A stretch of 47,468 nucleotides of DNA from a virus, in the IMG/VR virus record IMGVR_UViG_3300041402_000641, positions 1 to 47,468 of that record; one strand, 5' to 3'. The position numbers were made by a program, and so were the translations under genes. This document shows, one piece after another, positions 1-47,468 of this stretch. Below the pieces are notes generated by a model. It saw only the letters and a program-made list of their open reading frames with translations. It did no database searches and was not told the DNA's origin. Within the stretch, counting starts at the first letter, position 1; the number at the start of each line of letters is the position of its first letter.

Positions 1-119
1 TTGTAGTTTTCGGCGTCACACCATTCACAACGGTTTTTTGCCCTGGTGAATCTAACGAACCTTGATCTGACTTTCCAATCAGCCGGGTATTTATCCTTGT
101 TTTCTGGTCTGATCGGCAT
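1..119 (-). CDS. HNH endonuclease, 5' part only (cut by window start)
   Basis: ATG at 119 opens MPIRPENKDKYPADW, nearly identical to the first 40 codons of the HNH gene at 46490-46804; the remainder runs off the window. The two DNA copies differ at only a few positions over 118 bases. Here the start is ATG, in the other copy GTG. If the contig is circular, this is the same gene as the one at the far end, seen through a different population variant. Confidence 0.7.
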   Translation of the reverse strand, partial: MPIRPENKDKYPADWKVRSRFVRFTRAKNRCEWCDAENY

Positions 120-122
120 TGG

Positions 123-302
123 TTACCCCCTCGAAAAGTCAAAAGGCACAAAACATGCTGATTGTTCATAACCGCCGGTTCCATTGTCACTATATGTTGT
201 ATAAATCCAGCCACCTGGAACCCTTAAAATGATGACGTTGTTGAAATTCTTTTCATCATGAAGTTCCATTTTTTTCAATTCATCAAATTCTTTTTCACTC
301 AT
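123..302 (-). CDS. Small conserved phage-type protein (59 aa)
   Basis: A 59-residue ORF starting MSEKEFDELKK, preceded by AAGGGGTGA seven bases upstream of its ATG and ending just before the HNH start at 119. It holds the segment ILRVPGGWIYT, which I recall from many small phage proteins with no assigned function. It is soluble-looking, with no membrane segment. The variant copy at the other end of the window lacks this gene entirely: there the HNH start directly follows a related ribosome-binding sequence, so the gene looks like a removable unit between two similar Shine-Dalgarno stretches. Confidence 0.7.
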   Translation of the reverse strand: MSEKEFDELKKMELHDEKNFNNVIILRVPGGWIYTTYSDNGTGGYEQSACFVPFDFSRG

Positions 303-306
303 TTCT

Positions 307-416
307 TCACCCCTTCAAAAGTTTATGAAATTCATAGGCGGCCCAATCTGAAAGAAGAAACCAAAGCCAGCCAAGCCAGCCGAAAACAAAGAAGATGATT
401 AATATTTGGTTCTCAT
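307..416 (-). pseudogene. Small membrane protein, broken by one missing base
   Basis: The ATG at 416-414 overlaps the TGA of the upstream ASCH-like gene (ATGA coupling) but meets TAA after MRTKY. In the next frame a hydrophobic peptide (LIIFFVFGWLGWLWFLL, then SDWAAYEF) runs to a TGA just upstream of the 59-residue gene. The span is 110 bases, so restoring one T near TATTAATC would give a 36-residue single-pass membrane protein. The end of the same ORF (YEFHK-LKG) survives in the 3' variant copy near 46805-46840. Either a real frameshift or a homopolymer sequencing error. Confidence 0.5.
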
Positions 417-1075
417 GGTGTCACCCTCTCAAATTCGATGATCCAGACATAGCAATTCGAGCCCCAAGAATAATCAGGCTTGACAGGTTTCGGATTGCCG
501 TTGATCGATTCCCAGAGTTCTTGAAATCTAACAATAATTTCTTCTTTTCCTTCGTGGGTGAAGGTTTCATGAAAAACACCTTCTTTCAAACAATCTTCAG
601 GACTTATATCCTGAATCCGTTCAATCTTAACGCTGACGATTTTCAGCAATATCCGTGAAAATATACGTGGCATATGAATAGAAGGCCTGGTTCTTCCCCG
701 GTCAGGATCAGCTTTTTTATCATCTGCCAAATAATCAATTTGATAACCGACGGGAATGTCACGCGGCGGGATATGGTCAAATCTGACAGGCGCGGCCCAA
801 GATTCTCTAACCCAAAGATATTCACCGGGCTTGCCATAGGGGCATTTTGCAACCCAATCAGATTGGTAATTATCATCAATAGAATGGCAATTTTTTAAAT
901 GAATCCCGTCAGAACATTCAATTAATTTGATTTTTCGCTGATAAGATTCAAAGCGTTGCCAATGGTGATCATCAGGTTGTGGTTTAACCGGGCGCCGGGT
1001 GTGTGTTTTGATATCGGCCAATGTGACTTTCACCATCGGCGCTGACATTAGGATCGGTTTTTCATTGTGTCCCAT
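413..1075 (-). CDS. ASCH/phage morphogenetic-like protein
   Basis: This 220-residue protein opens with KPILMSAPMVKVTLADIKT followed by HTRRPVKPQ and continues with CPYGKPGEYLWVRESW. This pattern is typical of a widespread phage family often annotated as ASCH-domain or 'morphogenetic' protein. The ASCH fold is thought to bind RNA or modified nucleotides; the phage role is unknown. The start follows AAAGGTTAA, and the ORF ends in ATGA overlap with the next small gene. It lies wholly inside the 1.1 kb present only in the 5' copy of the terminal repeat, so it appears to be a variable gene in the population. Confidence 0.75.
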   Translation of the reverse strand: MGHNEKPILMSAPMVKVTLADIKTHTRRPVKPQPDDHHWQRFESYQRKIKLIECSDGIHLKNCHSIDDNYQSDWVAKCPYGKPGEYLWVRESWAAPVRFDHIPPRDIPVGYQIDYLADDKKADPDRGRTRPSIHMPRIFSRILLKIVSVKIERIQDISPEDCLKEGVFHETFTHEGKEEIIVRFQELWESINGNPKPVKPDYSWGSNCYVWIIEFERVTP

Positions 1076-1079
1076 GGCT

Positions 1080-1301
1080 TTAACCTTTTGTTATTTGTTC
1101 GCCTGTTTCGGCTTTTGCTTCAAATTCCGGTTTTTCCTGAAATCGTGAAGGGTGCCAATCACAAATTTCATCAGCTTCAATGTGGCCAAATATCATGTTG
1201 CACCGGCGAAAATGAAGGCAATTGACACACGTTTTGCCTCCCGGCAGATTCATTTCAGGATCAGTTGAGCGCCTTTTGTATGGTTCACGGTTCTTTGTCA
1301 T
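1080..1301 (-). CDS. Small Cys-containing protein (73 aa)
   Basis: The start at 1301 (MTKNREPYKRR) is chosen because GAGGGGTGA lies just upstream and the ATG overlaps the previous gene's TGA. The core CVNCLHFRRCN followed by ICDWHPSRFQ, four cysteines in CxxC-x4-C-x-C order, resembles small phage proteins with a putative zinc site. Function unknown. It is absent from the 3' variant copy of this region. Confidence 0.65.
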   Translation of the reverse strand: MTKNREPYKRRSTDPEMNLPGGKTCVNCLHFRRCNMIFGHIEADEICDWHPSRFQEKPEFEAKAETGEQITKG

Positions 1302-1486
1302 GACTTCACCCCTCTGATTTTTGATATGCAATCACGACAACTAATCAGGTTTTTCTTTTGGGTGACAATGAGCAATTTTTCATGACCGGCTTGTTGACCG
1401 CAATAGCCGCGTTTTTGATGCCAAAGCTTGACCCGACCTGGCTTTTCTTCACCTGTGATGGTGTAATGAATTTCTTGTGATTCCAT
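1298..1486 (-). CDS. Small Cys-containing protein (62 aa), repeated at 46817-47026
   Basis: Starts MESQEIHYTIT behind AAAGGAG at good spacing. Mid-protein WHQKRGYCGQQ and later SCRDC suggest a small metal site. The other copy is closely similar through about residue 45 but then diverges, because in that copy the deletion junction fuses the ORF to sequence from the small membrane gene. Function unknown. The 9-codon ORF just upstream may couple its translation. Confidence 0.65.
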   Translation of the reverse strand: MESQEIHYTITGEEKPGRVKLWHQKRGYCGQQAGHEKLLIVTQKKNLISCRDCISKIRGVKS

Positions 1487-1489
1487 GGC

Positions 1490-1519
1490 TTAAACTCCTT
1501 TATGGCATTTGCTGTCCAT
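1490..1519 (-). CDS. Nine-residue leader-like ORF (MDSKCHKGV)
   Basis: AAAGGAG sits about seven bases upstream of this ATG, and the stop TAA lies inside the ribosome-binding region of the next gene. The ORF, its own binding site and its stop are kept in the second copy near 47030-47060. It could be a leader peptide controlling the 62-residue gene or merely a by-product of duplicated SD sequences. No direct support beyond conservation between copies. Confidence 0.25.
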   Translation of the reverse strand: MDSKCHKGV

Positions 1520-1554
1520 TTTAGATGACTCCTTTAAGCTGGGTTTGTTTCAAT

Positions 1555-1869
1555 TTAAAAAGGTTCAAAATTGCCGCAAGCTTGGCACTGGTAATGATCA
1601 GCCCCAACTTCACCTGATACTGAATCAACCGCAATCATCATGGAGCGTTTGCACTCCGGACATTTGCTTGTCGGTATTCTGGTTCCCTTAATGCCAATTT
1701 TGTGAAGACTTGAACCAACGCTTTTAGCCTTCTGGAGTGCGGTAAAGGCATCAACTGAAACCCCTTCAAATTTATAGAGAGAATCGCCACGATATTGAAC
1801 GTTCATGGTTTCTTTGCCATTATGGCCAATCGCTACAACGTTAGAAGATGCAACTTTGTTCATTTTCAT
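1555..1869 (-). CDS. Zinc-ribbon protein (104 aa), shortened relative to its 3' copy
   Basis: Start MKMNKVASSNVV at 1869 is preferred over a longer TTG-initiated reading because GGGGATC precedes it. C-terminal CPECKRSMMIAV and YQCQACGNF form a two-CxxC zinc ribbon. The N-terminal half (VAIGHNGKETMNVQYRGDS) resembles small phage proteins of unknown role. A single base change makes TAA after EPF, whereas the copy at 47073-47408 continues for seven more residues. Confidence 0.65.
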   Translation of the reverse strand: MKMNKVASSNVVAIGHNGKETMNVQYRGDSLYKFEGVSVDAFTALQKAKSVGSSLHKIGIKGTRIPTSKCPECKRSMMIAVDSVSGEVGADHYQCQACGNFEPF

Positions 1870-2003
1870 TTTGATCCCCAAAAAGAAAACCCCGTCCAGG
1901 AAGTGAAATCGGATGCCATGGGTCCACAAGTAAACCCCGGTCTTTTTACAGACCGTCCAATTCCACCCCTGTCAGGGGTTTTGCTAGTTTTTAGTTTTAT
2001 CAT
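1866..2003 (-). CDS. Possible 45-residue ORF ahead of the zinc-ribbon gene
   Basis: ATG at 2003 opens MIKLKTSKTPDRGG and the frame stays open to a TGA overlapping the ATG at 1869. There is no convincing ribosome-binding site and the sequence contains two GC-rich hairpins, so it may instead be untranslated leader. Listed because the stop/start overlap is the coupling pattern used elsewhere in this genome. Confidence 0.2.
   Translation of the reverse strand: MIKLKTSKTPDRGGIGRSVKRPGFTCGPMASDFTSWTGFSFWGSK
1938..1978. repeat. Two adjacent hairpins in the leader region
   Basis: Inverted repeat cggtct (1938-1943) with agaccg (1950-1955), then cccct-gtc-agggg (1966-1978), the latter followed on the plus strand by a T-rich stretch to about 1996. 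They could be a weak plus-strand terminator or leader structure for the minus-strand zinc-ribbon gene. Confidence 0.35.
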
Positions 2004-2044
2004 GATCTTGTGTTTTATGGCAATACAAATCTACTCGTAAACGC

Positions 2045-2184
2045 CTATTCAGTCAAGACAACGCGGGATTTCTTCACCGATGGTATCCAGAGCGTCTTGG
2101 CACCGTGATCAGCCTGGAAATCTAAAACACGGTTGATCAGCAAAGAAACTGATTCAACGTGTTCAAGGCCAGTTTCTTTTTCAT
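2045..2184 (-). pseudogene. Small protein gene with one-base frameshift
   Basis: A good start (AAAGGAGTAAGGAAG then ATG at 2184) begins MKKK, but that frame stops after 15 codons. The neighbouring frame reads ETGLEHVESVSLLINRVLDF and on to VLTE, with a TAG at 2045-2047. ATG-to-stop is 140 bases; one extra A in the AAAAA run after the ATG would join them into a 46-residue protein starting MKKETGLEHVES. It lies directly downstream of the cassette array and looks like a native phage gene. True frameshift or base-calling error cannot be separated here. Confidence 0.5.
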
Positions 2185-2216
2185 CTTCCTTACTCCTTTT
2201 TTTGGTTGATTTTAGA

Positions 2217-2495
2217 TTATAAATTATAATCGCTCAGTCTTGGTGGCATCCTAAACCTTATTGCCTGATCTATTTCAGCCATGCCGCACAATATCTGTTT
2301 GCCATTTGGAAATATAGCCCTGTGCTGGTCGCATCTACCCTCTGCTATTAATTCGACAAATAGCAATATTCCATTGACGTATTTAAAGATAAACCCGTCT
2401 TTTCTTGGTTCTGGATAGTCGGGAGTAAATGCAAGCTGGTTTGCAAATCTTGCGACCTGAGCCTTTTCTCTGTCTATATCGTTGTAATTTCGCAT
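2217..2495 (-). CDS. Unknown protein at the downstream edge of the cassette array
   Basis: 92 residues from MRNYNDIDREKAQVARFANQ; a TTG 36 bases upstream is an alternative start but falls inside the attC-like remnant. No clear ribosome-binding site. I do not recognise the family. The stop lies within a perfect 17-base palindrome, gattataatttataatc. No attC follows it, so it is either a phage gene next to the array or a last cassette that has lost its site. Confidence 0.5.
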   Translation of the reverse strand: MRNYNDIDREKAQVARFANQLAFTPDYPEPRKDGFIFKYVNGILLFVELIAEGRCDQHRAIFPNGKQILCGMAEIDQAIRFRMPPRLSDYNL

Positions 2496-2508
2496 ATCTA
2501 TAAATGTC

Positions 2509-2556
2509 GTATAATGGTTTAAACCTTCCAAGGGCTTACAGTGTCTATGTTATACA
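2509..2556 (-). repeat. Degenerate attC-like site (end of module 19)
   Basis: On the minus strand GTATAAC overlaps the stop of the 74-residue ORF and ATTATAC closes the site (expected GTTATAC). Outer arms GTATAA/TTATAC pair; the interior has CCTTGGAAGG. Only 48 bp, so it may be the eroded edge of the array. Confidence 0.4.
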
Positions 2557-2774
2557 CACCATCCACAAACCATGTTCCCGCAGGTTGGGCATGTGCAGCC
2601 ATAGCACTCGTCGGCATAAGCTTCAAACTCTATATCGTTGCTCTTCAGCTCGGAACTCTCAGCGGCCCACATATTACAAGCTGCGTCACAATTCCAATTT
2701 GCATCAGGGTGCTTCTCATTAATTTTGGTTACCAACTTATGGCATCCACAGTTTTTATCTTCATATGGTTTCAT
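2550..2774 (-). CDS. Cassette 19: cysteine-rich protein (74 aa)
   Basis: Starts MKPYEDKNCGCHKLV behind AGGAGGAAAG. Ten cysteines in 74 residues, including NCGC, NCDAACN and a C-terminal CYGCTCPTCGNMVCGWC block that could bind one or two metal ions. No signal peptide. The stop TAA lies inside the following attC-like box. Family not recognised; small Cys-rich proteins recur in this array. Confidence 0.7.
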   Translation of the reverse strand: MKPYEDKNCGCHKLVTKINEKHPDANWNCDAACNMWAAESSELKSNDIEFEAYADECYGCTCPTCGNMVCGWCV

Positions 2775-2791
2775 CGTCTTTCCTCCTGGGT

Positions 2792-2881
2792 GTATAACAA
2801 AGCTAATTAACGCAGACGGGGCGAACTTGGTCGCTAAGGTCTGCGAGTTTCTAGTGCCGCTGGTTATCAGCGACGTTAACC
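2792..2881 (-). repeat. attC site of cassette 18
   Basis: Minus strand: GGTTAAC at the ORF stop, GTTATAC at the far end, 90 bp. The arms pair imperfectly through CGTCGCTGATAACCAGCGG-type and CGCAGAC/GTCTGCG segments. The GTTATAC end matches the form common in Vibrio-type sites. Confidence 0.7.
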
Positions 2882-3121
2882 CTTCATCATCTTATTCCAG
2901 CATTCTTCAGAGCATACACAAGGCTCTACTGGTTTGCCCATACATCCGCAGTCAAAAGCATTGCAGCAGGTTCTATACTCAAAACCTTCTACAAATTCTC
3001 CGCAGACCTCGCATTCTTCACCTACAGGGTTAACAACCGCATCAACTCGGACTTCGTCCTCTGGTTCTTCTTGGTAAACATCAACCATGCTAATATTGCT
3101 TTCGCATTCTCCACCAAACAT
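2876..3121 (-). CDS. Cassette 18: acidic cysteine-rich protein (81 aa)
   Basis: MFGGECESNISMVDV starts after GAGGAGG. An acidic N-terminal third is followed by CEVCGE, RTCCNAFDCGCMG and CVCSEECW, eleven cysteines in total, suggesting a compact metal-binding protein. The stop TAA is the TAAC of the next attC box. Function unknown. Confidence 0.7.
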   Translation of the reverse strand: MFGGECESNISMVDVYQEEPEDEVRVDAVVNPVGEECEVCGEFVEGFEYRTCCNAFDCGCMGKPVEPCVCSEECWNKMMKG

Positions 3122-3131
3122 ATTTATCCTC

Positions 3132-3157
3132 CTCGCCGGTTATGCAACACGTTATCT
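3132..3157 (-). repeat. Short attC-like junction of module 17
   Basis: Minus strand AGATAACG at the ORF stop, then a small GTT-gcat-AAC hairpin running straight into the GAGGAGG of the next ORF. No canonical GTTRRRY end. It may be a shortened attC or just an intercistronic hairpin within a two-ORF cassette. Confidence 0.35.
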
Positions 3158-3328
3158 TTGAAGAATAAAAACGACATCTTTGCCATCATCTCTGGAATCA
3201 GAATGACAACTGAAGTCACCACGGTCATAGCAAGATGTCCCGTTAAAAGCGCAATACCTACATGCATTGCCAAATGGCAGGTCATCGGTAGATTTTTCTG
3301 TATATGTTTTGCCTTCTATATCAATCAA
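3152..3328 (-). CDS. Cassette 17: small Cys protein (58 aa)
   Basis: The likely start is TTG at 3328 (LIDIEGKTYTEKS), eight bases after GAGG; a longer reading from 3361 would begin inside the upstream attC. Contains ACRYCAFNGTSCYDRGDF with three further spaced Cys/His positions. Stops in AGATAAC, the box of the following junction. Unknown function. Confidence 0.55.
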   Translation of the reverse strand: MIDIEGKTYTEKSTDDLPFGNACRYCAFNGTSCYDRGDFSCHSDSRDDGKDVVFILQR

Positions 3329-3346
3329 AAATATGACCTCAGAAAA

Positions 3347-3435
3347 AGATAACCAGCGCATTAAATCGACTGGAAGAATCTTTGTTTATTAAAATCTGCC
3401 AGCACGGGGCCAGCGGTTTATGCAAATCGTTAGTT
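3347..3435 (-). repeat. attC site of cassette 16
   Basis: AACTAAC start box and GTTATCT end box on the minus strand, 89 bp. Almost identical in both arms to the attC of cassette 1 (9851-9938); they differ mainly near the apex, which is typical of attC sites from the same resident integron. Confidence 0.75.
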
Positions 3436-3440
3436 TCTCT

Positions 3441-3680
3441 TTATTCCGCCTTGTGCGCAAAGTCAAACTTTGGCTTTTTTACAAAACAGACATCATTGCC
3501 ACACATAACTAGCTGCAACAAATCTCCTTCTTTAATATCGTCCATCGCAAATACAGTTGTTGCACTATATTTAGGTTCTTCAGCTTTTATGGCTGTAATT
3601 AAAATAACTGCGTTAAAGAAAATAATCCCACCAATTCCGGTCAGAAACAACCCTAATAATCCTTGTATAACTGGGTGCAT
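3441..3680 (-). CDS. Cassette 16: small membrane protein (79 aa)
   Basis: MHPVIQGLLGLFLTGIGGII starts after AAGGAGGATC. Residues 5-31 form one hydrophobic segment, followed by a soluble tail with VMCGNDVCFVKKPKF. Probably inner-membrane anchored with a small cytoplasmic or periplasmic domain. The TAA stop is six bases before the attC box. Family unknown. Confidence 0.65.
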   Translation of the reverse strand: MHPVIQGLLGLFLTGIGGIIFFNAVILITAIKAEEPKYSATTVFAMDDIKEGDLLQLVMCGNDVCFVKKPKFDFAHKAE

Positions 3681-3705
3681 TTTAGATCCTCCTTAAATTA
3701 AACAA

Positions 3706-3795
3706 AACTAACCAGTGTATAAAGCGCGACCAGGAGAGGCTATGTTCGTCAAAATCTGCACCATCCGGGCTGGCCGCTTATCCAAATCGTTCTGT
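3706..3795 (-). repeat. attC site of cassette 15
   Basis: Minus strand ACAGAAC start box (first box slightly off consensus), GTTAGTT end box, 90 bp, arms GATTTGGATAAGCGGCC/CGCTTTATACACTGG pairing imperfectly; the centre shares CAAAATCTGC-type sequence with the other sites. Confidence 0.65.
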
Positions 3796-3797
3796 GG

Positions 3798-4187
3798 TCA
3801 CTTGGCCCGATCCAATGCGGCCATAAGTTTTCCCATAATCTCGTTGGCATCTTTCGCAATATAACCCATGCGCTCCACATCGCATAATTCAAGGTGTTTG
3901 CCGTATCGTGCTTGGGCTTTCGTTGCCATTGTTCTGATAAGTTCAAACTGGGCAAATGCTTGGCCAAGCTCGGAGATTTTGGCCGAGTCAACCACAGAAC
4001 CAAGCATTTCATCTGACCCCGAGGGGTTGCTCGGCCTGGGGGCTTTGGCCACCAGGTTTCCGTTGCCTTTTTGCTCCACAAAACACTCGTGGCACAAGTC
4101 ATCATCAACACACTTTTGGTGTCTGTCTCCAGCTCGGCACATTCCGCAAAGTTCAACTTTCTTTTCACAGTTCAAACAAGTACCCAT
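3798..4187 (-). CDS. Cassette 15: zinc-finger-like protein (129 aa)
   Basis: MGTCLNCEKKVELCGMCRAG starts after AAAGGAG. CLNC, CGMC, CVDDDLCHEC give two candidate zinc sites in the first 36 residues. The rest is a Pro/Ser linker (KAPRPSNPSGSD) and an alpha-helical region ending ALDRAK. Another long frame on the same strand (3749-4168) lacks such features and is taken as a shadow. Function unknown. Confidence 0.65.
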   Translation of the reverse strand: MGTCLNCEKKVELCGMCRAGDRHQKCVDDDLCHECFVEQKGNGNLVAKAPRPSNPSGSDEMLGSVVDSAKISELGQAFAQFELIRTMATKAQARYGKHLELCDVERMGYIAKDANEIMGKLMAALDRAK

Positions 4188-4199
4188 GTTATCTCCTTT

Positions 4200-4236
4200 C
4201 TAAACCCCTCGGGGCCAATGAATTTCAACGTTGTGA
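4200..4236 (-). repeat. Short attC-like junction of module 14
   Basis: Minus strand TCACAACG, a GGCCCCGAGGGGTT hairpin, then GTTTAGA leading into AAAGGAG. The end box deviates from GTTRRRY by one base. Only 37 bp. Confidence 0.4.
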
Positions 4237-4238
4237 GT

Positions 4239-4550
4239 CTACATTTTACCAGCCATATAAGCATCGGCCAACCTGTCTCGTATAGTTCCCCAATCACCAT
4301 CATCAAGGCCACTCACAGCAGCGACAAGCTTTTCATCGTTTTTCATCATACCATCAGCCCAGCTATAGGCTGGCTGGTAATCTGCCTCACAACCACCCGC
4401 TACAGCAGACCCCTTGGCCTCGGTTTTCTGGGGGCATTTAACTTCCTCAGAGTAGCTGCATTCATTGCAATATAGAAATTTTCCAGGGCATCCAGGGTCG
4501 TCAACCAGTGTTTCAATTTCGCAGTCTGGGCAAATATCTCCAATCTCCAT
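4239..4550 (-). CDS. Cassette 14: zinc-ribbon protein (103 aa)
   Basis: MEIGDICPDCEIETLV starts after AAAGGAG. CPDC near residue 7, CPGKFLYCNEC at 21-31 and CPQ at 39 make a zinc-ribbon N-terminus; the C-terminal half (YSWADGMMKNDEKLVAAVSG) is helical and acidic. Resembles small 'restriction alleviation/zinc ribbon' style proteins only in general layout; I do not assign a family. Confidence 0.65.
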   Translation of the reverse strand: MEIGDICPDCEIETLVDDPGCPGKFLYCNECSYSEEVKCPQKTEAKGSAVAGGCEADYQPAYSWADGMMKNDEKLVAAVSGLDDGDWGTIRDRLADAYMAGKM

Positions 4551-4562
4551 TTTTTCTCCTTT

Positions 4563-4599
4563 CTAGCCAGCCAAGGGTCGGCTGATCTTTACGTTATGC
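4563..4599 (-). repeat. Short attC-like junction of module 13
   Basis: Minus strand GCATAACG then CAGCC-gacccttGGCTG stem, then GCTAGAAAGGAG. The start box is canonical; the end box has become part of the next ribosome-binding region. Confidence 0.4.
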
Positions 4600-4899
4600 T
4601 TAAATGTGCTCAAAGAAGCGCCCGGTTTTCCCACACATATTAGTCAATATAGCTGCTGGCCAAGATAATAATCGTTCGGTTCCACAACTTTCCATAGCTC
4701 TGTTATTAACTTTGTCTCTGCATTTTGTCCTTATGCAGTCTGCAAAATTACCACTCGGATGTTCATCGCAGTATTTACATTCTTTGCATAATTTCCCATT
4801 GCCATAAAGCAACCTAATAAAAGGCATAACCAGGCGTTTCACGCGGAACCCAAGGGGTCGGCGGTCTGTGGTTGGCATTTCTTCCTGTGTTTTCGTCAT
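4600..4899 (-). CDS. Cassette 13: cysteine-rich basic protein (99 aa)
   Basis: MTKTQEEMPTTDRRPLG follows AGGAGGTAATTTGAA. Basic N-terminal half, then CKECKYCDEHPSGNFADC and TKCRDKV, suggesting a four-Cys metal site. The stop TAA sits one codon before the junction's GCATAACG. Function unknown. Confidence 0.6.
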   Translation of the reverse strand: MTKTQEEMPTTDRRPLGFRVKRLVMPFIRLLYGNGKLCKECKYCDEHPSGNFADCIRTKCRDKVNNRAMESCGTERLLSWPAAILTNMCGKTGRFFEHI

Positions 4900-4911
4900 T
4901 TCAAATTACCT

Positions 4912-4950
4912 CCTGTTCACCCTTGGTTCCGGTGAACTTAAACGTTATGG
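4912..4950 (-). repeat. Short attC-like junction of module 12
   Basis: Minus strand CCATAACG, then TTCACC-ggaaccaagGGTGAA stem, then CAGGAGG. A clean 6-bp stem between a canonical start box and a ribosome-binding site. Confidence 0.4.
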
Positions 4951-5151
4951 TGCAGAAAATACTTTATCAATTAACCCACCGTTTTTAATGATGATGAGTA
5001 GCCGCACCGTATTTGCATGTTGCAGCGTGGGGTTGCGGCGATTCTCGATCATGTTGTATTGCTGTTGGTGCCGCATCCCCATCGCCGTTGCCATTTGTTT
5101 TTGAGTCAGGCCCAGCGATTGCCGGGCCTCTTTTAGTTGTTGGCTGGTCAT
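4945..5151 (-). CDS. Cassette 12 second gene: XRE-type HTH regulator (68 aa)
   Basis: Start MTSQQLKEARQSLGLTQKQM at 5151, overlapping the previous gene's stop (TAATG). SLGLTQKQMATAMG and YNMIENRRNP fit the two helices and capping region of a Cro/CI-type helix-turn-helix. The short C-terminal tail, LLIIIKNGG, is hydrophobic. Likely represses the promoter with the 8-bp inverted repeat ahead of the gene pair. Partner and layout resemble toxin-antitoxin or self-regulated modules, but no known toxin is recognisable. Confidence 0.75.
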   Translation of the reverse strand: MTSQQLKEARQSLGLTQKQMATAMGMRHQQQYNMIENRRNPTLQHANTVRLLIIIKNGGLIDKVFSAP

Positions 5152-5414
5152 TATATTTCTTCGACCTCGTATCCCTCGATATTCCATTCCATTCCATCAA
5201 GGGGAACATCCTTGGTATTTTCTGTGTCCTGGAGATACACTGCCTTTACAGAGTAATGTCCGGTCTCAGCGTAACCCTCATACACGTCATACCCGGCCCA
5301 TTCTGTGCCATCGGTCACGTAACAGGCATTTTCGCAATTTGTTTGCTCTGCTGCATTTACCAGCTCTTCGCCCACTATCTTTACCGCTTCGTCTCTGCTT
5401 ATTAAGTTTCTCAT
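5151..5414 (-). CDS. Cassette 12 first gene: acidic protein (87 aa) paired with HTH regulator
   Basis: MRNLISRDEAVKIVGEELVN starts after GGAGACC. The protein is strongly acidic, with TNCENACYVTDGTEW and a repeat of Tyr/Asp/Glu toward EVEEI. It is co-transcribed with the HTH gene through a TAATG overlap. Toxin, antitoxin or other role cannot be assigned from sequence. The leader before it (AAGAGAGGGCGATTAAGCC) resembles the leader of the cassette 4 gene pair. Confidence 0.65.
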   Translation of the reverse strand: MRNLISRDEAVKIVGEELVNAAEQTNCENACYVTDGTEWAGYDVYEGYAETGHYSVKAVYLQDTENTKDVPLDGMEWNIEGYEVEEI

Positions 5415-5455
5415 GGTTGGTCTCCGGTTGGCTTAATCGCCCTCTCTTACCTACC

Positions 5456-5494
5456 ATTATACAACTATTGATTTACATTGCAAGCGAAATCAAT
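5456..5494 (-). promoter_or_regulatory. Promoter with operator-like inverted repeat for cassette 12
   Basis: Minus strand -35 TTGCAA (5483-5478), 16-base spacer, -10 TATAAT (5461-5456). ATTGATTT and AAATCAAT (5487-5494 and 5467-5474) form an 8+8 inverted repeat bracketing the -35 box, a fitting operator for the HTH protein encoded downstream. Confidence 0.65.
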
Positions 5495-5551
5495 GATTTG
5501 TTTAAATAAAGTTGATTATCTTTACTTTTATAATAATTTCGGTGATTTACA

Positions 5552-5612
5552 CCATAACCAAAAAATTAGAGCGGACACGGTAAGGCTGTGCCTCTCAATA
5601 TTGGCGTTATAT
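5552..5612 (-). repeat. attC site of cassette 11
   Basis: Minus strand ATATAAC start box, GTTATGG end box, 61 bp, arms GCCAATATTGAGAGGC and GTCCGCTCTAATTTTTTGG pair around GAG/CTC. The TGA stop of the ORF lies two bases before the start box. Confidence 0.65.
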
Positions 5613-5613
5613 T

Positions 5614-5823
5614 TCAATACGGCTTAAATTCTTTTTTGAAGATCCGCCATTTTGAGTCGTCACTTCCTGCGGGGGTTCTCATTTGCACATATTCGCCCGA
5701 GTCAGTCAGTGTTCTAATCATCATCGCACCAGCTGGCAGATAGTCTTCCCTAATGTGCGCTGTTTCAATCCCGGTAATATAGCTTTTCCTAATACGTTCT
5801 TTTAACTGTTCCATTTCCATCAC
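5614..5823 (-). CDS. Cassette 11: small protein (69 aa)
   Basis: Start GTG or the adjacent ATG (MEMEQLKERIRKSYITG) after GGAGG. The segment IREDYLPAGAMMIRTLTDSG followed by VQMRTPAG looks like a compact alpha/beta fold. No metal motif or membrane segment. Family not recognised. Confidence 0.6.
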   Translation of the reverse strand: MMEMEQLKERIRKSYITGIETAHIREDYLPAGAMMIRTLTDSGEYVQMRTPAGSDDSKWRIFKKEFKPY

Positions 5824-5840
5824 GTTTCAACCTCCTAAAA

Positions 5841-5930
5841 ATATAACAAAAAAATTAACTGGATGGCTAGATCGCCGGTGGCCCTGCGGGAATTTTCCCT
5901 GTAGCCCACCAGTTATTTAGCACGTTATAA
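5841..5930 (-). repeat. attC site of cassette 10
   Basis: Minus strand TTATAAC overlapping the ORF stop, GTTATAT end box, 90 bp. Arms GCTAAATAACTGGTGGGC and CCATCCAGTTAATTTTTTTG share CTGG/CCAG pairing, the usual attC geometry. Confidence 0.75.
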
Positions 5931-6152
5931 ACCGCAGTAAACTATATCAATACTATCGGGCTGGCCGTTGTCTTTCTGCGGCCCATTATAGCAATCGCAT
6001 ACAACCACGTTGTCGCTTCCAACACCGTAGCCAAATTCTATTACTTGGTTGTCACAATCCGCGAAACAGTCGTAGCAAATTTCGCATAAGTTAGTAATCA
6101 TGTTGTTAGCACTGTAGCATCCGGGTCGTTCTTCAGGTCTTTCGCTAGTCAT
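5925..6152 (-). CDS. Cassette 10: cysteine-rich protein (75 aa)
   Basis: MTSERPEERPGCYSANN starts after AGGAGATTTG. NLCEICYDCFADCDNQ and VVCDCYNGP supply seven cysteines, with IVYCGL at the end. Acidic, soluble, probably metal binding. Stop TAA is part of the attC box. Unknown family. Confidence 0.65.
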   Translation of the reverse strand: MTSERPEERPGCYSANNMITNLCEICYDCFADCDNQVIEFGYGVGSDNVVVCDCYNGPQKDNGQPDSIDIVYCGL

Positions 6153-6170
6153 TTCAAATCTCCTATAAGT

Positions 6171-6258
6171 TTATAACAAATAATTAGAGCGGATGTGAAT
6201 ACCTCCGCGTTTTATGGTGCTACCATTTTAGGCGCACCCCTCAATTCAATCGTTGGGT
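6171..6258 (-). repeat. attC site of cassette 9
   Basis: Minus strand ACCCAAC (perfect RYYYAAC) two codons after the ORF stop, GTTATAA end box, 88 bp. GATTGAATTGAG pairs imperfectly with CTCTAATTATTTG. Confidence 0.7.
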
Positions 6259-6260
6259 TG

Positions 6261-6437
6261 CTAATCGGCTTCTTTCTCTTCGGCCCCGTAACATAATTGG
6301 GCGTGTATGGTAATTGTCTTTCCGCAACCATCACATTCATGGTCAACAGTGTCTTGGTCTGCCAAGTTGTGCCACGGCCTCGCTTCGCTCTGATCTTGTT
6401 CCTCACCGCAATATGGGCATTCCAAATTATCAAACAT
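6261..6437 (-). CDS. Cassette 9: zinc-ribbon protein (58 aa)
   Basis: ATG at 6437 follows GGGAGGTAG. MFDNLECPYCGEEQ and HECDGCGKTITIH are a paired CxxC zinc ribbon of the kind common in small phage and bacterial proteins. A longer frame on the same strand (6212-6433) overlaps it but has no binding site or recognisable motif and reads through the attC, so it is rejected. Confidence 0.75.
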   Translation of the reverse strand: MFDNLECPYCGEEQDQSEARPWHNLADQDTVDHECDGCGKTITIHAQLCYGAEEKEAD

Positions 6438-6459
6438 CGTTACTACCTCCCGTATGGCA

Positions 6460-6549
6460 ACCCAACCAGTAAATCAAGCGGATTGCCAGAAGTTGTGCGG
6501 CCCTACGGGAAGTTACTACGTAGGAAACCGCTTATTTAAAACGTTGTAT
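6460..6549 (-). repeat. attC site of cassette 8
   Basis: Minus strand ATACAAC start box and GTTGGGT (perfect GTTRRRY) end box, 90 bp. AAATAAGCGG and CCGCTTGATTTACTGG arms pair. It follows the repeat cassette rather than an ORF. Confidence 0.75.
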
Positions 6550-6570
6550 TGCCTAAATTGCTTCCGTATA

Positions 6571-7153
6571 GGCTGCAATTAGTGGCAACTGTTTTCCGTG
6601 CTATTTCCAGCCTCTTTCGGCTCAAATTAGTGCCAAGTATAGTTGGCGTTATTTTGTCGATTGACCGGCTGTAATTAGTTCAAACTGTTTCAAGATTAGT
6701 TCCAACTGTTTTGTGGGGCTTTCCGCTGCAAAAAGTTCCCGTTATAGTTTCAACTAATTTGTGCTGTAAATTATTTTCGTGGCAGAAATTAGCGGTGGTT
6801 ACAGTTGAAACTAATTTCTGACTTTGACCGCACAAATTAACTCGTGCTAATTTAAATTTAGTTCAAACTAATTTCTGTAGTTCGTGGCACAAATTAGTTT
6901 CAACTGTTTTCAATTTAGTTCCAACTAATTTCCCTGGGCTTCGTCACAAATTAGTTTGAGTTGTAATCAAAACTAATTTGCGTGGTTGCCACCAGAAATT
7001 AACAGCTCCTTATTTTAGACTTAGTTTGAACTAATTTGTGCCACCCTCGGCTGTAATTAGTTTGGATTAATTCCAATTTAGTTCAAACTGTTTTAAGCCG
7101 TTTCGGGCTTCAATTAGTAGAGACTGTAGTTGCTGCTAAATTTGTGCCTCCGG
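6571..7153 (-). repeat. Cassette 8: ORF-less array of about 11 tandem hairpin repeats
   Basis: Plus-strand units begin near 6571, 6619, 6667, 6725, 6781, 6830, 6886, 6943, 6991, 7049 and 7106, usually as GGC(T/A)nnAATTAGTT, and contain a facing AACTAATTT or AACTGTTT. Lengths fall in two classes, 47-49 and 56-58 bases. Several units fold almost perfectly: CAGAAATTAG (6783-6792) with CTAATTTCTG (6811-6820). No ORF of useful length spans it on either strand. It occupies a full cassette between two attC sites. Role unknown: structured RNA, protein-binding array or folded DNA are all possible. Confidence 0.75.
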
Positions 7154-7155
7154 CA

Positions 7156-7212
7156 ATACAACCAGCCAGTACAGCGGACGTAACGGCCCGCCGCTGACCG
7201 GTATCGTTATGC
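7156..7212 (-). repeat. attC site of cassette 7
   Basis: Minus strand GCATAAC start box, GTTGTAT end box, 57 bp. ACCGGTCAGCGGCGG and CCGCTGTACTGGCTGG arms pair well. Nearly the same as the attC of cassette 3 (9248-9303). Confidence 0.75.
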
Positions 7213-7213
7213 A

Positions 7214-7528
7214 CTACTCAACTAATTCAATTTTTCTGCCGCAATAAGGGCAGTATGTAAAATGCCAGGTTGTTGTTGTGGCTTTGCCTATAAATCTACC
7301 GTTACCCCTCTGCCCCGTCTCACCAGCGCAACCCAGGTTGAAATGCCCGTCAAACGCCTTAGTCCATGTGCATAACAACGGGGTAGAGTTCGACTCCTTA
7401 CCCGCCGCTTTTGGCAGTTCTTTGGCGTAATATGTTTTTGAAAACTCAGCGCGTCCGCAACTGTAGCATTCTGTTTGCTGAACCATGTTGCTCAAGCCAC
7501 ATTCTTGACATATTTTTATGGCATCCAT
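7214..7528 (-). CDS. Cassette 7: zinc-ribbon protein (104 aa)
   Basis: MDAIKICQECGLSNMV starts after AGAGGTGAT. CQECG and CYSCG form an N-terminal ribbon; CPYCGRKIELVE at the end and an internal LGCAGETGQRGNGRF give a second motif typical of small phage zinc proteins ('YCPYCGRKI'). Function unknown. Stop TAG precedes the attC box by two bases. Confidence 0.7.
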   Translation of the reverse strand: MDAIKICQECGLSNMVQQTECYSCGRAEFSKTYYAKELPKAAGKESNSTPLLCTWTKAFDGHFNLGCAGETGQRGNGRFIGKATTTTWHFTYCPYCGRKIELVE

Positions 7529-7537
7529 TTTATCACC

Positions 7538-7577
7538 TCTTCAGTTGGGGTCGGGCGTCTCACCCAAAACGTTAAGT
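7538..7577 (-). repeat. Short attC-like junction of module 6
   Basis: Minus strand ACTTAACG overlapping the ORF stop, GGGT-gagacgcccgACCC stem, then CAACTGAAGAGGTG. The arm sequence TAACGTTTTGGGT also occurs at the start of the cassette 4 attC, supporting descent from a full site. Confidence 0.45.
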
Positions 7578-7928
7578 TTCACTTTGGGGGTTAAATATCG
7601 TCCCGTAAAAAGCCCGCTCCATTGGGTCTGTGATCCCTTTTGCGTCCATCTCTTTATCCCTGGCTATTCCGGCCTCATGCACTTCGACTTCTTCCGGTGT
7701 TGGCGGGTCACAGTCCTCTTCGATCAACTCATATGTCACCCGGTATTTTGCTATCCCGTATTTTGCACGATCTTTATAAATGTCGTGGCAATTTGAACTC
7801 CTTGCAGAGTCAGCAGAATAGAAGTCGTATTCATCACAATAGGCCCGGCTATAAACACCTTCTGGTTTGCCTGTCGCCCTATTAATAATCCTAAACACCT
7901 CTTCTGGTTTTTTCTCTTTCGGTTTCAT
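7572..7928 (-). CDS. Cassette 6: soluble protein (118 aa)
   Basis: MKPKEKKPEEVFRIINRATG starts after AGAGGTGAC. The N-terminal part reads FRIINRATGKPEGVYSRAYC, reminiscent of 'F.i.n..Tg.p.gvysr' segments in small phage and bacterial proteins, followed by an acidic C-terminal half. No catalytic motif identified. The stop TAA is the TAAC of the junction. Confidence 0.6.
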   Translation of the reverse strand: MKPKEKKPEEVFRIINRATGKPEGVYSRAYCDEYDFYSADSARSSNCHDIYKDRAKYGIAKYRVTYELIEEDCDPPTPEEVEVHEAGIARDKEMDAKGITDPMERAFYGTIFNPQSET

Positions 7929-7953
7929 TTGTCACCTCTGTTTAATAAAAACA

Positions 7954-8043
7954 ACTTAACCAAATAATACAGCGGATGGCGGTATCATTGGCGGCGCTAC
8001 GCGGTTAAGTTGGGCAGCGCCACCGCTGATCAACACGTTATAT
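7954..8043 (-). repeat. attC site of cassette 5
   Basis: Minus strand ATATAAC overlapping the ORF stop, GTTAAGT (GTTRRRY) end box, 90 bp, with AGCGGTGGCGC/GCCATCCGCT arms. Confidence 0.75.
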
Positions 8044-8352
8044 TGCTCCAAAAATATCAGCTTTAGTTAGTTTTCCACCATCACTGGTGATTACAGATTT
8101 ACGGTTTTTCTTTTTTATTAGAATGTGTGGCATATTAAATACGGCCAATGTATCACCTATTTCAAGGGCATCGAATATGGCATCATATTTCAACTGTCTA
8201 GCTTTTCTTGTCAATTCAATTTTTTTAAGTTTCTCTGGCAGTCCAGCCTCATGTTTTGCTTTTTTATCGTCTTTTAGTTTTGAAATAAAAACATTATTTT
8301 CCCCGTCCATCCTTTTGCCGTTACGGTATGCCCATGCAGATTTAATAGCCAT
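8038..8352 (-). CDS. Cassette 5: basic protein (104 aa)
   Basis: MAIKSAWAYRNGKRMDG starts after GAGGATTTGTATTA. Rich in Lys with a central helical KLKKIELTRKARQLKYDAIF, then a beta-like GDTLAVFNMPHILIKKKN. Could bind nucleic acid by charge alone; no family recognised. Confidence 0.6.
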   Translation of the reverse strand: MAIKSAWAYRNGKRMDGENNVFISKLKDDKKAKHEAGLPEKLKKIELTRKARQLKYDAIFDALEIGDTLAVFNMPHILIKKKNRKSVITSDGGKLTKADIFGAI

Positions 8353-8367
8353 TAATACAAATCCTCA

Positions 8368-8456
8368 ATATAACAAAAGGTTAAACCAGACCCGAAAAGG
8401 CCGGGTTTATTAAAATCTGCCACTCCGGGGCGGGCAGGTTACCCAAAACGTTAAGT
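8368..8456 (-). repeat. attC site of cassette 4
   Basis: Minus strand ACTTAAC start box, GTTATAT end box, 89 bp; the centre shares CAGATTTTAATAAA with the sites of cassettes 1 and 16. Confidence 0.75.
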
Positions 8457-8828
8457 GTACTGGCCAAGTAGGTACTGGACAGCACCTTTATATTTAAGCA
8501 TTAGGGCAACACCAGCCTTTACCGGCCCGGTTACTTTGTTCTGCCCGTTTTCATATTTTTCGTAAGTTCGTGAGGACAGGCCAAGGCAATCGGCCATTAC
8601 TTTTTGAGTCAATCCTAGTTTTGTCCTGTCAGCTGTCAGTTTGGCTTTATCGTCAACCCCAGGTATATTCTGGATTCCCCCAGCGTTACCGACCACTTTC
8701 ACCCCGTTTCGTAACTCTATCAAGCAGCCACGCCTATTATCGTCAACATACTCGCCAAGTGATTTAGCCCCGGCTGGGAGGGGCATCGCCCCCCAGTAAA
8801 TGTTCTTTGCTTTTTCTGGATTCATCAT
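8451..8828 (-). CDS. Cassette 4 second gene: XRE-type HTH regulator (125 aa)
   Basis: Starts MMNPEKAKNIYWGAMPLPAG directly after the preceding gene's TAA, so probably translated by coupling. The C-terminal half has KLTADRTKLGLTQKVMADCL and SSRTYEKYENGQNKV, a good Cro/CI helix-turn-helix. The N-terminal 60 residues (ELRNGVKVVGNAGG) are of unknown type. Likely controls the palindromic promoter upstream of the pair. Confidence 0.7.
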   Translation of the reverse strand: MMNPEKAKNIYWGAMPLPAGAKSLGEYVDDNRRGCLIELRNGVKVVGNAGGIQNIPGVDDKAKLTADRTKLGLTQKVMADCLGLSSRTYEKYENGQNKVTGPVKAGVALMLKYKGAVQYLLGQYT

Positions 8829-8829
8829 T

Positions 8830-9114
8830 TTATTTTACCCAGCATATTTTGTTTTCGATCATTTCTACAACCTGAGTAGCAGTAACAACCGTTCCGGCGT
8901 CCATCTTTACGCCTACTTCATCGTCAAGCACAACATACTCAACAACTTTCATGTCTTGTGTGCCGTTGGTCAAAACATCGCCGATGCTAGGTACTTCTCC
9001 GGTCCAACCAGCTAATGGTAAGTTTTGCTCCGTGTGGTTTTTGTAATGAGCGGTATTTATGTTTTTGTTTCCAGCTTCGATTTCTTCTTTTATTATTTCG
9101 ATTATTGCTTTCAT
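8830..9114 (-). CDS. Cassette 4 first gene: acidic protein (94 aa) paired with HTH regulator
   Basis: MKAIIEIIKEEIEAGNKNIN starts after AGGAGATAAACC. Contains LAGWTGEVPSIGDVLTNGTQ and a Val-rich C-terminus ending KICWVK. No toxin fold is recognisable. It sits between its own promoter and an HTH gene, the same order as cassette 12, with a similar leader (TAAGAGATGAGGGCAACC). Confidence 0.6.
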   Translation of the reverse strand: MKAIIEIIKEEIEAGNKNINTAHYKNHTEQNLPLAGWTGEVPSIGDVLTNGTQDMKVVEYVVLDDEVGVKMDAGTVVTATQVVEMIENKICWVK

Positions 9115-9158
9115 GGTTTATCTCCTATTTGGCTTGGTTGCCCTCATCTCTTAACTTC

Positions 9159-9187
9159 ATTCTACACCCTAATAGGGTGCAAGTCAG
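9159..9187 (-). promoter_or_regulatory. Promoter with perfect 15-base palindrome for cassette 4
   Basis: Minus strand -35 CTGACT (9187-9182), 17-base spacer, -10 TAGAAT (9164-9159). The spacer contains CACCCTA-n-TAGGGTG (9165-9179), a perfect palindrome lying exactly between the two boxes, as expected of an autoregulatory operator. Confidence 0.65.
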
Positions 9188-9247
9188 TAGGCATATGCAA
9201 AATAAATTAAAATAATTTGCAAGAGATAAACCACTGTAAAAACGTAC

Positions 9248-9303
9248 ACTTAACCAGCCAGTACAGCCGACGTGTGCCACGCCGCTGACCGGTAATGTTA
9301 TGT
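9248..9303 (-). repeat. attC site of cassette 3
   Basis: Minus strand ACATAAC overlapping the ORF stop, GTTAAGT end box, 56 bp; arms ACCGGTCAGCGGCG and CGGCTGTACTGGCTGG pair. Sister of the cassette 7 site. Confidence 0.75.
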
Positions 9304-9483
9304 GCCTGTAGGTTTATAAGCACTGCACCAATCGCCAAGTTCAATATATTTTTTTGTTTTATTACAGCGTGTGCCTGCTCTTTTCTTGCAAGTTCCGCAA
9401 TTTTCAGGCGGGCCATCCAAGTGGCATCCATCCTTGCAGTCGCTTGTCAAACATTCGCCATCACAACCTTCTTTTGTTTTCAT
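9298..9483 (-). CDS. Cassette 3: cysteine-rich protein (61 aa)
   Basis: The start MKTKEGCDGECLTSDCKDGC at 9483 follows GGAGCGAAG; a longer frame would begin within the neighbouring attC. Nine cysteines, including NCGTCKKRAGTRCN and a final WCSAYKPTGT, a pattern like small phage zinc proteins ('C..C....C.....WC.aYkp'). Likely one or two zinc sites. Function unknown. Confidence 0.7.
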   Translation of the reverse strand: MKTKEGCDGECLTSDCKDGCHLDGPPENCGTCKKRAGTRCNKTKKYIELGDWCSAYKPTGT

Positions 9484-9504
9484 AGCTTCGCTCCAAGTTT
9501 TTGC

Positions 9505-9596
9505 ACATAACCAAAAAATCAAATCGACAGGGAGAAAGTGCGTGGCCCTATCGGGAAATTACTTGGTCGGCCTGCGGTTTATGCAGGTCGTTAAGT
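9505..9596 (-). repeat. attC site of cassette 2
   Basis: Minus strand ACTTAAC overlapping the ORF stop, GTTATGT end box, 92 bp. GACCTGCATAAACCGC and GTCGATTTGATTTTTTGG arms match the family of the cassette 1 and 16 sites. Confidence 0.75.
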
Positions 9597-9830
9597 GCGT
9601 ATGAAAACCTCAGTGCACCCAAGTTGGCTACCCTGCATTTTTCGCACACCAACCAGCCCCGGCCTGATATATTTGTCTATCTGAGATACAACACCATCGT
9701 TGTCGGCAAATACCACATGGTGGCGTTTGCAAACCTTATGATAGGCTATCAACGCACCATTGCGGTGTATTCTATTTTTGCTTTTGCTGTAATCAATATC
9801 TGGGTTAGTAAAAATGTTTAATTGGTGCAT
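9591..9830 (-). CDS. Cassette 2: small protein (79 aa)
   Basis: MHQLNIFTNPDIDYSKSKNR starts after AGGTG. Contains GALIAYHKVCKRHHVVFADN, with a His pair and basic residues; no certain motif. Stop TAA is in the attC box. Family not recognised. Confidence 0.6.
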   Translation of the reverse strand: MHQLNIFTNPDIDYSKSKNRIHRNGALIAYHKVCKRHHVVFADNDGVVSQIDKYIRPGLVGVRKMQGSQLGCTEVFIRT

Positions 9831-9850
9831 ATTAACACCTAAAATAAATC

Positions 9851-9938
9851 ACTTAACCAGCGCATTAAATCGACTGGAAGAAATTGGTTTATTAAAATCT
9901 GGCTCATCACGGCCAGCGGTTTATGCAAATCGTTATGT
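9851..9938 (-). repeat. attC site of cassette 1
   Basis: Minus strand ACATAAC overlapping the ORF stop, GTTAAGT (GTTRRRY) end box, 88 bp. TAACGATTTGCATAAACCGC aligns imperfectly with the reverse complement of the far arm, with TAAC/GTTA and CTGG/CCAG pairs. Confidence 0.8.
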
Positions 9939-10154
9939 GAAATTGTATCCATTAAAGGCACCACGCATAACGTCGAGGCGGCATTTAGGACATAAGGTAA
10001 TGATGATGTTAGGCCGCGCAACGCTTCTGAAATACAGATCAACGGCAATCTTTTTCTGGACATCACTTGAATTGTTGTGTCCATGCCTCACTGAAGAAAG
10101 ATGTGAAAGCAAGTCTTTCTTCATTTTCTTACATCCTGAACAGCGACTTTTCAT
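9933..10154 (-). CDS. Cassette 1: zinc-finger-like protein (73 aa)
   Basis: MKSRCSGCKKMKKDLLSHLS starts after GGTGAAATC. CSGCKK near the N-terminus and LCPKCRLDVMRG near the C-terminus form a CxxC pair around a basic middle, suggesting a zinc-stabilised DNA- or RNA-binding protein. It is the first module of the array; no GTT box is visible upstream of it, so the insertion point on this side is not a canonical attI. Confidence 0.65.
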   Translation of the reverse strand: MKSRCSGCKKMKKDLLSHLSSVRHGHNNSSDVQKKIAVDLYFRSVARPNIIITLCPKCRLDVMRGAFNGYNFT

Positions 10155-10184
10155 GATTTCACCAAATTTGAATGTTTTTTTAAA

Positions 10185-10928
10185 TCAGCACCGAGCCGCA
10201 ACATCTTTCTTGCTGACGGACTTCACGCCTGGATATTGCAAGAATTCCTTCATTGACCTGGCCATCTGGTTCAATGTTTTGGTATTCACATCAAGAAGGG
10301 TTTCAGGAGCTTTCCCGGCGGCAACAGCCTTTATCAACGCCATTTTATCAGTAACCTCACCTGACCATGTGGTTTTGTAAGAGATGCCAGTGGCCGCCGG
10401 TGCCTTGACCGCAAGAGTAGGGGCAATGGCCTGGGGTGCCGTTTCAATCTCTTCTTTAAGCTCTTCAACCCGTTCAGTTTTGCCGCTGGCTTCAGCCCGT
10501 TCAATTTTCTTTTCTGTCAATTTCAACAGGCGTTTTTCTTCCTTTTCGGCTATATCCTGAAGCCGCTTTTCCTCCAACTTCCGGGCCGTTTCAACTTTTC
10601 TGTCATAGACGACCATAGACTCTTTAATCTTGACCTCAGCCTTTTTGAGGAATACAAGCGGCGGCTTGAATAAATCCTTGATTCCTTTATGGGCCAAATT
10701 GATAGGGTCTAAAAGCCCTCTTTCTTTGGTAACCAATTCTTTTGCCTGGGCCTTGAACCCTCGCAAGTTTTCAGCGGCAAGGGTGAAATCTTCAGACGTA
10801 GTGATCACATATGCCTTTTCAAGATCGAAAGATAAAACCGCCTTTTCAACCATGTCAACAGTGTTTTTGGAAACCTTGCCAACGGTGGTTTCTTTCGGTA
10901 TTTCAACAACGTTTTTTGCACCTTTCAT
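10185..10928 (-). CDS. Phage recombination-associated coiled-coil protein
   Basis: 247 residues starting MKGAKNVVEIPKET after AAGGAGT. YVITTSEDFTLAAENLRGFK followed by a long coiled coil (about 60-170, rich in KEL/EEKR) and a C-terminal DVNTKTLNQMARSMKEFLQ ending match a common early phage protein that travels with annealing proteins and RecB-like nucleases, as here. Exact role is unknown; accessory to recombination is inferred from neighbours. Confidence 0.65.
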   Translation of the reverse strand: MKGAKNVVEIPKETTVGKVSKNTVDMVEKAVLSFDLEKAYVITTSEDFTLAAENLRGFKAQAKELVTKERGLLDPINLAHKGIKDLFKPPLVFLKKAEVKIKESMVVYDRKVETARKLEEKRLQDIAEKEEKRLLKLTEKKIERAEASGKTERVEELKEEIETAPQAIAPTLAVKAPAATGISYKTTWSGEVTDKMALIKAVAAGKAPETLLDVNTKTLNQMARSMKEFLQYPGVKSVSKKDVAARC

Positions 10929-10931
10929 TTT

Positions 10932-11522
10932 TCATACTCCTTGTGGTTTATAGCTTTTATTGAAATTGTGGATATTGAGACAAGAAAGAAATGTATTCAA
11001 ATCATTTTTATCAGTGTGTTCGATTAGCTTAAAATCATCAGGACGCAACAACACTGTGAAGCGCGTTGACGTTCTTAAACTAAGTGATTCTTTTGCCCCT
11101 TGCTGATAGGCCGCTGTTTGTGGCCCGGTTGAAGGATATTTTAAGCCGGTTTTAATGTCGATTATGGCCTTCTTCCCATAAAGGACACCGGCTCTGTCAA
11201 GTGTTCCCGCGTAAAAATGCAACTTTGAAAAAACCTTTTCTTCAATGTGGCTGAAAACAGGGTTGCAATACATCAGGAATTTTTTCCAGCCGTTTAAGTA
11301 CGGAACAAGGGCCGGATCAAGGGCGTCAACATCAAGTTCACCGAGGTCAAACAACTCGCAAGCCGTATGTACGTGGTTGCCAAATTCACACGCCCTGGCA
11401 AGGACGTCGGGGTGAACCATAGACAGGTCAATGACCGGTGCCAATATCGTTGTCACATTTGGCACCGGCCGGCCATCAAAGCTGTATTCATGCTTTTCAG
11501 CATTAAAGGAAAGGCCTTTCAT
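10932..11522 (-). CDS. PD-(D/E)XK (RecB/Cas4-like) phage nuclease
   Basis: 196 residues. NVTTILAPVIDLS and FGNHVHTACELFD precede AGTLDRAGVLYGKKAIIDIK, the D...DxK catalytic core, then QTAAYQQGAKESL, the trailing Q/Y motif of PD-(D/E)XK enzymes. Probably a 5'-3' exonuclease or DNA-processing nuclease feeding the annealing-type protein encoded just upstream, with which it overlaps by ATGA. Confidence 0.75.
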   Translation of the reverse strand: MKGLSFNAEKHEYSFDGRPVPNVTTILAPVIDLSMVHPDVLARACEFGNHVHTACELFDLGELDVDALDPALVPYLNGWKKFLMYCNPVFSHIEEKVFSKLHFYAGTLDRAGVLYGKKAIIDIKTGLKYPSTGPQTAAYQQGAKESLSLRTSTRFTVLLRPDDFKLIEHTDKNDLNTFLSCLNIHNFNKSYKPQGV

Positions 11523-12523
11523 TCTTCATCATCCAAATTAAGCTTGTGGACGCCTTCAAGATACTTTTCAAAAAGATCGTATTTTTTCAGGCCCAAATCA
11601 GTCATGGCTTGGGTGCAAATACCCACCCACCAATCACGGATGTTGGCAGAGTTTTCACCGGACATCTGCTTGTAATCATCAAGGGTGAATGTTGGCTCAT
11701 CGTCACCGGCCTGTTCATCTGAAGATTCTGGCGTTGGCTCCTGGGCCTTCTTTGATACTGGTTTTGGTTTTGGTTTTGGCGCCTCCTTTTTCTTCGGCTG
11801 GTCTGTCCTGGGTTTGCCGCGTTCGGCGTTTTTACCGGCCCTGATTGCTTCAAGTTCTTCTTCACTGAATTCGTCAAGATCTTGTTCAAAAACATCGCTT
11901 GCCGCTGTAACGGTCAATGTGGCGTCAACAACTGACCGTTTTTTTGCCATCTTCAAAACGGTATTGTACTGGTCAGCAATATCCGGATTTTCAACCTTGC
12001 CGGTTGTCATGGCGTCAATAGCTTTGCAACCGTCAGTTTGTTTTTTGAATGACTTGCTACAACCTCCTTTGTTGGCGTTGCAATAATATCCGCCACCAAA
12101 TTCATCTTTTCCGCGAAAGATAGCACCGATGAACCCGCATTCAGGGCAAGGCTTGCCAGCATTACGCCAGCGGTATTTTGTTTCCTTGGTCGAGCATGAG
12201 CCCACGCCCTGACCAAGAAAGTTGCCAACATCGTCATACACATTGGTAACAACCGCTACTTCCCGGTGATCGCCTTCAAGGTGATCAATTTTGACATCAA
12301 ACTTGGGCGCGAACCGGAACATGAACATTATCTTTTCAGCCCCGGCTTTTAACAGTGCAGGTTTATCACCGCACCCAGGAATTTTCCCATAATGGACCCC
12401 GTCTTTCATCAGGTTCTTCATGGCAAGCTGAATGGTATTCACTTGTTGTTCAAGGTTGGCCACCATCATTGCACCACCGCCACCAGACACGGTGTGCATC
12501 AAATCTTTTCCCTCTTCAGTCAT
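11519..12523 (-). CDS. Phage recombination protein, possible RAD52-type annealase
   Basis: The start MTEEGKDLMHTVSGGGG at 12523 follows GGAGCGG and overlaps the previous stop. NLMKDGVHYGKIPGCGDKPA, then LKAGAEKIMFMFRF, an embedded CPECG...C zinc ribbon (about 130-160), and KMAKKRSVVDATLTVTAASD, the last recalling the KRA..DA motif of RAD52/DdrA-like annealing proteins. The C-terminal 90 residues are a Lys/Pro linker and an acidic helix. Its place next to the exonuclease supports a single-strand annealing role, but the family is usually unnamed. Confidence 0.55.
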   Translation of the reverse strand: MTEEGKDLMHTVSGGGGAMMVANLEQQVNTIQLAMKNLMKDGVHYGKIPGCGDKPALLKAGAEKIMFMFRFAPKFDVKIDHLEGDHREVAVVTNVYDDVGNFLGQGVGSCSTKETKYRWRNAGKPCPECGFIGAIFRGKDEFGGGYYCNANKGGCSKSFKKQTDGCKAIDAMTTGKVENPDIADQYNTVLKMAKKRSVVDATLTVTAASDVFEQDLDEFSEEELEAIRAGKNAERGKPRTDQPKKKEAPKPKPKPVSKKAQEPTPESSDEQAGDDEPTFTLDDYKQMSGENSANIRDWWVGICTQAMTDLGLKKYDLFEKYLEGVHKLNLDDEE

Positions 12524-12696
12524 GATTTTCCGCTCCAATTATTTTTTTTGTTAAAAGTTCCGGACGCTTCCATTTCATCAAGTTTCTTCATTTCAATTTT
12601 GAAACATGGGCGGCACATACCATGGCTTACCTGGTCGCTTTCCTCTTCTGGGCCGTCTTCAATAACCCCTTTGCACCAAGCGCAAATAGTTTTCAT
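12520..12696 (-). CDS. Small zinc-finger protein (58 aa)
   Basis: ATG at 12696 (MKTICAWCKGVIEDG) overlaps the previous TGA. CAWC with SHGMCRPCF forms a four-Cys zinc finger like many phage 'ICaWCg..i....ishGiC..C' proteins. Role unknown; co-translated with its neighbours through ATGA overlaps on both sides. Confidence 0.7.
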   Translation of the reverse strand: MKTICAWCKGVIEDGPEEESDQVSHGMCRPCFKIEMKKLDEMEASGTFNKKNNWSGKS

Positions 12697-12839
12697 ATGC
12701 GCCCCCCCGTAAATGCACAAAAAGCAAACACAGCCCAGACCAAAACATAGGCACAAATAGCACCGATAATCCCGAGGATGATTCTGTCAATAAATTCCAA
12801 GGCTTCTGTTTTCCTGCCTATTCCGGGTGGATTTGACAT
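12693..12839 (-). CDS. Small membrane protein (48 aa)
   Basis: MSNPPGIGRKTEALEFIDRI begins inside the end of the HTH gene, and a single membrane segment (ILGIIGAICAYVLVWAVFAF) follows. It ends in ATGA overlap with the zinc-finger gene. Too short to classify; position in the early operon suggests a host-interaction or superinfection role, which is conjecture. Confidence 0.6.
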   Translation of the reverse strand: MSNPPGIGRKTEALEFIDRIILGIIGAICAYVLVWAVFAFCAFTGGRI

Positions 12840-13027
12840 AATTTAACACCAACGGCTCGGGCGATAAGTTTGCGCCCTTCCATGGTTTTAAGAGTTCCGG
12901 CAATATGCCTAGATATCCAGGCGCCGGACTTCCCAGCTTTTTCAGCAAGAACCCGGTTGTACGCTTTCCCGAGTTTCTTGTTAAGTATTTCCCTGATCTT
13001 GTCAGGTTTTAGAACTTGTCCTTTCAT
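12818..13027 (-). CDS. Small HTH regulator (69 aa)
   Basis: MKGQVLKPDKIREILNKKLG starts after GAGGTG. AEKAGKSGAWISRHIAGTLK is a helix-turn-helix of the Cro/repressor kind in a short protein with no oligomerisation domain. It faces the plus-strand operon across a control region with inverted repeats and probably binds there. Confidence 0.65.
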   Translation of the reverse strand: MKGQVLKPDKIREILNKKLGKAYNRVLAEKAGKSGAWISRHIAGTLKTMEGRKLIARAVGVKLCQIHPE

Positions 13028-13203
13028 AACTGCACCTCTGTTTTGATTGGCAAAGAATGTTTCCGTGTCATTACATTTACACCATGCAAAAACATTTGCA
13101 AGCTGTTTTGTAAAAGTTGTGTAAAATAAATGTAATAATTACCTTGACTGTATTTGGAAATTCATGTAAAAATTGTTTCAACATCAAAACAACGAGGCAA
13201 ACC
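13028..13203. promoter_or_regulatory. Divergent control region with inverted repeats
   Basis: Plus-strand promoter TTGACT (13144-13149), 17-base spacer, TAAAAA (13167-13172). ATTACATTTACAC (13070-13082) and GTGTAAAATAAATGTAAT (13119-13136) are inverted copies of an operator-like sequence lying between the HTH gene and that promoter. Suited to mutual control of the early minus-strand and plus-strand transcripts. Confidence 0.55.
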
Positions 13204-13416
13204 ATGAAAGCGGTAAGAAGAGTTGCGAGAAGATTAGTCAGAAGTTGTTATCTCTCAAATGATTCAATGATAATTCACACCCGGTGCAATCGGTGTTATC
13301 GGGGAATGGATATCAGCATGATAAACGGCGTTGTTATTATGGATTGCCCGAACCGGCCATGTCGGCAACGTGATATCCAGAAACAAATTAAACCGCCTTG
13401 GTTGCGGAAAGGGTGA
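13204..13416 (+). CDS. Small zinc-finger-like protein (70 aa), first gene of plus operon
   Basis: Start MKAVRRVARRLVRSCYLSND at 13204 after GAGG; an upstream ATG in the same frame lacks a binding site. Very basic N-terminus (RR, RR), then RCNRCYRG and CPNRPCRQ as a candidate zinc site. Possibly DNA or RNA binding. First gene after the plus-strand promoter. Confidence 0.55.
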   Translation: MKAVRRVARRLVRSCYLSNDSMIIHTRCNRCYRGMDISMINGVVIMDCPNRPCRQRDIQKQIKPPWLRKG

Positions 13417-13422
13417 AGGGAA

Positions 13423-13893
13423 ATGTTTGAAACTTTAAAAAAGATTTTCAGAAAAACAGCCACCCGTCTTGATCGATTCAAGAAGGCTGAACATTGGTCG
13501 CAACGGCGCGTTGAAGAGGGCTTTGCTTGTGATGCTGCGGCGTTCTCTGCCAACAGGAAGGCAATCACAGAATGGGAAAATCTTTTAAGGCGTCTTGATA
13601 TTGTTGAAACAGAAATTTACAGACAGAACCTTGTCCTTGCCAAAGGACTTGACTCCTTTGCGGGAATAATCACCAGCGGCCCTGGTAATGAATTTGACAA
13701 AATTGGTGGGCTCACTTGCATCCACCGATTGCATTGGATTGAAAAGCCTGAAATTGAATCTTGGAAGTTTGAATATGATCCAGTCTGGCTGGAAGATGAC
13801 AAGCTTGCCAACCTCTGGCATTTGCTTTGGAATTATGAAGAAACTGATGCCGGATTAAGAGAACGAATCAAACAACATCATGGGGTGAAATAA
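13423..13893 (+). CDS. Unknown protein of plus operon (156 aa)
   Basis: MFETLKKIFRKTATRLDRFK starts after GAAGGGAA. The amphipathic N-terminus is like that of the 110-residue protein downstream (MLKLLKKIFW), hinting at membrane association. The body is helical, then has IEKPEIESWKFEYDPVW. No family recognised. Confidence 0.55.
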   Translation: MFETLKKIFRKTATRLDRFKKAEHWSQRRVEEGFACDAAAFSANRKAITEWENLLRRLDIVETEIYRQNLVLAKGLDSFAGIITSGPGNEFDKIGGLTCIHRLHWIEKPEIESWKFEYDPVWLEDDKLANLWHLLWNYEETDAGLRERIKQHHGVK

Positions 13894-13967
13894 TGTTTGA
13901 AAAGGCAACTGTTTTATTCTGTGTTATTTTTGTGTTGTTCATCATTATGAATGAATTTTTAAGATGA
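13893..13967 (+). CDS. Very small membrane peptide (24 aa)
   Basis: ATG at 13893, overlapping the previous TAA and preceded by GGGGTGAA, encodes MFEKATVLFCVIFVLFIIMN and four more residues: essentially one membrane span. Below usual annotation length. Good spacing and operon position argue it is translated. Confidence 0.5.
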   Translation: MFEKATVLFCVIFVLFIIMNEFLR

Positions 13968-13978
13968 GAGGTTAAATA

Positions 13979-14236
13979 ATGGATAAAATACCATGTGTCA
14001 CAATCGACATTACCTCGGCAAAGAAGATTCTAACCCCGGAAAACATAAAGGAACAATTCGAGCATCAAAGAATTGATGAAAATTTATATCACAAAGCTGT
14101 TTGTTATAATGAAATGATTGGCAAAGAAGAACTTCAAATTGACGGGACAAATGAAGAATTGATTCTTTGCCGGGATATGTTGAGATTTGTGTTTTCTCAA
14201 ATTCCTGATCATTTAAAAAGACAATGGGTGAAATAA
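13979..14236 (+). CDS. Unknown protein of plus operon (85 aa)
   Basis: MDKIPCVTIDITSAKKILTP starts after GAGAGG. Acidic and helical, ending LKRQWVK. The stop overlaps the next start (TAATG). No similarity recognised. Confidence 0.55.
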   Translation: MDKIPCVTIDITSAKKILTPENIKEQFEHQRIDENLYHKAVCYNEMIGKEELQIDGTNEELILCRDMLRFVFSQIPDHLKRQWVK

Positions 14237-14568
14237 TGCTGAAATTATTAAAAAAGATTTTCTGGAAAAAGAACCAATTCAAAACCCAACCATACAAACT
14301 GACTATTCATCATTGCTCAAGTGCTGATGAAATTGAAAACACGACCAACTGTCCTGTGATGGGAACATTGCAAATGATAAAGTGTGTTATTTTTTCAAAT
14401 ACACACGCGACCTCATTCACACTGATTGAAGACCCTGCCAAACATAATATTTGCTTGATATTTGATAGTGTCCCATCAAATATATGGGATTTATTTCACC
14501 AATACATGCCATGCGGTATAGCTTATGAATTTTTTGACAAAGAAATGTATGTGGATATGAAGGGATAA
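14236..14568 (+). CDS. Unknown protein of plus operon (110 aa)
   Basis: Start at 14236 (MLKLLKKIFWKKNQF) after GGGTGAA. Cationic amphipathic N-terminus followed by a mixed alpha/beta body with TIHHCSSADEIEN and NICLIFDSVPSN. Not recognised. Confidence 0.55.
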   Translation: MLKLLKKIFWKKNQFKTQPYKLTIHHCSSADEIENTTNCPVMGTLQMIKCVIFSNTHATSFTLIEDPAKHNICLIFDSVPSNIWDLFHQYMPCGIAYEFFDKEMYVDMKG

Positions 14569-14570
14569 CA

Positions 14571-15101
14571 ATGAAAACCAAAAAGCAAATTCCATGGTTC
14601 ATGATTTACGGATCATCAAAACGATTAACAGCCGAACACATAAAAGTTTTGCAACCGTTTAAAACAGAAGATGATTTTGTCAAATTCTTTAATGAGAAAT
14701 TCTATCATCGAATACTCAGATCACGAAAAAAGATATCAATTATTGACTCTGCTGAATGGATTATTGAAAATGCTGGTTCAAAATTTCCACCGGTAGAAGG
14801 AACTATTCGCAAACTTATTTTGGATGGCAAGCCTTTCAGTGCTGATGTCGGCTATCGAAAAGAAGATGATAAATTGATCCCTGATCACTTGGCCGTTTTT
14901 GATCCTGAAGATGTATCAATTGAAATAGGTGGACATAAGATAGATGGATTTGCATCAGGGGATATTGTCCTCTTTGATGGCCGGCCGTTGTGGAAAAAGA
15001 TAACAATGACCATCAGGGCCATGGCCGCCACCGTCATCAGTGAAATAAAAGAGGCGTTTCCTTTTTTATGGCATGACCGACATTGGGAACCATTTGTTTA
15101 A
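14571..15101 (+). CDS. Unknown protein of plus operon (176 aa)
   Basis: MKTKKQIPWFMIYGSSKRLT is followed by a helical section and GFASGDIVLFDGRPLWKK, a beta-rich stretch, and a C-terminal amphipathic helix (TIRAMAATVISEIKEAFPFL). Last gene before a bidirectional terminator. Family unknown. Confidence 0.55.
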   Translation: MKTKKQIPWFMIYGSSKRLTAEHIKVLQPFKTEDDFVKFFNEKFYHRILRSRKKISIIDSAEWIIENAGSKFPPVEGTIRKLILDGKPFSADVGYRKEDDKLIPDHLAVFDPEDVSIEIGGHKIDGFASGDIVLFDGRPLWKKITMTIRAMAATVISEIKEAFPFLWHDRHWEPFV

Positions 15102-15177
15102 AGGTATCTTTGGCAGACTGTGGAAAATGCAATAATTAGAGATATTAATAATTAAAATTCCACATTATTGACAAAAA

Positions 15178-15217
15178 GAAAAAGGCCGTCAAGCTGGTGA
15201 ACTTGGCGGCCTTTTTA
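15178..15217. terminator. Bidirectional intrinsic terminator
   Basis: aaaggccgtcaag (15181-15193) and cttggcggccttttt (15202-15217) form a strong stem with A-rich left and T-rich right flanks. It ends the plus operon and also faces the endolysin transcript from the other side. Confidence 0.8.
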
Positions 15218-15279
15218 CATGGTGACACCGTGTAGGGGTCAGTGTCGGGAGATAAGGTGTTATAAACCTAAACCTATTA

Positions 15280-15774
15280 TCAAATTAATTCAAGCTCTAC
15301 ATGAACCAAGTCATTGAAAGTCTGATCAGTGTAGTCATTGTCAGAATCCCAATCGTTTCCGAATCTCATTCTGTATTTTCTTGAAAAAGGTGCTTCTTTC
15401 TGAACCCTAGCCCAGGCGGCTTTGAAAACGGCTGTCATCTGGTAGAACTTCACCCGCTCCAACCATTCAGCGTCACGGGTCTGTATGGTTTCGCTTTTAA
15501 GTTCTCCCCAACTTTCAGGAATCGGCCACGGAACCGCATCAACGGCCATTGAAAGATTATCCGGGAACGGCGCGTTTTCATCAGCGTTATGTTTCCCGTT
15601 TGGCCATTTGGCATTTGTTTTCTTCAAATCAAAAAGGCTGTTCTGTCGTTCTTTACCACGACGGCCTTCAAGCAATGAAATATCAAATGATTCAATTACA
15701 TACTCACAAGTCATTTGCAAATATGGGTTTAGAGTTGCTTTGACTTTGATTGATTTCTTTCCGAAACTTGGCAT
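15280..15774 (-). CDS. Endolysin, M15-type L-alanyl-D-glutamate peptidase
   Basis: Start MPSFGKKSIKVKATLNPYLQ at 15774 after AAAGGTGATGCC. FDISLLEGRRGKERQNSLFD, then KWPNGKHN (zinc His), LSMAVDAVPWP (zinc Asp), FGNDWDSDNDYTDQTFND and LVHVELEL (third zinc ligand His) follow the order of peptidase M15 phage endolysins such as the T5 type. Cleaves stem peptides in peptidoglycan. Separated from the lysis-like genes upstream by a terminator, so probably has its own promoter. Confidence 0.85.
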   Translation of the reverse strand: MPSFGKKSIKVKATLNPYLQMTCEYVIESFDISLLEGRRGKERQNSLFDLKKTNAKWPNGKHNADENAPFPDNLSMAVDAVPWPIPESWGELKSETIQTRDAEWLERVKFYQMTAVFKAAWARVQKEAPFSRKYRMRFGNDWDSDNDYTDQTFNDLVHVELELI

Positions 15775-15802
15775 GGCATCACCTTTTTTGTCGATGATTA
15801 AA

Positions 15803-15841
15803 GGGAACCCCCTGCAACTGAGCCAGAGTCGCAAGGGGTCC
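15803..15841 (-). promoter_or_regulatory. Hairpin in the endolysin leader
   Basis: Plus strand ggaaccccctgcaact and agtcgcaaggggtcc pair as a long imperfect stem with a short loop, about 30 bases upstream of the endolysin start. Upstream on the minus strand TTGCTT, 16 bases, TATATT could serve as promoter. May be a structured leader. Confidence 0.4.
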
Positions 15842-15896
15842 AAGGAGGAAAAATGAATAAATCAAATATAATTAATTGCTATAAATAAGCAAAGAA

Positions 15897-15937
15897 TAAA
15901 AAAACCCCGCTTGAACTAAATCAGGCGGGGTTTTTAA
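15897..15937. terminator. Intrinsic terminator after the lipoprotein gene
   Basis: aaaaccccgc (15901-15910) and gcggggttttt (15925-15935), with a T tract on the minus strand from the run of A at 15897-15904. Ends the tail-to-lysis transcript before the endolysin. Confidence 0.8.
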
Positions 15938-15957
15938 AATGTCTGTGTATCTGGCTG

Positions 15958-16401
15958 TCATTCCAGGCTTTTTATCCGGTTATCAAGCCATGTAATCATG
16001 ATTTCACGGTCTTTTCTATACATGATTTTTGAACTGTCAAACTCATTAAGGAACATGCTGGCAACTTCGACCATGCCTGGATATTTATTTAAAGCCTTAT
16101 TCATTTCACCCCTGGCGAACACATAAGAAACTGATTTTTCAAATACATTCCTGACTTCTATCAATACAGAGACAGCCTGTTCCCTGGTGTAAACACCCTC
16201 ACCAATCAGGGCCGCATTTACAATGATAATCCCGAGGCCCGCACTTTCAAGCCTGATATCATTCTTTTCAGCAACGTCACAGAGCAATGATGGTGAAGAT
16301 TTATCATCACACACTGAAGGCAGGTTGTTGAGAATACCGCACCCGGTAGCAAGCATAATGGCAACCAACGCCATACCTACAAAATAAAGTCTTTTATTCA
16401 T
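15958..16401 (-). CDS. Phage lipoprotein (possible lysis or exclusion role)
   Basis: MNKRLYFVGMALVAIMLATG precedes Cys21, a signal peptide with lipobox LATGC. The mature 127 residues are helical with paired Cys near 31 and 41. Starts by ATGA overlap with the holin-like gene. Could be an outer spanin or a superinfection lipoprotein; unlike most outer spanins it is long and not proline-rich. Confidence 0.6.
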   Translation of the reverse strand: MNKRLYFVGMALVAIMLATGCGILNNLPSVCDDKSSPSLLCDVAEKNDIRLESAGLGIIIVNAALIGEGVYTREQAVSVLIEVRNVFEKSVSYVFARGEMNKALNKYPGMVEVASMFLNEFDSSKIMYRKDREIMITWLDNRIKSLE

Positions 16402-16763
16402 GGTCTTTTCCTCCTGTTGAATTGAAGTGTTTTTGAAGTGTTTTCCGCCGTTTTGATTTCAGATTGTTCTTTGTTGTCGTATCCTTGAAATGATGTGTTA
16501 TGGCTTTTGTCCCGATCACATAAAACCGCTACCTTTTCACCAATTTCATTAACTTTTTTACTGACATTGTTGAGGGTGTTTATTTGGAAACCTAAACCAG
16601 AACCAAAAAGACCGATTACAATGATGAATATCCACCTTGAAACTTTGAATTTCATAGAGTTCTTGACGCCCTCGCATTCAATATCGTGATTATCAAGCCT
16701 TTTTTCATGTAGATCAATCATGACTTTATGTGATTCATGATCTTTGCATCTTTCGCAGGCCAT
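16398..16763 (-). CDS. Holin-like membrane protein (XhlA-type layout)
   Basis: The start MACERCKDHESHKVMIDLHE at 16763 follows AAGGGGGG. LHEKRLDNHD, then one membrane segment (WIFIIVIGLFGSGLGFQI, about 47-64), then a coiled region, resembles haemolysin XhlA/holin-like proteins with a single span. It lies between the tail genes and the lipoprotein/endolysin, supporting a lysis role. Confidence 0.55.
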   Translation of the reverse strand: MACERCKDHESHKVMIDLHEKRLDNHDIECEGVKNSMKFKVSRWIFIIVIGLFGSGLGFQINTLNNVSKKVNEIGEKVAVLCDRDKSHNTSFQGYDNKEQSEIKTAENTSKTLQFNRRKRP

Positions 16764-16777
16764 TAAACCCCCCTTTT

Positions 16778-17101
16778 TCAACACTCTCTTGTTGATGCGC
16801 CAAGCGGCACTTCCCAATGTCCGGTCACACCGCCAGGTGTTTCAGCGTCAATAAACGCCGTGTAACCGTCTTTGTCGATAAAGCCGGCGTCTTCCTCGAC
16901 AACGGCCTTGTAGGTTCCGTCAGCGCCAGTATAGGCCATGATAAGCGGCCATGTGATGCCGAAAACGTCATTACCGTCACTATCTTTAACAGTGAGCTCA
17001 ACAACGGCATCGTTGACAGATGAATCATCAGAAGCAAGAGCAACCCCGGACAACAGAAAAAGATTATCATTTGCAACAAAAACAATCTGTTTTTCACTCA
17101 T
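16778..17101 (-). CDS. Small beta-rich virion-associated protein (107 aa)
   Basis: MSEKQIVFVANDNLFLLSGV is followed by AVVELTVKDSDGNDVFGITW and a final VTGHWEVPLGAS. The layout looks like a single immunoglobulin-like or BppU-like domain found downstream of phage tail fibres. Overlaps the preceding gene by ATGA. Confidence 0.5.
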   Translation of the reverse strand: MSEKQIVFVANDNLFLLSGVALASDDSSVNDAVVELTVKDSDGNDVFGITWPLIMAYTGADGTYKAVVEEDAGFIDKDGYTAFIDAETPGGVTGHWEVPLGASTREC

Positions 17102-17318
17102 AGGGTTTCACCTCAACAATTCCTTTCAAATATTCAATAACAGAATTCACACCGGACATCAACGGGGAGACAATCAAGATGGCTGTCGCTGACAATCTCG
17201 GATTGACAAGAATACAACCTTTTAGGGCGTCAAGAATTATTCCCCTGTGCCATGTGTCATCGGCATCTTGCCAAATATCTTCATGATCCTGAAAAACTAC
17301 GTCTGTGAATTCTGCCAT
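17094..17318 (-). CDS. Small protein after tail fibre (74 aa)
   Basis: MAEFTDVVFQDHEDIWQDAD precedes a hydrophobic middle (SATAILIVSPLMSGVNSVIE). The pattern 'GCILVNPRLSATAILIVSPL' recalls small proteins encoded next to phage tail fibres. The start directly follows the downstream stop of the fibre's extended frame. Function unknown. Confidence 0.5.
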   Translation of the reverse strand: MAEFTDVVFQDHEDIWQDADDTWHRGIILDALKGCILVNPRLSATAILIVSPLMSGVNSVIEYLKGIVEVKPYE

Positions 17319-17319
17319 T

Positions 17320-17397
17320 TTATTTGTCCTCTAAAATCCCGATCCGTGATGACAGTTCTGCGTCAGCTTCTATTTCAGCTGGAGTTTCTTCATATTC
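17320..17397 (-). pseudogene. In-frame tail of the fibre gene beyond a TAA
   Basis: After the fibre's TAA (17398-17400) the same frame stays open for 25 codons, EYEETPAEIEADAELSSRIG then ILEDK, and ends right before the next ATG. The 'AdAeLssRIgiLE' heptad pattern is typical of phage fibre trimerisation segments. It suggests the TAA is a recent nonsense change or is sometimes read through. Confidence 0.45.
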
Positions 17398-20013
17398 TTA
17401 CGTATATACAATCATCATCACGCCGGTAGATGTTCGGTAAAAATCCCCGTCGGTCAACCCTCCGCTTTTAGCTGCTGTGTTATCTGCGTAAACAGGGGTG
17501 GCCGTTGTGGCCAGGTTTATAATGCCTGTCGATTTAATAACTAGATGCTCGACCCAAGCACCCAGGCCATTAATCCTTGATCTAAACAGAATTCTTTGAG
17601 GTGCTGCTTTTGGGCCAGGATCTTCATTTACTACATCACCGTCTATTGCAAACTCTATGGAAGCAGTGTTATACCAACTCTCCCCTACCCACGGCCCTGA
17701 AATAATACCACCGGCATTATCTCCATCAACCGGTACTAACGGCGTGTCGTAAGTTCCCCTTGCCCTCCCGAATGTTATGGTACCCCTGTTCCCCGAGGTC
17801 CCACTTGATACGGAGGTGCAATTGAGGGAAACGGAACTACCTTGGTTAGATAGTAACAGGTTCGTAGAACCAGGGATGAGAGACGCGGGCAAAGGTGCAG
17901 TGTGCCCCTCCACCCGTAATAGCCCGGTGTTATCGATACAGACCTTCGTCGCACCATCGACCTGCCACTCCTGTAGAAGCTTGACCCCGGACCCCGTATT
18001 GCCCTCCGTGACATCAATACGGAGTACTGTATACCCCGCAGATGTGGTCTGTACGATAGTTGGAGCAATATTTACACCGACAAAATGTCCACTACTACCT
18101 GTAACTGTCCCTGTAAACATATCGATAGCATTCCTGGGAGGGGGGGTTATGCTAAAGTTAGAACCCTGTAAAGTAAGCGTTGTGTTATTTCCTCCTGTTA
18201 CAGAGGAACAAACTCCAAGTGATGCTATATCTGTATTTGCGCCTGACCTGGCTATTTCGCTAGATACAGATAATGGATCTCCTGTAGTGCCATCACCAGT
18301 CAAGGTGCTGTTATGCTCAACAACTGACAAATAATTTCCTGATGGCGCACCAATAAAATTAGCCCTGGTTCCTGTCAAGTTTTCTACACTGTGAATTTGC
18401 CAGTTATTGCCTGTGTAATGCAAAATTGTTTTGGTAATAAAAATAAATTCGGTGAATAAATCGGTTAAATTACCAAGTGTTACACTGCTCGGTGCCAACA
18501 CCTCTTGCTCCGGAAGACTGGTTAACGACTGACCCTGTACCCATAAAAATCTATAATTCTGGGAGTCTCCATCAGCGGCGGGAACAGCCACCAGCCAAAC
18601 ACTCATATAATTACCGTTTGTCATCGGCGATTGTTGCCAGTTTGGACTTACAAACTCATTCCAAAACGGTGTACTACCTGACAGTGGCACGATATCAGAT
18701 TCACCAACGGTAAATTCTAAAATACCGGACCCAGTTAAAAATGCAGTTGTGTATAGTCCTGTGGTCAGTGCATCATTAATCGTGCTGATATCCTCATCTT
18801 TTATGTTTGTCGTTGATACATCCGGGCGTCTGTCATCCGGGGTTATCGAAGCTGTTGTGTAATTGCTGAGTGTTCCACCTGATATCCTGTAAGTTCCCAC
18901 AGTTTGGTGAAATTCTTCGTGTGACTGCCAATTCATTAAGCCATGTACTTCTCGGATTGCATATTTGTCATTTGTGCCAAAATGAACAAACGCTATCCAG
19001 ACATCGCTAAACTCCCAAACATCTGTTGCCCAAATAAAATTTATTCCGTCAGTTGAGGCTAAATAATATGCTTCATCGAGGGTTGCGTCATGAGCGTCTG
19101 ATGTCCACGGTGACTCTAATTCTTTAACTTGGCCACGCCATGAATATTTAAGATTGCCTGTCAATGTTATTGTCCGGGCAATTTGGTCATATTCAACAAG
19201 GATATTTTCATTGTCATGAAACCCTGTTGGATCACCGGACGCAACGGCTGCATCAGTTGCAGCTATAATGGGAGTCGGGCTAGATGCGTAAATTGAAATG
19301 TGACCAAATTCCTCAGCATCCATCGTAAACCCGATTGGAACAGCATAATCCGGTGGTGTCGGTGGTGTTGTTGTATATTCCCCAGGTGTGGTTGACACAT
19401 ACAAAAGCTTGCTGGCACCAAGTACCCTGGTATCATAATTATCAAAAATTCCTCTAGTGCTTACCCAGCCAAATTCACCCGGCTCGATGTCATTGGTAAC
19501 GGCACCTGTCAATCGCATACCTATTACCGCAGAGGATAGTTGCATATTAAAAGTAAAATCGTCATACGCGCCGACATTCATTACCGGCGACCCTCTCAGC
19601 ATTTTTGTACCTGTTGCATTCCTGATTCTCGCCAAATCAGAGAGCAACATGCCATGTTTTACCCCGTCAATATCGGATCTATATGACAACATGTGAGTGT
19701 CTGGATCGTGGGAAAGCGTACCTTCCTGCGTGGGAACACCGGTCGGGGCTGTGTTAAAACCGATATGATTCAAAAGGCCGAGATTTAACTCTCTGATCAA
19801 CCACCGTTTGGTTCCTGGGTTTACGTCTGGCGCAATGATATTAGGTGGTGATTCAGCGGCCCCTGAACTTGCATCAAGGGAATAGAAATAAACGGCACCA
19901 CTTGGAACGACTACAATCGCGGCGTCACCGTCAACGAGCAAATCACCATCGATATTGTCAAGGGCTCCAAAACCACCGCCTGTCAAGTCTGTTGCTGGCC
20001 AATATTTAGACAT
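17398..20013 (-). CDS. Tail fibre protein (about 871 aa)
   Basis: Starts (MSKYWPATDLTGGGFGALDN) after GAGGG; ATG 20016 is an alternative. N-terminal part SGAVYFYSLDASSGAAESPP and APDVNPGTKRWLIRE resembles fibre attachment domains; the middle is beta-rich; the C-terminal part has repeated LTGDGTTGDPLSV and a final YADNTAAKSGGLTDGDFYRT, a common fibre ending. Likely receptor binding. A large TAA-separated extension follows. Confidence 0.7.
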   Translation of the reverse strand: MSKYWPATDLTGGGFGALDNIDGDLLVDGDAAIVVVPSGAVYFYSLDASSGAAESPPNIIAPDVNPGTKRWLIRELNLGLLNHIGFNTAPTGVPTQEGTLSHDPDTHMLSYRSDIDGVKHGMLLSDLARIRNATGTKMLRGSPVMNVGAYDDFTFNMQLSSAVIGMRLTGAVTNDIEPGEFGWVSTRGIFDNYDTRVLGASKLLYVSTTPGEYTTTPPTPPDYAVPIGFTMDAEEFGHISIYASSPTPIIAATDAAVASGDPTGFHDNENILVEYDQIARTITLTGNLKYSWRGQVKELESPWTSDAHDATLDEAYYLASTDGINFIWATDVWEFSDVWIAFVHFGTNDKYAIREVHGLMNWQSHEEFHQTVGTYRISGGTLSNYTTASITPDDRRPDVSTTNIKDEDISTINDALTTGLYTTAFLTGSGILEFTVGESDIVPLSGSTPFWNEFVSPNWQQSPMTNGNYMSVWLVAVPAADGDSQNYRFLWVQGQSLTSLPEQEVLAPSSVTLGNLTDLFTEFIFITKTILHYTGNNWQIHSVENLTGTRANFIGAPSGNYLSVVEHNSTLTGDGTTGDPLSVSSEIARSGANTDIASLGVCSSVTGGNNTTLTLQGSNFSITPPPRNAIDMFTGTVTGSSGHFVGVNIAPTIVQTTSAGYTVLRIDVTEGNTGSGVKLLQEWQVDGATKVCIDNTGLLRVEGHTAPLPASLIPGSTNLLLSNQGSSVSLNCTSVSSGTSGNRGTITFGRARGTYDTPLVPVDGDNAGGIISGPWVGESWYNTASIEFAIDGDVVNEDPGPKAAPQRILFRSRINGLGAWVEHLVIKSTGIINLATTATPVYADNTAAKSGGLTDGDFYRTSTGVMMIVYT

Positions 20014-20033
20014 CATCAACCCTCTTCATTATT

Positions 20034-21566
20034 TTATCTTGATATCAATACTTTGTTGCTTGGTGTTGTGCCGCCAACAATACAGAACAAACCAAGTTCA
20101 GGTGACCAAGAAACACCAGCGTTTGCATAATCTCCTGACGTACTTCTGATATCCCAGATTATGCCATCTGTTGAGGTTATAATCTGATCATTTGTTCCTG
20201 GCCCTAAATCAGCAATGGCACAAAATAATAGCAAATCAGGCGACCAACAAATATCAGTCCATTGACTATCAACAGGTTGCGTGTGGCTAGTCCAGTTAAT
20301 ACCGTCAGGTGATGTCATGATTTGATCACCGGCTCCGGTCCTAGCGACAGCACAGAACAAGCCAAGTTCACCGGACCAGCAGACAGCCTCCCAAGAACCA
20401 TCAGCGGCATGTGCTTGAGCCGACCAGTTAATACCATCTGGTGATGTCATAACTCGGTTTGTGCCTGCTCCTGAAACAGAACAGAACAAGCCGAGTTCAG
20501 GCGACCAACACACATCTTGCCAATCATTAGTTTCAGCTTCCGTTTGTGACGTCCAGTTTGTGCCATCGGGTGATGTCTTAACCTGTGTTCCAGTCCCGGA
20601 TGATGCAACAATACAGAACAAACCAAGTTCAGGTGACCAAGAAATTGATTTAAACAATTCATCGGTATCCGGCACTCTAGTTGTCCAGTTAATGCCGTCA
20701 GGTGATGTCATGATTCTATTTGTTCCATTCCCTGCAACGGCACAAAACAAACTTAATTCAGGCGACCAAGTTAGATCGGTCCAAGCTATAACTTGCGCAG
20801 GCGTTCCTGTTGTCCAGTTAATGCCGTCAGGTGATGTCATAACATCACCTGACCCGACACCCGCAACGGCGCAAAAAATATGTAATTCAGGCGACCACGC
20901 AACAGAAACCCATGCTTTATCATCAGAACTTGAATTCTCAGAAAATTCTCTGACAGATATATTTTGCAATGTTTTTGTCAGCCCGTTTATGTTCCTTGCC
21001 TTAATTGCCCCGCTTGCGCCTGAAACGACAACAACGGCACTGTCATCGACAACAAATTGACGAATTTGATTATTGATAGCAACAATTTTAGAGCCAACAC
21101 CATCAATAACAATGTCACCCGTTCCAGCGTTTGCAAAATCAGCTTTCACTATGCACCCAATACCACCGATATCAACCGTGTATGTAACAATGTCAATTAT
21201 AGCTGACTGTTCTGAATTAATTATGATGGTGTCATTTGCAAGAGACAGATTAGCGGCCAAGGTGTGTGTTCCATCAAGAAACAATATCTTTGATCCGGAT
21301 ACGGCAAGCGTGTCATCGAGATCATCAATTTCGTGGGTTGCTTCATGTGCAGTTACTTGGGCACTTGAACCAATGACAATGTCAAAATAACTTCCCTGAA
21401 GACCGAGCAACCATTTTGAAACCTTGTTCCATACCCAATTCCAAAATTGATGCGCTGGTTCTTCTTTATAAAGCCACCCGGAAAGCTTTTTTGTTGATCC
21501 CGGATCAGATATCTTTGATGCGGAATCATCTGTAACCCATTTGATTAAATCAGGTTTGGTTGTCAT
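20034..21566 (-). CDS. Tail protein with seven-blade beta-propeller repeats
   Basis: 510 residues starting MTTKPDLIKWVTDDSASKIS. The first 210 residues are a baseplate or fibre attachment region with a coiled parallel-beta look. From about 218 to the end there are seven repeats of about 43 residues with WSPELGLFCAV and MTSPDGINWT, matching BNR/WD-like blades. Seven blades would close one propeller. Probably a receptor- or glycan-binding appendage. Confidence 0.7.
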   Translation of the reverse strand: MTTKPDLIKWVTDDSASKISDPGSTKKLSGWLYKEEPAHQFWNWVWNKVSKWLLGLQGSYFDIVIGSSAQVTAHEATHEIDDLDDTLAVSGSKILFLDGTHTLAANLSLANDTIIINSEQSAIIDIVTYTVDIGGIGCIVKADFANAGTGDIVIDGVGSKIVAINNQIRQFVVDDSAVVVVSGASGAIKARNINGLTKTLQNISVREFSENSSSDDKAWVSVAWSPELHIFCAVAGVGSGDVMTSPDGINWTTGTPAQVIAWTDLTWSPELSLFCAVAGNGTNRIMTSPDGINWTTRVPDTDELFKSISWSPELGLFCIVASSGTGTQVKTSPDGTNWTSQTEAETNDWQDVCWSPELGLFCSVSGAGTNRVMTSPDGINWSAQAHAADGSWEAVCWSGELGLFCAVARTGAGDQIMTSPDGINWTSHTQPVDSQWTDICWSPDLLLFCAIADLGPGTNDQIITSTDGIIWDIRSTSGDYANAGVSWSPELGLFCIVGGTTPSNKVLISR

Positions 21567-22204
21567 ATTATCACCCTTGCGAGGCCACCGCCTTCTGTTA
21601 AAGTTTCATCGCCTAGGCCATGTTCAGCGCTCGGCGGTCCATTATTGTTTACATCAGTCTCGGATTCGTCTGACAATCGGAAATAGTTTGTTTCTGGCGC
21701 AAACTCTAAAATCAATTTAACGCCAGCAGCTTTAACAAGATTCATTTGCGTCAGGATTGCCTGATCAATATCAGGGTCTTCTGCGTCGGTGTCAAGATGC
21801 GCAACCATCATAAAACCGGCTGGGAAAAACTCAAAAGTTGAAGCACTAACAGCTTGTGTTAATGTCATAAAAGTGCTGATCAAACTTTCAATTTCACCGC
21901 TTTTGGCAAGTTCGCCAGTTCGGCCAACTAATCTGGCCCGGTAAGCTTCATCAACTTCACCAACATCACGCGCAAGGTTAAGAATCTGGCCAATACCGTC
22001 AAGTTGAACACCAACCGCAACGGACAAATGACGCTCATCAAGTAGTTTGAAAAACTGCGTTTCAAGCTCTTGAACCCTCCCGCCGATGATGTTAATTAAT
22101 TTGGCAAGATTAATATTCTTATCTTCATTAGAGTTTTCATCAAACTGACTCGGATATCTGGCCTTTATTTGGTCAGCATGATCTGTGATTTCACCAATTG
22201 TCAT
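21563..22204 (-). CDS. Baseplate/tail protein, DUF2612-like
   Basis: 213 residues. ADQIKARYPSQFDENSNEDK, LAKLINIIGGRVQELETQFF and LDGIGQILNLARDVGEVDEA fit the DUF2612 / gpI-like protein that links the J-type wedge protein to the fibres. It overlaps both neighbours by four bases and keeps the usual J-I-fibre order. Confidence 0.7.
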   Translation of the reverse strand: MTIGEITDHADQIKARYPSQFDENSNEDKNINLAKLINIIGGRVQELETQFFKLLDERHLSVAVGVQLDGIGQILNLARDVGEVDEAYRARLVGRTGELAKSGEIESLISTFMTLTQAVSASTFEFFPAGFMMVAHLDTDAEDPDIDQAILTQMNLVKAAGVKLILEFAPETNYFRLSDESETDVNNNGPPSAEHGLGDETLTEGGGLARVII

Positions 22205-23577
22205 AATTCAGTTACCGTTATTCTTGAGCTATCGAAATCGGCAATGTCGGTTTCGTCGATAATTATATTGTCGTCAAGCGTTGGCCCTGGAGAAATTCCA
22301 ATTCTGACGGCACTGTCAGTTATTCCAGGAACAGAATCATAGACACCAATAAGGACAGGATTGACAATAACATCTTCACCGATTTCAAGGGCATCACCAT
22401 AGGCAAGAAGCAAACCAGAAACAGTTTGAACCCCATTTGAAGGAAAGTCAGCGTTGGTGGTCAAATCTACTTCAAGGTAAATAGTGGGGCCACCAGCCCT
22501 TGAAAAACCAATCAAATGATCATTGCCTTGGCTGTCAGTAATGTTGCCGGTGATGGTTCCAAATGCTTGAATTCCAGCCGCCTTTGAATCAAAGACTTCT
22601 TGAAGAATGTCTTGATTTGTTCCCCCGACAACCAAGCATTCAATAGATTTGCCTGGGCGGCCGGCAACATCAACTTCAATTTCATCATTTTCAAACACAA
22701 GAGCCTGTGTTACTCCATCAAGCGATAGCAACCCGCCCCTGATTGCTTCAAACGTTGCACCGCCCAGGCCTTCTAGGGCGGCATTTCTACGGGCTCGAAA
22801 AGCGGCGTCAGTTTCAGCGGCCGCGCCCTTTGTTGCATCAACTCCATTTTCAACCTGATCCCAACCCGAAACAAACGTGACTATTTCATTTAACGTACCG
22901 GCAAGAGCCGATATCGGGCCGGTTTCAACCGCCTTTGCATTACCGGCGGTCATTGGTAACATTTCAATTGTTCCCGTTGCCGGGGTTGTCGGAGTTGTGG
23001 CGATTTCATATTCAAAATCATCTACACCAACAATATTTGTTACCTGATGCAATCCGTTGTAATCATCCTGGTCAGCTCCGGATATAAAAACACGTTGCCC
23101 GGCTATTACACCATGTGCTGTAACCTCAACGCTTACCGTTGATCCAGATCTTGTCATAGTAACAACTGATTTACTGGATCCACCGATTGTCACATCAGCC
23201 AAAAGGGCAAATTGGTCACCAGCATCCTGAACAGCCATTAAAGAACCAGCTTGAACCAAAGTTGATGCAGTGCCGCCAAGATAAACAACAACTTCAGAAT
23301 TGGTGGCTTCGTTTGGTGATATCGCTGTTATCTCTCCGATTCTGGCGAGTGAAATGTTGCTGGCTGAATTTGGATAAGAAGAGTTGTAAACAGCTTCGGC
23401 AAGTTCCCACAGTGATGATTCACGATCCGCCCAAGTGGACAGCTCTTTTTTCATTTGAGTATCATCTGTCAACCTAGTTCCGGCACCGTATGCCAATCTG
23501 TATAATTGCTCAAGTTCCGTTATTATCTGTGCCAATGATTTTATTGAAAACCCGTTTGAATCAAGCCCAAAACTCAT
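22201..23577 (-). CDS. Baseplate J-like protein
   Basis: 458 residues beginning MSFGLDSNGFSIKSLAQIIT. FRARRNAALEGLGGATFEAI and GVTQALVFENDEIEVD are J-family (gp47/XkdT-like) landmarks. Around residues 135-210 there is an inserted beta domain with VEVTAHGVIAGQRVFISGAD and YNGLHQVTNIVG, similar to an insert in the sheath protein. Forms the baseplate wedge. Confidence 0.85.
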   Translation of the reverse strand: MSFGLDSNGFSIKSLAQIITELEQLYRLAYGAGTRLTDDTQMKKELSTWADRESSLWELAEAVYNSSYPNSASNISLARIGEITAISPNEATNSEVVVYLGGTASTLVQAGSLMAVQDAGDQFALLADVTIGGSSKSVVTMTRSGSTVSVEVTAHGVIAGQRVFISGADQDDYNGLHQVTNIVGVDDFEYEIATTPTTPATGTIEMLPMTAGNAKAVETGPISALAGTLNEIVTFVSGWDQVENGVDATKGAAAETDAAFRARRNAALEGLGGATFEAIRGGLLSLDGVTQALVFENDEIEVDVAGRPGKSIECLVVGGTNQDILQEVFDSKAAGIQAFGTITGNITDSQGNDHLIGFSRAGGPTIYLEVDLTTNADFPSNGVQTVSGLLLAYGDALEIGEDVIVNPVLIGVYDSVPGITDSAVRIGISPGPTLDDNIIIDETDIADFDSSRITVTEL

Positions 23578-23918
23578 AATATCACCGTGTCTGAAATTGT
23601 CCCGAATATGGTATCAAGAACATATTTAACCGTCATTTTTCTGTTTGCATCAAGTGAAATTTCAAATTCTGTGAAAGTGCCGTCTTGGCTTTTTAATATC
23701 TCTGTTTTAAGGACAGCATTCACCACATCAAGACGCGGGTTTTTAACAAGTATATTGTCTCGATATGGCACACCGTGGGAAAGGTCAAGAAACCATTCTG
23801 TTATAAAAGTTAAAAGCCTGTCTTTAATTCTTTGGGCGGCCGCATCAGCGCCAGAGACAGTGGCCCAGTCACCATTTTCAATCACGCGGTCATTATCACT
23901 ATATTTAAAATCACTCAT
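23574..23918 (-). CDS. Baseplate wedge protein, gp25/W-like
   Basis: 114 residues: DAAAQRIKDRLLTFITEWFL, then DLSHGVPYRDNILVKNP and VKYVLDTIFGTISDT. The length, order and the R-L-x-T-x-x-x-E-W pattern fit gp25-like lysozyme-fold wedge proteins. Overlaps the J-like and spike genes by four bases. Confidence 0.8.
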   Translation of the reverse strand: MSDFKYSDNDRVIENGDWATVSGADAAAQRIKDRLLTFITEWFLDLSHGVPYRDNILVKNPRLDVVNAVLKTEILKSQDGTFTEFEISLDANRKMTVKYVLDTIFGTISDTVIL

Positions 23919-24613
23919 GGCTTTATTTCCTCAAGCTTTGTCAATTCAATATCAACCGCGTTCGTAATGCTGTCAACATTTGTTTTTGTTGCGGCATAGC
24001 TTGCGGCATTGAGCGGGACCCCAGTTGGTGCACCTGGTGAAGAGGTGGAATGCGTTTCAAGTTGCAAATCTGACAGTGTTTGCGAAAGCTCATCTGCCAA
24101 GTCTTTTAACGATGAAAAAGCATCGTAAGCAATATTTAATAATTCCACACTCCCATTGCCGATAGCAATCTTTGTGCCTGGCTTTACCTCAAGCTCAAGG
24201 GCGTCAGGATATGAAGTTGGCCATGGGTCTTGCTTTGGATATCCACCTGGCTCGGCATAACAGTCATTAAAATGGTGTTTTCTGGTATCATCCGGTTCTT
24301 TTGGATCCCCATTTCCAGCAACCCAACTTTCCATGGATCGGTCAACAAACGTAAGCTTAACAACTGACCCTTTTGAAATTGGGACTTTGACGATCCCTTT
24401 TTTACTTCTTTGGTGAACAACTGGAACATTGGCAATAGTCGGCAATAATTCATAAAATTTGCGCCCAAAAAACTTCCTTTTCAATAACGGCTGGACAATG
24501 GCCAAGTGTGTCTTGGAATCATATTTTTCAATTCTGCCAGGAAGGCAAACGCGAAAATTAACAGCAAATTCATTCAATTCATCTTGAATATACCCGGGTA
24601 ATTGATCAGGCAT
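23915..24613 (-). CDS. Baseplate spike, Gp138-like
   Basis: Start MPDQLPGYIQDELNEFAVNF at 24613, coupled to the hub stop by TAATG. RVCLPGRIEKYDSKTHLAIV is the OB-fold opening; VPVVHQRSKKGIVKVPISKG, LTFVDRSMESWVAGNGD and KPGTKIAIGNGSVELLNIA fit Gp138-type membrane-puncturing spikes. The C-terminal SSLKDLADELSQTL...PTGVPLNAASYA segment is also seen in these proteins. Confidence 0.8.
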   Translation of the reverse strand: MPDQLPGYIQDELNEFAVNFRVCLPGRIEKYDSKTHLAIVQPLLKRKFFGRKFYELLPTIANVPVVHQRSKKGIVKVPISKGSVVKLTFVDRSMESWVAGNGDPKEPDDTRKHHFNDCYAEPGGYPKQDPWPTSYPDALELEVKPGTKIAIGNGSVELLNIAYDAFSSLKDLADELSQTLSDLQLETHSTSSPGAPTGVPLNAASYAATKTNVDSITNAVDIELTKLEEIKP

Positions 24614-25530
24614 TAATATTCCCCCGGCACCAAAGAAGAGTAGATACATTCAAGTTCTGAAAACCAGTCAGCCCCGCGATTGTCACCAATATGTTTCAGG
24701 CCGATGATGTGATATTCTGGAGAATAATCAACAGCCTGTAGTGTCCCGGTTGTGGTTGCCGATTGGACAAAAATCTTTTCAAACAGTTTTAGTCGTGGCC
24801 TCAAATATGATTTTAAATCTATACCCCTTCGGGTGATCATTGGTGTGCCGATGACACCATTTCCGGTTGAGTTTTCACCTGCACCAGTGGTAAAGGTGTT
24901 GTCGTTAGTTTTGCCGCTTTGAGGATTTCGCGGCCTGTCAAAAACATAAACTAATCCCTGCCCATTCTCTTCGATAGTAAAAGACAAACCATAGCGCCCA
25001 AGCAGCACACTTGCCTCTTTCGCTGCCATACCTGAAGCCGAAAAATCATTAATACGCCTACTTCGAAGGATAGAAAAAGCCTCAGGCGTGTATTTTATAT
25101 CTATATTGAGATTGGCGAGTAATTGGTCGATAATTGATTTTGAATTTGTCGGCAAAGAAAAAGAAACCTGAACATCTGCCCGTGTTGAATCATTCAGGCC
25201 GCTGTAAATGTCAATTTCAGTTTGCCAGGTCGGCCCGCGTTTTGAGTTGATGGCACTTAAAACATCCCCGGTAAAAAGAAGAATCTCTTTATCTTTATAC
25301 CCGGCATACAACGAAACAATAATAATCGGCTCAATCATTGGAAAACCATCTGGGTGAGCCCTAGCAATCTTAAATCGGTTCTTTTCCTGCATGTTGTAGA
25401 TCGTTATCAGACCATGGTTGAATTGCAGGCCGTCATTTTTATCAACTTCAAACGCAACACGTAAATCAGTCACTGGTGGAATATCAACACCAGAAAATTC
25501 AACCCGTATTGATCTGTCGAACAAGGCCAT
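24613..25530 (-). CDS. Baseplate hub protein (gpD/gp27-like)
   Basis: 305 residues. MALFDRSIRVEFSGVDIPPV, then GLQFNHGLITIYNM, a KDKEILLFTGDVLSA segment and EKIFVQSATTTGTLQAVDYS follow hub proteins of contractile phages. It sits between the plug-type protein and the spike, the standard order. Forms the central hub carrying the spike. Confidence 0.7.
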   Translation of the reverse strand: MALFDRSIRVEFSGVDIPPVTDLRVAFEVDKNDGLQFNHGLITIYNMQEKNRFKIARAHPDGFPMIEPIIIVSLYAGYKDKEILLFTGDVLSAINSKRGPTWQTEIDIYSGLNDSTRADVQVSFSLPTNSKSIIDQLLANLNIDIKYTPEAFSILRSRRINDFSASGMAAKEASVLLGRYGLSFTIEENGQGLVYVFDRPRNPQSGKTNDNTFTTGAGENSTGNGVIGTPMITRRGIDLKSYLRPRLKLFEKIFVQSATTTGTLQAVDYSPEYHIIGLKHIGDNRGADWFSELECIYSSLVPGEY

Positions 25531-25850
25531 TATTCAACTTCCTCGTAAAGCAATAAAACACGGTCGCCAAACAATGTTGCATCCGGGTCACGGTCAAGGC
25601 CGTCGAGGTCGTGAACATAAAGACGACCAGGCGGCAAATCTTCAATTCTTACATATTGGGAAAGCAGGTTCTCTGTGATTATCAATTTAACTTCGCTGAT
25701 TAAAACAACATCATCGCGACCAATCGTTAATGACCAATGAGAATCTCGGGCATTCCATAAAAAAGTCAAATCATAAAGGATGCCGTCAAGTTCAACTTGT
25801 TGACTTGATGGATCTGTTGTCGATTGTACTGGTATCGAATAAATACTCAT
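25530..25850 (-). CDS. Baseplate plug protein family
   Basis: 106 residues: SIPVQSTTDPSSQQVELDGI, LYDLTFLWNARDSHWSLTIG and GDRVLLLYEEVE are landmarks of the small phage baseplate plug family (a wholly beta protein with an 'L.l.wN.R...W' core). Overlaps the hub and Dit-like genes by ATGA. Confidence 0.8.
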   Translation of the reverse strand: MSIYSIPVQSTTDPSSQQVELDGILYDLTFLWNARDSHWSLTIGRDDVVLISEVKLIITENLLSQYVRIEDLPPGRLYVHDLDGLDRDPDATLFGDRVLLLYEEVE

Positions 25851-26365
25851 CCGAATAACACCTTTGCAACCTCTCCATTATTGAAAATAGATAGTGCTGA
25901 ATGTCTAATGTCTTCTGCAATCAAATCGCGATTCGTGGCGGCATCATCACCAACAACAAGGATTTCTTTTGCATTAATAGTGAATCTGATGGAGTTACCG
26001 TCACGACCAGTACGCGGAACGCTAATTCTTTTAATCAACATGTTCTGATAAACATTCAACCCGGTTGCGATTGCCATCTTTTCCTTCCTGGCCTGAAGGT
26101 TGACAAGCTCTTTATAGACTTCTGTTGATCGGCCGGGGAAATTAAACCTTCTCAATGTGGTAGTTGCATCAGACACGCGGCATTCCATATCAAGGACAAC
26201 CGGCAAAAGAACTTGATTATCACTGACGGGGGTGCCGTCTTCAATTGGGCTTTCTGTTATGGCAGAATCAAAATCATGATTTTCTGACAAAGAAGCATCA
26301 ATTTCAATAGGACCGATTTTTGCCAAAAAGAATATAGGGAAACCAAAAGCAGAAAGAACACTCAT
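25847..26365 (-). CDS. Dit-like baseplate/tail protein
   Basis: 172 residues. PIFFLAKIGPIEIDASLSEN, VLLPVVLDMECRVSDATT and GLNVYQNMLIKRISVPRTGR fit the Dit-like N-terminal family of contractile phages. Likely connects the tube end to the hub. Confidence 0.7.
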   Translation of the reverse strand: MSVLSAFGFPIFFLAKIGPIEIDASLSENHDFDSAITESPIEDGTPVSDNQVLLPVVLDMECRVSDATTTLRRFNFPGRSTEVYKELVNLQARKEKMAIATGLNVYQNMLIKRISVPRTGRDGNSIRFTINAKEILVVGDDAATNRDLIAEDIRHSALSIFNNGEVAKVLFG

Positions 26366-26371
26366 TTTGTT

Positions 26372-27520
26372 TTATTCCTCTGTTTTGATTATTGATCTTT
26401 TCGCGCTTGATATAGTTTTTTGCATAGCCCTGACCGCTTCTTTACCGGCCTCTCGCGGGTCAGTGCTTTTGATTTCAATATGATTGGTTACATTAATTGT
26501 ATCGCCTCTTGGTTCTGGTGGGGGCTGGTTTCCAAGAAATCTGCCTAATCCAGGTGCCGCAAGATACGCATCTGGATCCAATTCCTTATTACCAAAAGAA
26601 AATCTTAACATCTGGCCAATTAATGTTTTGGCAGTTCCCTCGGTGTCAGTTTCTGGAATAACAGCCCTGGCTATCGCTTTGGCGGCCCCGGTTGGTGTTT
26701 TTGCCTGTTGGCCAATCTCGACTAATTGGTTAAACGAATCAATAGCACTATTCAGACCTTCCATGGCCGGAACAAGCAAGGAGTTAATTGTTGCGGCAAG
26801 CTTTTTAAAAGAGTCCTCTGTTTTGGCTGATGCCTTATCCATCTCAAAAAGATTTTCAGGAACTTTTTCTAATGCCGTGTTTTGTTCTTCGGTTGCTTCA
26901 GTGATGATACCAATGACAAACGCCAGCCTGTTCTCTAATCCTATCCTACCGCCTATCTCACCTGGATCTAGCAGTTCTAAGTGTGCTTCTTTGAGTTGCT
27001 TCCTGAATATATCAAATCCAGGGATATCAAGTAGCCCTTCAAATCCGCCACCCTGGACTCCGCTCTGAATCTCGCTAAAAATATCAACAACTGATTGTCC
27101 GGTGATGGCCGCTTGCTTTGCAGCAAAAGTGAAAAGCTGATTAAATGTTTTAAGTTGTGCGGCACCCTTGCCAAATACTCTAAAAAAAGATGCCCCTGCA
27201 ACATCAAATTGCTCTTTGGTTATTACTTCTCCGGCACCTTTTTTAATAATATCCAGTTCGGCTTGAATGCCTTTAAATTGCGTCTTGAGGTCTTCAAAAC
27301 TCAAATCAGCCAGACGAGACATGTTGAATTCTGCACGTGCGGCACTCTGGCCTATTTTAAACATTGCCCTTGCCCCGGCTATACCAAGGCTAACGCCAAG
27401 CAACTTACCAAGGCCACCAATACCGCGCTTCATGCCGTCAACACGTTTTTCAACATTATTGGCCCCTTTTTCATCAACTTCAAAGCCAAAAAGGGTGATC
27501 AATTCGCGGATTACAGGCAT
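26372..27520 (-). CDS. Short tail tape measure protein (382 aa)
   Basis: MPVIRELITLFGFEVDEKGA, then GMKRGIGGLGKLLGVSLGIA and an alpha-helical body with QSVVDIFSEIQSGVQGGGFE. Lies between the tail chaperone and baseplate genes, where the tape measure belongs. At 382 residues it would set only a short tail (about 1.5 angstrom per residue gives near 57 nm). No lytic domain is visible. Confidence 0.7.
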   Translation of the reverse strand: MPVIRELITLFGFEVDEKGANNVEKRVDGMKRGIGGLGKLLGVSLGIAGARAMFKIGQSAARAEFNMSRLADLSFEDLKTQFKGIQAELDIIKKGAGEVITKEQFDVAGASFFRVFGKGAAQLKTFNQLFTFAAKQAAITGQSVVDIFSEIQSGVQGGGFEGLLDIPGFDIFRKQLKEAHLELLDPGEIGGRIGLENRLAFVIGIITEATEEQNTALEKVPENLFEMDKASAKTEDSFKKLAATINSLLVPAMEGLNSAIDSFNQLVEIGQQAKTPTGAAKAIARAVIPETDTEGTAKTLIGQMLRFSFGNKELDPDAYLAAPGLGRFLGNQPPPEPRGDTINVTNHIEIKSTDPREAGKEAVRAMQKTISSAKRSIIKTEE

Positions 27521-27605
27521 TTTTTATGATTCCTTTTTATGTAAATATTGGCAGACATATTGGGTGATTAGTCTTTCACAAATTGCCTGCCTTATCTGTT
27601 AGCAA

Positions 27606-27797
27606 TCAATCACCTTTAACAGCTTTCGCAAATTCAGCGAACACACTTTCCAATGTGTCTATATTGTATGGGGCAATCTCACCACTGCCATTGTTCAGAG
27701 CATAGACAGCCCAACAAATATTACACTCATTAGTCGGTTGCTCCAATTCCTCCAAAGGGAGATCATCATATCCGTAATTATGCTTTTCACATTTCAT
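27606..27797 (-). CDS. Small CxxC protein (63 aa) between chaperone and tape measure
   Basis: MKCEKHNYGYDDLPLEELEQ starts after GGAGGTATGAA. CEKH and CNICW could bind one zinc. The C-terminal NIDTLESVFAEFAKAVKG is helical. Unknown; an unusual position for such a gene, separate from the tail operon's tight overlaps. Confidence 0.55.
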   Translation of the reverse strand: MKCEKHNYGYDDLPLEELEQPTNECNICWAVYALNNGSGEIAPYNIDTLESVFAEFAKAVKGD

Positions 27798-27927
27798 TTC
27801 ATACCTCCAAAATAGTAATTAATACAATCTGCCACGTTTGTAGGCCAATCCCCTAACCTTGTTGACTACTGGACTATTGTAGGTGATATGTATTATTTTT
27901 TACAGGTCTTATTTTGTTCTTAATTTT

Positions 27928-28496
27928 TTAAGATTCCTTTTCTTCATCAATCAAAAGATTCAAATCGATCACATCCAAAAGAGAAAGATCTTTTTGAATT
28001 TCAGCAAGAGTACAATATCTCCACCGAATAGGCCGGACAAAAAGCGGGTGGATACCTATTCTATTCCCTCTCCCTCTTCCAAAGGTGGTTCTGACAATTT
28101 CGCCATAACCTGTTCCACTTTTTTTTTAACAAAATCAAGAAGATTGTTGTGTTCAAGGATGGCAATAACCAAATCAGACAATAAAGTATATTCACCAGCG
28201 AATTCGATTTCGTATAATTCAGCGTCAAGATTAGGGCTAACAACGCTTAACAAAACCAAATCCTTGATAAATACTGGCGTTACTTTGAGGTCAAGACGCT
28301 CGAACATCCCGCCAACAATCTTGCCGATATTTATTTCCATATCGAGAAAATCTGTTCTGTGATCACCGCACCCGGCGGCGGCTCCGGCTGTGATATGGGA
28401 AAGAGCAACAACCGCTTCAATTCCCTTGGTGGCCGGGAGTGTTTGAATCGTAAAATCTTTTCCGCCGATATTTAATGATTTCTGTGAAAGAGCCAT
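27928..28496 (-). CDS. Tail assembly chaperone, -1 frameshift product
   Basis: The 0-frame chaperone has nine A in a row (28127-28119), in frame as AAA AAA AAA, fitting an A AAA AAA slippery site. Slipping -1 there opens a frame with no stop for 63 codons, passing SGTGYGEIVRTTF and then HPLFVRPIRWRYCTLAEIQK and SLLDVIDLNLLIDEEKES before TAA at 27928-27930. The 'P.rW.Y.tl.E' segment is typical of the extended half of phage tail chaperones. This is the G/GT arrangement of lambda and many myoviruses. Confidence 0.7.
28056..28496 (-). CDS. Tail assembly chaperone, unshifted form (146 aa)
   Basis: Start MALSQKSLNIGGKDFTIQTL at 28496 overlaps the tube stop (TAATG). Contains ALSHITAGAAAGCGDHRTDF and LDLKVTPVFIKDLVLLSVVS and ends EEGEGIE. 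Located between the tube and tape measure genes, the invariant chaperone position. The poly-A frameshift site is at codons 124-126. Confidence 0.75.
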   Translation of the reverse strand: MALSQKSLNIGGKDFTIQTLPATKGIEAVVALSHITAGAAAGCGDHRTDFLDMEINIGKIVGGMFERLDLKVTPVFIKDLVLLSVVSPNLDAELYEIEFAGEYTLLSDLVIAILEHNNLLDFVKKKVEQVMAKLSEPPLEEGEGIE

Positions 28497-28924
28497 TAAG
28501 CAGCACCGCCAACAGTCATATTCAAGTTGTTGGTTCTGATAACCCACACGCGAGTATTGATCCTGGTGCCATAGGCGGCGTCAGGCATCTTCTGTATCCA
28601 GCATGACGCGCCAATATAAAGATCATTTCCGCGATTATCTTTAACAACAACCGGGAAAATGCCATTACCGGTTAATTCATCAGCCCTGGCAAGACCTGTA
28701 AAAATCAGATTTGACCGGCTTGTTTGCAAAAGAGTAATGGTAAAATTGCCGCGCTTATCGTTTGTAATCCGGCGGGCAACATCACCATCAGAACCAAGTT
28801 CATCTTCAACCTGATTGCTTTCCCTTGCAACAAGAATCTTATCTTCAGAAAAACCTTCAATAACGTTACCGGCCACCATGACAGTCACTTCTTTCGGGTC
28901 AATTGTGTCAACTTGCTGCCTCAT
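28496..28924 (-). CDS. Tail tube protein, DUF3277-like
   Basis: 142 residues starting MRQQVDTIDPKEVTVMVAGN after AAAGGTGAAATC. EGFSEDKILVARESNQVEDE, RGNFTITLLQTSRSN and YGTRINTRVWVIRTN fit the DUF3277 tube family paired with DUF3383 sheaths. Forms the inner tail tube. Confidence 0.85.
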   Translation of the reverse strand: MRQQVDTIDPKEVTVMVAGNVIEGFSEDKILVARESNQVEDELGSDGDVARRITNDKRGNFTITLLQTSRSNLIFTGLARADELTGNGIFPVVVKDNRGNDLYIGASCWIQKMPDAAYGTRINTRVWVIRTNNLNMTVGGAA

Positions 28925-28969
28925 GATTTCACCTTTGTTTTTTGTTTAGATTATTATTGATTGTTCAAA

Positions 28970-30253
28970 TTAAATCTGAGCATTAACGGTTATTGCGAGA
29001 CTATGAACAGCCCCGGCAAGCTGAACCTGTGCAACTATTCCAGGGAAGTATCTGTTCTGACGATCAGCCGTTGTTTGGCTGGCAACCTTCGGTATTGTGA
29101 TCCTGTAGAAATCTCCGGAATCATCCAGCAGCGGCCCAAGCAATCCGTTCCTGACACCAAGGTCAAGCACTTCAGCAATTGAAGCTTCAAATGCTGCGGC
29201 ACCCGCGTCAGTGTATGGAATTTTAGGAGCATTCAGAAGTAGGTTGGCAATGTTTTCACTAATCCTGGCATCAAGCCAATCAATGCCACGTTGAATATCA
29301 ATGAACCGGCCACTTCCCATGGTTCCATTATGGGTAAAACCGACACCGCCGAGGGTGGTATAGAGATTTCCGTTTTTGCTTAAAACCTGGGCCTCTTCAG
29401 TTGGGTTCAGGGCTGAAGTAGGTGAAGGTTTTTGGCCGGCAAGCTGCTTGAATTTCCACGTTTCACTTCCTGGGTCACTTGGCAACATGTACCCGGCCCA
29501 AGCAGCTTCAGGAAACATATAATTAGCAAAATAATTAACGGTATCCGGCCCGGCTTCATCAATCGCAGTTGTGGCAACGGTGAAACTATCAGAATCAACG
29601 ACACTGGCGACGCTGTTGTTGCCATCGATTGAAGCACCTGAAGAATTTGAAAAGGTTGCAGGATCACCAACGGCCAAGCCGTGGCCAGTTTCTTCTATTG
29701 TGGCCACACCGTCAGTTACCGTATAACCGGCACCGGTAACATCAAGCCCGCCTTGGAAATGCCACATATAATCAGTTGTGTCATATTCAGCAGCTTTAAT
29801 CAGGCTGGCAATGTCAGTGTCAACAGCGGTTAGGACATCAGCGTCTTGACTACAGGCACCATATATTTTTCCGTTTGCGGCTGTCCAGGCGGCAATTTCC
29901 AGAATGTCAGCAGCCAGCCTGTAGGTTGAAAGGACATTGTAAAAATCAGCATCTTCAGCAATGATGGCATTCAGACCGGCAGTTATGGAAGCATCACCAG
30001 CTTCATGACGCCCAATTTTGATGAAAGTTGGCTGGCGTTCTTGGATAAAGATAGCGGCGGCGGCTTTATAAACCTTCGTGGTATCATCGAAATCAACCGC
30101 AACACCGGGAAGCGTGGTATAAATTCTGACACGTTCAGAAAAAACAGCTGGTTCGATTAAAGAAAAGATCAACGGGGTGCCGAAACCTTCCCGGCTGACT
30201 CGGGTGTCAGCAACATTGACAGTTACTTCTACAACCTGATTGATTTCAGTCAT
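28970..30253 (-). CDS. Tail sheath protein, DUF3383-like
   Basis: 427 residues. SREGFGTPLIFSLIEP, RQPTFIKIGRHEAG and DIQRGIDWLDARISENIANL are DUF3383 sheath landmarks; this marks the phage as contractile. An inserted beta domain at about 178-232 (TDGVATIEETGHGLAVGDPA, DGNNSVASVVDSDSFTVA) resembles the insert in the J-like protein. The C-terminus ends in a tube-facing beta segment. Confidence 0.85.
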   Translation of the reverse strand: MTEINQVVEVTVNVADTRVSREGFGTPLIFSLIEPAVFSERVRIYTTLPGVAVDFDDTTKVYKAAAAIFIQERQPTFIKIGRHEAGDASITAGLNAIIAEDADFYNVLSTYRLAADILEIAAWTAANGKIYGACSQDADVLTAVDTDIASLIKAAEYDTTDYMWHFQGGLDVTGAGYTVTDGVATIEETGHGLAVGDPATFSNSSGASIDGNNSVASVVDSDSFTVATTAIDEAGPDTVNYFANYMFPEAAWAGYMLPSDPGSETWKFKQLAGQKPSPTSALNPTEEAQVLSKNGNLYTTLGGVGFTHNGTMGSGRFIDIQRGIDWLDARISENIANLLLNAPKIPYTDAGAAAFEASIAEVLDLGVRNGLLGPLLDDSGDFYRITIPKVASQTTADRQNRYFPGIVAQVQLAGAVHSLAITVNAQI

Positions 30254-30276
30254 GATTTTTATTCCTCAAGTTTTTT

Positions 30277-30831
30277 TTATGTGTCTGCATTAATGTCATA
30301 ATCAACTGTTTCAATCCAGTTTCCGGATGTTTCACCATCATCAAAAGATTCACCACTATATGTGATAGTAACATCAGCCTGAGCACGGCGTTCCCAACGT
30401 TCGCCAAGTTGTTCGTCAAGTCTGTTTATTGGGGTTTGTGTTAGTTGTCCAATTTTCGCGGTTCTAAAAAGGTCTTTGACCGCTTCAGTGTCAAGTGTCA
30501 GCAATATGTTTTCAAGGACTTCGTCAGCTTCAGTGTCATCAAGTGATTCTGACGGATTAGTATAGACTTCTAGCTGAACAACCATTTGCCTGGGCCCGGT
30601 GGTCAATCTTTGAATCTTCTGAGTGTCAGCATCAAAAGAACTTCTTGACTCATCAATTCCGGTTTTTATTCCACGACTCAATATTATTATTCCGACATAC
30701 GGCTTGGCCGGTCGGGTAATTTCTTGATTTAAAAAAATGACCTTTTCAGAATCAAACCCGGTTGCAAGTTTGATCCATCCAATGATGGTTTGATAAATAA
30801 GGGCCCGGTCTGTTGTGACTGTCAGTGTCAT
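30277..30831 (-). CDS. Neck/tail terminator protein (LIC_12616-like)
   Basis: 184 residues: YQTIIGWIKLATGFDSEKVI, RPAKPYVGIIILSRGIKTG and ERWERRAQADVTITYSGESF fit the phage neck terminator family. Sits right before the sheath gene, as expected for the protein capping the tail. Confidence 0.75.
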   Translation of the reverse strand: MTLTVTTDRALIYQTIIGWIKLATGFDSEKVIFLNQEITRPAKPYVGIIILSRGIKTGIDESRSSFDADTQKIQRLTTGPRQMVVQLEVYTNPSESLDDTEADEVLENILLTLDTEAVKDLFRTAKIGQLTQTPINRLDEQLGERWERRAQADVTITYSGESFDDGETSGNWIETVDYDINADT

Positions 30832-31166
30832 GGTAATGTGTCAAAAACCTTTGACCCTTGGCCATGGTAGAATTCACCCTCTTCCCAAAAAATGACAGAT
30901 TTCAAACGGTATGAAATACCACCGGTGGTGATCACATCCTTGATGATCAAATTATCTGTTGTGCTCCAAATATTCCGCCAATCAATAGCATTCTGACCGG
31001 GCGGTAAATCCCTGATTTGCTTTGGGGTCAAAGGCTGTACATGCGCCTGAATGGTTGTGGTGGTCGGCGTGGGCTTCTGCCCTTTTCCGTCAACAATAGT
31101 GGCAACACCTGGCCGTGATCTTTGGACAGGCTTTTGACGCCTGATTATGACTGATTTGACTGACAT
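30828..31166 (-). CDS. Head closure / stopper-type connector (112 aa)
   Basis: Short beta-rich protein: MSVKSVIIRRQKPVQRSRPG, LTPKQIRDLPPGQNAIDWRN, then VITTGGISYRLKSV and EFYHGQGSKVFD. Size and position between the gp10-like and terminator genes suggest the head-tail stopper. Overlaps the next gene by ATGA. Confidence 0.6.
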   Translation of the reverse strand: MSVKSVIIRRQKPVQRSRPGVATIVDGKGQKPTPTTTTIQAHVQPLTPKQIRDLPPGQNAIDWRNIWSTTDNLIIKDVITTGGISYRLKSVIFWEEGEFYHGQGSKVFDTLP

Positions 31167-31169
31167 GTT

Positions 31170-31724
31170 TTATTCCACCACAAAACGGATTGAATTTAAC
31201 AACGTCCCTTGATCGATCAGCGGGTTATCCTCGCCTTTTTTCTTTCTGATAGTTGATGGTGCATTTGCCGGGCTTTTCAGAGTGACCATCTTACGTTTTA
31301 TATCCGCTTCAACTTTCAAACCTACAATTTCAAGACCCGCAAAAACTTCAAGGTCACCATCTATAATCCTGCCATAAAGAGTTTCGACCAGTCTGTCATA
31401 ATTATCTTCATTCTCGTCAAAGTTGCTTCTGATGTATGATCTGGCCGGAATTGTGATTTTATGTGGTTTAGTGAATCCTGCCACTTTACCGCCCCGGCTC
31501 AAAGACACAAACTTTGCCTTACCATCTTTGCCAATAATATATGGCGTTCCGCCAGGATGATTAATGGTTGCACCAAATTCATTGGCAGCGGCGATTACAA
31601 GAAGCGTTTGTGATTCATCTTCCTGAACACCAATTTTCACAACACTTGATTGCTGACGAAAGCGGCGTTTTAATGCTGCCCATCCGTGATCAACTTCTTT
31701 TGTTGTGACGGTTCCTTTGATCAT
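31170..31724 (-). CDS. HK97 gp10-like / neck protein
   Basis: 184 residues. RQQSSVVKIGVQEDESQTLL, VIAAANEFGATINHPGGTP, IPARSYIRSNFDENEDNYDR and the final DNPLIDQGTLLNSIRFVVE follow the order of gp10/gpG-like connector proteins, with the 'P.R.yiR' and 'LidtG.l..SI' motifs. Confidence 0.75.
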   Translation of the reverse strand: MIKGTVTTKEVDHGWAALKRRFRQQSSVVKIGVQEDESQTLLVIAAANEFGATINHPGGTPYIIGKDGKAKFVSLSRGGKVAGFTKPHKITIPARSYIRSNFDENEDNYDRLVETLYGRIIDGDLEVFAGLEIVGLKVEADIKRKMVTLKSPANAPSTIRKKKGEDNPLIDQGTLLNSIRFVVE

Positions 31725-32143
31725 TAGCCCGCATTTTCGTCAGGGTTAATCATGCTACGATTCTGGACTAAAACAGAGACGATCATATCATCAGCAGCGA
31801 CGTCAATGGCTTCTATATCGTAAAACCTGAGTGTCCACCCTGGTAGTAATATTAACTCTGGAGGTATCTGGATTATTTCCTGGTCTTCAGACTCACCATT
31901 AGTATTCGGCGAAATATGGTAATTGAAGGTATCGTCCTCCGCCTGATCATCACTGGCCAGAGATCTGAACACAAGCTTTGCAGCATCATCTAATATCTCA
32001 AGGACCATTTGACGATCACCAACAGTCGATGTTGTGGTAAGAGTTATTTGCCCATAATACAATTTATATCTGCGTCCTGCCGGAACAACAAAAGATTTAT
32101 CACTTGAATTCAGAACCTCATCTAAAATATGTTTTGACGCCAT
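31724..32143 (-). CDS. Beta-sandwich virion protein (139 aa)
   Basis: Start at MASKHILDEVLNSSDKSFVV after GAGGG. VPAGRRYKLYYGQITLTTTS, MVLEILDDAAKLVF and PGWTLRFYDIEAIDV look like a jelly-roll head decoration or adaptor protein. Position among connectors supports a virion role; family not named. Confidence 0.5.
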   Translation of the reverse strand: MASKHILDEVLNSSDKSFVVPAGRRYKLYYGQITLTTTSTVGDRQMVLEILDDAAKLVFRSLASDDQAEDDTFNYHISPNTNGESEDQEIIQIPPELILLPGWTLRFYDIEAIDVAADDMIVSVLVQNRSMINPDENAG

Positions 32144-32166
32144 GATCAAACCCTCTATTGTTTTTT

Positions 32167-32538
32167 TTAGACTGTAATAACCCTTGGCAAAGGAATAAAT
32201 TTACTCAACAAATCAAGATAGTGTAGGCCATACTGTGTTGATCCATAAACCGTTTTTTGATTAAGATATGGCAATGTGAATGATTGAGTTATTCCACCGA
32301 TTGTCTCGCTGGAAAGCGGGCCTTGACCACCAACGGCTTGAAATGCCAAGCTTAGCAAGTGAGCGCCAAGGTATCTTTGCAAGATTTCAGTTGCAGTACC
32401 AAATCGACCGGAAGGGACCAAAAAAGCCACATCATTCAAGGCCTGAACAACAGCTTTATCGCTGTCATGCAAACCTTGAATGTTGCTGTCATCCTGAGAA
32501 ACAGCCTTGATATTATCAAGCGTTGTCAATGCGGCCAT
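32167..32538 (-). CDS. Head-tail adaptor, DUF4054-like
   Basis: 123 residues: LVPSGRFGTATEILQRYLGA, HLLSLAFQAVGGQGPLSSET and YLNQKTVYGSTQYGLHYLDL match DUF4054 head completion proteins, with the 'YG.qYl.L' ending. Follows the capsid genes directly. Confidence 0.75.
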   Translation of the reverse strand: MAALTTLDNIKAVSQDDSNIQGLHDSDKAVVQALNDVAFLVPSGRFGTATEILQRYLGAHLLSLAFQAVGGQGPLSSETIGGITQSFTLPYLNQKTVYGSTQYGLHYLDLLSKFIPLPRVITV

Positions 32539-32543
32539 TGTTT

Positions 32544-33002
32544 TTAGTCTTCCTTTTTGGCAGCTTCTTCTTCGGCGGCGGTTTCGAGGGCGTCAATCTG
32601 ACCTGTGATTGCCTTGACCAATGTGGCCCTGTTTTCCTTGCCTTTTTCAGCGGCAAGATAAACACCAAGGCTTTCAAGATCGGCTTCAGCCCTGACAATA
32701 TCAATGCCGTTTTTGACATTAACCTTGGTTATATCGACCAGGCCGGTTTCATCAGTTTCTTCAGAACCCATTGCCGGAACTTCAGAAACAAGATCATTGT
32801 CAATCAAGAACAGAACACCGCCCTTGGTTTTTGACTTCTTGTTTTTCTGCTCAATTTCAGCGGCATCAATAATCCGCTTCCACATTGCAGCATCAACAGT
32901 ATTAACCCCTGGGTTAAGTCTCACAAGATCACGCGGCCCAGCTGATACTGATTCCACGTTTTCGCCCTTGTAATTGATAAGGATGGTTTTTTTATCGCTC
33001 AT
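32544..33002 (-). CDS. Acidic head-region protein (152 aa)
   Basis: MSDKKTILINYKGENVESVS, then LNPGVNTVDAAMWKRIIDAA and a charged C-terminus (AAEEEAAKKED). The opening resembles small head-region proteins that accompany DUF4054 genes. Role unknown; it is downstream of the capsid terminator. Confidence 0.5.
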   Translation of the reverse strand: MSDKKTILINYKGENVESVSAGPRDLVRLNPGVNTVDAAMWKRIIDAAEIEQKNKKSKTKGGVLFLIDNDLVSEVPAMGSEETDETGLVDITKVNVKNGIDIVRAEADLESLGVYLAAEKGKENRATLVKAITGQIDALETAAEEEAAKKED

Positions 33003-33056
33003 CTTTGGTCACTCCTTTCTTTGTGGTTTGTGGCATTTTTTGCCAGTTTAACAACT

Positions 33057-33089
33057 TGAAAAAAGGTCAGGGCCGGATCAGCCCTGACC
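33057..33089 (-). terminator. Intrinsic terminator after the capsid gene
   Basis: ggtcagggc (33065-33073) and gccctgacc (33081-33089); on the minus strand the stem is followed by TTTTTT. It sits directly after the major capsid stop, so it can lower downstream transcription relative to capsid. Confidence 0.8.
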
Positions 33090-33118
33090 CTTGTTTCAAA
33101 GCGTCAAACCTTTACGGT

Positions 33119-34111
33119 TTAAATATCATAAAGTTTGTAACAAGCCAATGGATACCGAACAACAACGCCAGCGATTTCACTTTCAATGTTGGTCAACATT
33201 TCAAGGTTGCGGCGTTCAGGTGGCAACATCTGCATTTCCATTGGAATACGGAGCTCCAAAACTTCCGGGTCGCGCTCGTAAGCAAAAGCCATATCTGAAG
33301 CCCCTGTTCCGGCGTCCTCAAGTTCGACCAACCAATCAACAGTATCAAGGCCATAAGCGTTGCCGGGCTTGGTGATAAACTCAAGGATGGTGGTGTCTGT
33401 CAGAGAGCTACGCGGTTTAAGTGCAATAATGTCATACTGTGCAACAGGCAACAGAAGAGTATTGGCCGCTTGGACACCCTTGGTCAAAGTTCTTATGCCG
33501 GAAATCATTGTGATAATATCGGCAATGATTTCATCAGAAGTTTTGGCAGACCATGCGCGGGAGGTTGAACCGGCATTTAATGGCGCCTGAGTGTTAGTGA
33601 TATTGGTGTTCTCAAAAAGGCCAACGATATCATGGGAAGCTTCACCAGTCCATGCAATGTCAGACTCCTTGACGCGAACAGCCCGCCTGGCTGAATCAAC
33701 TTTCAGCATCTCAAGAGGAACCCCGGAAAACTGAGCCCGGCGCATTTCTTTTGTAGAAAAGCCAAAAGAAGTACCGATTGAAAACACCTTCGCAATCGTT
33801 TCTTTGGCGAACACATCAGATCTCGGTAGATCGTCAGCAGGGTTGGCAATTATTTTGGCCATTCCAACTTTGGAATACATGTAATAAATAATTGAAGATG
33901 CGCCAGCACCGTCACGGTTAGAAACCGGGATCAGGCGGCGATATTTCAACTCTTTGTACTTGGTTTGATAAAGCCGGGCTTCGACGCTTTCAAGCTGACG
34001 CTCGAAGAATACAGACTCTCCGGCATCAAGCTTCATTTTCTGATTATCCGGGGCAATCTGGTTCATGTCCCGCATAACCTTCAGTGAGTCAGTTACATAT
34101 CTCGTTTTCAT
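33119..34111 (-). CDS. Major capsid protein, DUF2184-like
   Basis: 330 residues from MKTRYVTDSLKVMRDMNQIA. FSIGTSFGFSTKEMRRAQFS, NTNITNTQAPLNAGSTSRAW and LEFITKPGNAYGLDTVDWL are typical of the DUF2184 / HK97-fold capsid family, with the final VVRYPLACYKLYDI. Follows a cement-type protein gene, the usual order. Confidence 0.85.
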   Translation of the reverse strand: MKTRYVTDSLKVMRDMNQIAPDNQKMKLDAGESVFFERQLESVEARLYQTKYKELKYRRLIPVSNRDGAGASSIIYYMYSKVGMAKIIANPADDLPRSDVFAKETIAKVFSIGTSFGFSTKEMRRAQFSGVPLEMLKVDSARRAVRVKESDIAWTGEASHDIVGLFENTNITNTQAPLNAGSTSRAWSAKTSDEIIADIITMISGIRTLTKGVQAANTLLLPVAQYDIIALKPRSSLTDTTILEFITKPGNAYGLDTVDWLVELEDAGTGASDMAFAYERDPEVLELRIPMEMQMLPPERRNLEMLTNIESEIAGVVVRYPLACYKLYDI

Positions 34112-34164
34112 TGTTTTGATACTCCCTTTAAGGATTAAGGATTTTCAGCCTTTATTAATTCCCG

Positions 34165-34638
34165 TTAGGGAAGATTGATGTCAAGTTGAGCCAGACCGGC
34201 GGCGGTAGTAACTGACACCCATTTTGCAAAAGCACTGATGTCAATAGCCTTATCGGTATCTATATCAACGCGGAAATCGCCAGGTTCTTCAGTTGTGGTT
34301 GTGGTGTGGCGCAAGAAAACATCCAGTACAGGATTAACAGCCTGTTCAGAATAGACCCAAATTCGGCCTTTCTTCAGCATGGTAATAGCTTCATCAGCTT
34401 CATACAAAGCAATACCAGTGGCGCGTGGAATATTTTTCTGAACTTGAACAGCTATCCCGGCAACTTCATCACCAACAGCAGACGGGATGGCCAAAAGGCC
34501 AGTAGTTTCAATCTGAAGGCCAAGACCGAAGTTGATATCAACAGCAGAAACACCGGTGAAAAGATCGTTGGGGCCAGAATCACCCAAGCCACCTTTCACA
34601 GCGGCGGCCGGTTCGTTGTAATTAAGTTGCGGGCTCAT
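34165..34638 (-). CDS. Structural cement protein (Gp24-like)
   Basis: 157 residues: VKGGLGDSGPNDLFTGVSAV, GLGLQIETTGLLAIPSAVGD and GIAVQVQKNIPRATG fit the cement protein family that precedes DUF2184 capsids. Decorates and stabilises the head. Confidence 0.75.
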   Translation of the reverse strand: MSPQLNYNEPAAAVKGGLGDSGPNDLFTGVSAVDINFGLGLQIETTGLLAIPSAVGDEVAGIAVQVQKNIPRATGIALYEADEAITMLKKGRIWVYSEQAVNPVLDVFLRHTTTTTEEPGDFRVDIDTDKAIDISAFAKWVSVTTAAGLAQLDINLP

Positions 34639-34695
34639 GTTTCGTACTCCTTTTTTGAATTAAAAAATTAAGCCTTTATTGTCAGCGGCCGGTGT

Positions 34696-35295
34696 TTATT
34701 TGTCCTCTTCGCCCTTCCACATTTCATCGGATTTCTGCTGAAATTCCTGGGCCGGGGTAAGATTTTCTCCTTTTTCGTCTTCATCAAACTTGGTTTGGGT
34801 GCCGGTTGAAGTTGTGGCGGCCTTCAGGCTTGCCAGTGACGCAAGGCCTTCATTATCAGCCTTGATTGATTCAACGATCATGTCATAACGGCCCTGAATG
34901 TATGCCGGGGCGGTGGTGTCATCAAGCTTCACATCAGGGTTCTTGTGTGCAACAATCGCCTTCTTGATCCCGTCATTGTCAACCGCGTCAAGCTTGGCAG
35001 TCACGCCAACATAGGCGGCAACGCCAATAACGTCAGCGCGTTCGGTGACCATGGTGACAAGCTGATCAGGTGCAATTACCGCATCTTTTTTGAGCTGGTC
35101 AATTGTTCCCTGAAGGGTTTCAGCCTTGGCCGTAGCGGTGTCACATTTAGTTTCAAGTGTTTTGATGTGGTTAACTGCAAGGTCGCGCTGATCAAGAATA
35201 AGCTGAACGGCGCCTTCAGAACCATCATCGACTTCAATAGTCAGGGCGTCAACCTTGAAGGTTCCGGTTTTAAGTGAATCTAATTTGATTTTCAT
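34696..35295 (-). CDS. Possible internal scaffold from an in-frame start
   Basis: Within the DUF2213 gene AAGGAG lies about 12 bases before ATG 35295, which begins MKIKLDSLKTGTFKVDALTI and would give a 199-residue product covering only the scaffold-like part. Protease/scaffold nesting is known in lambda (C/Nu3). The spacing is longer than ideal. Confidence 0.4.
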   Translation of the reverse strand: MKIKLDSLKTGTFKVDALTIEVDDGSEGAVQLILDQRDLAVNHIKTLETKCDTATAKAETLQGTIDQLKKDAVIAPDQLVTMVTERADVIGVAAYVGVTAKLDAVDNDGIKKAIVAHKNPDVKLDDTTAPAYIQGRYDMIVESIKADNEGLASLASLKAATTSTGTQTKFDEDEKGENLTPAQEFQQKSDEMWKGEEDK

Positions 35296-35895
35296 AATGC
35301 TCTTTTGCTCCTTTTTTGGTTTTGAATCTGATTTTAATTCTATGTCAACGCCTTCAACCGCGCCGTCAGCGGCATCAAGAACAAGCCGCGCTTGTGGCCC
35401 GGCCCTCCCCTTGTCTACCAAGGCAACATGGTTGTAAACAATGTCAATTTGTCGTTCATCATATTTTTCACCCTGATATGTTCCGGACTCCTTGACCATT
35501 TTGCACTCATAGCCACAAGAGATTTCACGAACGGGTGAATCTTCCCGCATGATCTTGTCAATGGCGGCCTGGTCGGTGATCATCAATTTTGTTTTGATGT
35601 ATATGTCATTCCGTTCAGGATTTTCAACCAGGTTACCAACAGAAAACTGTTTGGTGTTTTTGGCGTCGAGTTTACCAGGGAAAGGGTGGCCGTCAGTTAC
35701 CGGCCTATTTTTCATGGTTTCAATTGAATCAGCTTTGAAAACTTCGTCAGGGTGGCGTAGTTCTCGGGTGGTTGATCCATCAGGTTTGTGGTAAACAAAA
35801 ACACCTGAACGGGTAACGTTGGCGTCTGCATGAAGATAACCATTTTGGTCAATGGTTGGTTCGTTGATTTCATGTTTGTCAAATCGGAGCGGCAT
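34696..35895 (-). CDS. DUF2213 head protease/scaffold-type protein (399 aa)
   Basis: Start MPLRFDKHEINEPTIDQNGY at 35895 after AAAGGTG. NLVENPERNDIYIKTKLMIT, SPVREISCGYECKMVKESG and YNHVALVDKGRAGPQARLVL are DUF2213 landmarks thought to be a prohead protease domain; the C-terminal part after about 200 is a helical, charged scaffold-like region. Located before the cement and capsid genes as expected. Confidence 0.75.
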   Translation of the reverse strand: MPLRFDKHEINEPTIDQNGYLHADANVTRSGVFVYHKPDGSTTRELRHPDEVFKADSIETMKNRPVTDGHPFPGKLDAKNTKQFSVGNLVENPERNDIYIKTKLMITDQAAIDKIMREDSPVREISCGYECKMVKESGTYQGEKYDERQIDIVYNHVALVDKGRAGPQARLVLDAADGAVEGVDIELKSDSKPKKEQKSIMKIKLDSLKTGTFKVDALTIEVDDGSEGAVQLILDQRDLAVNHIKTLETKCDTATAKAETLQGTIDQLKKDAVIAPDQLVTMVTERADVIGVAAYVGVTAKLDAVDNDGIKKAIVAHKNPDVKLDDTTAPAYIQGRYDMIVESIKADNEGLASLASLKAATTSTGTQTKFDEDEKGENLTPAQEFQQKSDEMWKGEEDK

Positions 35896-36733
35896 TTTTT
35901 TCACCTTTGATGAGTTTATCAAGAACCGGTTCAGCGTAACAGCGGCAATTTATATCTTGACCTGGGTGGTTACGCTCTCCCGCCCGTTTTCCTTTAAATA
36001 CTGTAATTGGGGGATTTTTCCAAGAAAATTTTTCATCGTCTAATCTTGCATGACTTGAATAACCGTTTGAATTGGCAAAGCTTCTGACCCTTCCATCGTC
36101 TGAAGTTCTCCAAATATATTCAGTAACACCGGCGGACGTTTGCCGCAATTCAGACAGGCGTCCATTGAATTTGGCTATCTGATCACGGGCAATTAGGGCC
36201 GCCGACCGGTCAGCGGCTCCAAACAATTCTTTGATCTTCTGTTTTATTTCTGAAGGGCTGGCACCCCGGCGCGACTCCCTGAAAACCATCTGTTCAATAT
36301 CTGACAAATGTTCCGTTGGGATCGTCTTGATTAAGCTGGCGTTTTCATGAACGAAGGCTTCAACCTCATCGGCAAGCCATGGTTCAGCAAAGATAGGGTC
36401 CACGCCAAGAACGGTCTTGGTTTGGTTCCGGAAAGTCTTATGATTTATGGTGTCGATCACATCGGCGCTATTTCTGGCCAGGTTGGTGACGGCCTTTTCT
36501 GAAAACGTTTGAGCGTAACCGATACGGATTTTTTCAAATATCTTCCGGATGTCATCGCCGGCGGCATCAAGTTTGACTGGTCGGGCCTGGGTGATGTAGT
36601 CAAGCATTGGGAAAAGTTCAGCTTCAACAAGTTCTTTGAATGGTTCAATAAAACCGGTAATTTGGGCGCCATATCGTGCTTCAATCCTTCCCATTCTTGG
36701 CGGGGGTGGTATTTTGCGGCGGCGTTTAGGCAT
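35879..36733 (-). CDS. Minor head protein, SPP1 gp7 / Mu F-like
   Basis: 284 residues. FRESRRGASPSEIKQKIKEL, DQIAKFNGRLSELRQTSAGV, TEYIWRTSDDGRVR and the closing RNHPGQDINCRCYAEPVLD are the gp7/F-like signature. The protein probably joins the portal vertex and enters with DNA. Confidence 0.85.
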   Translation of the reverse strand: MPKRRRKIPPPPRMGRIEARYGAQITGFIEPFKELVEAELFPMLDYITQARPVKLDAAGDDIRKIFEKIRIGYAQTFSEKAVTNLARNSADVIDTINHKTFRNQTKTVLGVDPIFAEPWLADEVEAFVHENASLIKTIPTEHLSDIEQMVFRESRRGASPSEIKQKIKELFGAADRSAALIARDQIAKFNGRLSELRQTSAGVTEYIWRTSDDGRVRSFANSNGYSSHARLDDEKFSWKNPPITVFKGKRAGERNHPGQDINCRCYAEPVLDKLIKGEKNAAPI

Positions 36734-36969
36734 TAGGCTTTTGAATAATCTCTATCAATATCTTCTGCAATTATTGTCTTGTTTAGATATAAATCAACTT
36801 GCCAATTTGCCAAAGGGCACCATTCAGGAATCATATTAACATCGTCTATATCTCGGTAGACTACACCCCAAGAGCAGCCAAAATTAGTTGTTTTTGTCCC
36901 TATTAAAGCAGGACAACTTTTACAAGTTTCAACTTTAACTGATTTTAATGGAAATCTTTTTTCTATCAT
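36733..36969 (-). CDS. Small Cys-rich protein (78 aa) between portal and minor head genes
   Basis: Start MIEKRFPLKSVKVETCKSCP at 36969 after GAGGTGCGAAG. CKSCPAL, GCSW and CPLANWQ suggest a small metal-binding protein. AT-rich relative to its neighbours, so possibly a recent insertion between structural genes. Unknown role. Confidence 0.6.
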   Translation of the reverse strand: MIEKRFPLKSVKVETCKSCPALIGTKTTNFGCSWGVVYRDIDDVNMIPEWCPLANWQVDLYLNKTIIAEDIDRDYSKA

Positions 36970-37034
36970 CTTCGCACCTCTTGTGTTTTTTTTGGCATTA
37001 TTAATCACCGTCAGGCTCTTCAGGCCATTCAAGA

Positions 37035-38465
37035 TTATTCATCAACTCCTTCTTGCCCATCAGGGTCATCCTCCGGTACCTGGTTGCCATTATCGTCAAG
37101 TTCATCTTCATCCCCGCCAATTGGCTGTTTGCTCAATTGCTCCAAGAAATCTGTTCGGCGCTTAGTATCGATCACCATGTTTGTCACATTGATCTGATCA
37201 CCACCAAACCGTGAAACGGCAACCTCTTCAGGTTCAACAGCACCCATGTCAACATACATCTTGTCAGATTCAGCCACTTCACGTCTGACCTTGGCCTGAT
37301 CCAGTTCTGATAGTTGCCACAACGGCACCCATTCAAATTTGATTTCACCTTTGGCATAACCCATGGGCTCAGTGATGATATCAAGGATCTTCCTGACCTT
37401 TGAATTTAGGCGGGTTACTTGAAATGAGCTGATATTGTCATAATGAATACGAAGGTCAGCTTCACTGGTGTCACCACCCAACTTTCCGGTCATATTGCTG
37501 TAAAATCTTGACTTCGGGATATTGAAAGCAGCACTTGCAACTTCCATAAATCGATCCATCAGGCCGTCAAGTCCGGTGATCGGTGTGCCCATCTTGTCAA
37601 ATTCTTCGTCAGAGCCATAGACGGCAATATTATTGACTGCCAATTCTTGCGCCATAAGTTGAAGTCGATTGACAAGGTTCTCTTCACCGACGTCATTTGA
37701 AAGCAGGTCTTGTAGATTGGCAATCTTCATTTTCTTCGTAACAAAATCCTGAAGAACGGAAGAACCTGATTGAAAAGCAACGCCAAATTGCCGCAACGCT
37801 TCAAACACATTGTGGATGATCGGGGCACCCCAACCAAAATTCCTAACCCTCAATACCGGCGGCAAGTAATTGCCGTCAAACCTAATGACCCGGCTTTCAT
37901 GCACAACGAGCATCCTGGCCCCGGCAACTTTTAGCTCTTGGACCTGATACAATTCAACATCACCAAAGTTGTTCTTTGTGGGGTCTGTGTAGAATGTCAT
38001 GGGATAGGCAAAAAACCGGTCGATATTATTGAAAAAATCAACTGATCTGACCTTGCCAAGTGGCTGATCGACCGGACGGCCATCAAAGGCGCCAATAATC
38101 ATGGCGTTTCCGCCATAAAGCCTTTGCAATATAATCGCCTCTTCAATCTTGTCGCGTATTTTGAGCCGTTCAAGCTCATCGTTCACAGCGTCAACAACGT
38201 TCGGGTCATCGTTGATGATGTTGATGAATTTCCGGGTTGCGTCCTGGGCCGGTATTTCAATTCCCTTTCTTGTGACCCAATCACCTTCATACAAATAATC
38301 AAGTTCCTGTCTTGGAATGGCATAATCACGCATGAATGATGTTTTGGTGATTGGATCGTTGGCACCACCAAACTTGTTGATGGCATTCACCCATCTGTCA
38401 TATCTGGCTTTGGTGATCCCGTTATTTCCGGGCAACAACTTGACAACCTTATTCTTAGTTTCCAT
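37035..38465 (-). CDS. Portal protein, DUF1073-like
   Basis: 476 residues: GANDPITKTSFMRDYAIPRQ, LDYLYEGDWVTRKGIEIPAQ, FYTDPTKNNFGDVELYQVQE and FNIPKSRFYSNMTGKLGGDT are DUF1073 portal landmarks. Overlaps the large terminase end and precedes the gp7-like gene. Forms the dodecameric DNA gate at the head vertex. Confidence 0.85.
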   Translation of the reverse strand: METKNKVVKLLPGNNGITKARYDRWVNAINKFGGANDPITKTSFMRDYAIPRQELDYLYEGDWVTRKGIEIPAQDATRKFINIINDDPNVVDAVNDELERLKIRDKIEEAIILQRLYGGNAMIIGAFDGRPVDQPLGKVRSVDFFNNIDRFFAYPMTFYTDPTKNNFGDVELYQVQELKVAGARMLVVHESRVIRFDGNYLPPVLRVRNFGWGAPIIHNVFEALRQFGVAFQSGSSVLQDFVTKKMKIANLQDLLSNDVGEENLVNRLQLMAQELAVNNIAVYGSDEEFDKMGTPITGLDGLMDRFMEVASAAFNIPKSRFYSNMTGKLGGDTSEADLRIHYDNISSFQVTRLNSKVRKILDIITEPMGYAKGEIKFEWVPLWQLSELDQAKVRREVAESDKMYVDMGAVEPEEVAVSRFGGDQINVTNMVIDTKRRTDFLEQLSKQPIGGDEDELDDNGNQVPEDDPDGQEGVDE

Positions 38466-40077
38466 TTTTATTTGACCTCTTCTGCAAACTAGTTCTTTTT
38501 GCCATCAATTGTGCCGTTGATCTGGTTTCAGCATAGCAATAAATGACCGCTTCAGCTTCATTAGGTGATTGTATCCCAAGCGTTTTCATAATCTTTTTTG
38601 ACACCATTTGCATTTTGCCGGCTTCATTGGCGAAAACCCTAGCCGTTGAGAGTTGGGCAATCAGCTTCGGGTTATCTGGAATGCTGATCAATTTATCAAC
38701 ATCATATTCTTTTATTTTATTGACATGCTCAAAAGTCCTTTCAAATCTACACCGCAAATCCCACCAAAGCTTTGCCTTGAGATTAGCAAACATGTCTTTG
38801 TTCAGTTTGCCAGGCGCAAAAAAGCCGGGTAACTTCTTTGATCCGAAGTTTATCCCGGTGTGTCCAAAGCCACAATTTGTCTTTTGATCAAGTGACCATA
38901 ATTCGCCTTTGATACCTGATCCAACGCCAATATTGTCATAGTTTAGATGCTCAACATTGTTTTGGCTGCATAGCAAATGCGCCTTTCTGGCTGTTTGTGT
39001 GGTGTTTCCGGCCGTCCAAACTTCTATTTTCTTTAATACCACACCATGTCGGAAACACCACGCATTATCATCACCGCCGCCGTCATTGTCGGCCACGTCC
39101 AGCCCGGAGGTTATTGCTCCTGATTCTTCGAGGTCAAGACCAATCGCGGCCCGCACCCATTCAGCAGGAATGCAAACGCCTTCGATTGAAGCATGGTAAT
39201 CAATGTCAATTTCCTGGGCTACAATGACCGGCGTTAATGTACGTTTCTGGTAGTCATACCAAGCCTGATCTTTCCGTGGGTCATCCTTCCAGTGGAAAGT
39301 GAAAACGTCCATTATTCCGCCATGGCGCTTTTGATAAAACGGGTTTCCTGCACCATTCGGCGTTGAGCAATCAATTTTAACATTTGAGTTTTGGGAAAGA
39401 GAAGCATCAATCGTTTCAGGGTGCGCATAGAAAGCTGATTCATCCTTGAAATATATGGTTGATCGGCCGCCGCGCCCGATATCATCTCCACATTCTCCGG
39501 TGATCGTGCTACCATTGTCAGGATTGATTATTTTCAAAAACATCATATTCTTTGAACAATCAAAACCAAATGGCAATATTTCTGACGGAAGAGTTCTTAG
39601 TGCAATCCTTATCTTTTCAAAGATGCTGTCAGGATCACCAAGCTTGTCAACTTTCTTTTCCGTAACACTCCCAAATCCAACTTTTGAACCTTCTGTAAAT
39701 CTCCATAGCCAAAGGGAGAAAAGAATACATAGCCAAGTAAAACCAACATCACGGCTTTTTTCCGCAAGACCATCGTTCTTGTTTTCATTTTTTTCTTTAA
39801 GCCAATTTAAAAATTCAATCTGCTTTGGAAACAAAATGAATGGCATCCAAGCTGGCTGACATCTTGGGTCATATGTCATAAACCAATCTTGAACGAAATC
39901 AATGTGGCCGGTGTCGGAACACTCGTAATGCTTCAGGGTGGCAACAAGCTTTTTTTTGTCTGACCTTATTTCCTGAAGGAAACGAGCTCGTTCTTTATAG
40001 ATCGGTACATAGTCAGGTTTTTTGAAATTAAAATCAGGATAACGCGGGTTGATGTGGTTTGATGGGCGTTTTGTCAT
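38455..40077 (-). CDS. terL: Terminase large subunit
   Basis: 540 residues. GLAEKSRDVGFTWLCILFSL carries the variant Walker A, STIYFKDESAFYAHPETIDA the Walker B and coupling region, and GLDVADNDGGGDDNAWCFRH the nuclease start. Packages DNA through the portal encoded next to it. A strong terminator precedes it on the transcript. Confidence 0.9.
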   Translation of the reverse strand: MTKRPSNHINPRYPDFNFKKPDYVPIYKERARFLQEIRSDKKKLVATLKHYECSDTGHIDFVQDWFMTYDPRCQPAWMPFILFPKQIEFLNWLKEKNENKNDGLAEKSRDVGFTWLCILFSLWLWRFTEGSKVGFGSVTEKKVDKLGDPDSIFEKIRIALRTLPSEILPFGFDCSKNMMFLKIINPDNGSTITGECGDDIGRGGRSTIYFKDESAFYAHPETIDASLSQNSNVKIDCSTPNGAGNPFYQKRHGGIMDVFTFHWKDDPRKDQAWYDYQKRTLTPVIVAQEIDIDYHASIEGVCIPAEWVRAAIGLDLEESGAITSGLDVADNDGGGDDNAWCFRHGVVLKKIEVWTAGNTTQTARKAHLLCSQNNVEHLNYDNIGVGSGIKGELWSLDQKTNCGFGHTGINFGSKKLPGFFAPGKLNKDMFANLKAKLWWDLRCRFERTFEHVNKIKEYDVDKLISIPDNPKLIAQLSTARVFANEAGKMQMVSKKIMKTLGIQSPNEAEAVIYCYAETRSTAQLMAKRTSLQKRSNKNGN

Positions 40078-40093
40078 GGTGTTAAAATAAAGA

Positions 40094-40127
40094 AATCCCC
40101 GCCCGGCGTCAAGGCCAAGCGGGGATT
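40094..40127 (-). terminator. Intrinsic terminator upstream of the large terminase
   Basis: aatccccgc (40094-40102) and gcggggatt (40119-40127), followed on the minus strand by TTTCTTTATTTT. A second weaker stem, cctgtc/gacagg, lies at 40145-40171. Separates the early/signal-peptide genes from late genes. Confidence 0.8.
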
Positions 40128-40249
40128 ATGTAAGATATAACAATGCCTGTCACTTTTCCCTCAAGGTGGACAGGCCATAAAACCTTTCGTTCCGAACTGG
40201 TTTCAGCCGGGGTTCCCTATTCGCCGTTTACACGACAAAAATAAGTCAT

Positions 40250-40516
40250 TCAAACAATATCGCAAACATGCACAAGAGGTTTTTTAGAACCTCGACCTAT
40301 ATCAACCGGGAAAAATTCAACCTTATTCGGGTTGCGAATATCAGTCATCCGACCATCAGTAAAAAATACCCGATAACAATCTCGGCCGTTTTCTTGAATT
40401 TCTTTCACGCCATCTTTGCCAACTTCAAAGGTTTCGACAACAACCGTTTTTATTTCACCAACGCTTTCTTCATGCCAGTTGTACGCCAATTTTCGACACT
40501 CAATTATTACGACCAT
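40250..40516 (-). CDS. Unknown protein (88 aa)
   Basis: MVVIIECRKLAYNWHEESVG starts after AAGGTGAATA. Contains DCYRVFFTDGRMTDIRNPNK, a beta-hairpin-like segment common in small phage proteins ('V.F.dg....i.np..v.f'). No motif for a function. Last gene before the terminator. Confidence 0.6.
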   Translation of the reverse strand: MVVIIECRKLAYNWHEESVGEIKTVVVETFEVGKDGVKEIQENGRDCYRVFFTDGRMTDIRNPNKVEFFPVDIGRGSKKPLVHVCDIV

Positions 40517-40527
40517 TATTCACCTTT

Positions 40528-40965
40528 TTAAAACGTCATTAGTTTTAAACTGCAAGATATAACTATCTGATCATTAGATATATCTGGGACAAAATGAAAG
40601 TTAACTATACCTATATGTATTGACCCTAATATCATCGGGACAACAGGTGCATAATCATATCCTGACACCAACCCAATAGAAACAGAAGATTTGAGGAAGC
40701 CTTTACCGAACATATAACCACCACCGGCTAAAAAACTGAAATAGTCTTCACTGTTCTGGTATCCCCCTACCACATAATACCAATTAGTTTCTTTCTGATA
40801 ACGGACCAAAAGTCCTGGATTATCCTCTTTAAATTCTAAATCCCTATCAGTGTGATATGATTTAAGGTGGGCGTCTACAGTAAAGTCATTGGCAAAAGAT
40901 ATTGACGGTGCAGCAATTAAAAGTGTCGCTAAGATCAGAGCCTTGATACTAATTGATTTAATCAT
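40528..40965 (-). CDS. Exported phage protein, likely small beta-barrel
   Basis: MIKSISIKALILATLLIAAP ending SISFAN is a clear signal peptide. The mature part (LKSYHTDRDLEFKEDNPGLL, GGGYMFGKGFLKSSVSIG) has alternating aromatic and glycine residues and matches a family of T5-like and other phage envelope proteins ('SyH..rd..yne.N.Gl.yr'). Could alter the host outer membrane, for example against superinfection. Confidence 0.65.
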   Translation of the reverse strand: MIKSISIKALILATLLIAAPSISFANDFTVDAHLKSYHTDRDLEFKEDNPGLLVRYQKETNWYYVVGGYQNSEDYFSFLAGGGYMFGKGFLKSSVSIGLVSGYDYAPVVPMILGSIHIGIVNFHFVPDISNDQIVISCSLKLMTF

Positions 40966-40999
40966 TTGTTTACTCCTTGTGTTTAATGGCTTTTCGTAA

Positions 41000-41027
41000 T
41001 TTTTACATAATTTTTACAATCTGTCAA
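41000..41027 (-). promoter_or_regulatory. Sigma70-type promoter for the exported-protein gene
   Basis: Minus strand TTGACA (41027-41022), 16-base spacer, TAAAAA (41005-41000) in the context ATGTAAAAATT. The same -10 context occurs in the plus-strand promoter at 13144-13172. Confidence 0.65.
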
Positions 41028-41049
41028 TAACTTTATTTTGCGCAAGGTG

Positions 41050-41349
41050 TTATTCTTCTGCCTTACACGCTGGCCCAGTATGGTAGATTGCTCTTTCTGC
41101 CCCGCCAGCCTTTGAGCATTCATGGCAATACATACACTTCCTTTCGCCCAAGTCAAAATCATCCTTAAAATCAATGATTACACCGGGAAGTATTGTGTCT
41201 CTTAATTCCTCCAGCCATTTCAATTGATTTCCAGGGTCATCAAAGTGGCATAGTTTTAAAAACATTTCCACCATTTGAGCCTCATTCTGAAAACCTGTCG
41301 CTACTAGATCACCGGTTTTTTTTCGTATAACTGTCACGTTTATAGCCAT
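41050..41349 (-). CDS. Unknown protein with CxxC motif (99 aa)
   Basis: MAINVTVIRKKTGDLVATGF starts after AAAGGAGACAAGG. A helical middle (FLKLCHFDDPGNQLKWLEEL) is followed by CMYCHECSKAGG, a possible metal site. Lies between the two terminase genes' region and the promoter. Family unknown. Confidence 0.55.
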   Translation of the reverse strand: MAINVTVIRKKTGDLVATGFQNEAQMVEMFLKLCHFDDPGNQLKWLEELRDTILPGVIIDFKDDFDLGERKCMYCHECSKAGGAERAIYHTGPACKAEE

Positions 41350-41381
41350 TTCCTTGTCTCCTTTAAATTAAATACAATCGG

Positions 41382-41909
41382 TTATGCCGTCCCGGCTGTC
41401 GGGCTTTTCACCAAATCGAGATACGTGTTGGTGGCCTGTTTATCATCCATGTCGTCAGTGATTTCTTTTGGAACCCCTTCCTGAAGGCCAAGATGGTGAA
41501 CTTTGTCAACGAAGTCAGCATTTGACTTGCCAAGAAGTTCAGCCGCCTTCAACCGGTCCTTCATGTTAGAAACTTTTTCCAGCTTGATTATGACAGGGTT
41601 GCCGTCAGCATCTTTTTCAACTTTGCCTTCATTATTAAGTTTTTCAACATAATCAACAACCTGGGGGTCACCTCGCATGACAGAAGCCCAAAAGGCTTGC
41701 CGCTCTTGCCTGTCTGCAATGAGCGGCCGCGCCTCTTTTTCGCTAATGGAATTTTCGCGGGCTTGGATTGCATCGATGATATAAGGCAATGTCACAACGT
41801 TTCTTACGTAACCATATGACATTTTGACGTTTTCAGCGGTTTCTTTGACACTGCCATTATATGCAGAAATCACTTTTTTCTCGCCTTTTGACAGTCTTTT
41901 TTCACTCAT
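41382..41909 (-). CDS. terS: Terminase small subunit
   Basis: 175 residues. SKGEKKVISAYNGSVKETAE and MSYGYVRNVVTLPYIIDAIQ form the HTH; RQAFWASVMRGDPQ and MKDRLKAAELLGKSNADFVD are the hallmark C-terminal motifs of small terminases. Recognises the phage genome for packaging. It is separated from terL by three small genes, a terminator and a promoter. Confidence 0.85.
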   Translation of the reverse strand: MSEKRLSKGEKKVISAYNGSVKETAENVKMSYGYVRNVVTLPYIIDAIQARENSISEKEARPLIADRQERQAFWASVMRGDPQVVDYVEKLNNEGKVEKDADGNPVIIKLEKVSNMKDRLKAAELLGKSNADFVDKVHHLGLQEGVPKEITDDMDDKQATNTYLDLVKSPTAGTA

Positions 41910-41953
41910 AACATCTTTATTTTACTGAAAATAGATTGTTTGTGCTGAAAATA

Positions 41954-42283
41954 TTATTTTTTCTTCTTTTTCCTGTTCTGATCTTTTTCATCAAGACCGG
42001 GAATAAACCGTGAGAGAATAAACGTTTTTTTAAACCATAGTTTTTTCCAACTCCATTCACGGCCTTCAGAGTAAAGGAAGCGACCAACGCGTTTGCTGAA
42101 GCATTTTTCCTCACCACATTCAGGGCAAGTATCATAAATTACAACAATCTTACCTGTGATCGATTCAGGCAATTCAACGTGTCCGCAATTTTCACAAAAG
42201 AAACATTTGTAATATGACGAGCGTTTTTCTTTGATTTTTTCTGGTTCTTGTTTACTAATGACCGCATAGCTTCCGTCATGCAT
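41954..42283 (-). CDS. Zinc-ribbon protein (109 aa)
   Basis: Start MHDGSYAVISKQEPEKIKEK at 42283 after AAGGTG. CFFCENCGHVELPES and DTCPECGEEKC make a zinc ribbon; the C-terminus is very basic (KDQNRKKKKK). Possibly nucleic-acid binding. Function not known. Confidence 0.6.
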   Translation of the reverse strand: MHDGSYAVISKQEPEKIKEKRSSYYKCFFCENCGHVELPESITGKIVVIYDTCPECGEEKCFSKRVGRFLYSEGREWSWKKLWFKKTFILSRFIPGLDEKDQNRKKKKK

Positions 42284-42488
42284 TTTTTTCACCTTGGTTT
42301 TGCTTAATTAATGACCAAACATGTTTAACATCTTCCCCGACATAGAGAACATGACCACTGCTCAGCAACAATGATGAATTCACCTCGAAATCATCTGTAA
42401 TTTTTTCTGTTTCACATACCCCTGATATGTGATCAGTTCTTAAAACAGCAATCCCACTTGCGGTTGTTAAGGTAATTGTATTTAACAT
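42276..42488 (-). CDS. Small protein with FlbD-like layout (70 aa)
   Basis: Start MLNTITLTTASGIAVLRTDH at 42488 after AAAGGAG. ISGVCETEKITDDFEVNSSL and LLSSGHVLYVGEDVKHVWSL follow the 'I.L..g..v.v..d.I........s.v.l..G....V.E....V' outline of FlbD-like proteins, often seen in phages. Role unknown. Confidence 0.5.
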   Translation of the reverse strand: MLNTITLTTASGIAVLRTDHISGVCETEKITDDFEVNSSLLLSSGHVLYVGEDVKHVWSLIKQNQGEKNA

Positions 42489-42504
42489 GGAACATTCTCC
42501 TTTT

Positions 42505-42894
42505 TTATTCAATAGGACCGGTCAGCGTGACAACAACCCGGGGGTGATCTTTATCAAAACGAACTTCAGGTTTTACCGGGTAAACACTTGTGAAGTCATC
42601 GTCACGAATGATTTCAGCGTCAACCAGTAAATCTTGAATTGATTCGATCATGTTTGAGAAATCGAATTTGCCTTTTGTTTTCCTGTAAAACACACATTCC
42701 ATTTCAACAGGGTATCCGCCGGGCCATGGTTGTTGTCTCTTATACATAAATTCGTCCATGGCTGTTTTATGCCAAGCGGCATGCGCGTCACTTGGTATAA
42801 GTTTTGGAAATTTGCCACACTTAACAATCTTTTTTCCGTTCTTCTTGCTGATCACATTGCCAGGAATGGTGATTCTTAATTCAAGTTTCTGCAT
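42505..42894 (-). CDS. rusA: RusA-type Holliday junction resolvase
   Basis: Start MQKLELRITIPGNVISKKNG at 42894 after GGAGAGAG, overlapping the previous gene. TKGKFDFSNMIESIQDLLVD and AEIIRDDDFTSVYPVKPEVR are the Asp-bearing core of RusA resolvases. Cleaves four-way DNA junctions formed in replication or recombination. 129 residues, the usual size. Confidence 0.85.
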   Translation of the reverse strand: MQKLELRITIPGNVISKKNGKKIVKCGKFPKLIPSDAHAAWHKTAMDEFMYKRQQPWPGGYPVEMECVFYRKTKGKFDFSNMIESIQDLLVDAEIIRDDDFTSVYPVKPEVRFDKDHPRVVVTLTGPIE

Positions 42895-43069
42895 TCTCTC
42901 TCCAATCACAAGATTCACATTTTTTCATTGTGCCACGAGATTTAATACACCATGACCAAGGAGCCCCCGCGCCTATTCCAGTAAGTGGCCAAGCTGGACA
43001 CCCTTTCAGTCGTGCCTGATCATTATCCGGTTTTGGTGGAATAACTTTAGGAACCCAAGTCTTGGCCAT
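42881..43069 (-). CDS. Small Cys protein (62 aa)
   Basis: MAKTWVPKVIPPKPDNDQAR starts after GAGG. CPAWPLTGIG, WCIKSR and KKCESCDWR suggest a four-Cys site. Overlaps rusA. Family not recognised. Confidence 0.55.
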   Translation of the reverse strand: MAKTWVPKVIPPKPDNDQARLKGCPAWPLTGIGAGAPWSWCIKSRGTMKKCESCDWRENAET

Positions 43070-43104
43070 GGTGCAAACCTCATTTTTTTAACAAAAACAG
43101 GAAA

Positions 43105-43518
43105 TCAGACAATTCTCATTTGCCGTTCTTCATCACGAATGTCACGTTCGTCAACTACTTCACCGGTATCGGTGCGGGTGATAATGACAATCTCTTTTTT
43201 ATAGTCGATCATTTTTATACAATCGATATCACGATTTTCAAAACCGGTGTTGATGTGCCTGGCCGCTGTTCTGGCAATCAACTGCTCTTTTTCAATCCGG
43301 TCTTTAAAATTGGCGTTGGCGGCCTTCTTTTCATCTTCAACAATACTAGCCTTTTGTGTTGCTTGGGCCATTTCAAGGCCAAATGCTTTTAACTCTTCCT
43401 CTGAAAAATCATATCTCAACCACTCTCTGACTTTGGTTTCAACGATTTTTGGTAATACATCTTTCATTTTCTCAGTAAACTTCTTTTTCTTTTCAGTTTC
43501 TTTTTCTTGTGTTGTCAT
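43105..43518 (-). CDS. Conserved phage coiled-coil protein (137 aa)
   Basis: Start MTTQEKETEKKKKFTEKMKD at 43518 after AAGGTGAATG. SEEELKAFGLEMAQATQKAS, a coiled coil through KKAANANFKDRIEKE, then NRDIDCIKMIDYKKEIVIIT and RTDTGEVVDERDIRDEERQ. I recall this layout from early regions of many phages of Desulfobacterota and Firmicutes, with no assigned function. Confidence 0.6.
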   Translation of the reverse strand: MTTQEKETEKKKKFTEKMKDVLPKIVETKVREWLRYDFSEEELKAFGLEMAQATQKASIVEDEKKAANANFKDRIEKEQLIARTAARHINTGFENRDIDCIKMIDYKKEIVIITRTDTGEVVDERDIRDEERQMRIV

Positions 43519-43569
43519 GACATTCACCTTTTGTGGTGGTTAAAAGAAGGATCGGAACGAACCTTCAGG

Positions 43570-44295
43570 TTAATTATCTTGTTCGATTTCTTTTAATTTA
43601 CGTTGAGCCCAAGAAATAAGTTCTTCAAAGCTGACCCCTGCAATTCCACATTCAACCGCATACTTTGAAACAAGTGTATGCTCACGACTCCCCCCAATAA
43701 TCTTTTTAAGATCACGCCATCTTTTTATTTTTTTGTGGTTTGCTTTTTCAGCGCCTTCAGCGCCGCCCCTGTTTTTTGTAACGTTGTTACTGTCTTTTGT
43801 GTCCATCACTTTTGATAACAAACCGTTTTCTTGATTTTGATTGTTTTCTTGATCTTTACAAGTTCTGGTTTCAACAGAATTATGGCTATTTACCTGTTTG
43901 ATGACTTCTTGGTTTTTATCGCTTTTGATATTATCAGAAGTGATAACAGGTGAAATCGTTTTTGATAACAAACCCTTATTTATCGCTTTTGATAAACCCT
44001 GCCATTGTTTATAATGTTTGTTAATACAATACTTTGGCGGGTTGAATTTATCGTTTTTGATAACAATTTTCTTCTGAACAAGAGATTTTACTGATCTTGA
44101 GACATTGCCTGGTTTTAATCCTGTTGCTTCCACAAATTGGCTGTTGGAAATCTGGTCTTCTTTCTTGTTGAACCCGTATGTTTTCCTGATGATAAAATCA
44201 AAACATTGACGCTGTTCTCCAGGTATTCTATGACGGATTAGGGCGTCAAAAAGTTCATTAGCAATCTTTAAATACCCATTTTCAAGTTGTGGCAT
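43570..44295 (-). CDS. Replication initiation protein O
   Basis: 241 residues. PQLENGYLKIANELFDALIR, GEQRQCFDFIIRKTYGFNKK, EDQISNSQFVEATGLKPGNV and SRSVKSLVQKKIVIKND are the winged-helix N-terminus of phage O-type replication proteins. The variable middle coincides with DNA direct repeats that probably form its own origin, as in lambda. No P-type helicase loader is seen, so the host replisome partner is unclear. Confidence 0.85.
   Translation of the reverse strand: MPQLENGYLKIANELFDALIRHRIPGEQRQCFDFIIRKTYGFNKKEDQISNSQFVEATGLKPGNVSRSVKSLVQKKIVIKNDKFNPPKYCINKHYKQWQGLSKAINKGLLSKTISPVITSDNIKSDKNQEVIKQVNSHNSVETRTCKDQENNQNQENGLLSKVMDTKDSNNVTKNRGGAEGAEKANHKKIKRWRDLKKIIGGSREHTLVSKYAVECGIAGVSFEELISWAQRKLKEIEQDN
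43805..44066. repeat. Iteron-like repeats, probable replication origin
   Basis: Five direct repeats close to atcg(c/t)ttttgataacaaac at 43805-43823, 43918-43935, 43955-43973, 43982-43997 and 44050-44066, inside the O gene. Clustered repeats within the initiator gene are the lambda-type origin layout. The middle of O encoded here is low-complexity, as expected if DNA sequence is under selection. Confidence 0.65.
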
Positions 44296-45337
44296 TTATC
44301 CCCACCATTATTTTCTCATAAAGAGTAATAAAAGCTTTTTCAGCGACATCTGGAATCACTCCGTTTCCGAGAAGTCGTAGTTCATCGGTTCTATTGTCAC
44401 AGGATTCGTACAGCTCGGCATTGTCCATCCGATCAGCAGATCCATTAAGGTTTCTACCCACCGAGGATTTAGTTTGCCTTTGCTGTGATATTGTTCGATC
44501 TGACTGTTTATTTCTTTCCTGAATCCCCCTCTTTCCTGAGCTCCTTTCCCGGGCCTTGACCGTCTGCATTGTGGTGTTGCCCAACTCTTCACAGCCGTTG
44601 ACAGGCCATCCCCGCTCGTTTCGCTCGCACCTTTCCGGTTGTGGTTTCCGCATACTGACGCTGTTGGCCACAACTCTTGGCGGCTCCCATTCGTGTTGTG
44701 GTTCTCCTGGGCGGGAAGGCCAGCTTTTATCATGTCCGGAAGAGTCATGTCTGAAACTTTTCTTAAAACACCATCCCTTTTTCTGTTCTTCCAATCTGCC
44801 CCGCCCTTGTGATCCCGACTCGCTGGAGTAGGCCAAGATAAACAATCGTTTCCGTTGTTGTGGTGCACCACATTCAGCCGCGCTGAATATTCCTGCCTCA
44901 ACTGTATAACCAAGAGCTCGTAAGCTTTGCTGTACTTCCTTGAAGCCGAGTGATAAATGTCCTTCGACGTTTTCAAAGAAACAGAGAATAGGTCTAATTG
45001 TTTTGACAATTTCTCGTATATTCGGCCAAAGGTGCCTTGGGTCGTCCTTTCCTTTCCTTTTGCCGGCTGTTGAAAATGGTTGGCAGGGATAACCGCCAGT
45101 GATGATGTGTATTCTGTCTCGAAACGGCTCCGCGTTGAAGGTTTTAAGATTCGTCCAAATAGGTGCGACATCCAGGCGGTCCGCTTCCATCTTTGCAACC
45201 AAGTTCGCACAAGCGAAGGATTCGATCTCCACATAAGCGACTGTTCGGAGATTTCTGATAACTCGTTCAAGTCCGAGATGAATTCCAGCGTATCCGGCGC
45301 AAAGCTCGATCGATCTAAATTCTTCGGAAATATCCAC
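44282..45337 (-). CDS. C5-cytosine DNA methyltransferase
   Basis: 351 residues from GTG 45337. IELCAGYAGIHLGLERV (motif I), GGYPCQPFSTAG with catalytic Cys85 (IV), FFENVEGH (VI), QQRKRLFILAYS (VIII) and LLGNGVIPDVAEKA near the end (X) are all present. The target-recognition stretch, about 171-320, is low in hydrophobic residues and overlaps a second open frame. Likely protects phage DNA from host restriction. Overlaps the O gene start by ATGA-type coupling. Confidence 0.85.
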   Translation of the reverse strand: MDISEEFRSIELCAGYAGIHLGLERVIRNLRTVAYVEIESFACANLVAKMEADRLDVAPIWTNLKTFNAEPFRDRIHIITGGYPCQPFSTAGKRKGKDDPRHLWPNIREIVKTIRPILCFFENVEGHLSLGFKEVQQSLRALGYTVEAGIFSAAECGAPQQRKRLFILAYSSESGSQGRGRLEEQKKGWCFKKSFRHDSSGHDKSWPSRPGEPQHEWEPPRVVANSVSMRKPQPERCERNERGWPVNGCEELGNTTMQTVKARERSSGKRGIQERNKQSDRTISQQRQTKSSVGRNLNGSADRMDNAELYESCDNRTDELRLLGNGVIPDVAEKAFITLYEKIMVGINATT

Positions 45338-45339
45338 AT
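44356..45339 (-). CDS. Second long ORF overlapping the methyltransferase in another frame
   Basis: 327 codons from ATG 45339 (MWIFPKNLDRSSFAPDTLEF); the methyltransferase GTG shares its G (ATGTG). Contains SLMWRSNPSLVRTWLQRWKR, LSWPTPASRDHKGG, SWATPQCRRSRPGKG and KLNPRWVETLMDLLIGWTMP. These WPTP and LNPxWVExLM motifs are known to me from proteins annotated as methyltransferase-associated in phages, so the frame looks protein-coding rather than chance. AAAGGGTGG precedes the ATG. Likely true dual coding or an alternative product. Confidence 0.55.
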   Translation of the reverse strand: MWIFPKNLDRSSFAPDTLEFISDLNELSEISEQSLMWRSNPSLVRTWLQRWKRTAWMSHLFGRILKPSTRSRFETEYTSSLAVIPANHFQQPAKGKERTTQGTFGRIYEKLSKQLDLFSVSLKTSKDIYHSASRKYSKAYELLVIQLRQEYSARLNVVHHNNGNDCLSWPTPASRDHKGGADWKNRKRDGVLRKVSDMTLPDMIKAGLPAQENHNTNGSRQELWPTASVCGNHNRKGASETSGDGLSTAVKSWATPQCRRSRPGKGAQERGGFRKEINSQIEQYHSKGKLNPRWVETLMDLLIGWTMPSCTNPVTIEPMNYDFSETE

Positions 45340-45567
45340 TCAGCCACCCTTTGAAATTTCTGTAACGGTTCCAAACAGGCTGGTTGGTTGTTCTGAACTT
45401 GGAATTTCAGCGGGATTAATCCACGTAAGCGGGTTGTGATGGCATTCAAACGCCTGGTGGTCAGTATCGCCACATATGGCGCAATTATGGCCATCAGGTT
45501 CAAGCTGTTTTAATCCGTTTTTTAGGTTTTGAATGGCTGAACAATAATCGGCTTGCGTGAATTTCAT
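45340..45567 (-). CDS. Small zinc-site protein (75 aa)
   Basis: MKFTQADYCSAIQNLKNGLK starts after AAGGGGATTAACGCC. NCAICGDTDHQAFECHHNPL carries a CxxC-x8-CHH site found in a small phage family ('CaiC.dsgHqaweCr.Npl'). Ends one base before the methyltransferase pair starts. Role unknown. Confidence 0.65.
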   Translation of the reverse strand: MKFTQADYCSAIQNLKNGLKQLEPDGHNCAICGDTDHQAFECHHNPLTWINPAEIPSSEQPTSLFGTVTEISKGG

Positions 45568-45623
45568 GGCGTTAATCCCCTTAAAAACTATTACAGAAGT
45601 TTATTTTTTAATTTATTTCAAGC

Positions 45624-46493
45624 TTATTTCCATTTATAATCTTCCCAAGTGCATGTTTTAAAATTTGATTTCACGTTCACATACCTTGCAAAACTCTCTT
45701 GTTCTTTCGTTGGCGGTGTTCCTTCTTTATCCATGTACGGTTGACAAAAAGGGTCAATATTCATGCCTTTCAAGAACTTCACCCTTTCAAGCGCGTCTTC
45801 AATATCCCTGACCAACACATAGCAAAAAAACCTTACCGGGGTGGTGTTGTGCCACCTTAAAAGCTGAACCGCCTTTTGAATATGTTTGATCATGTGGACC
45901 GAATCACAAGCAAGCCGCAATGGTTCGAGCCATTTAACCTTTGACAGTATCTTTGCAACACCATCGTCAATTAATCTGGCGTCAAGACCTTGATTAAAGT
46001 CAACCTTCAGGCCTTCTTGAATTATTTTTTTGATTTGGTCAATGCCGTGATCACAAGCTAAAACGTTGTTATCCATCAAAACAACATCTTTGTGTCTGGC
46101 AAATTCATCAATATCAGCGTTTGGCCGGATCGATCCTTCTTTACCAGGAACAAAACACCCTTCACAATTCCGAATACAACCCCTGGTTAAAAACCCCATA
46201 CTATAATTTTGACTATACAAGTCATAATCCGGGCAAATATGTTCAACATAATCTGGCAAAACCGTTTTCATGTCACCATAGCCGGTGCCGCCCTTCTCGG
46301 TTTCTTTAGGAATATATGAATCTTCAGGCGTGAATGTGAACACCTTTGATGAATAAATTTTATCAGGTTTTGAAAATAGCGGGCCAAACCATTCAACCTG
46401 GTCGCCGCATTCTTTGTGATAAGCTGATATTTTCATCAAAGCAAGGTTTGGATATTTGGTATTGAATTCTGAATCATGCAAAGCAATTTTCAT
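45624..46493 (-). CDS. Radical SAM-like phage protein
   Basis: 289 residues. YPNLALMKISAYHKECGDQV and the cluster motif TRGCIRNCEGC (C106, C110, C113, CxxxCxxC) mark a radical SAM enzyme with an N-terminal B12-binding-like segment. GGTGYGD and LPDYVEHICPDYDLY are typical of a phage and Clostridium/Desulfo family of unknown substrate. Starts by ATGA overlap with the extended HNH reading. Confidence 0.75.
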   Translation of the reverse strand: MKIALHDSEFNTKYPNLALMKISAYHKECGDQVEWFGPLFSKPDKIYSSKVFTFTPEDSYIPKETEKGGTGYGDMKTVLPDYVEHICPDYDLYSQNYSMGFLTRGCIRNCEGCFVPGKEGSIRPNADIDEFARHKDVVLMDNNVLACDHGIDQIKKIIQEGLKVDFNQGLDARLIDDGVAKILSKVKWLEPLRLACDSVHMIKHIQKAVQLLRWHNTTPVRFFCYVLVRDIEDALERVKFLKGMNIDPFCQPYMDKEGTPPTKEQESFARYVNVKSNFKTCTWEDYKWK

Positions 46494-46804
46494 GTAAATA
46501 ACCTCATTTGGCCTGATTCCCTTTCAAGACGTTCTTTTCTCCTTTTTTGCCGCCCGGGCATGTCGTGGCGATTGTGTCAGCGTTGGCATAGTGCAGCCAA
46601 GTTCAATAGACTTGATTTTTCCGGTGAATCATCAAAAATATGGGCTGTTGTCAACACGACTTTGCTTCCGGTAATCGGGTGAGGCTTGTAGTTTTCGGCG
46701 TCACACCATTCACAACGGTTTTTTGCCCTGGTGAATCTAACGAACCTTGATCTGACTTTCCAATCAGCCGGGTATTTATCTTTGTTTTCTGGTCTGATTG
46801 GCAC
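46490..46804 (-). pseudogene. HNH endonuclease with TGA at a conserved Cys position
   Basis: From GTG 46804: MPIRPENKDKYPADWKVRSR, FTRAKNRCEWCDAENYKPH, VVLTTAHIFDD and LLNLAALCQR, then TGA at 46577-46579, then in the same frame HNRHDMPGRQKRRKERLERE and SGQMRLFT, ending TGA overlapping the next ATG. Family members read ...LCQRCHNRYD..., so TGA replaces a zinc-ligand Cys (TGC/TGT). Nonsense mutation, sequencing error or recoding are the options; the restored length is 104 residues. Confidence 0.7.
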
Positions 46805-46816
46805 GATTTCACCCCT

Positions 46817-47026
46817 TTAAAAATTTGTGAAATTCATATGCGAGGGCAACCCCCTGATTTTGGCCCGGCAACCACGGCAATTTACCCGCCGTTGATCCTG
46901 GGTGACAATGAGTAATTCTTCATGACTGGCTTGTTGTCCGCAATAGCCGCGTTTTTGATGCCATAGCCTGACCAGGCCAGGCCGCTCATCATTGGTGATG
47001 GTGTAATGAATTTCTTGTGATTCCAT
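46817..47026 (-). CDS. Copy of the 62-aa Cys protein with altered C-terminus (69 aa)
   Basis: MESQEIHYTITNDERPGLVR matches the gene at 1298-1486 for most of its length (WHQKRGYCGQQ, NCRGCRAKIRG), then continues LPSHMNFTNF, encoded by the remnant of the small membrane gene in another frame. The C-terminus is therefore a deletion-junction product. Confidence 0.6.
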   Translation of the reverse strand: MESQEIHYTITNDERPGLVRLWHQKRGYCGQQASHEELLIVTQDQRRVNCRGCRAKIRGLPSHMNFTNF

Positions 47027-47072
47027 GGCTTAACTCCTTTATGGCATTTGCTGTCCATTTTAGATGACTCCT

Positions 47073-47408
47073 TTAAGCTGGGTTTGTTTCAATTTTAAAA
47101 GGTTCAAAATTGCCGCAAGCTTGGCACTGGTAATGATCAGCCCTAACTTCACCGGATACTGAATCAACCGCAATCATCATGGAGCGTTTACACTCCGGAC
47201 ATTTGCTTGTCGGTATTCTGGTTCCCTTAATGCCAATTTTATAAAGACTTGAACCAACACTTTTAGCCTTCTGAAGTGCGGTAAAGGCATCAACTGAAAT
47301 CCCTTCAAATTTATAGAGAGAATCGCCACGATATTCAACGTTCATTATTTCTTTGCCATTATGGCCAATCGCTACAACGTTAGAAGATGCAACTTTGTTC
47401 ATTTTCAT
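47073..47408 (-). CDS. Zinc-ribbon protein, full form (111 aa)
   Basis: Same gene as 1555-1869 with start MKMNKVASSNVV at 47408 after GGGGATC. CPECKRSMMIAV and YQCQACGNF form the zinc ribbon; seven extra residues (KIETNPA) follow EPF because the base that makes TAA in the other copy is T here. The upstream region is cut by the window end. Confidence 0.65.
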   Translation of the reverse strand: MKMNKVASSNVVAIGHNGKEIMNVEYRGDSLYKFEGISVDAFTALQKAKSVGSSLYKIGIKGTRIPTSKCPECKRSMMIAVDSVSGEVRADHYQCQACGNFEPFKIETNPA

Positions 47409-47468
47409 TTTGATCCCCAAAAAGAAAACCCCGTCCAGGAAGTGAAATCGGATGCCATGGGTCCACAA

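Follow-up and report, generated by a model that had tools for sequence, protein, structure and literature searches.

Within a run of small genes in a tailed phage lies a cassette-like stretch that has no open reading frame (ORF) and is filled almost entirely by short inverted repeats, which raises the question of what such a cassette carries. The DNA analyzed, referred to here as the window, is the whole of IMG/VR virus record IMGVR_UViG_3300041402_000641 (47,468 bases). It encodes tailed-phage structural proteins (sheath, portal, terminase, maturation protease, and baseplate), and the small-gene run, with attC-like sites in reverse orientation, occupies about 2–10 kb (~2000–10000). The original prediction for this locus was an array of tandem hairpins in two size classes, diverging in sequence yet preserved in structure, within a complete cassette with its own attC.

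Mechanical searches identified the repeating element as a 14-bp palindrome, TTAGTTNNAACTAA, with the core TTAG-N6-CTAA and a 2-nt center; this, rather than a tandem hairpin, is the conserved element of the array (Table 1). Seventeen sites score at least 9/12, ten at least 10/12, and three are perfect, and shuffles of the array itself averaged 0.13 sites at 10/12 or better and never exceeded two (ten observed). Near-copies of TTAGTTNNAACTAA with two or fewer mismatches number 11 in the 47-kb window (whole-window shuffle mean, 3.03); ten are inside the array, and the sole copy outside it is at 34612. The array is real and non-random, far beyond chance.

Eleven units with facing TTAG...CTAA arms are present at 6571–7153, as had been predicted, with spacings between 5′ TTAG anchors of 48, 48, 57, 57, 48, 57, 57, 48, 58, and 57 bp. 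The two unit size classes (48 and 57–58 bp, about 9 bp apart) were likewise confirmed; TTAG and the facing CTAA are separated by ~22 or 31 bp and CTAA and the next TTAG by 26 bp (once 35 bp), which gives the 9-bp difference between the classes. Distances between strong sites are 21, 36, 48, and 57 bp. No ORF was found across 6571–7153, and the pair of arms given as an example in the prediction is a true inverted repeat; both observations agree with what had been claimed.

Table 1. Coordinates of the palindrome array, its cassette, and the cassette boundaries in the window
Feature	Position	Strand	Basis
Array, ~17–20 copies of TTAGTTNNAACTAA in 48- and 57-bp units	6571..7153		Site scoring and shuffles
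Palindrome pair, 21 bp apart (TTAGTTCAAACTGT, TTAGTTCCAACTGT)	6675..6709		Palindrome search
Example unit of the original prediction, arms 6783–6792 and 6811–6820, perfect 10-bp inverted repeat	6783..6820		Direct reading
Perfect palindrome TTAGTTCAAACTAA	6858..6871		Palindrome search
Palindrome pair spaced by 21 bp (TTAGTTTCAACTGT and the perfect TTAGTTCCAACTAA), 36 bp beyond the 6858 copy	6894..6928		Palindrome search
Perfect palindrome TTAGTTTGAACTAA	7021..7034		Palindrome search
Palindrome pair spaced by 21 bp, 36 bp beyond the 7021 copy	7057..7091		Palindrome search
Whole ORF-less cassette, integron orientation (array plus attC-like site at low-coordinate end)	6454..7165	-	Boxes read at both ends; no ORF across array
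attC-like site closing the array cassette (ATACAAC...AAGCGG...CCGCTT...GTTGGGT)	~6454..6549	-	Direct reading and DNA fold, z -2.41
attC-like site of the neighboring cassette, the other boundary (GCATAAC...CAGCGG...CCGCTG...GTTGTAT)	~7159..7213	-	Direct reading and DNA fold, z -1.17

One explanation is a structured non-coding RNA built of hairpins in tandem and transcribed either from the cassette or independently, as its own unit. The array does fold well, at -189.9 kcal/mol (z -9.1) on the plus strand and with z -5.6 on the minus strand; such a strong overall fold is expected from a self-complementary motif alone. If structure were selected, cognate arms should match better than arms taken from other units. 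In the window hairpins, the cognate mean energy on the plus strand was -9.12, compared with -9.19 after arm swapping (P = 0.52), and the minus strand gave P = 0.72; for the linkers, the corresponding values were P = 0.53 (plus) and 0.48 (minus). Column shuffles of the five arrays that share the same geometry attained the pairing actually seen in 632 (self), 982 (inner), and 448 (outer) of 1000 trials. Neither test revealed compensatory change or covariation: cognate arms fared no better than swapped ones on either strand, and no pairing mode stood out. Pairs that never vary carry no signal either way, so that a structure of invariant pairs would be compatible with both tests. The proposal that the units diverge yet keep pairing through selection on structure is therefore not upheld by the arm swaps.

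Other features bear on the same model. A palindrome with a 2-nt center cannot form a hairpin of its own, no Rfam family matched the window array or 11 relatives at the gathering threshold, and a search around the window array gave no sigma-70-like promoter. Stem mismatches in the window are divided about equally between G-T (7) and A-C (5), as they are in most arrays; in one phage (G003), they number 36 G-T and 16 A-C over three arrays, which would suit an RNA. Also in favor of an RNA, consensus promoters point into arrays of two Firmicutes-type phages (G001 and G003), and a complementary pair, AUAGCCUC(A/G)UU and AAUGAGGCUAU, encloses two other arrays (L034 and L073). The RNA-hairpin model was rejected, since the folding energy is good but the arms do not coevolve and the window shows no G-T bias; as a rival explanation, we consider a structured RNA unlikely. 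Conservation of half-sites explains the pairing within units, and the array is read as double-stranded DNA sites rather than as a selected RNA or DNA structure.

The prediction of a complete cassette with its own attC stands in part. RYYYAAC/GTTRRRY-like boxes and CAGCGG/CCGCTG-type arms can be read directly at both array boundaries, but a simple purpose-made attC scanner returned no site there, and DNA folds give the boxes partial support. Both boundaries were assigned by eye rather than by a tool and are accordingly termed attC-like. No integrase was recognized among the 20 window proteins scanned.

Six related virus records do not have the array. They include a collinear relative (G222; 71–85% DNA identity in aligned blocks) that has other sequence at the position of the cassette run and gave no match to the longer attC-like strings tested. 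Because these relatives are without the array and the window has no site elsewhere except that at 34612, the array is an accessory rather than a core replication or packaging site. The single outside site also disfavors a phage repressor acting on phage promoters. Window positions 1680–1849 and 47219–47388 both match one 170-bp stretch of the collinear relative (31671–31840), so a gene segment is present twice in the window.

Similar arrays occur in other phages, on unrelated contigs. Pattern scans of viral contigs, which by design retrieve the TTAG-N6-CTAA motif only and give no frequency among all palindrome arrays, returned 11 contigs with arrays, compared with none for a reversed-half-site control made of the same letters; a second, scrambled-palindrome control returned three contigs, none with a comparable array. 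Another palindrome cluster, of the GTTTCGAAAC type, was seen in the control scan in two virus contigs (L214 1998–2055 and L215 2051–2108). The alternating 21–22/36-bp geometry of the window recurs with the same palindrome in a virus contig (L034), a Clostridium prophage (L073), and the two arrays of another phage (G004). Arrays with a 20-bp period, nearly all intergenic, are found in G001, G002, and G003, and related phages with Firmicutes-type promoters carry either such arrays or shorter clusters (G001–G003, G005, G007, G008, G010, and G011). Three further loci (L014, L025, and L043) are homogenized tandem repeats and were not counted as the same element.

A direct search with the window's own unit and fuller arms returned no viral contigs, and blastn against named phage and plasmid records gave only weak chance matches. 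The lack of matches in Rfam and in those records agrees with the statement that no element of this form is known. The original prediction was to fall if covariation did not exceed chance and homologous arrays were lacking elsewhere; covariation does not exceed chance, yet arrays of similar form are present elsewhere, and these point to protein-binding DNA sites.

Such sites could be recognized by a phage protein, as iterons of a replication origin, a partition centromere, or a packaging site. The 21–22-bp spacing is iteron-like, four DnaA boxes lie in a row beside a G003 array, and arrays are located between terS and terL in the Clostridium prophage (L159 7156–8000) and in the virus contig L034 (3320–3930; locus coordinates). 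Against this, the array travels in a cassette, is missing from relatives of the window phage, and is not conserved at the same place, and some phages carry several separate arrays. BLASTP clustering recognized no DNA-binding gene common to the array-bearing phages; the most widely shared protein clusters are HAD-like, exonuclease-like, and others taken as structural from reading their sequences. A role of this kind is very improbable. Packaging in particular was rejected as a general role: none of 23 terL relatives of the L073 prophage has the array (at the terS–terL position, one of them, L165, shows no more than a short hairpin, GCCTATAGCCTCATTCATGG...AATGAATGAGCAATAGCC), and other phages carry theirs elsewhere. 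Two late-region arrays of G004 (14149–14450 and 18204–18390) share a 3′ tail, GATAGCCAGTGTTACAAAAGTGTT, which suggests duplication or movement of the whole element.

A host regulator might instead control phage genes through these sites, as CtrA does in alphaproteobacterial phages, where dense intergenic sites are bound and regulated (PMC9437464). Several arrays in Firmicutes-type phages are indeed near phage promoters. The window array, however, fills a cassette with neither ORF nor recognizable promoter, and tens of sites exceed what promoter control needs, so we regard this explanation as quite improbable.

The palindrome is also found in bacterial genomes. Exact copies of GTTAGTTNNAACTAAC are present in 14 of 196 Clostridia genomes (the reverse-read control, in 4), and genes for FeoA-domain and/or DtxR-family proteins lie within ~500 bp at half of the exact loci read (8/16), with one to three copies of the palindrome beside the genes; Pfam confirms the FeoA and iron-dependent-repressor domains. 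An independent all-species scan added three more feoA/dtxR-type loci (L067, L072, and L075), and the L087 genome encodes a DtxR-family protein with a TTAG-N6-CTAA site beside its gene. Cooperative binding to tandem 6-N6-6 palindromes is known for SloR, a member of the DtxR family (PMC12096823). The position of the palindrome beside feoA and dtxR genes in Clostridia, together with the tandem 6-N6-6 layout that sites of this family can show, makes a metal-dependent repressor of the DtxR/MntR/SloR family the best candidate for the protein that might bind the array, an assignment made by genomic association. Two observations weigh against it: the feo/DtxR link is drawn from Clostridia, whereas database relatives of the window phage infect mostly Gram-negative bacteria, and no DtxR-family protein exceeded the cut-off in the chromosome with the L073 array, in Porphyromonas somerae, or in Carboxylicivirga, all of which have such palindromes. 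BrxR-type defense regulators were rejected as binders; their inverted repeats of 10–11 bp with a 5-bp spacer are unlike the palindrome here.

The bacterial copies also bear on a selfish or neutral dispersed repeat of the REP type, duplicating and moving between genomes without serving the phage. P. somerae has dispersed intergenic clusters of TTAGTTGCAACTAA with a 22-bp period (L071, L074, L077, and L079), and its genome holds 67 near-copies, compared with 8 for a control pattern. One Desulfobacterota genome contains a paired-palindrome inverted-repeat element that was not found in 344 other genomes of the phylum. The shared 3′ tail of the G004 arrays and the absence of the array from all 23 terL relatives of the L073 prophage, with only the short hairpin in one, are consistent with such a repeat, and the partly in-frame Treponema repeats described below can be added to them. 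The array copies nevertheless have diverged spacers and linkers with half-sites retained, which argues for selection on sites; the reversed-half-site control yielded no arrays, and in Clostridia, feo/dtxR promoters are linked to this very sequence. We judge a repeat of this kind improbable, to about the same degree as a structured RNA.

In Treponema, 21-bp repeats contain the same palindrome (L083 5380–5540, L076 5623–5780, and L086 1–136); some are in frame inside genes (SLVTTND repeats), and one set is just upstream of a ribosome-binding site. They are partly in-frame coding and were not counted as the same element.

Other host operators are concentrated in the array-bearing Firmicutes-type phages. 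In counts that are not blind, the operators having been chosen by hand and some after candidate motifs had been seen in the sequences, there are 28 sites with the HisR operator consensus cacTTTAnnnnnnTAAAgtg (PMC9413887), 25 of them intergenic, compared with 0.4 expected and none for reversed controls; the motif had already been noted when the literature identified it as that of HisR. CtsR sites number 5 (0.0 expected), Rex sites 4 (0.2 expected), and LexA sites 18 (7.2 expected). The weak points of this evidence are that the LexA excess comes mainly from one phage (G007) and that DnaA boxes show no overall excess. Many HisR sites are within 130 bp of TTAG-N6-CTAA sites, and most of those in G007 and G008 lie close to such sites. 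Mixed operator-like clusters (HisR, TTAG-N6-CTAA, CtsR, Rex, LexA, and the row of four DnaA boxes) are located in intergenic islands of G007 (91.8–107.7 kb), G008 (152–158 kb), G003 (41.4–42.4 kb), and G005 (0.3–2.3 kb), the virus records behind L017, L055, L053, and L058. In Clostridia genomes, the HisR-type motif is about as frequent as its control, and two of nine exact loci precede a gene read as hisZ.

Because the related phage arrays match sites that switch host genes, the cassette may serve as a decoy, sequestering a host regulator. Its ~17–20 operator-like TTAG-N6-CTAA palindromes, mostly in pairs two helical turns apart, would be expected to be bound along the array by a dimeric host DNA-binding protein; with the phage genome present in many copies, titration of that protein by the array would lift its repression of host genes. 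We infer binding in the host of the window phage, titration, and benefit to the phage. The promoters that point into the G001 and G003 arrays count against a pure decoy, which needs none. An operator-like array of double-stranded DNA that acts as a decoy for a host repressor is the explanation we favor, tentatively and with rather less than even confidence. The broader proposal, that phages carry dedicated ORF-less operator sponges that titrate host repressors (metal, histidine, heat-shock, and redox regulators) and can be packed as a mobile integron cassette, is more doubtful.

If it is true, phages use naked DNA, and not proteins, to counter or exploit the regulation of their hosts; an operator sponge would then be a cheap and modular tool, overlooked by annotation pipelines for want of an ORF. 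It would account for the long runs of intergenic palindromes in islands of gut-type phages, and the sites carried by each phage would predict the host regulon that it disturbs. Integron cassettes would be able to move regulatory DNA rather than genes.

Several known systems resemble parts of this arrangement. REP elements are chromosomal hairpin-forming repeats, and REP/BIME sequences are short intergenic palindromes in tandem or in pairs; unlike these, the arms of the array do not coevolve. HisR operators of Firmicutes (PMC9413887) share phage islands with TTAG-N6-CTAA arrays at many consensus sites but are absent from the window itself. Operators of the DtxR/MntR/SloR family, such as the SloR recognition elements (PMC12096823), can be tandem 6-N6-6 palindromes, and the identical core palindrome is present at the Clostridia feoA/dtxR loci; there it occurs in one to three copies beside genes, in contrast to ~17–20 in a cassette without genes. 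Clusters of attC sites without an integrase (CALINs) are known in phages (PMC9892861), and the window phage, with its cassette array, attC-like sites, and no recognized integrase, is similar, except that its array cassette lacks an ORF and is made up of repeats resembling binding sites. A literature search with six explicit forms of the palindrome found none printed in a relevant context.

The nearest known kind is the intergenic regions of alphaproteobacterial phages that are dense in host CtrA sites, for which binding has been shown and a role in the timing of lysis proposed (PMC9437464). There, as proposed here, intergenic regions dense in sites for a host factor have evolved independently in several lineages; the factor there is CtrA, whereas here TTAG-N6-CTAA palindromes, as putative operators, occupy an integron-type cassette devoid of ORFs. 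An ORF-less cassette of operator-like sites is a new form within this kind; dedicated operator sponges, should they be proven, would constitute a kind of their own.
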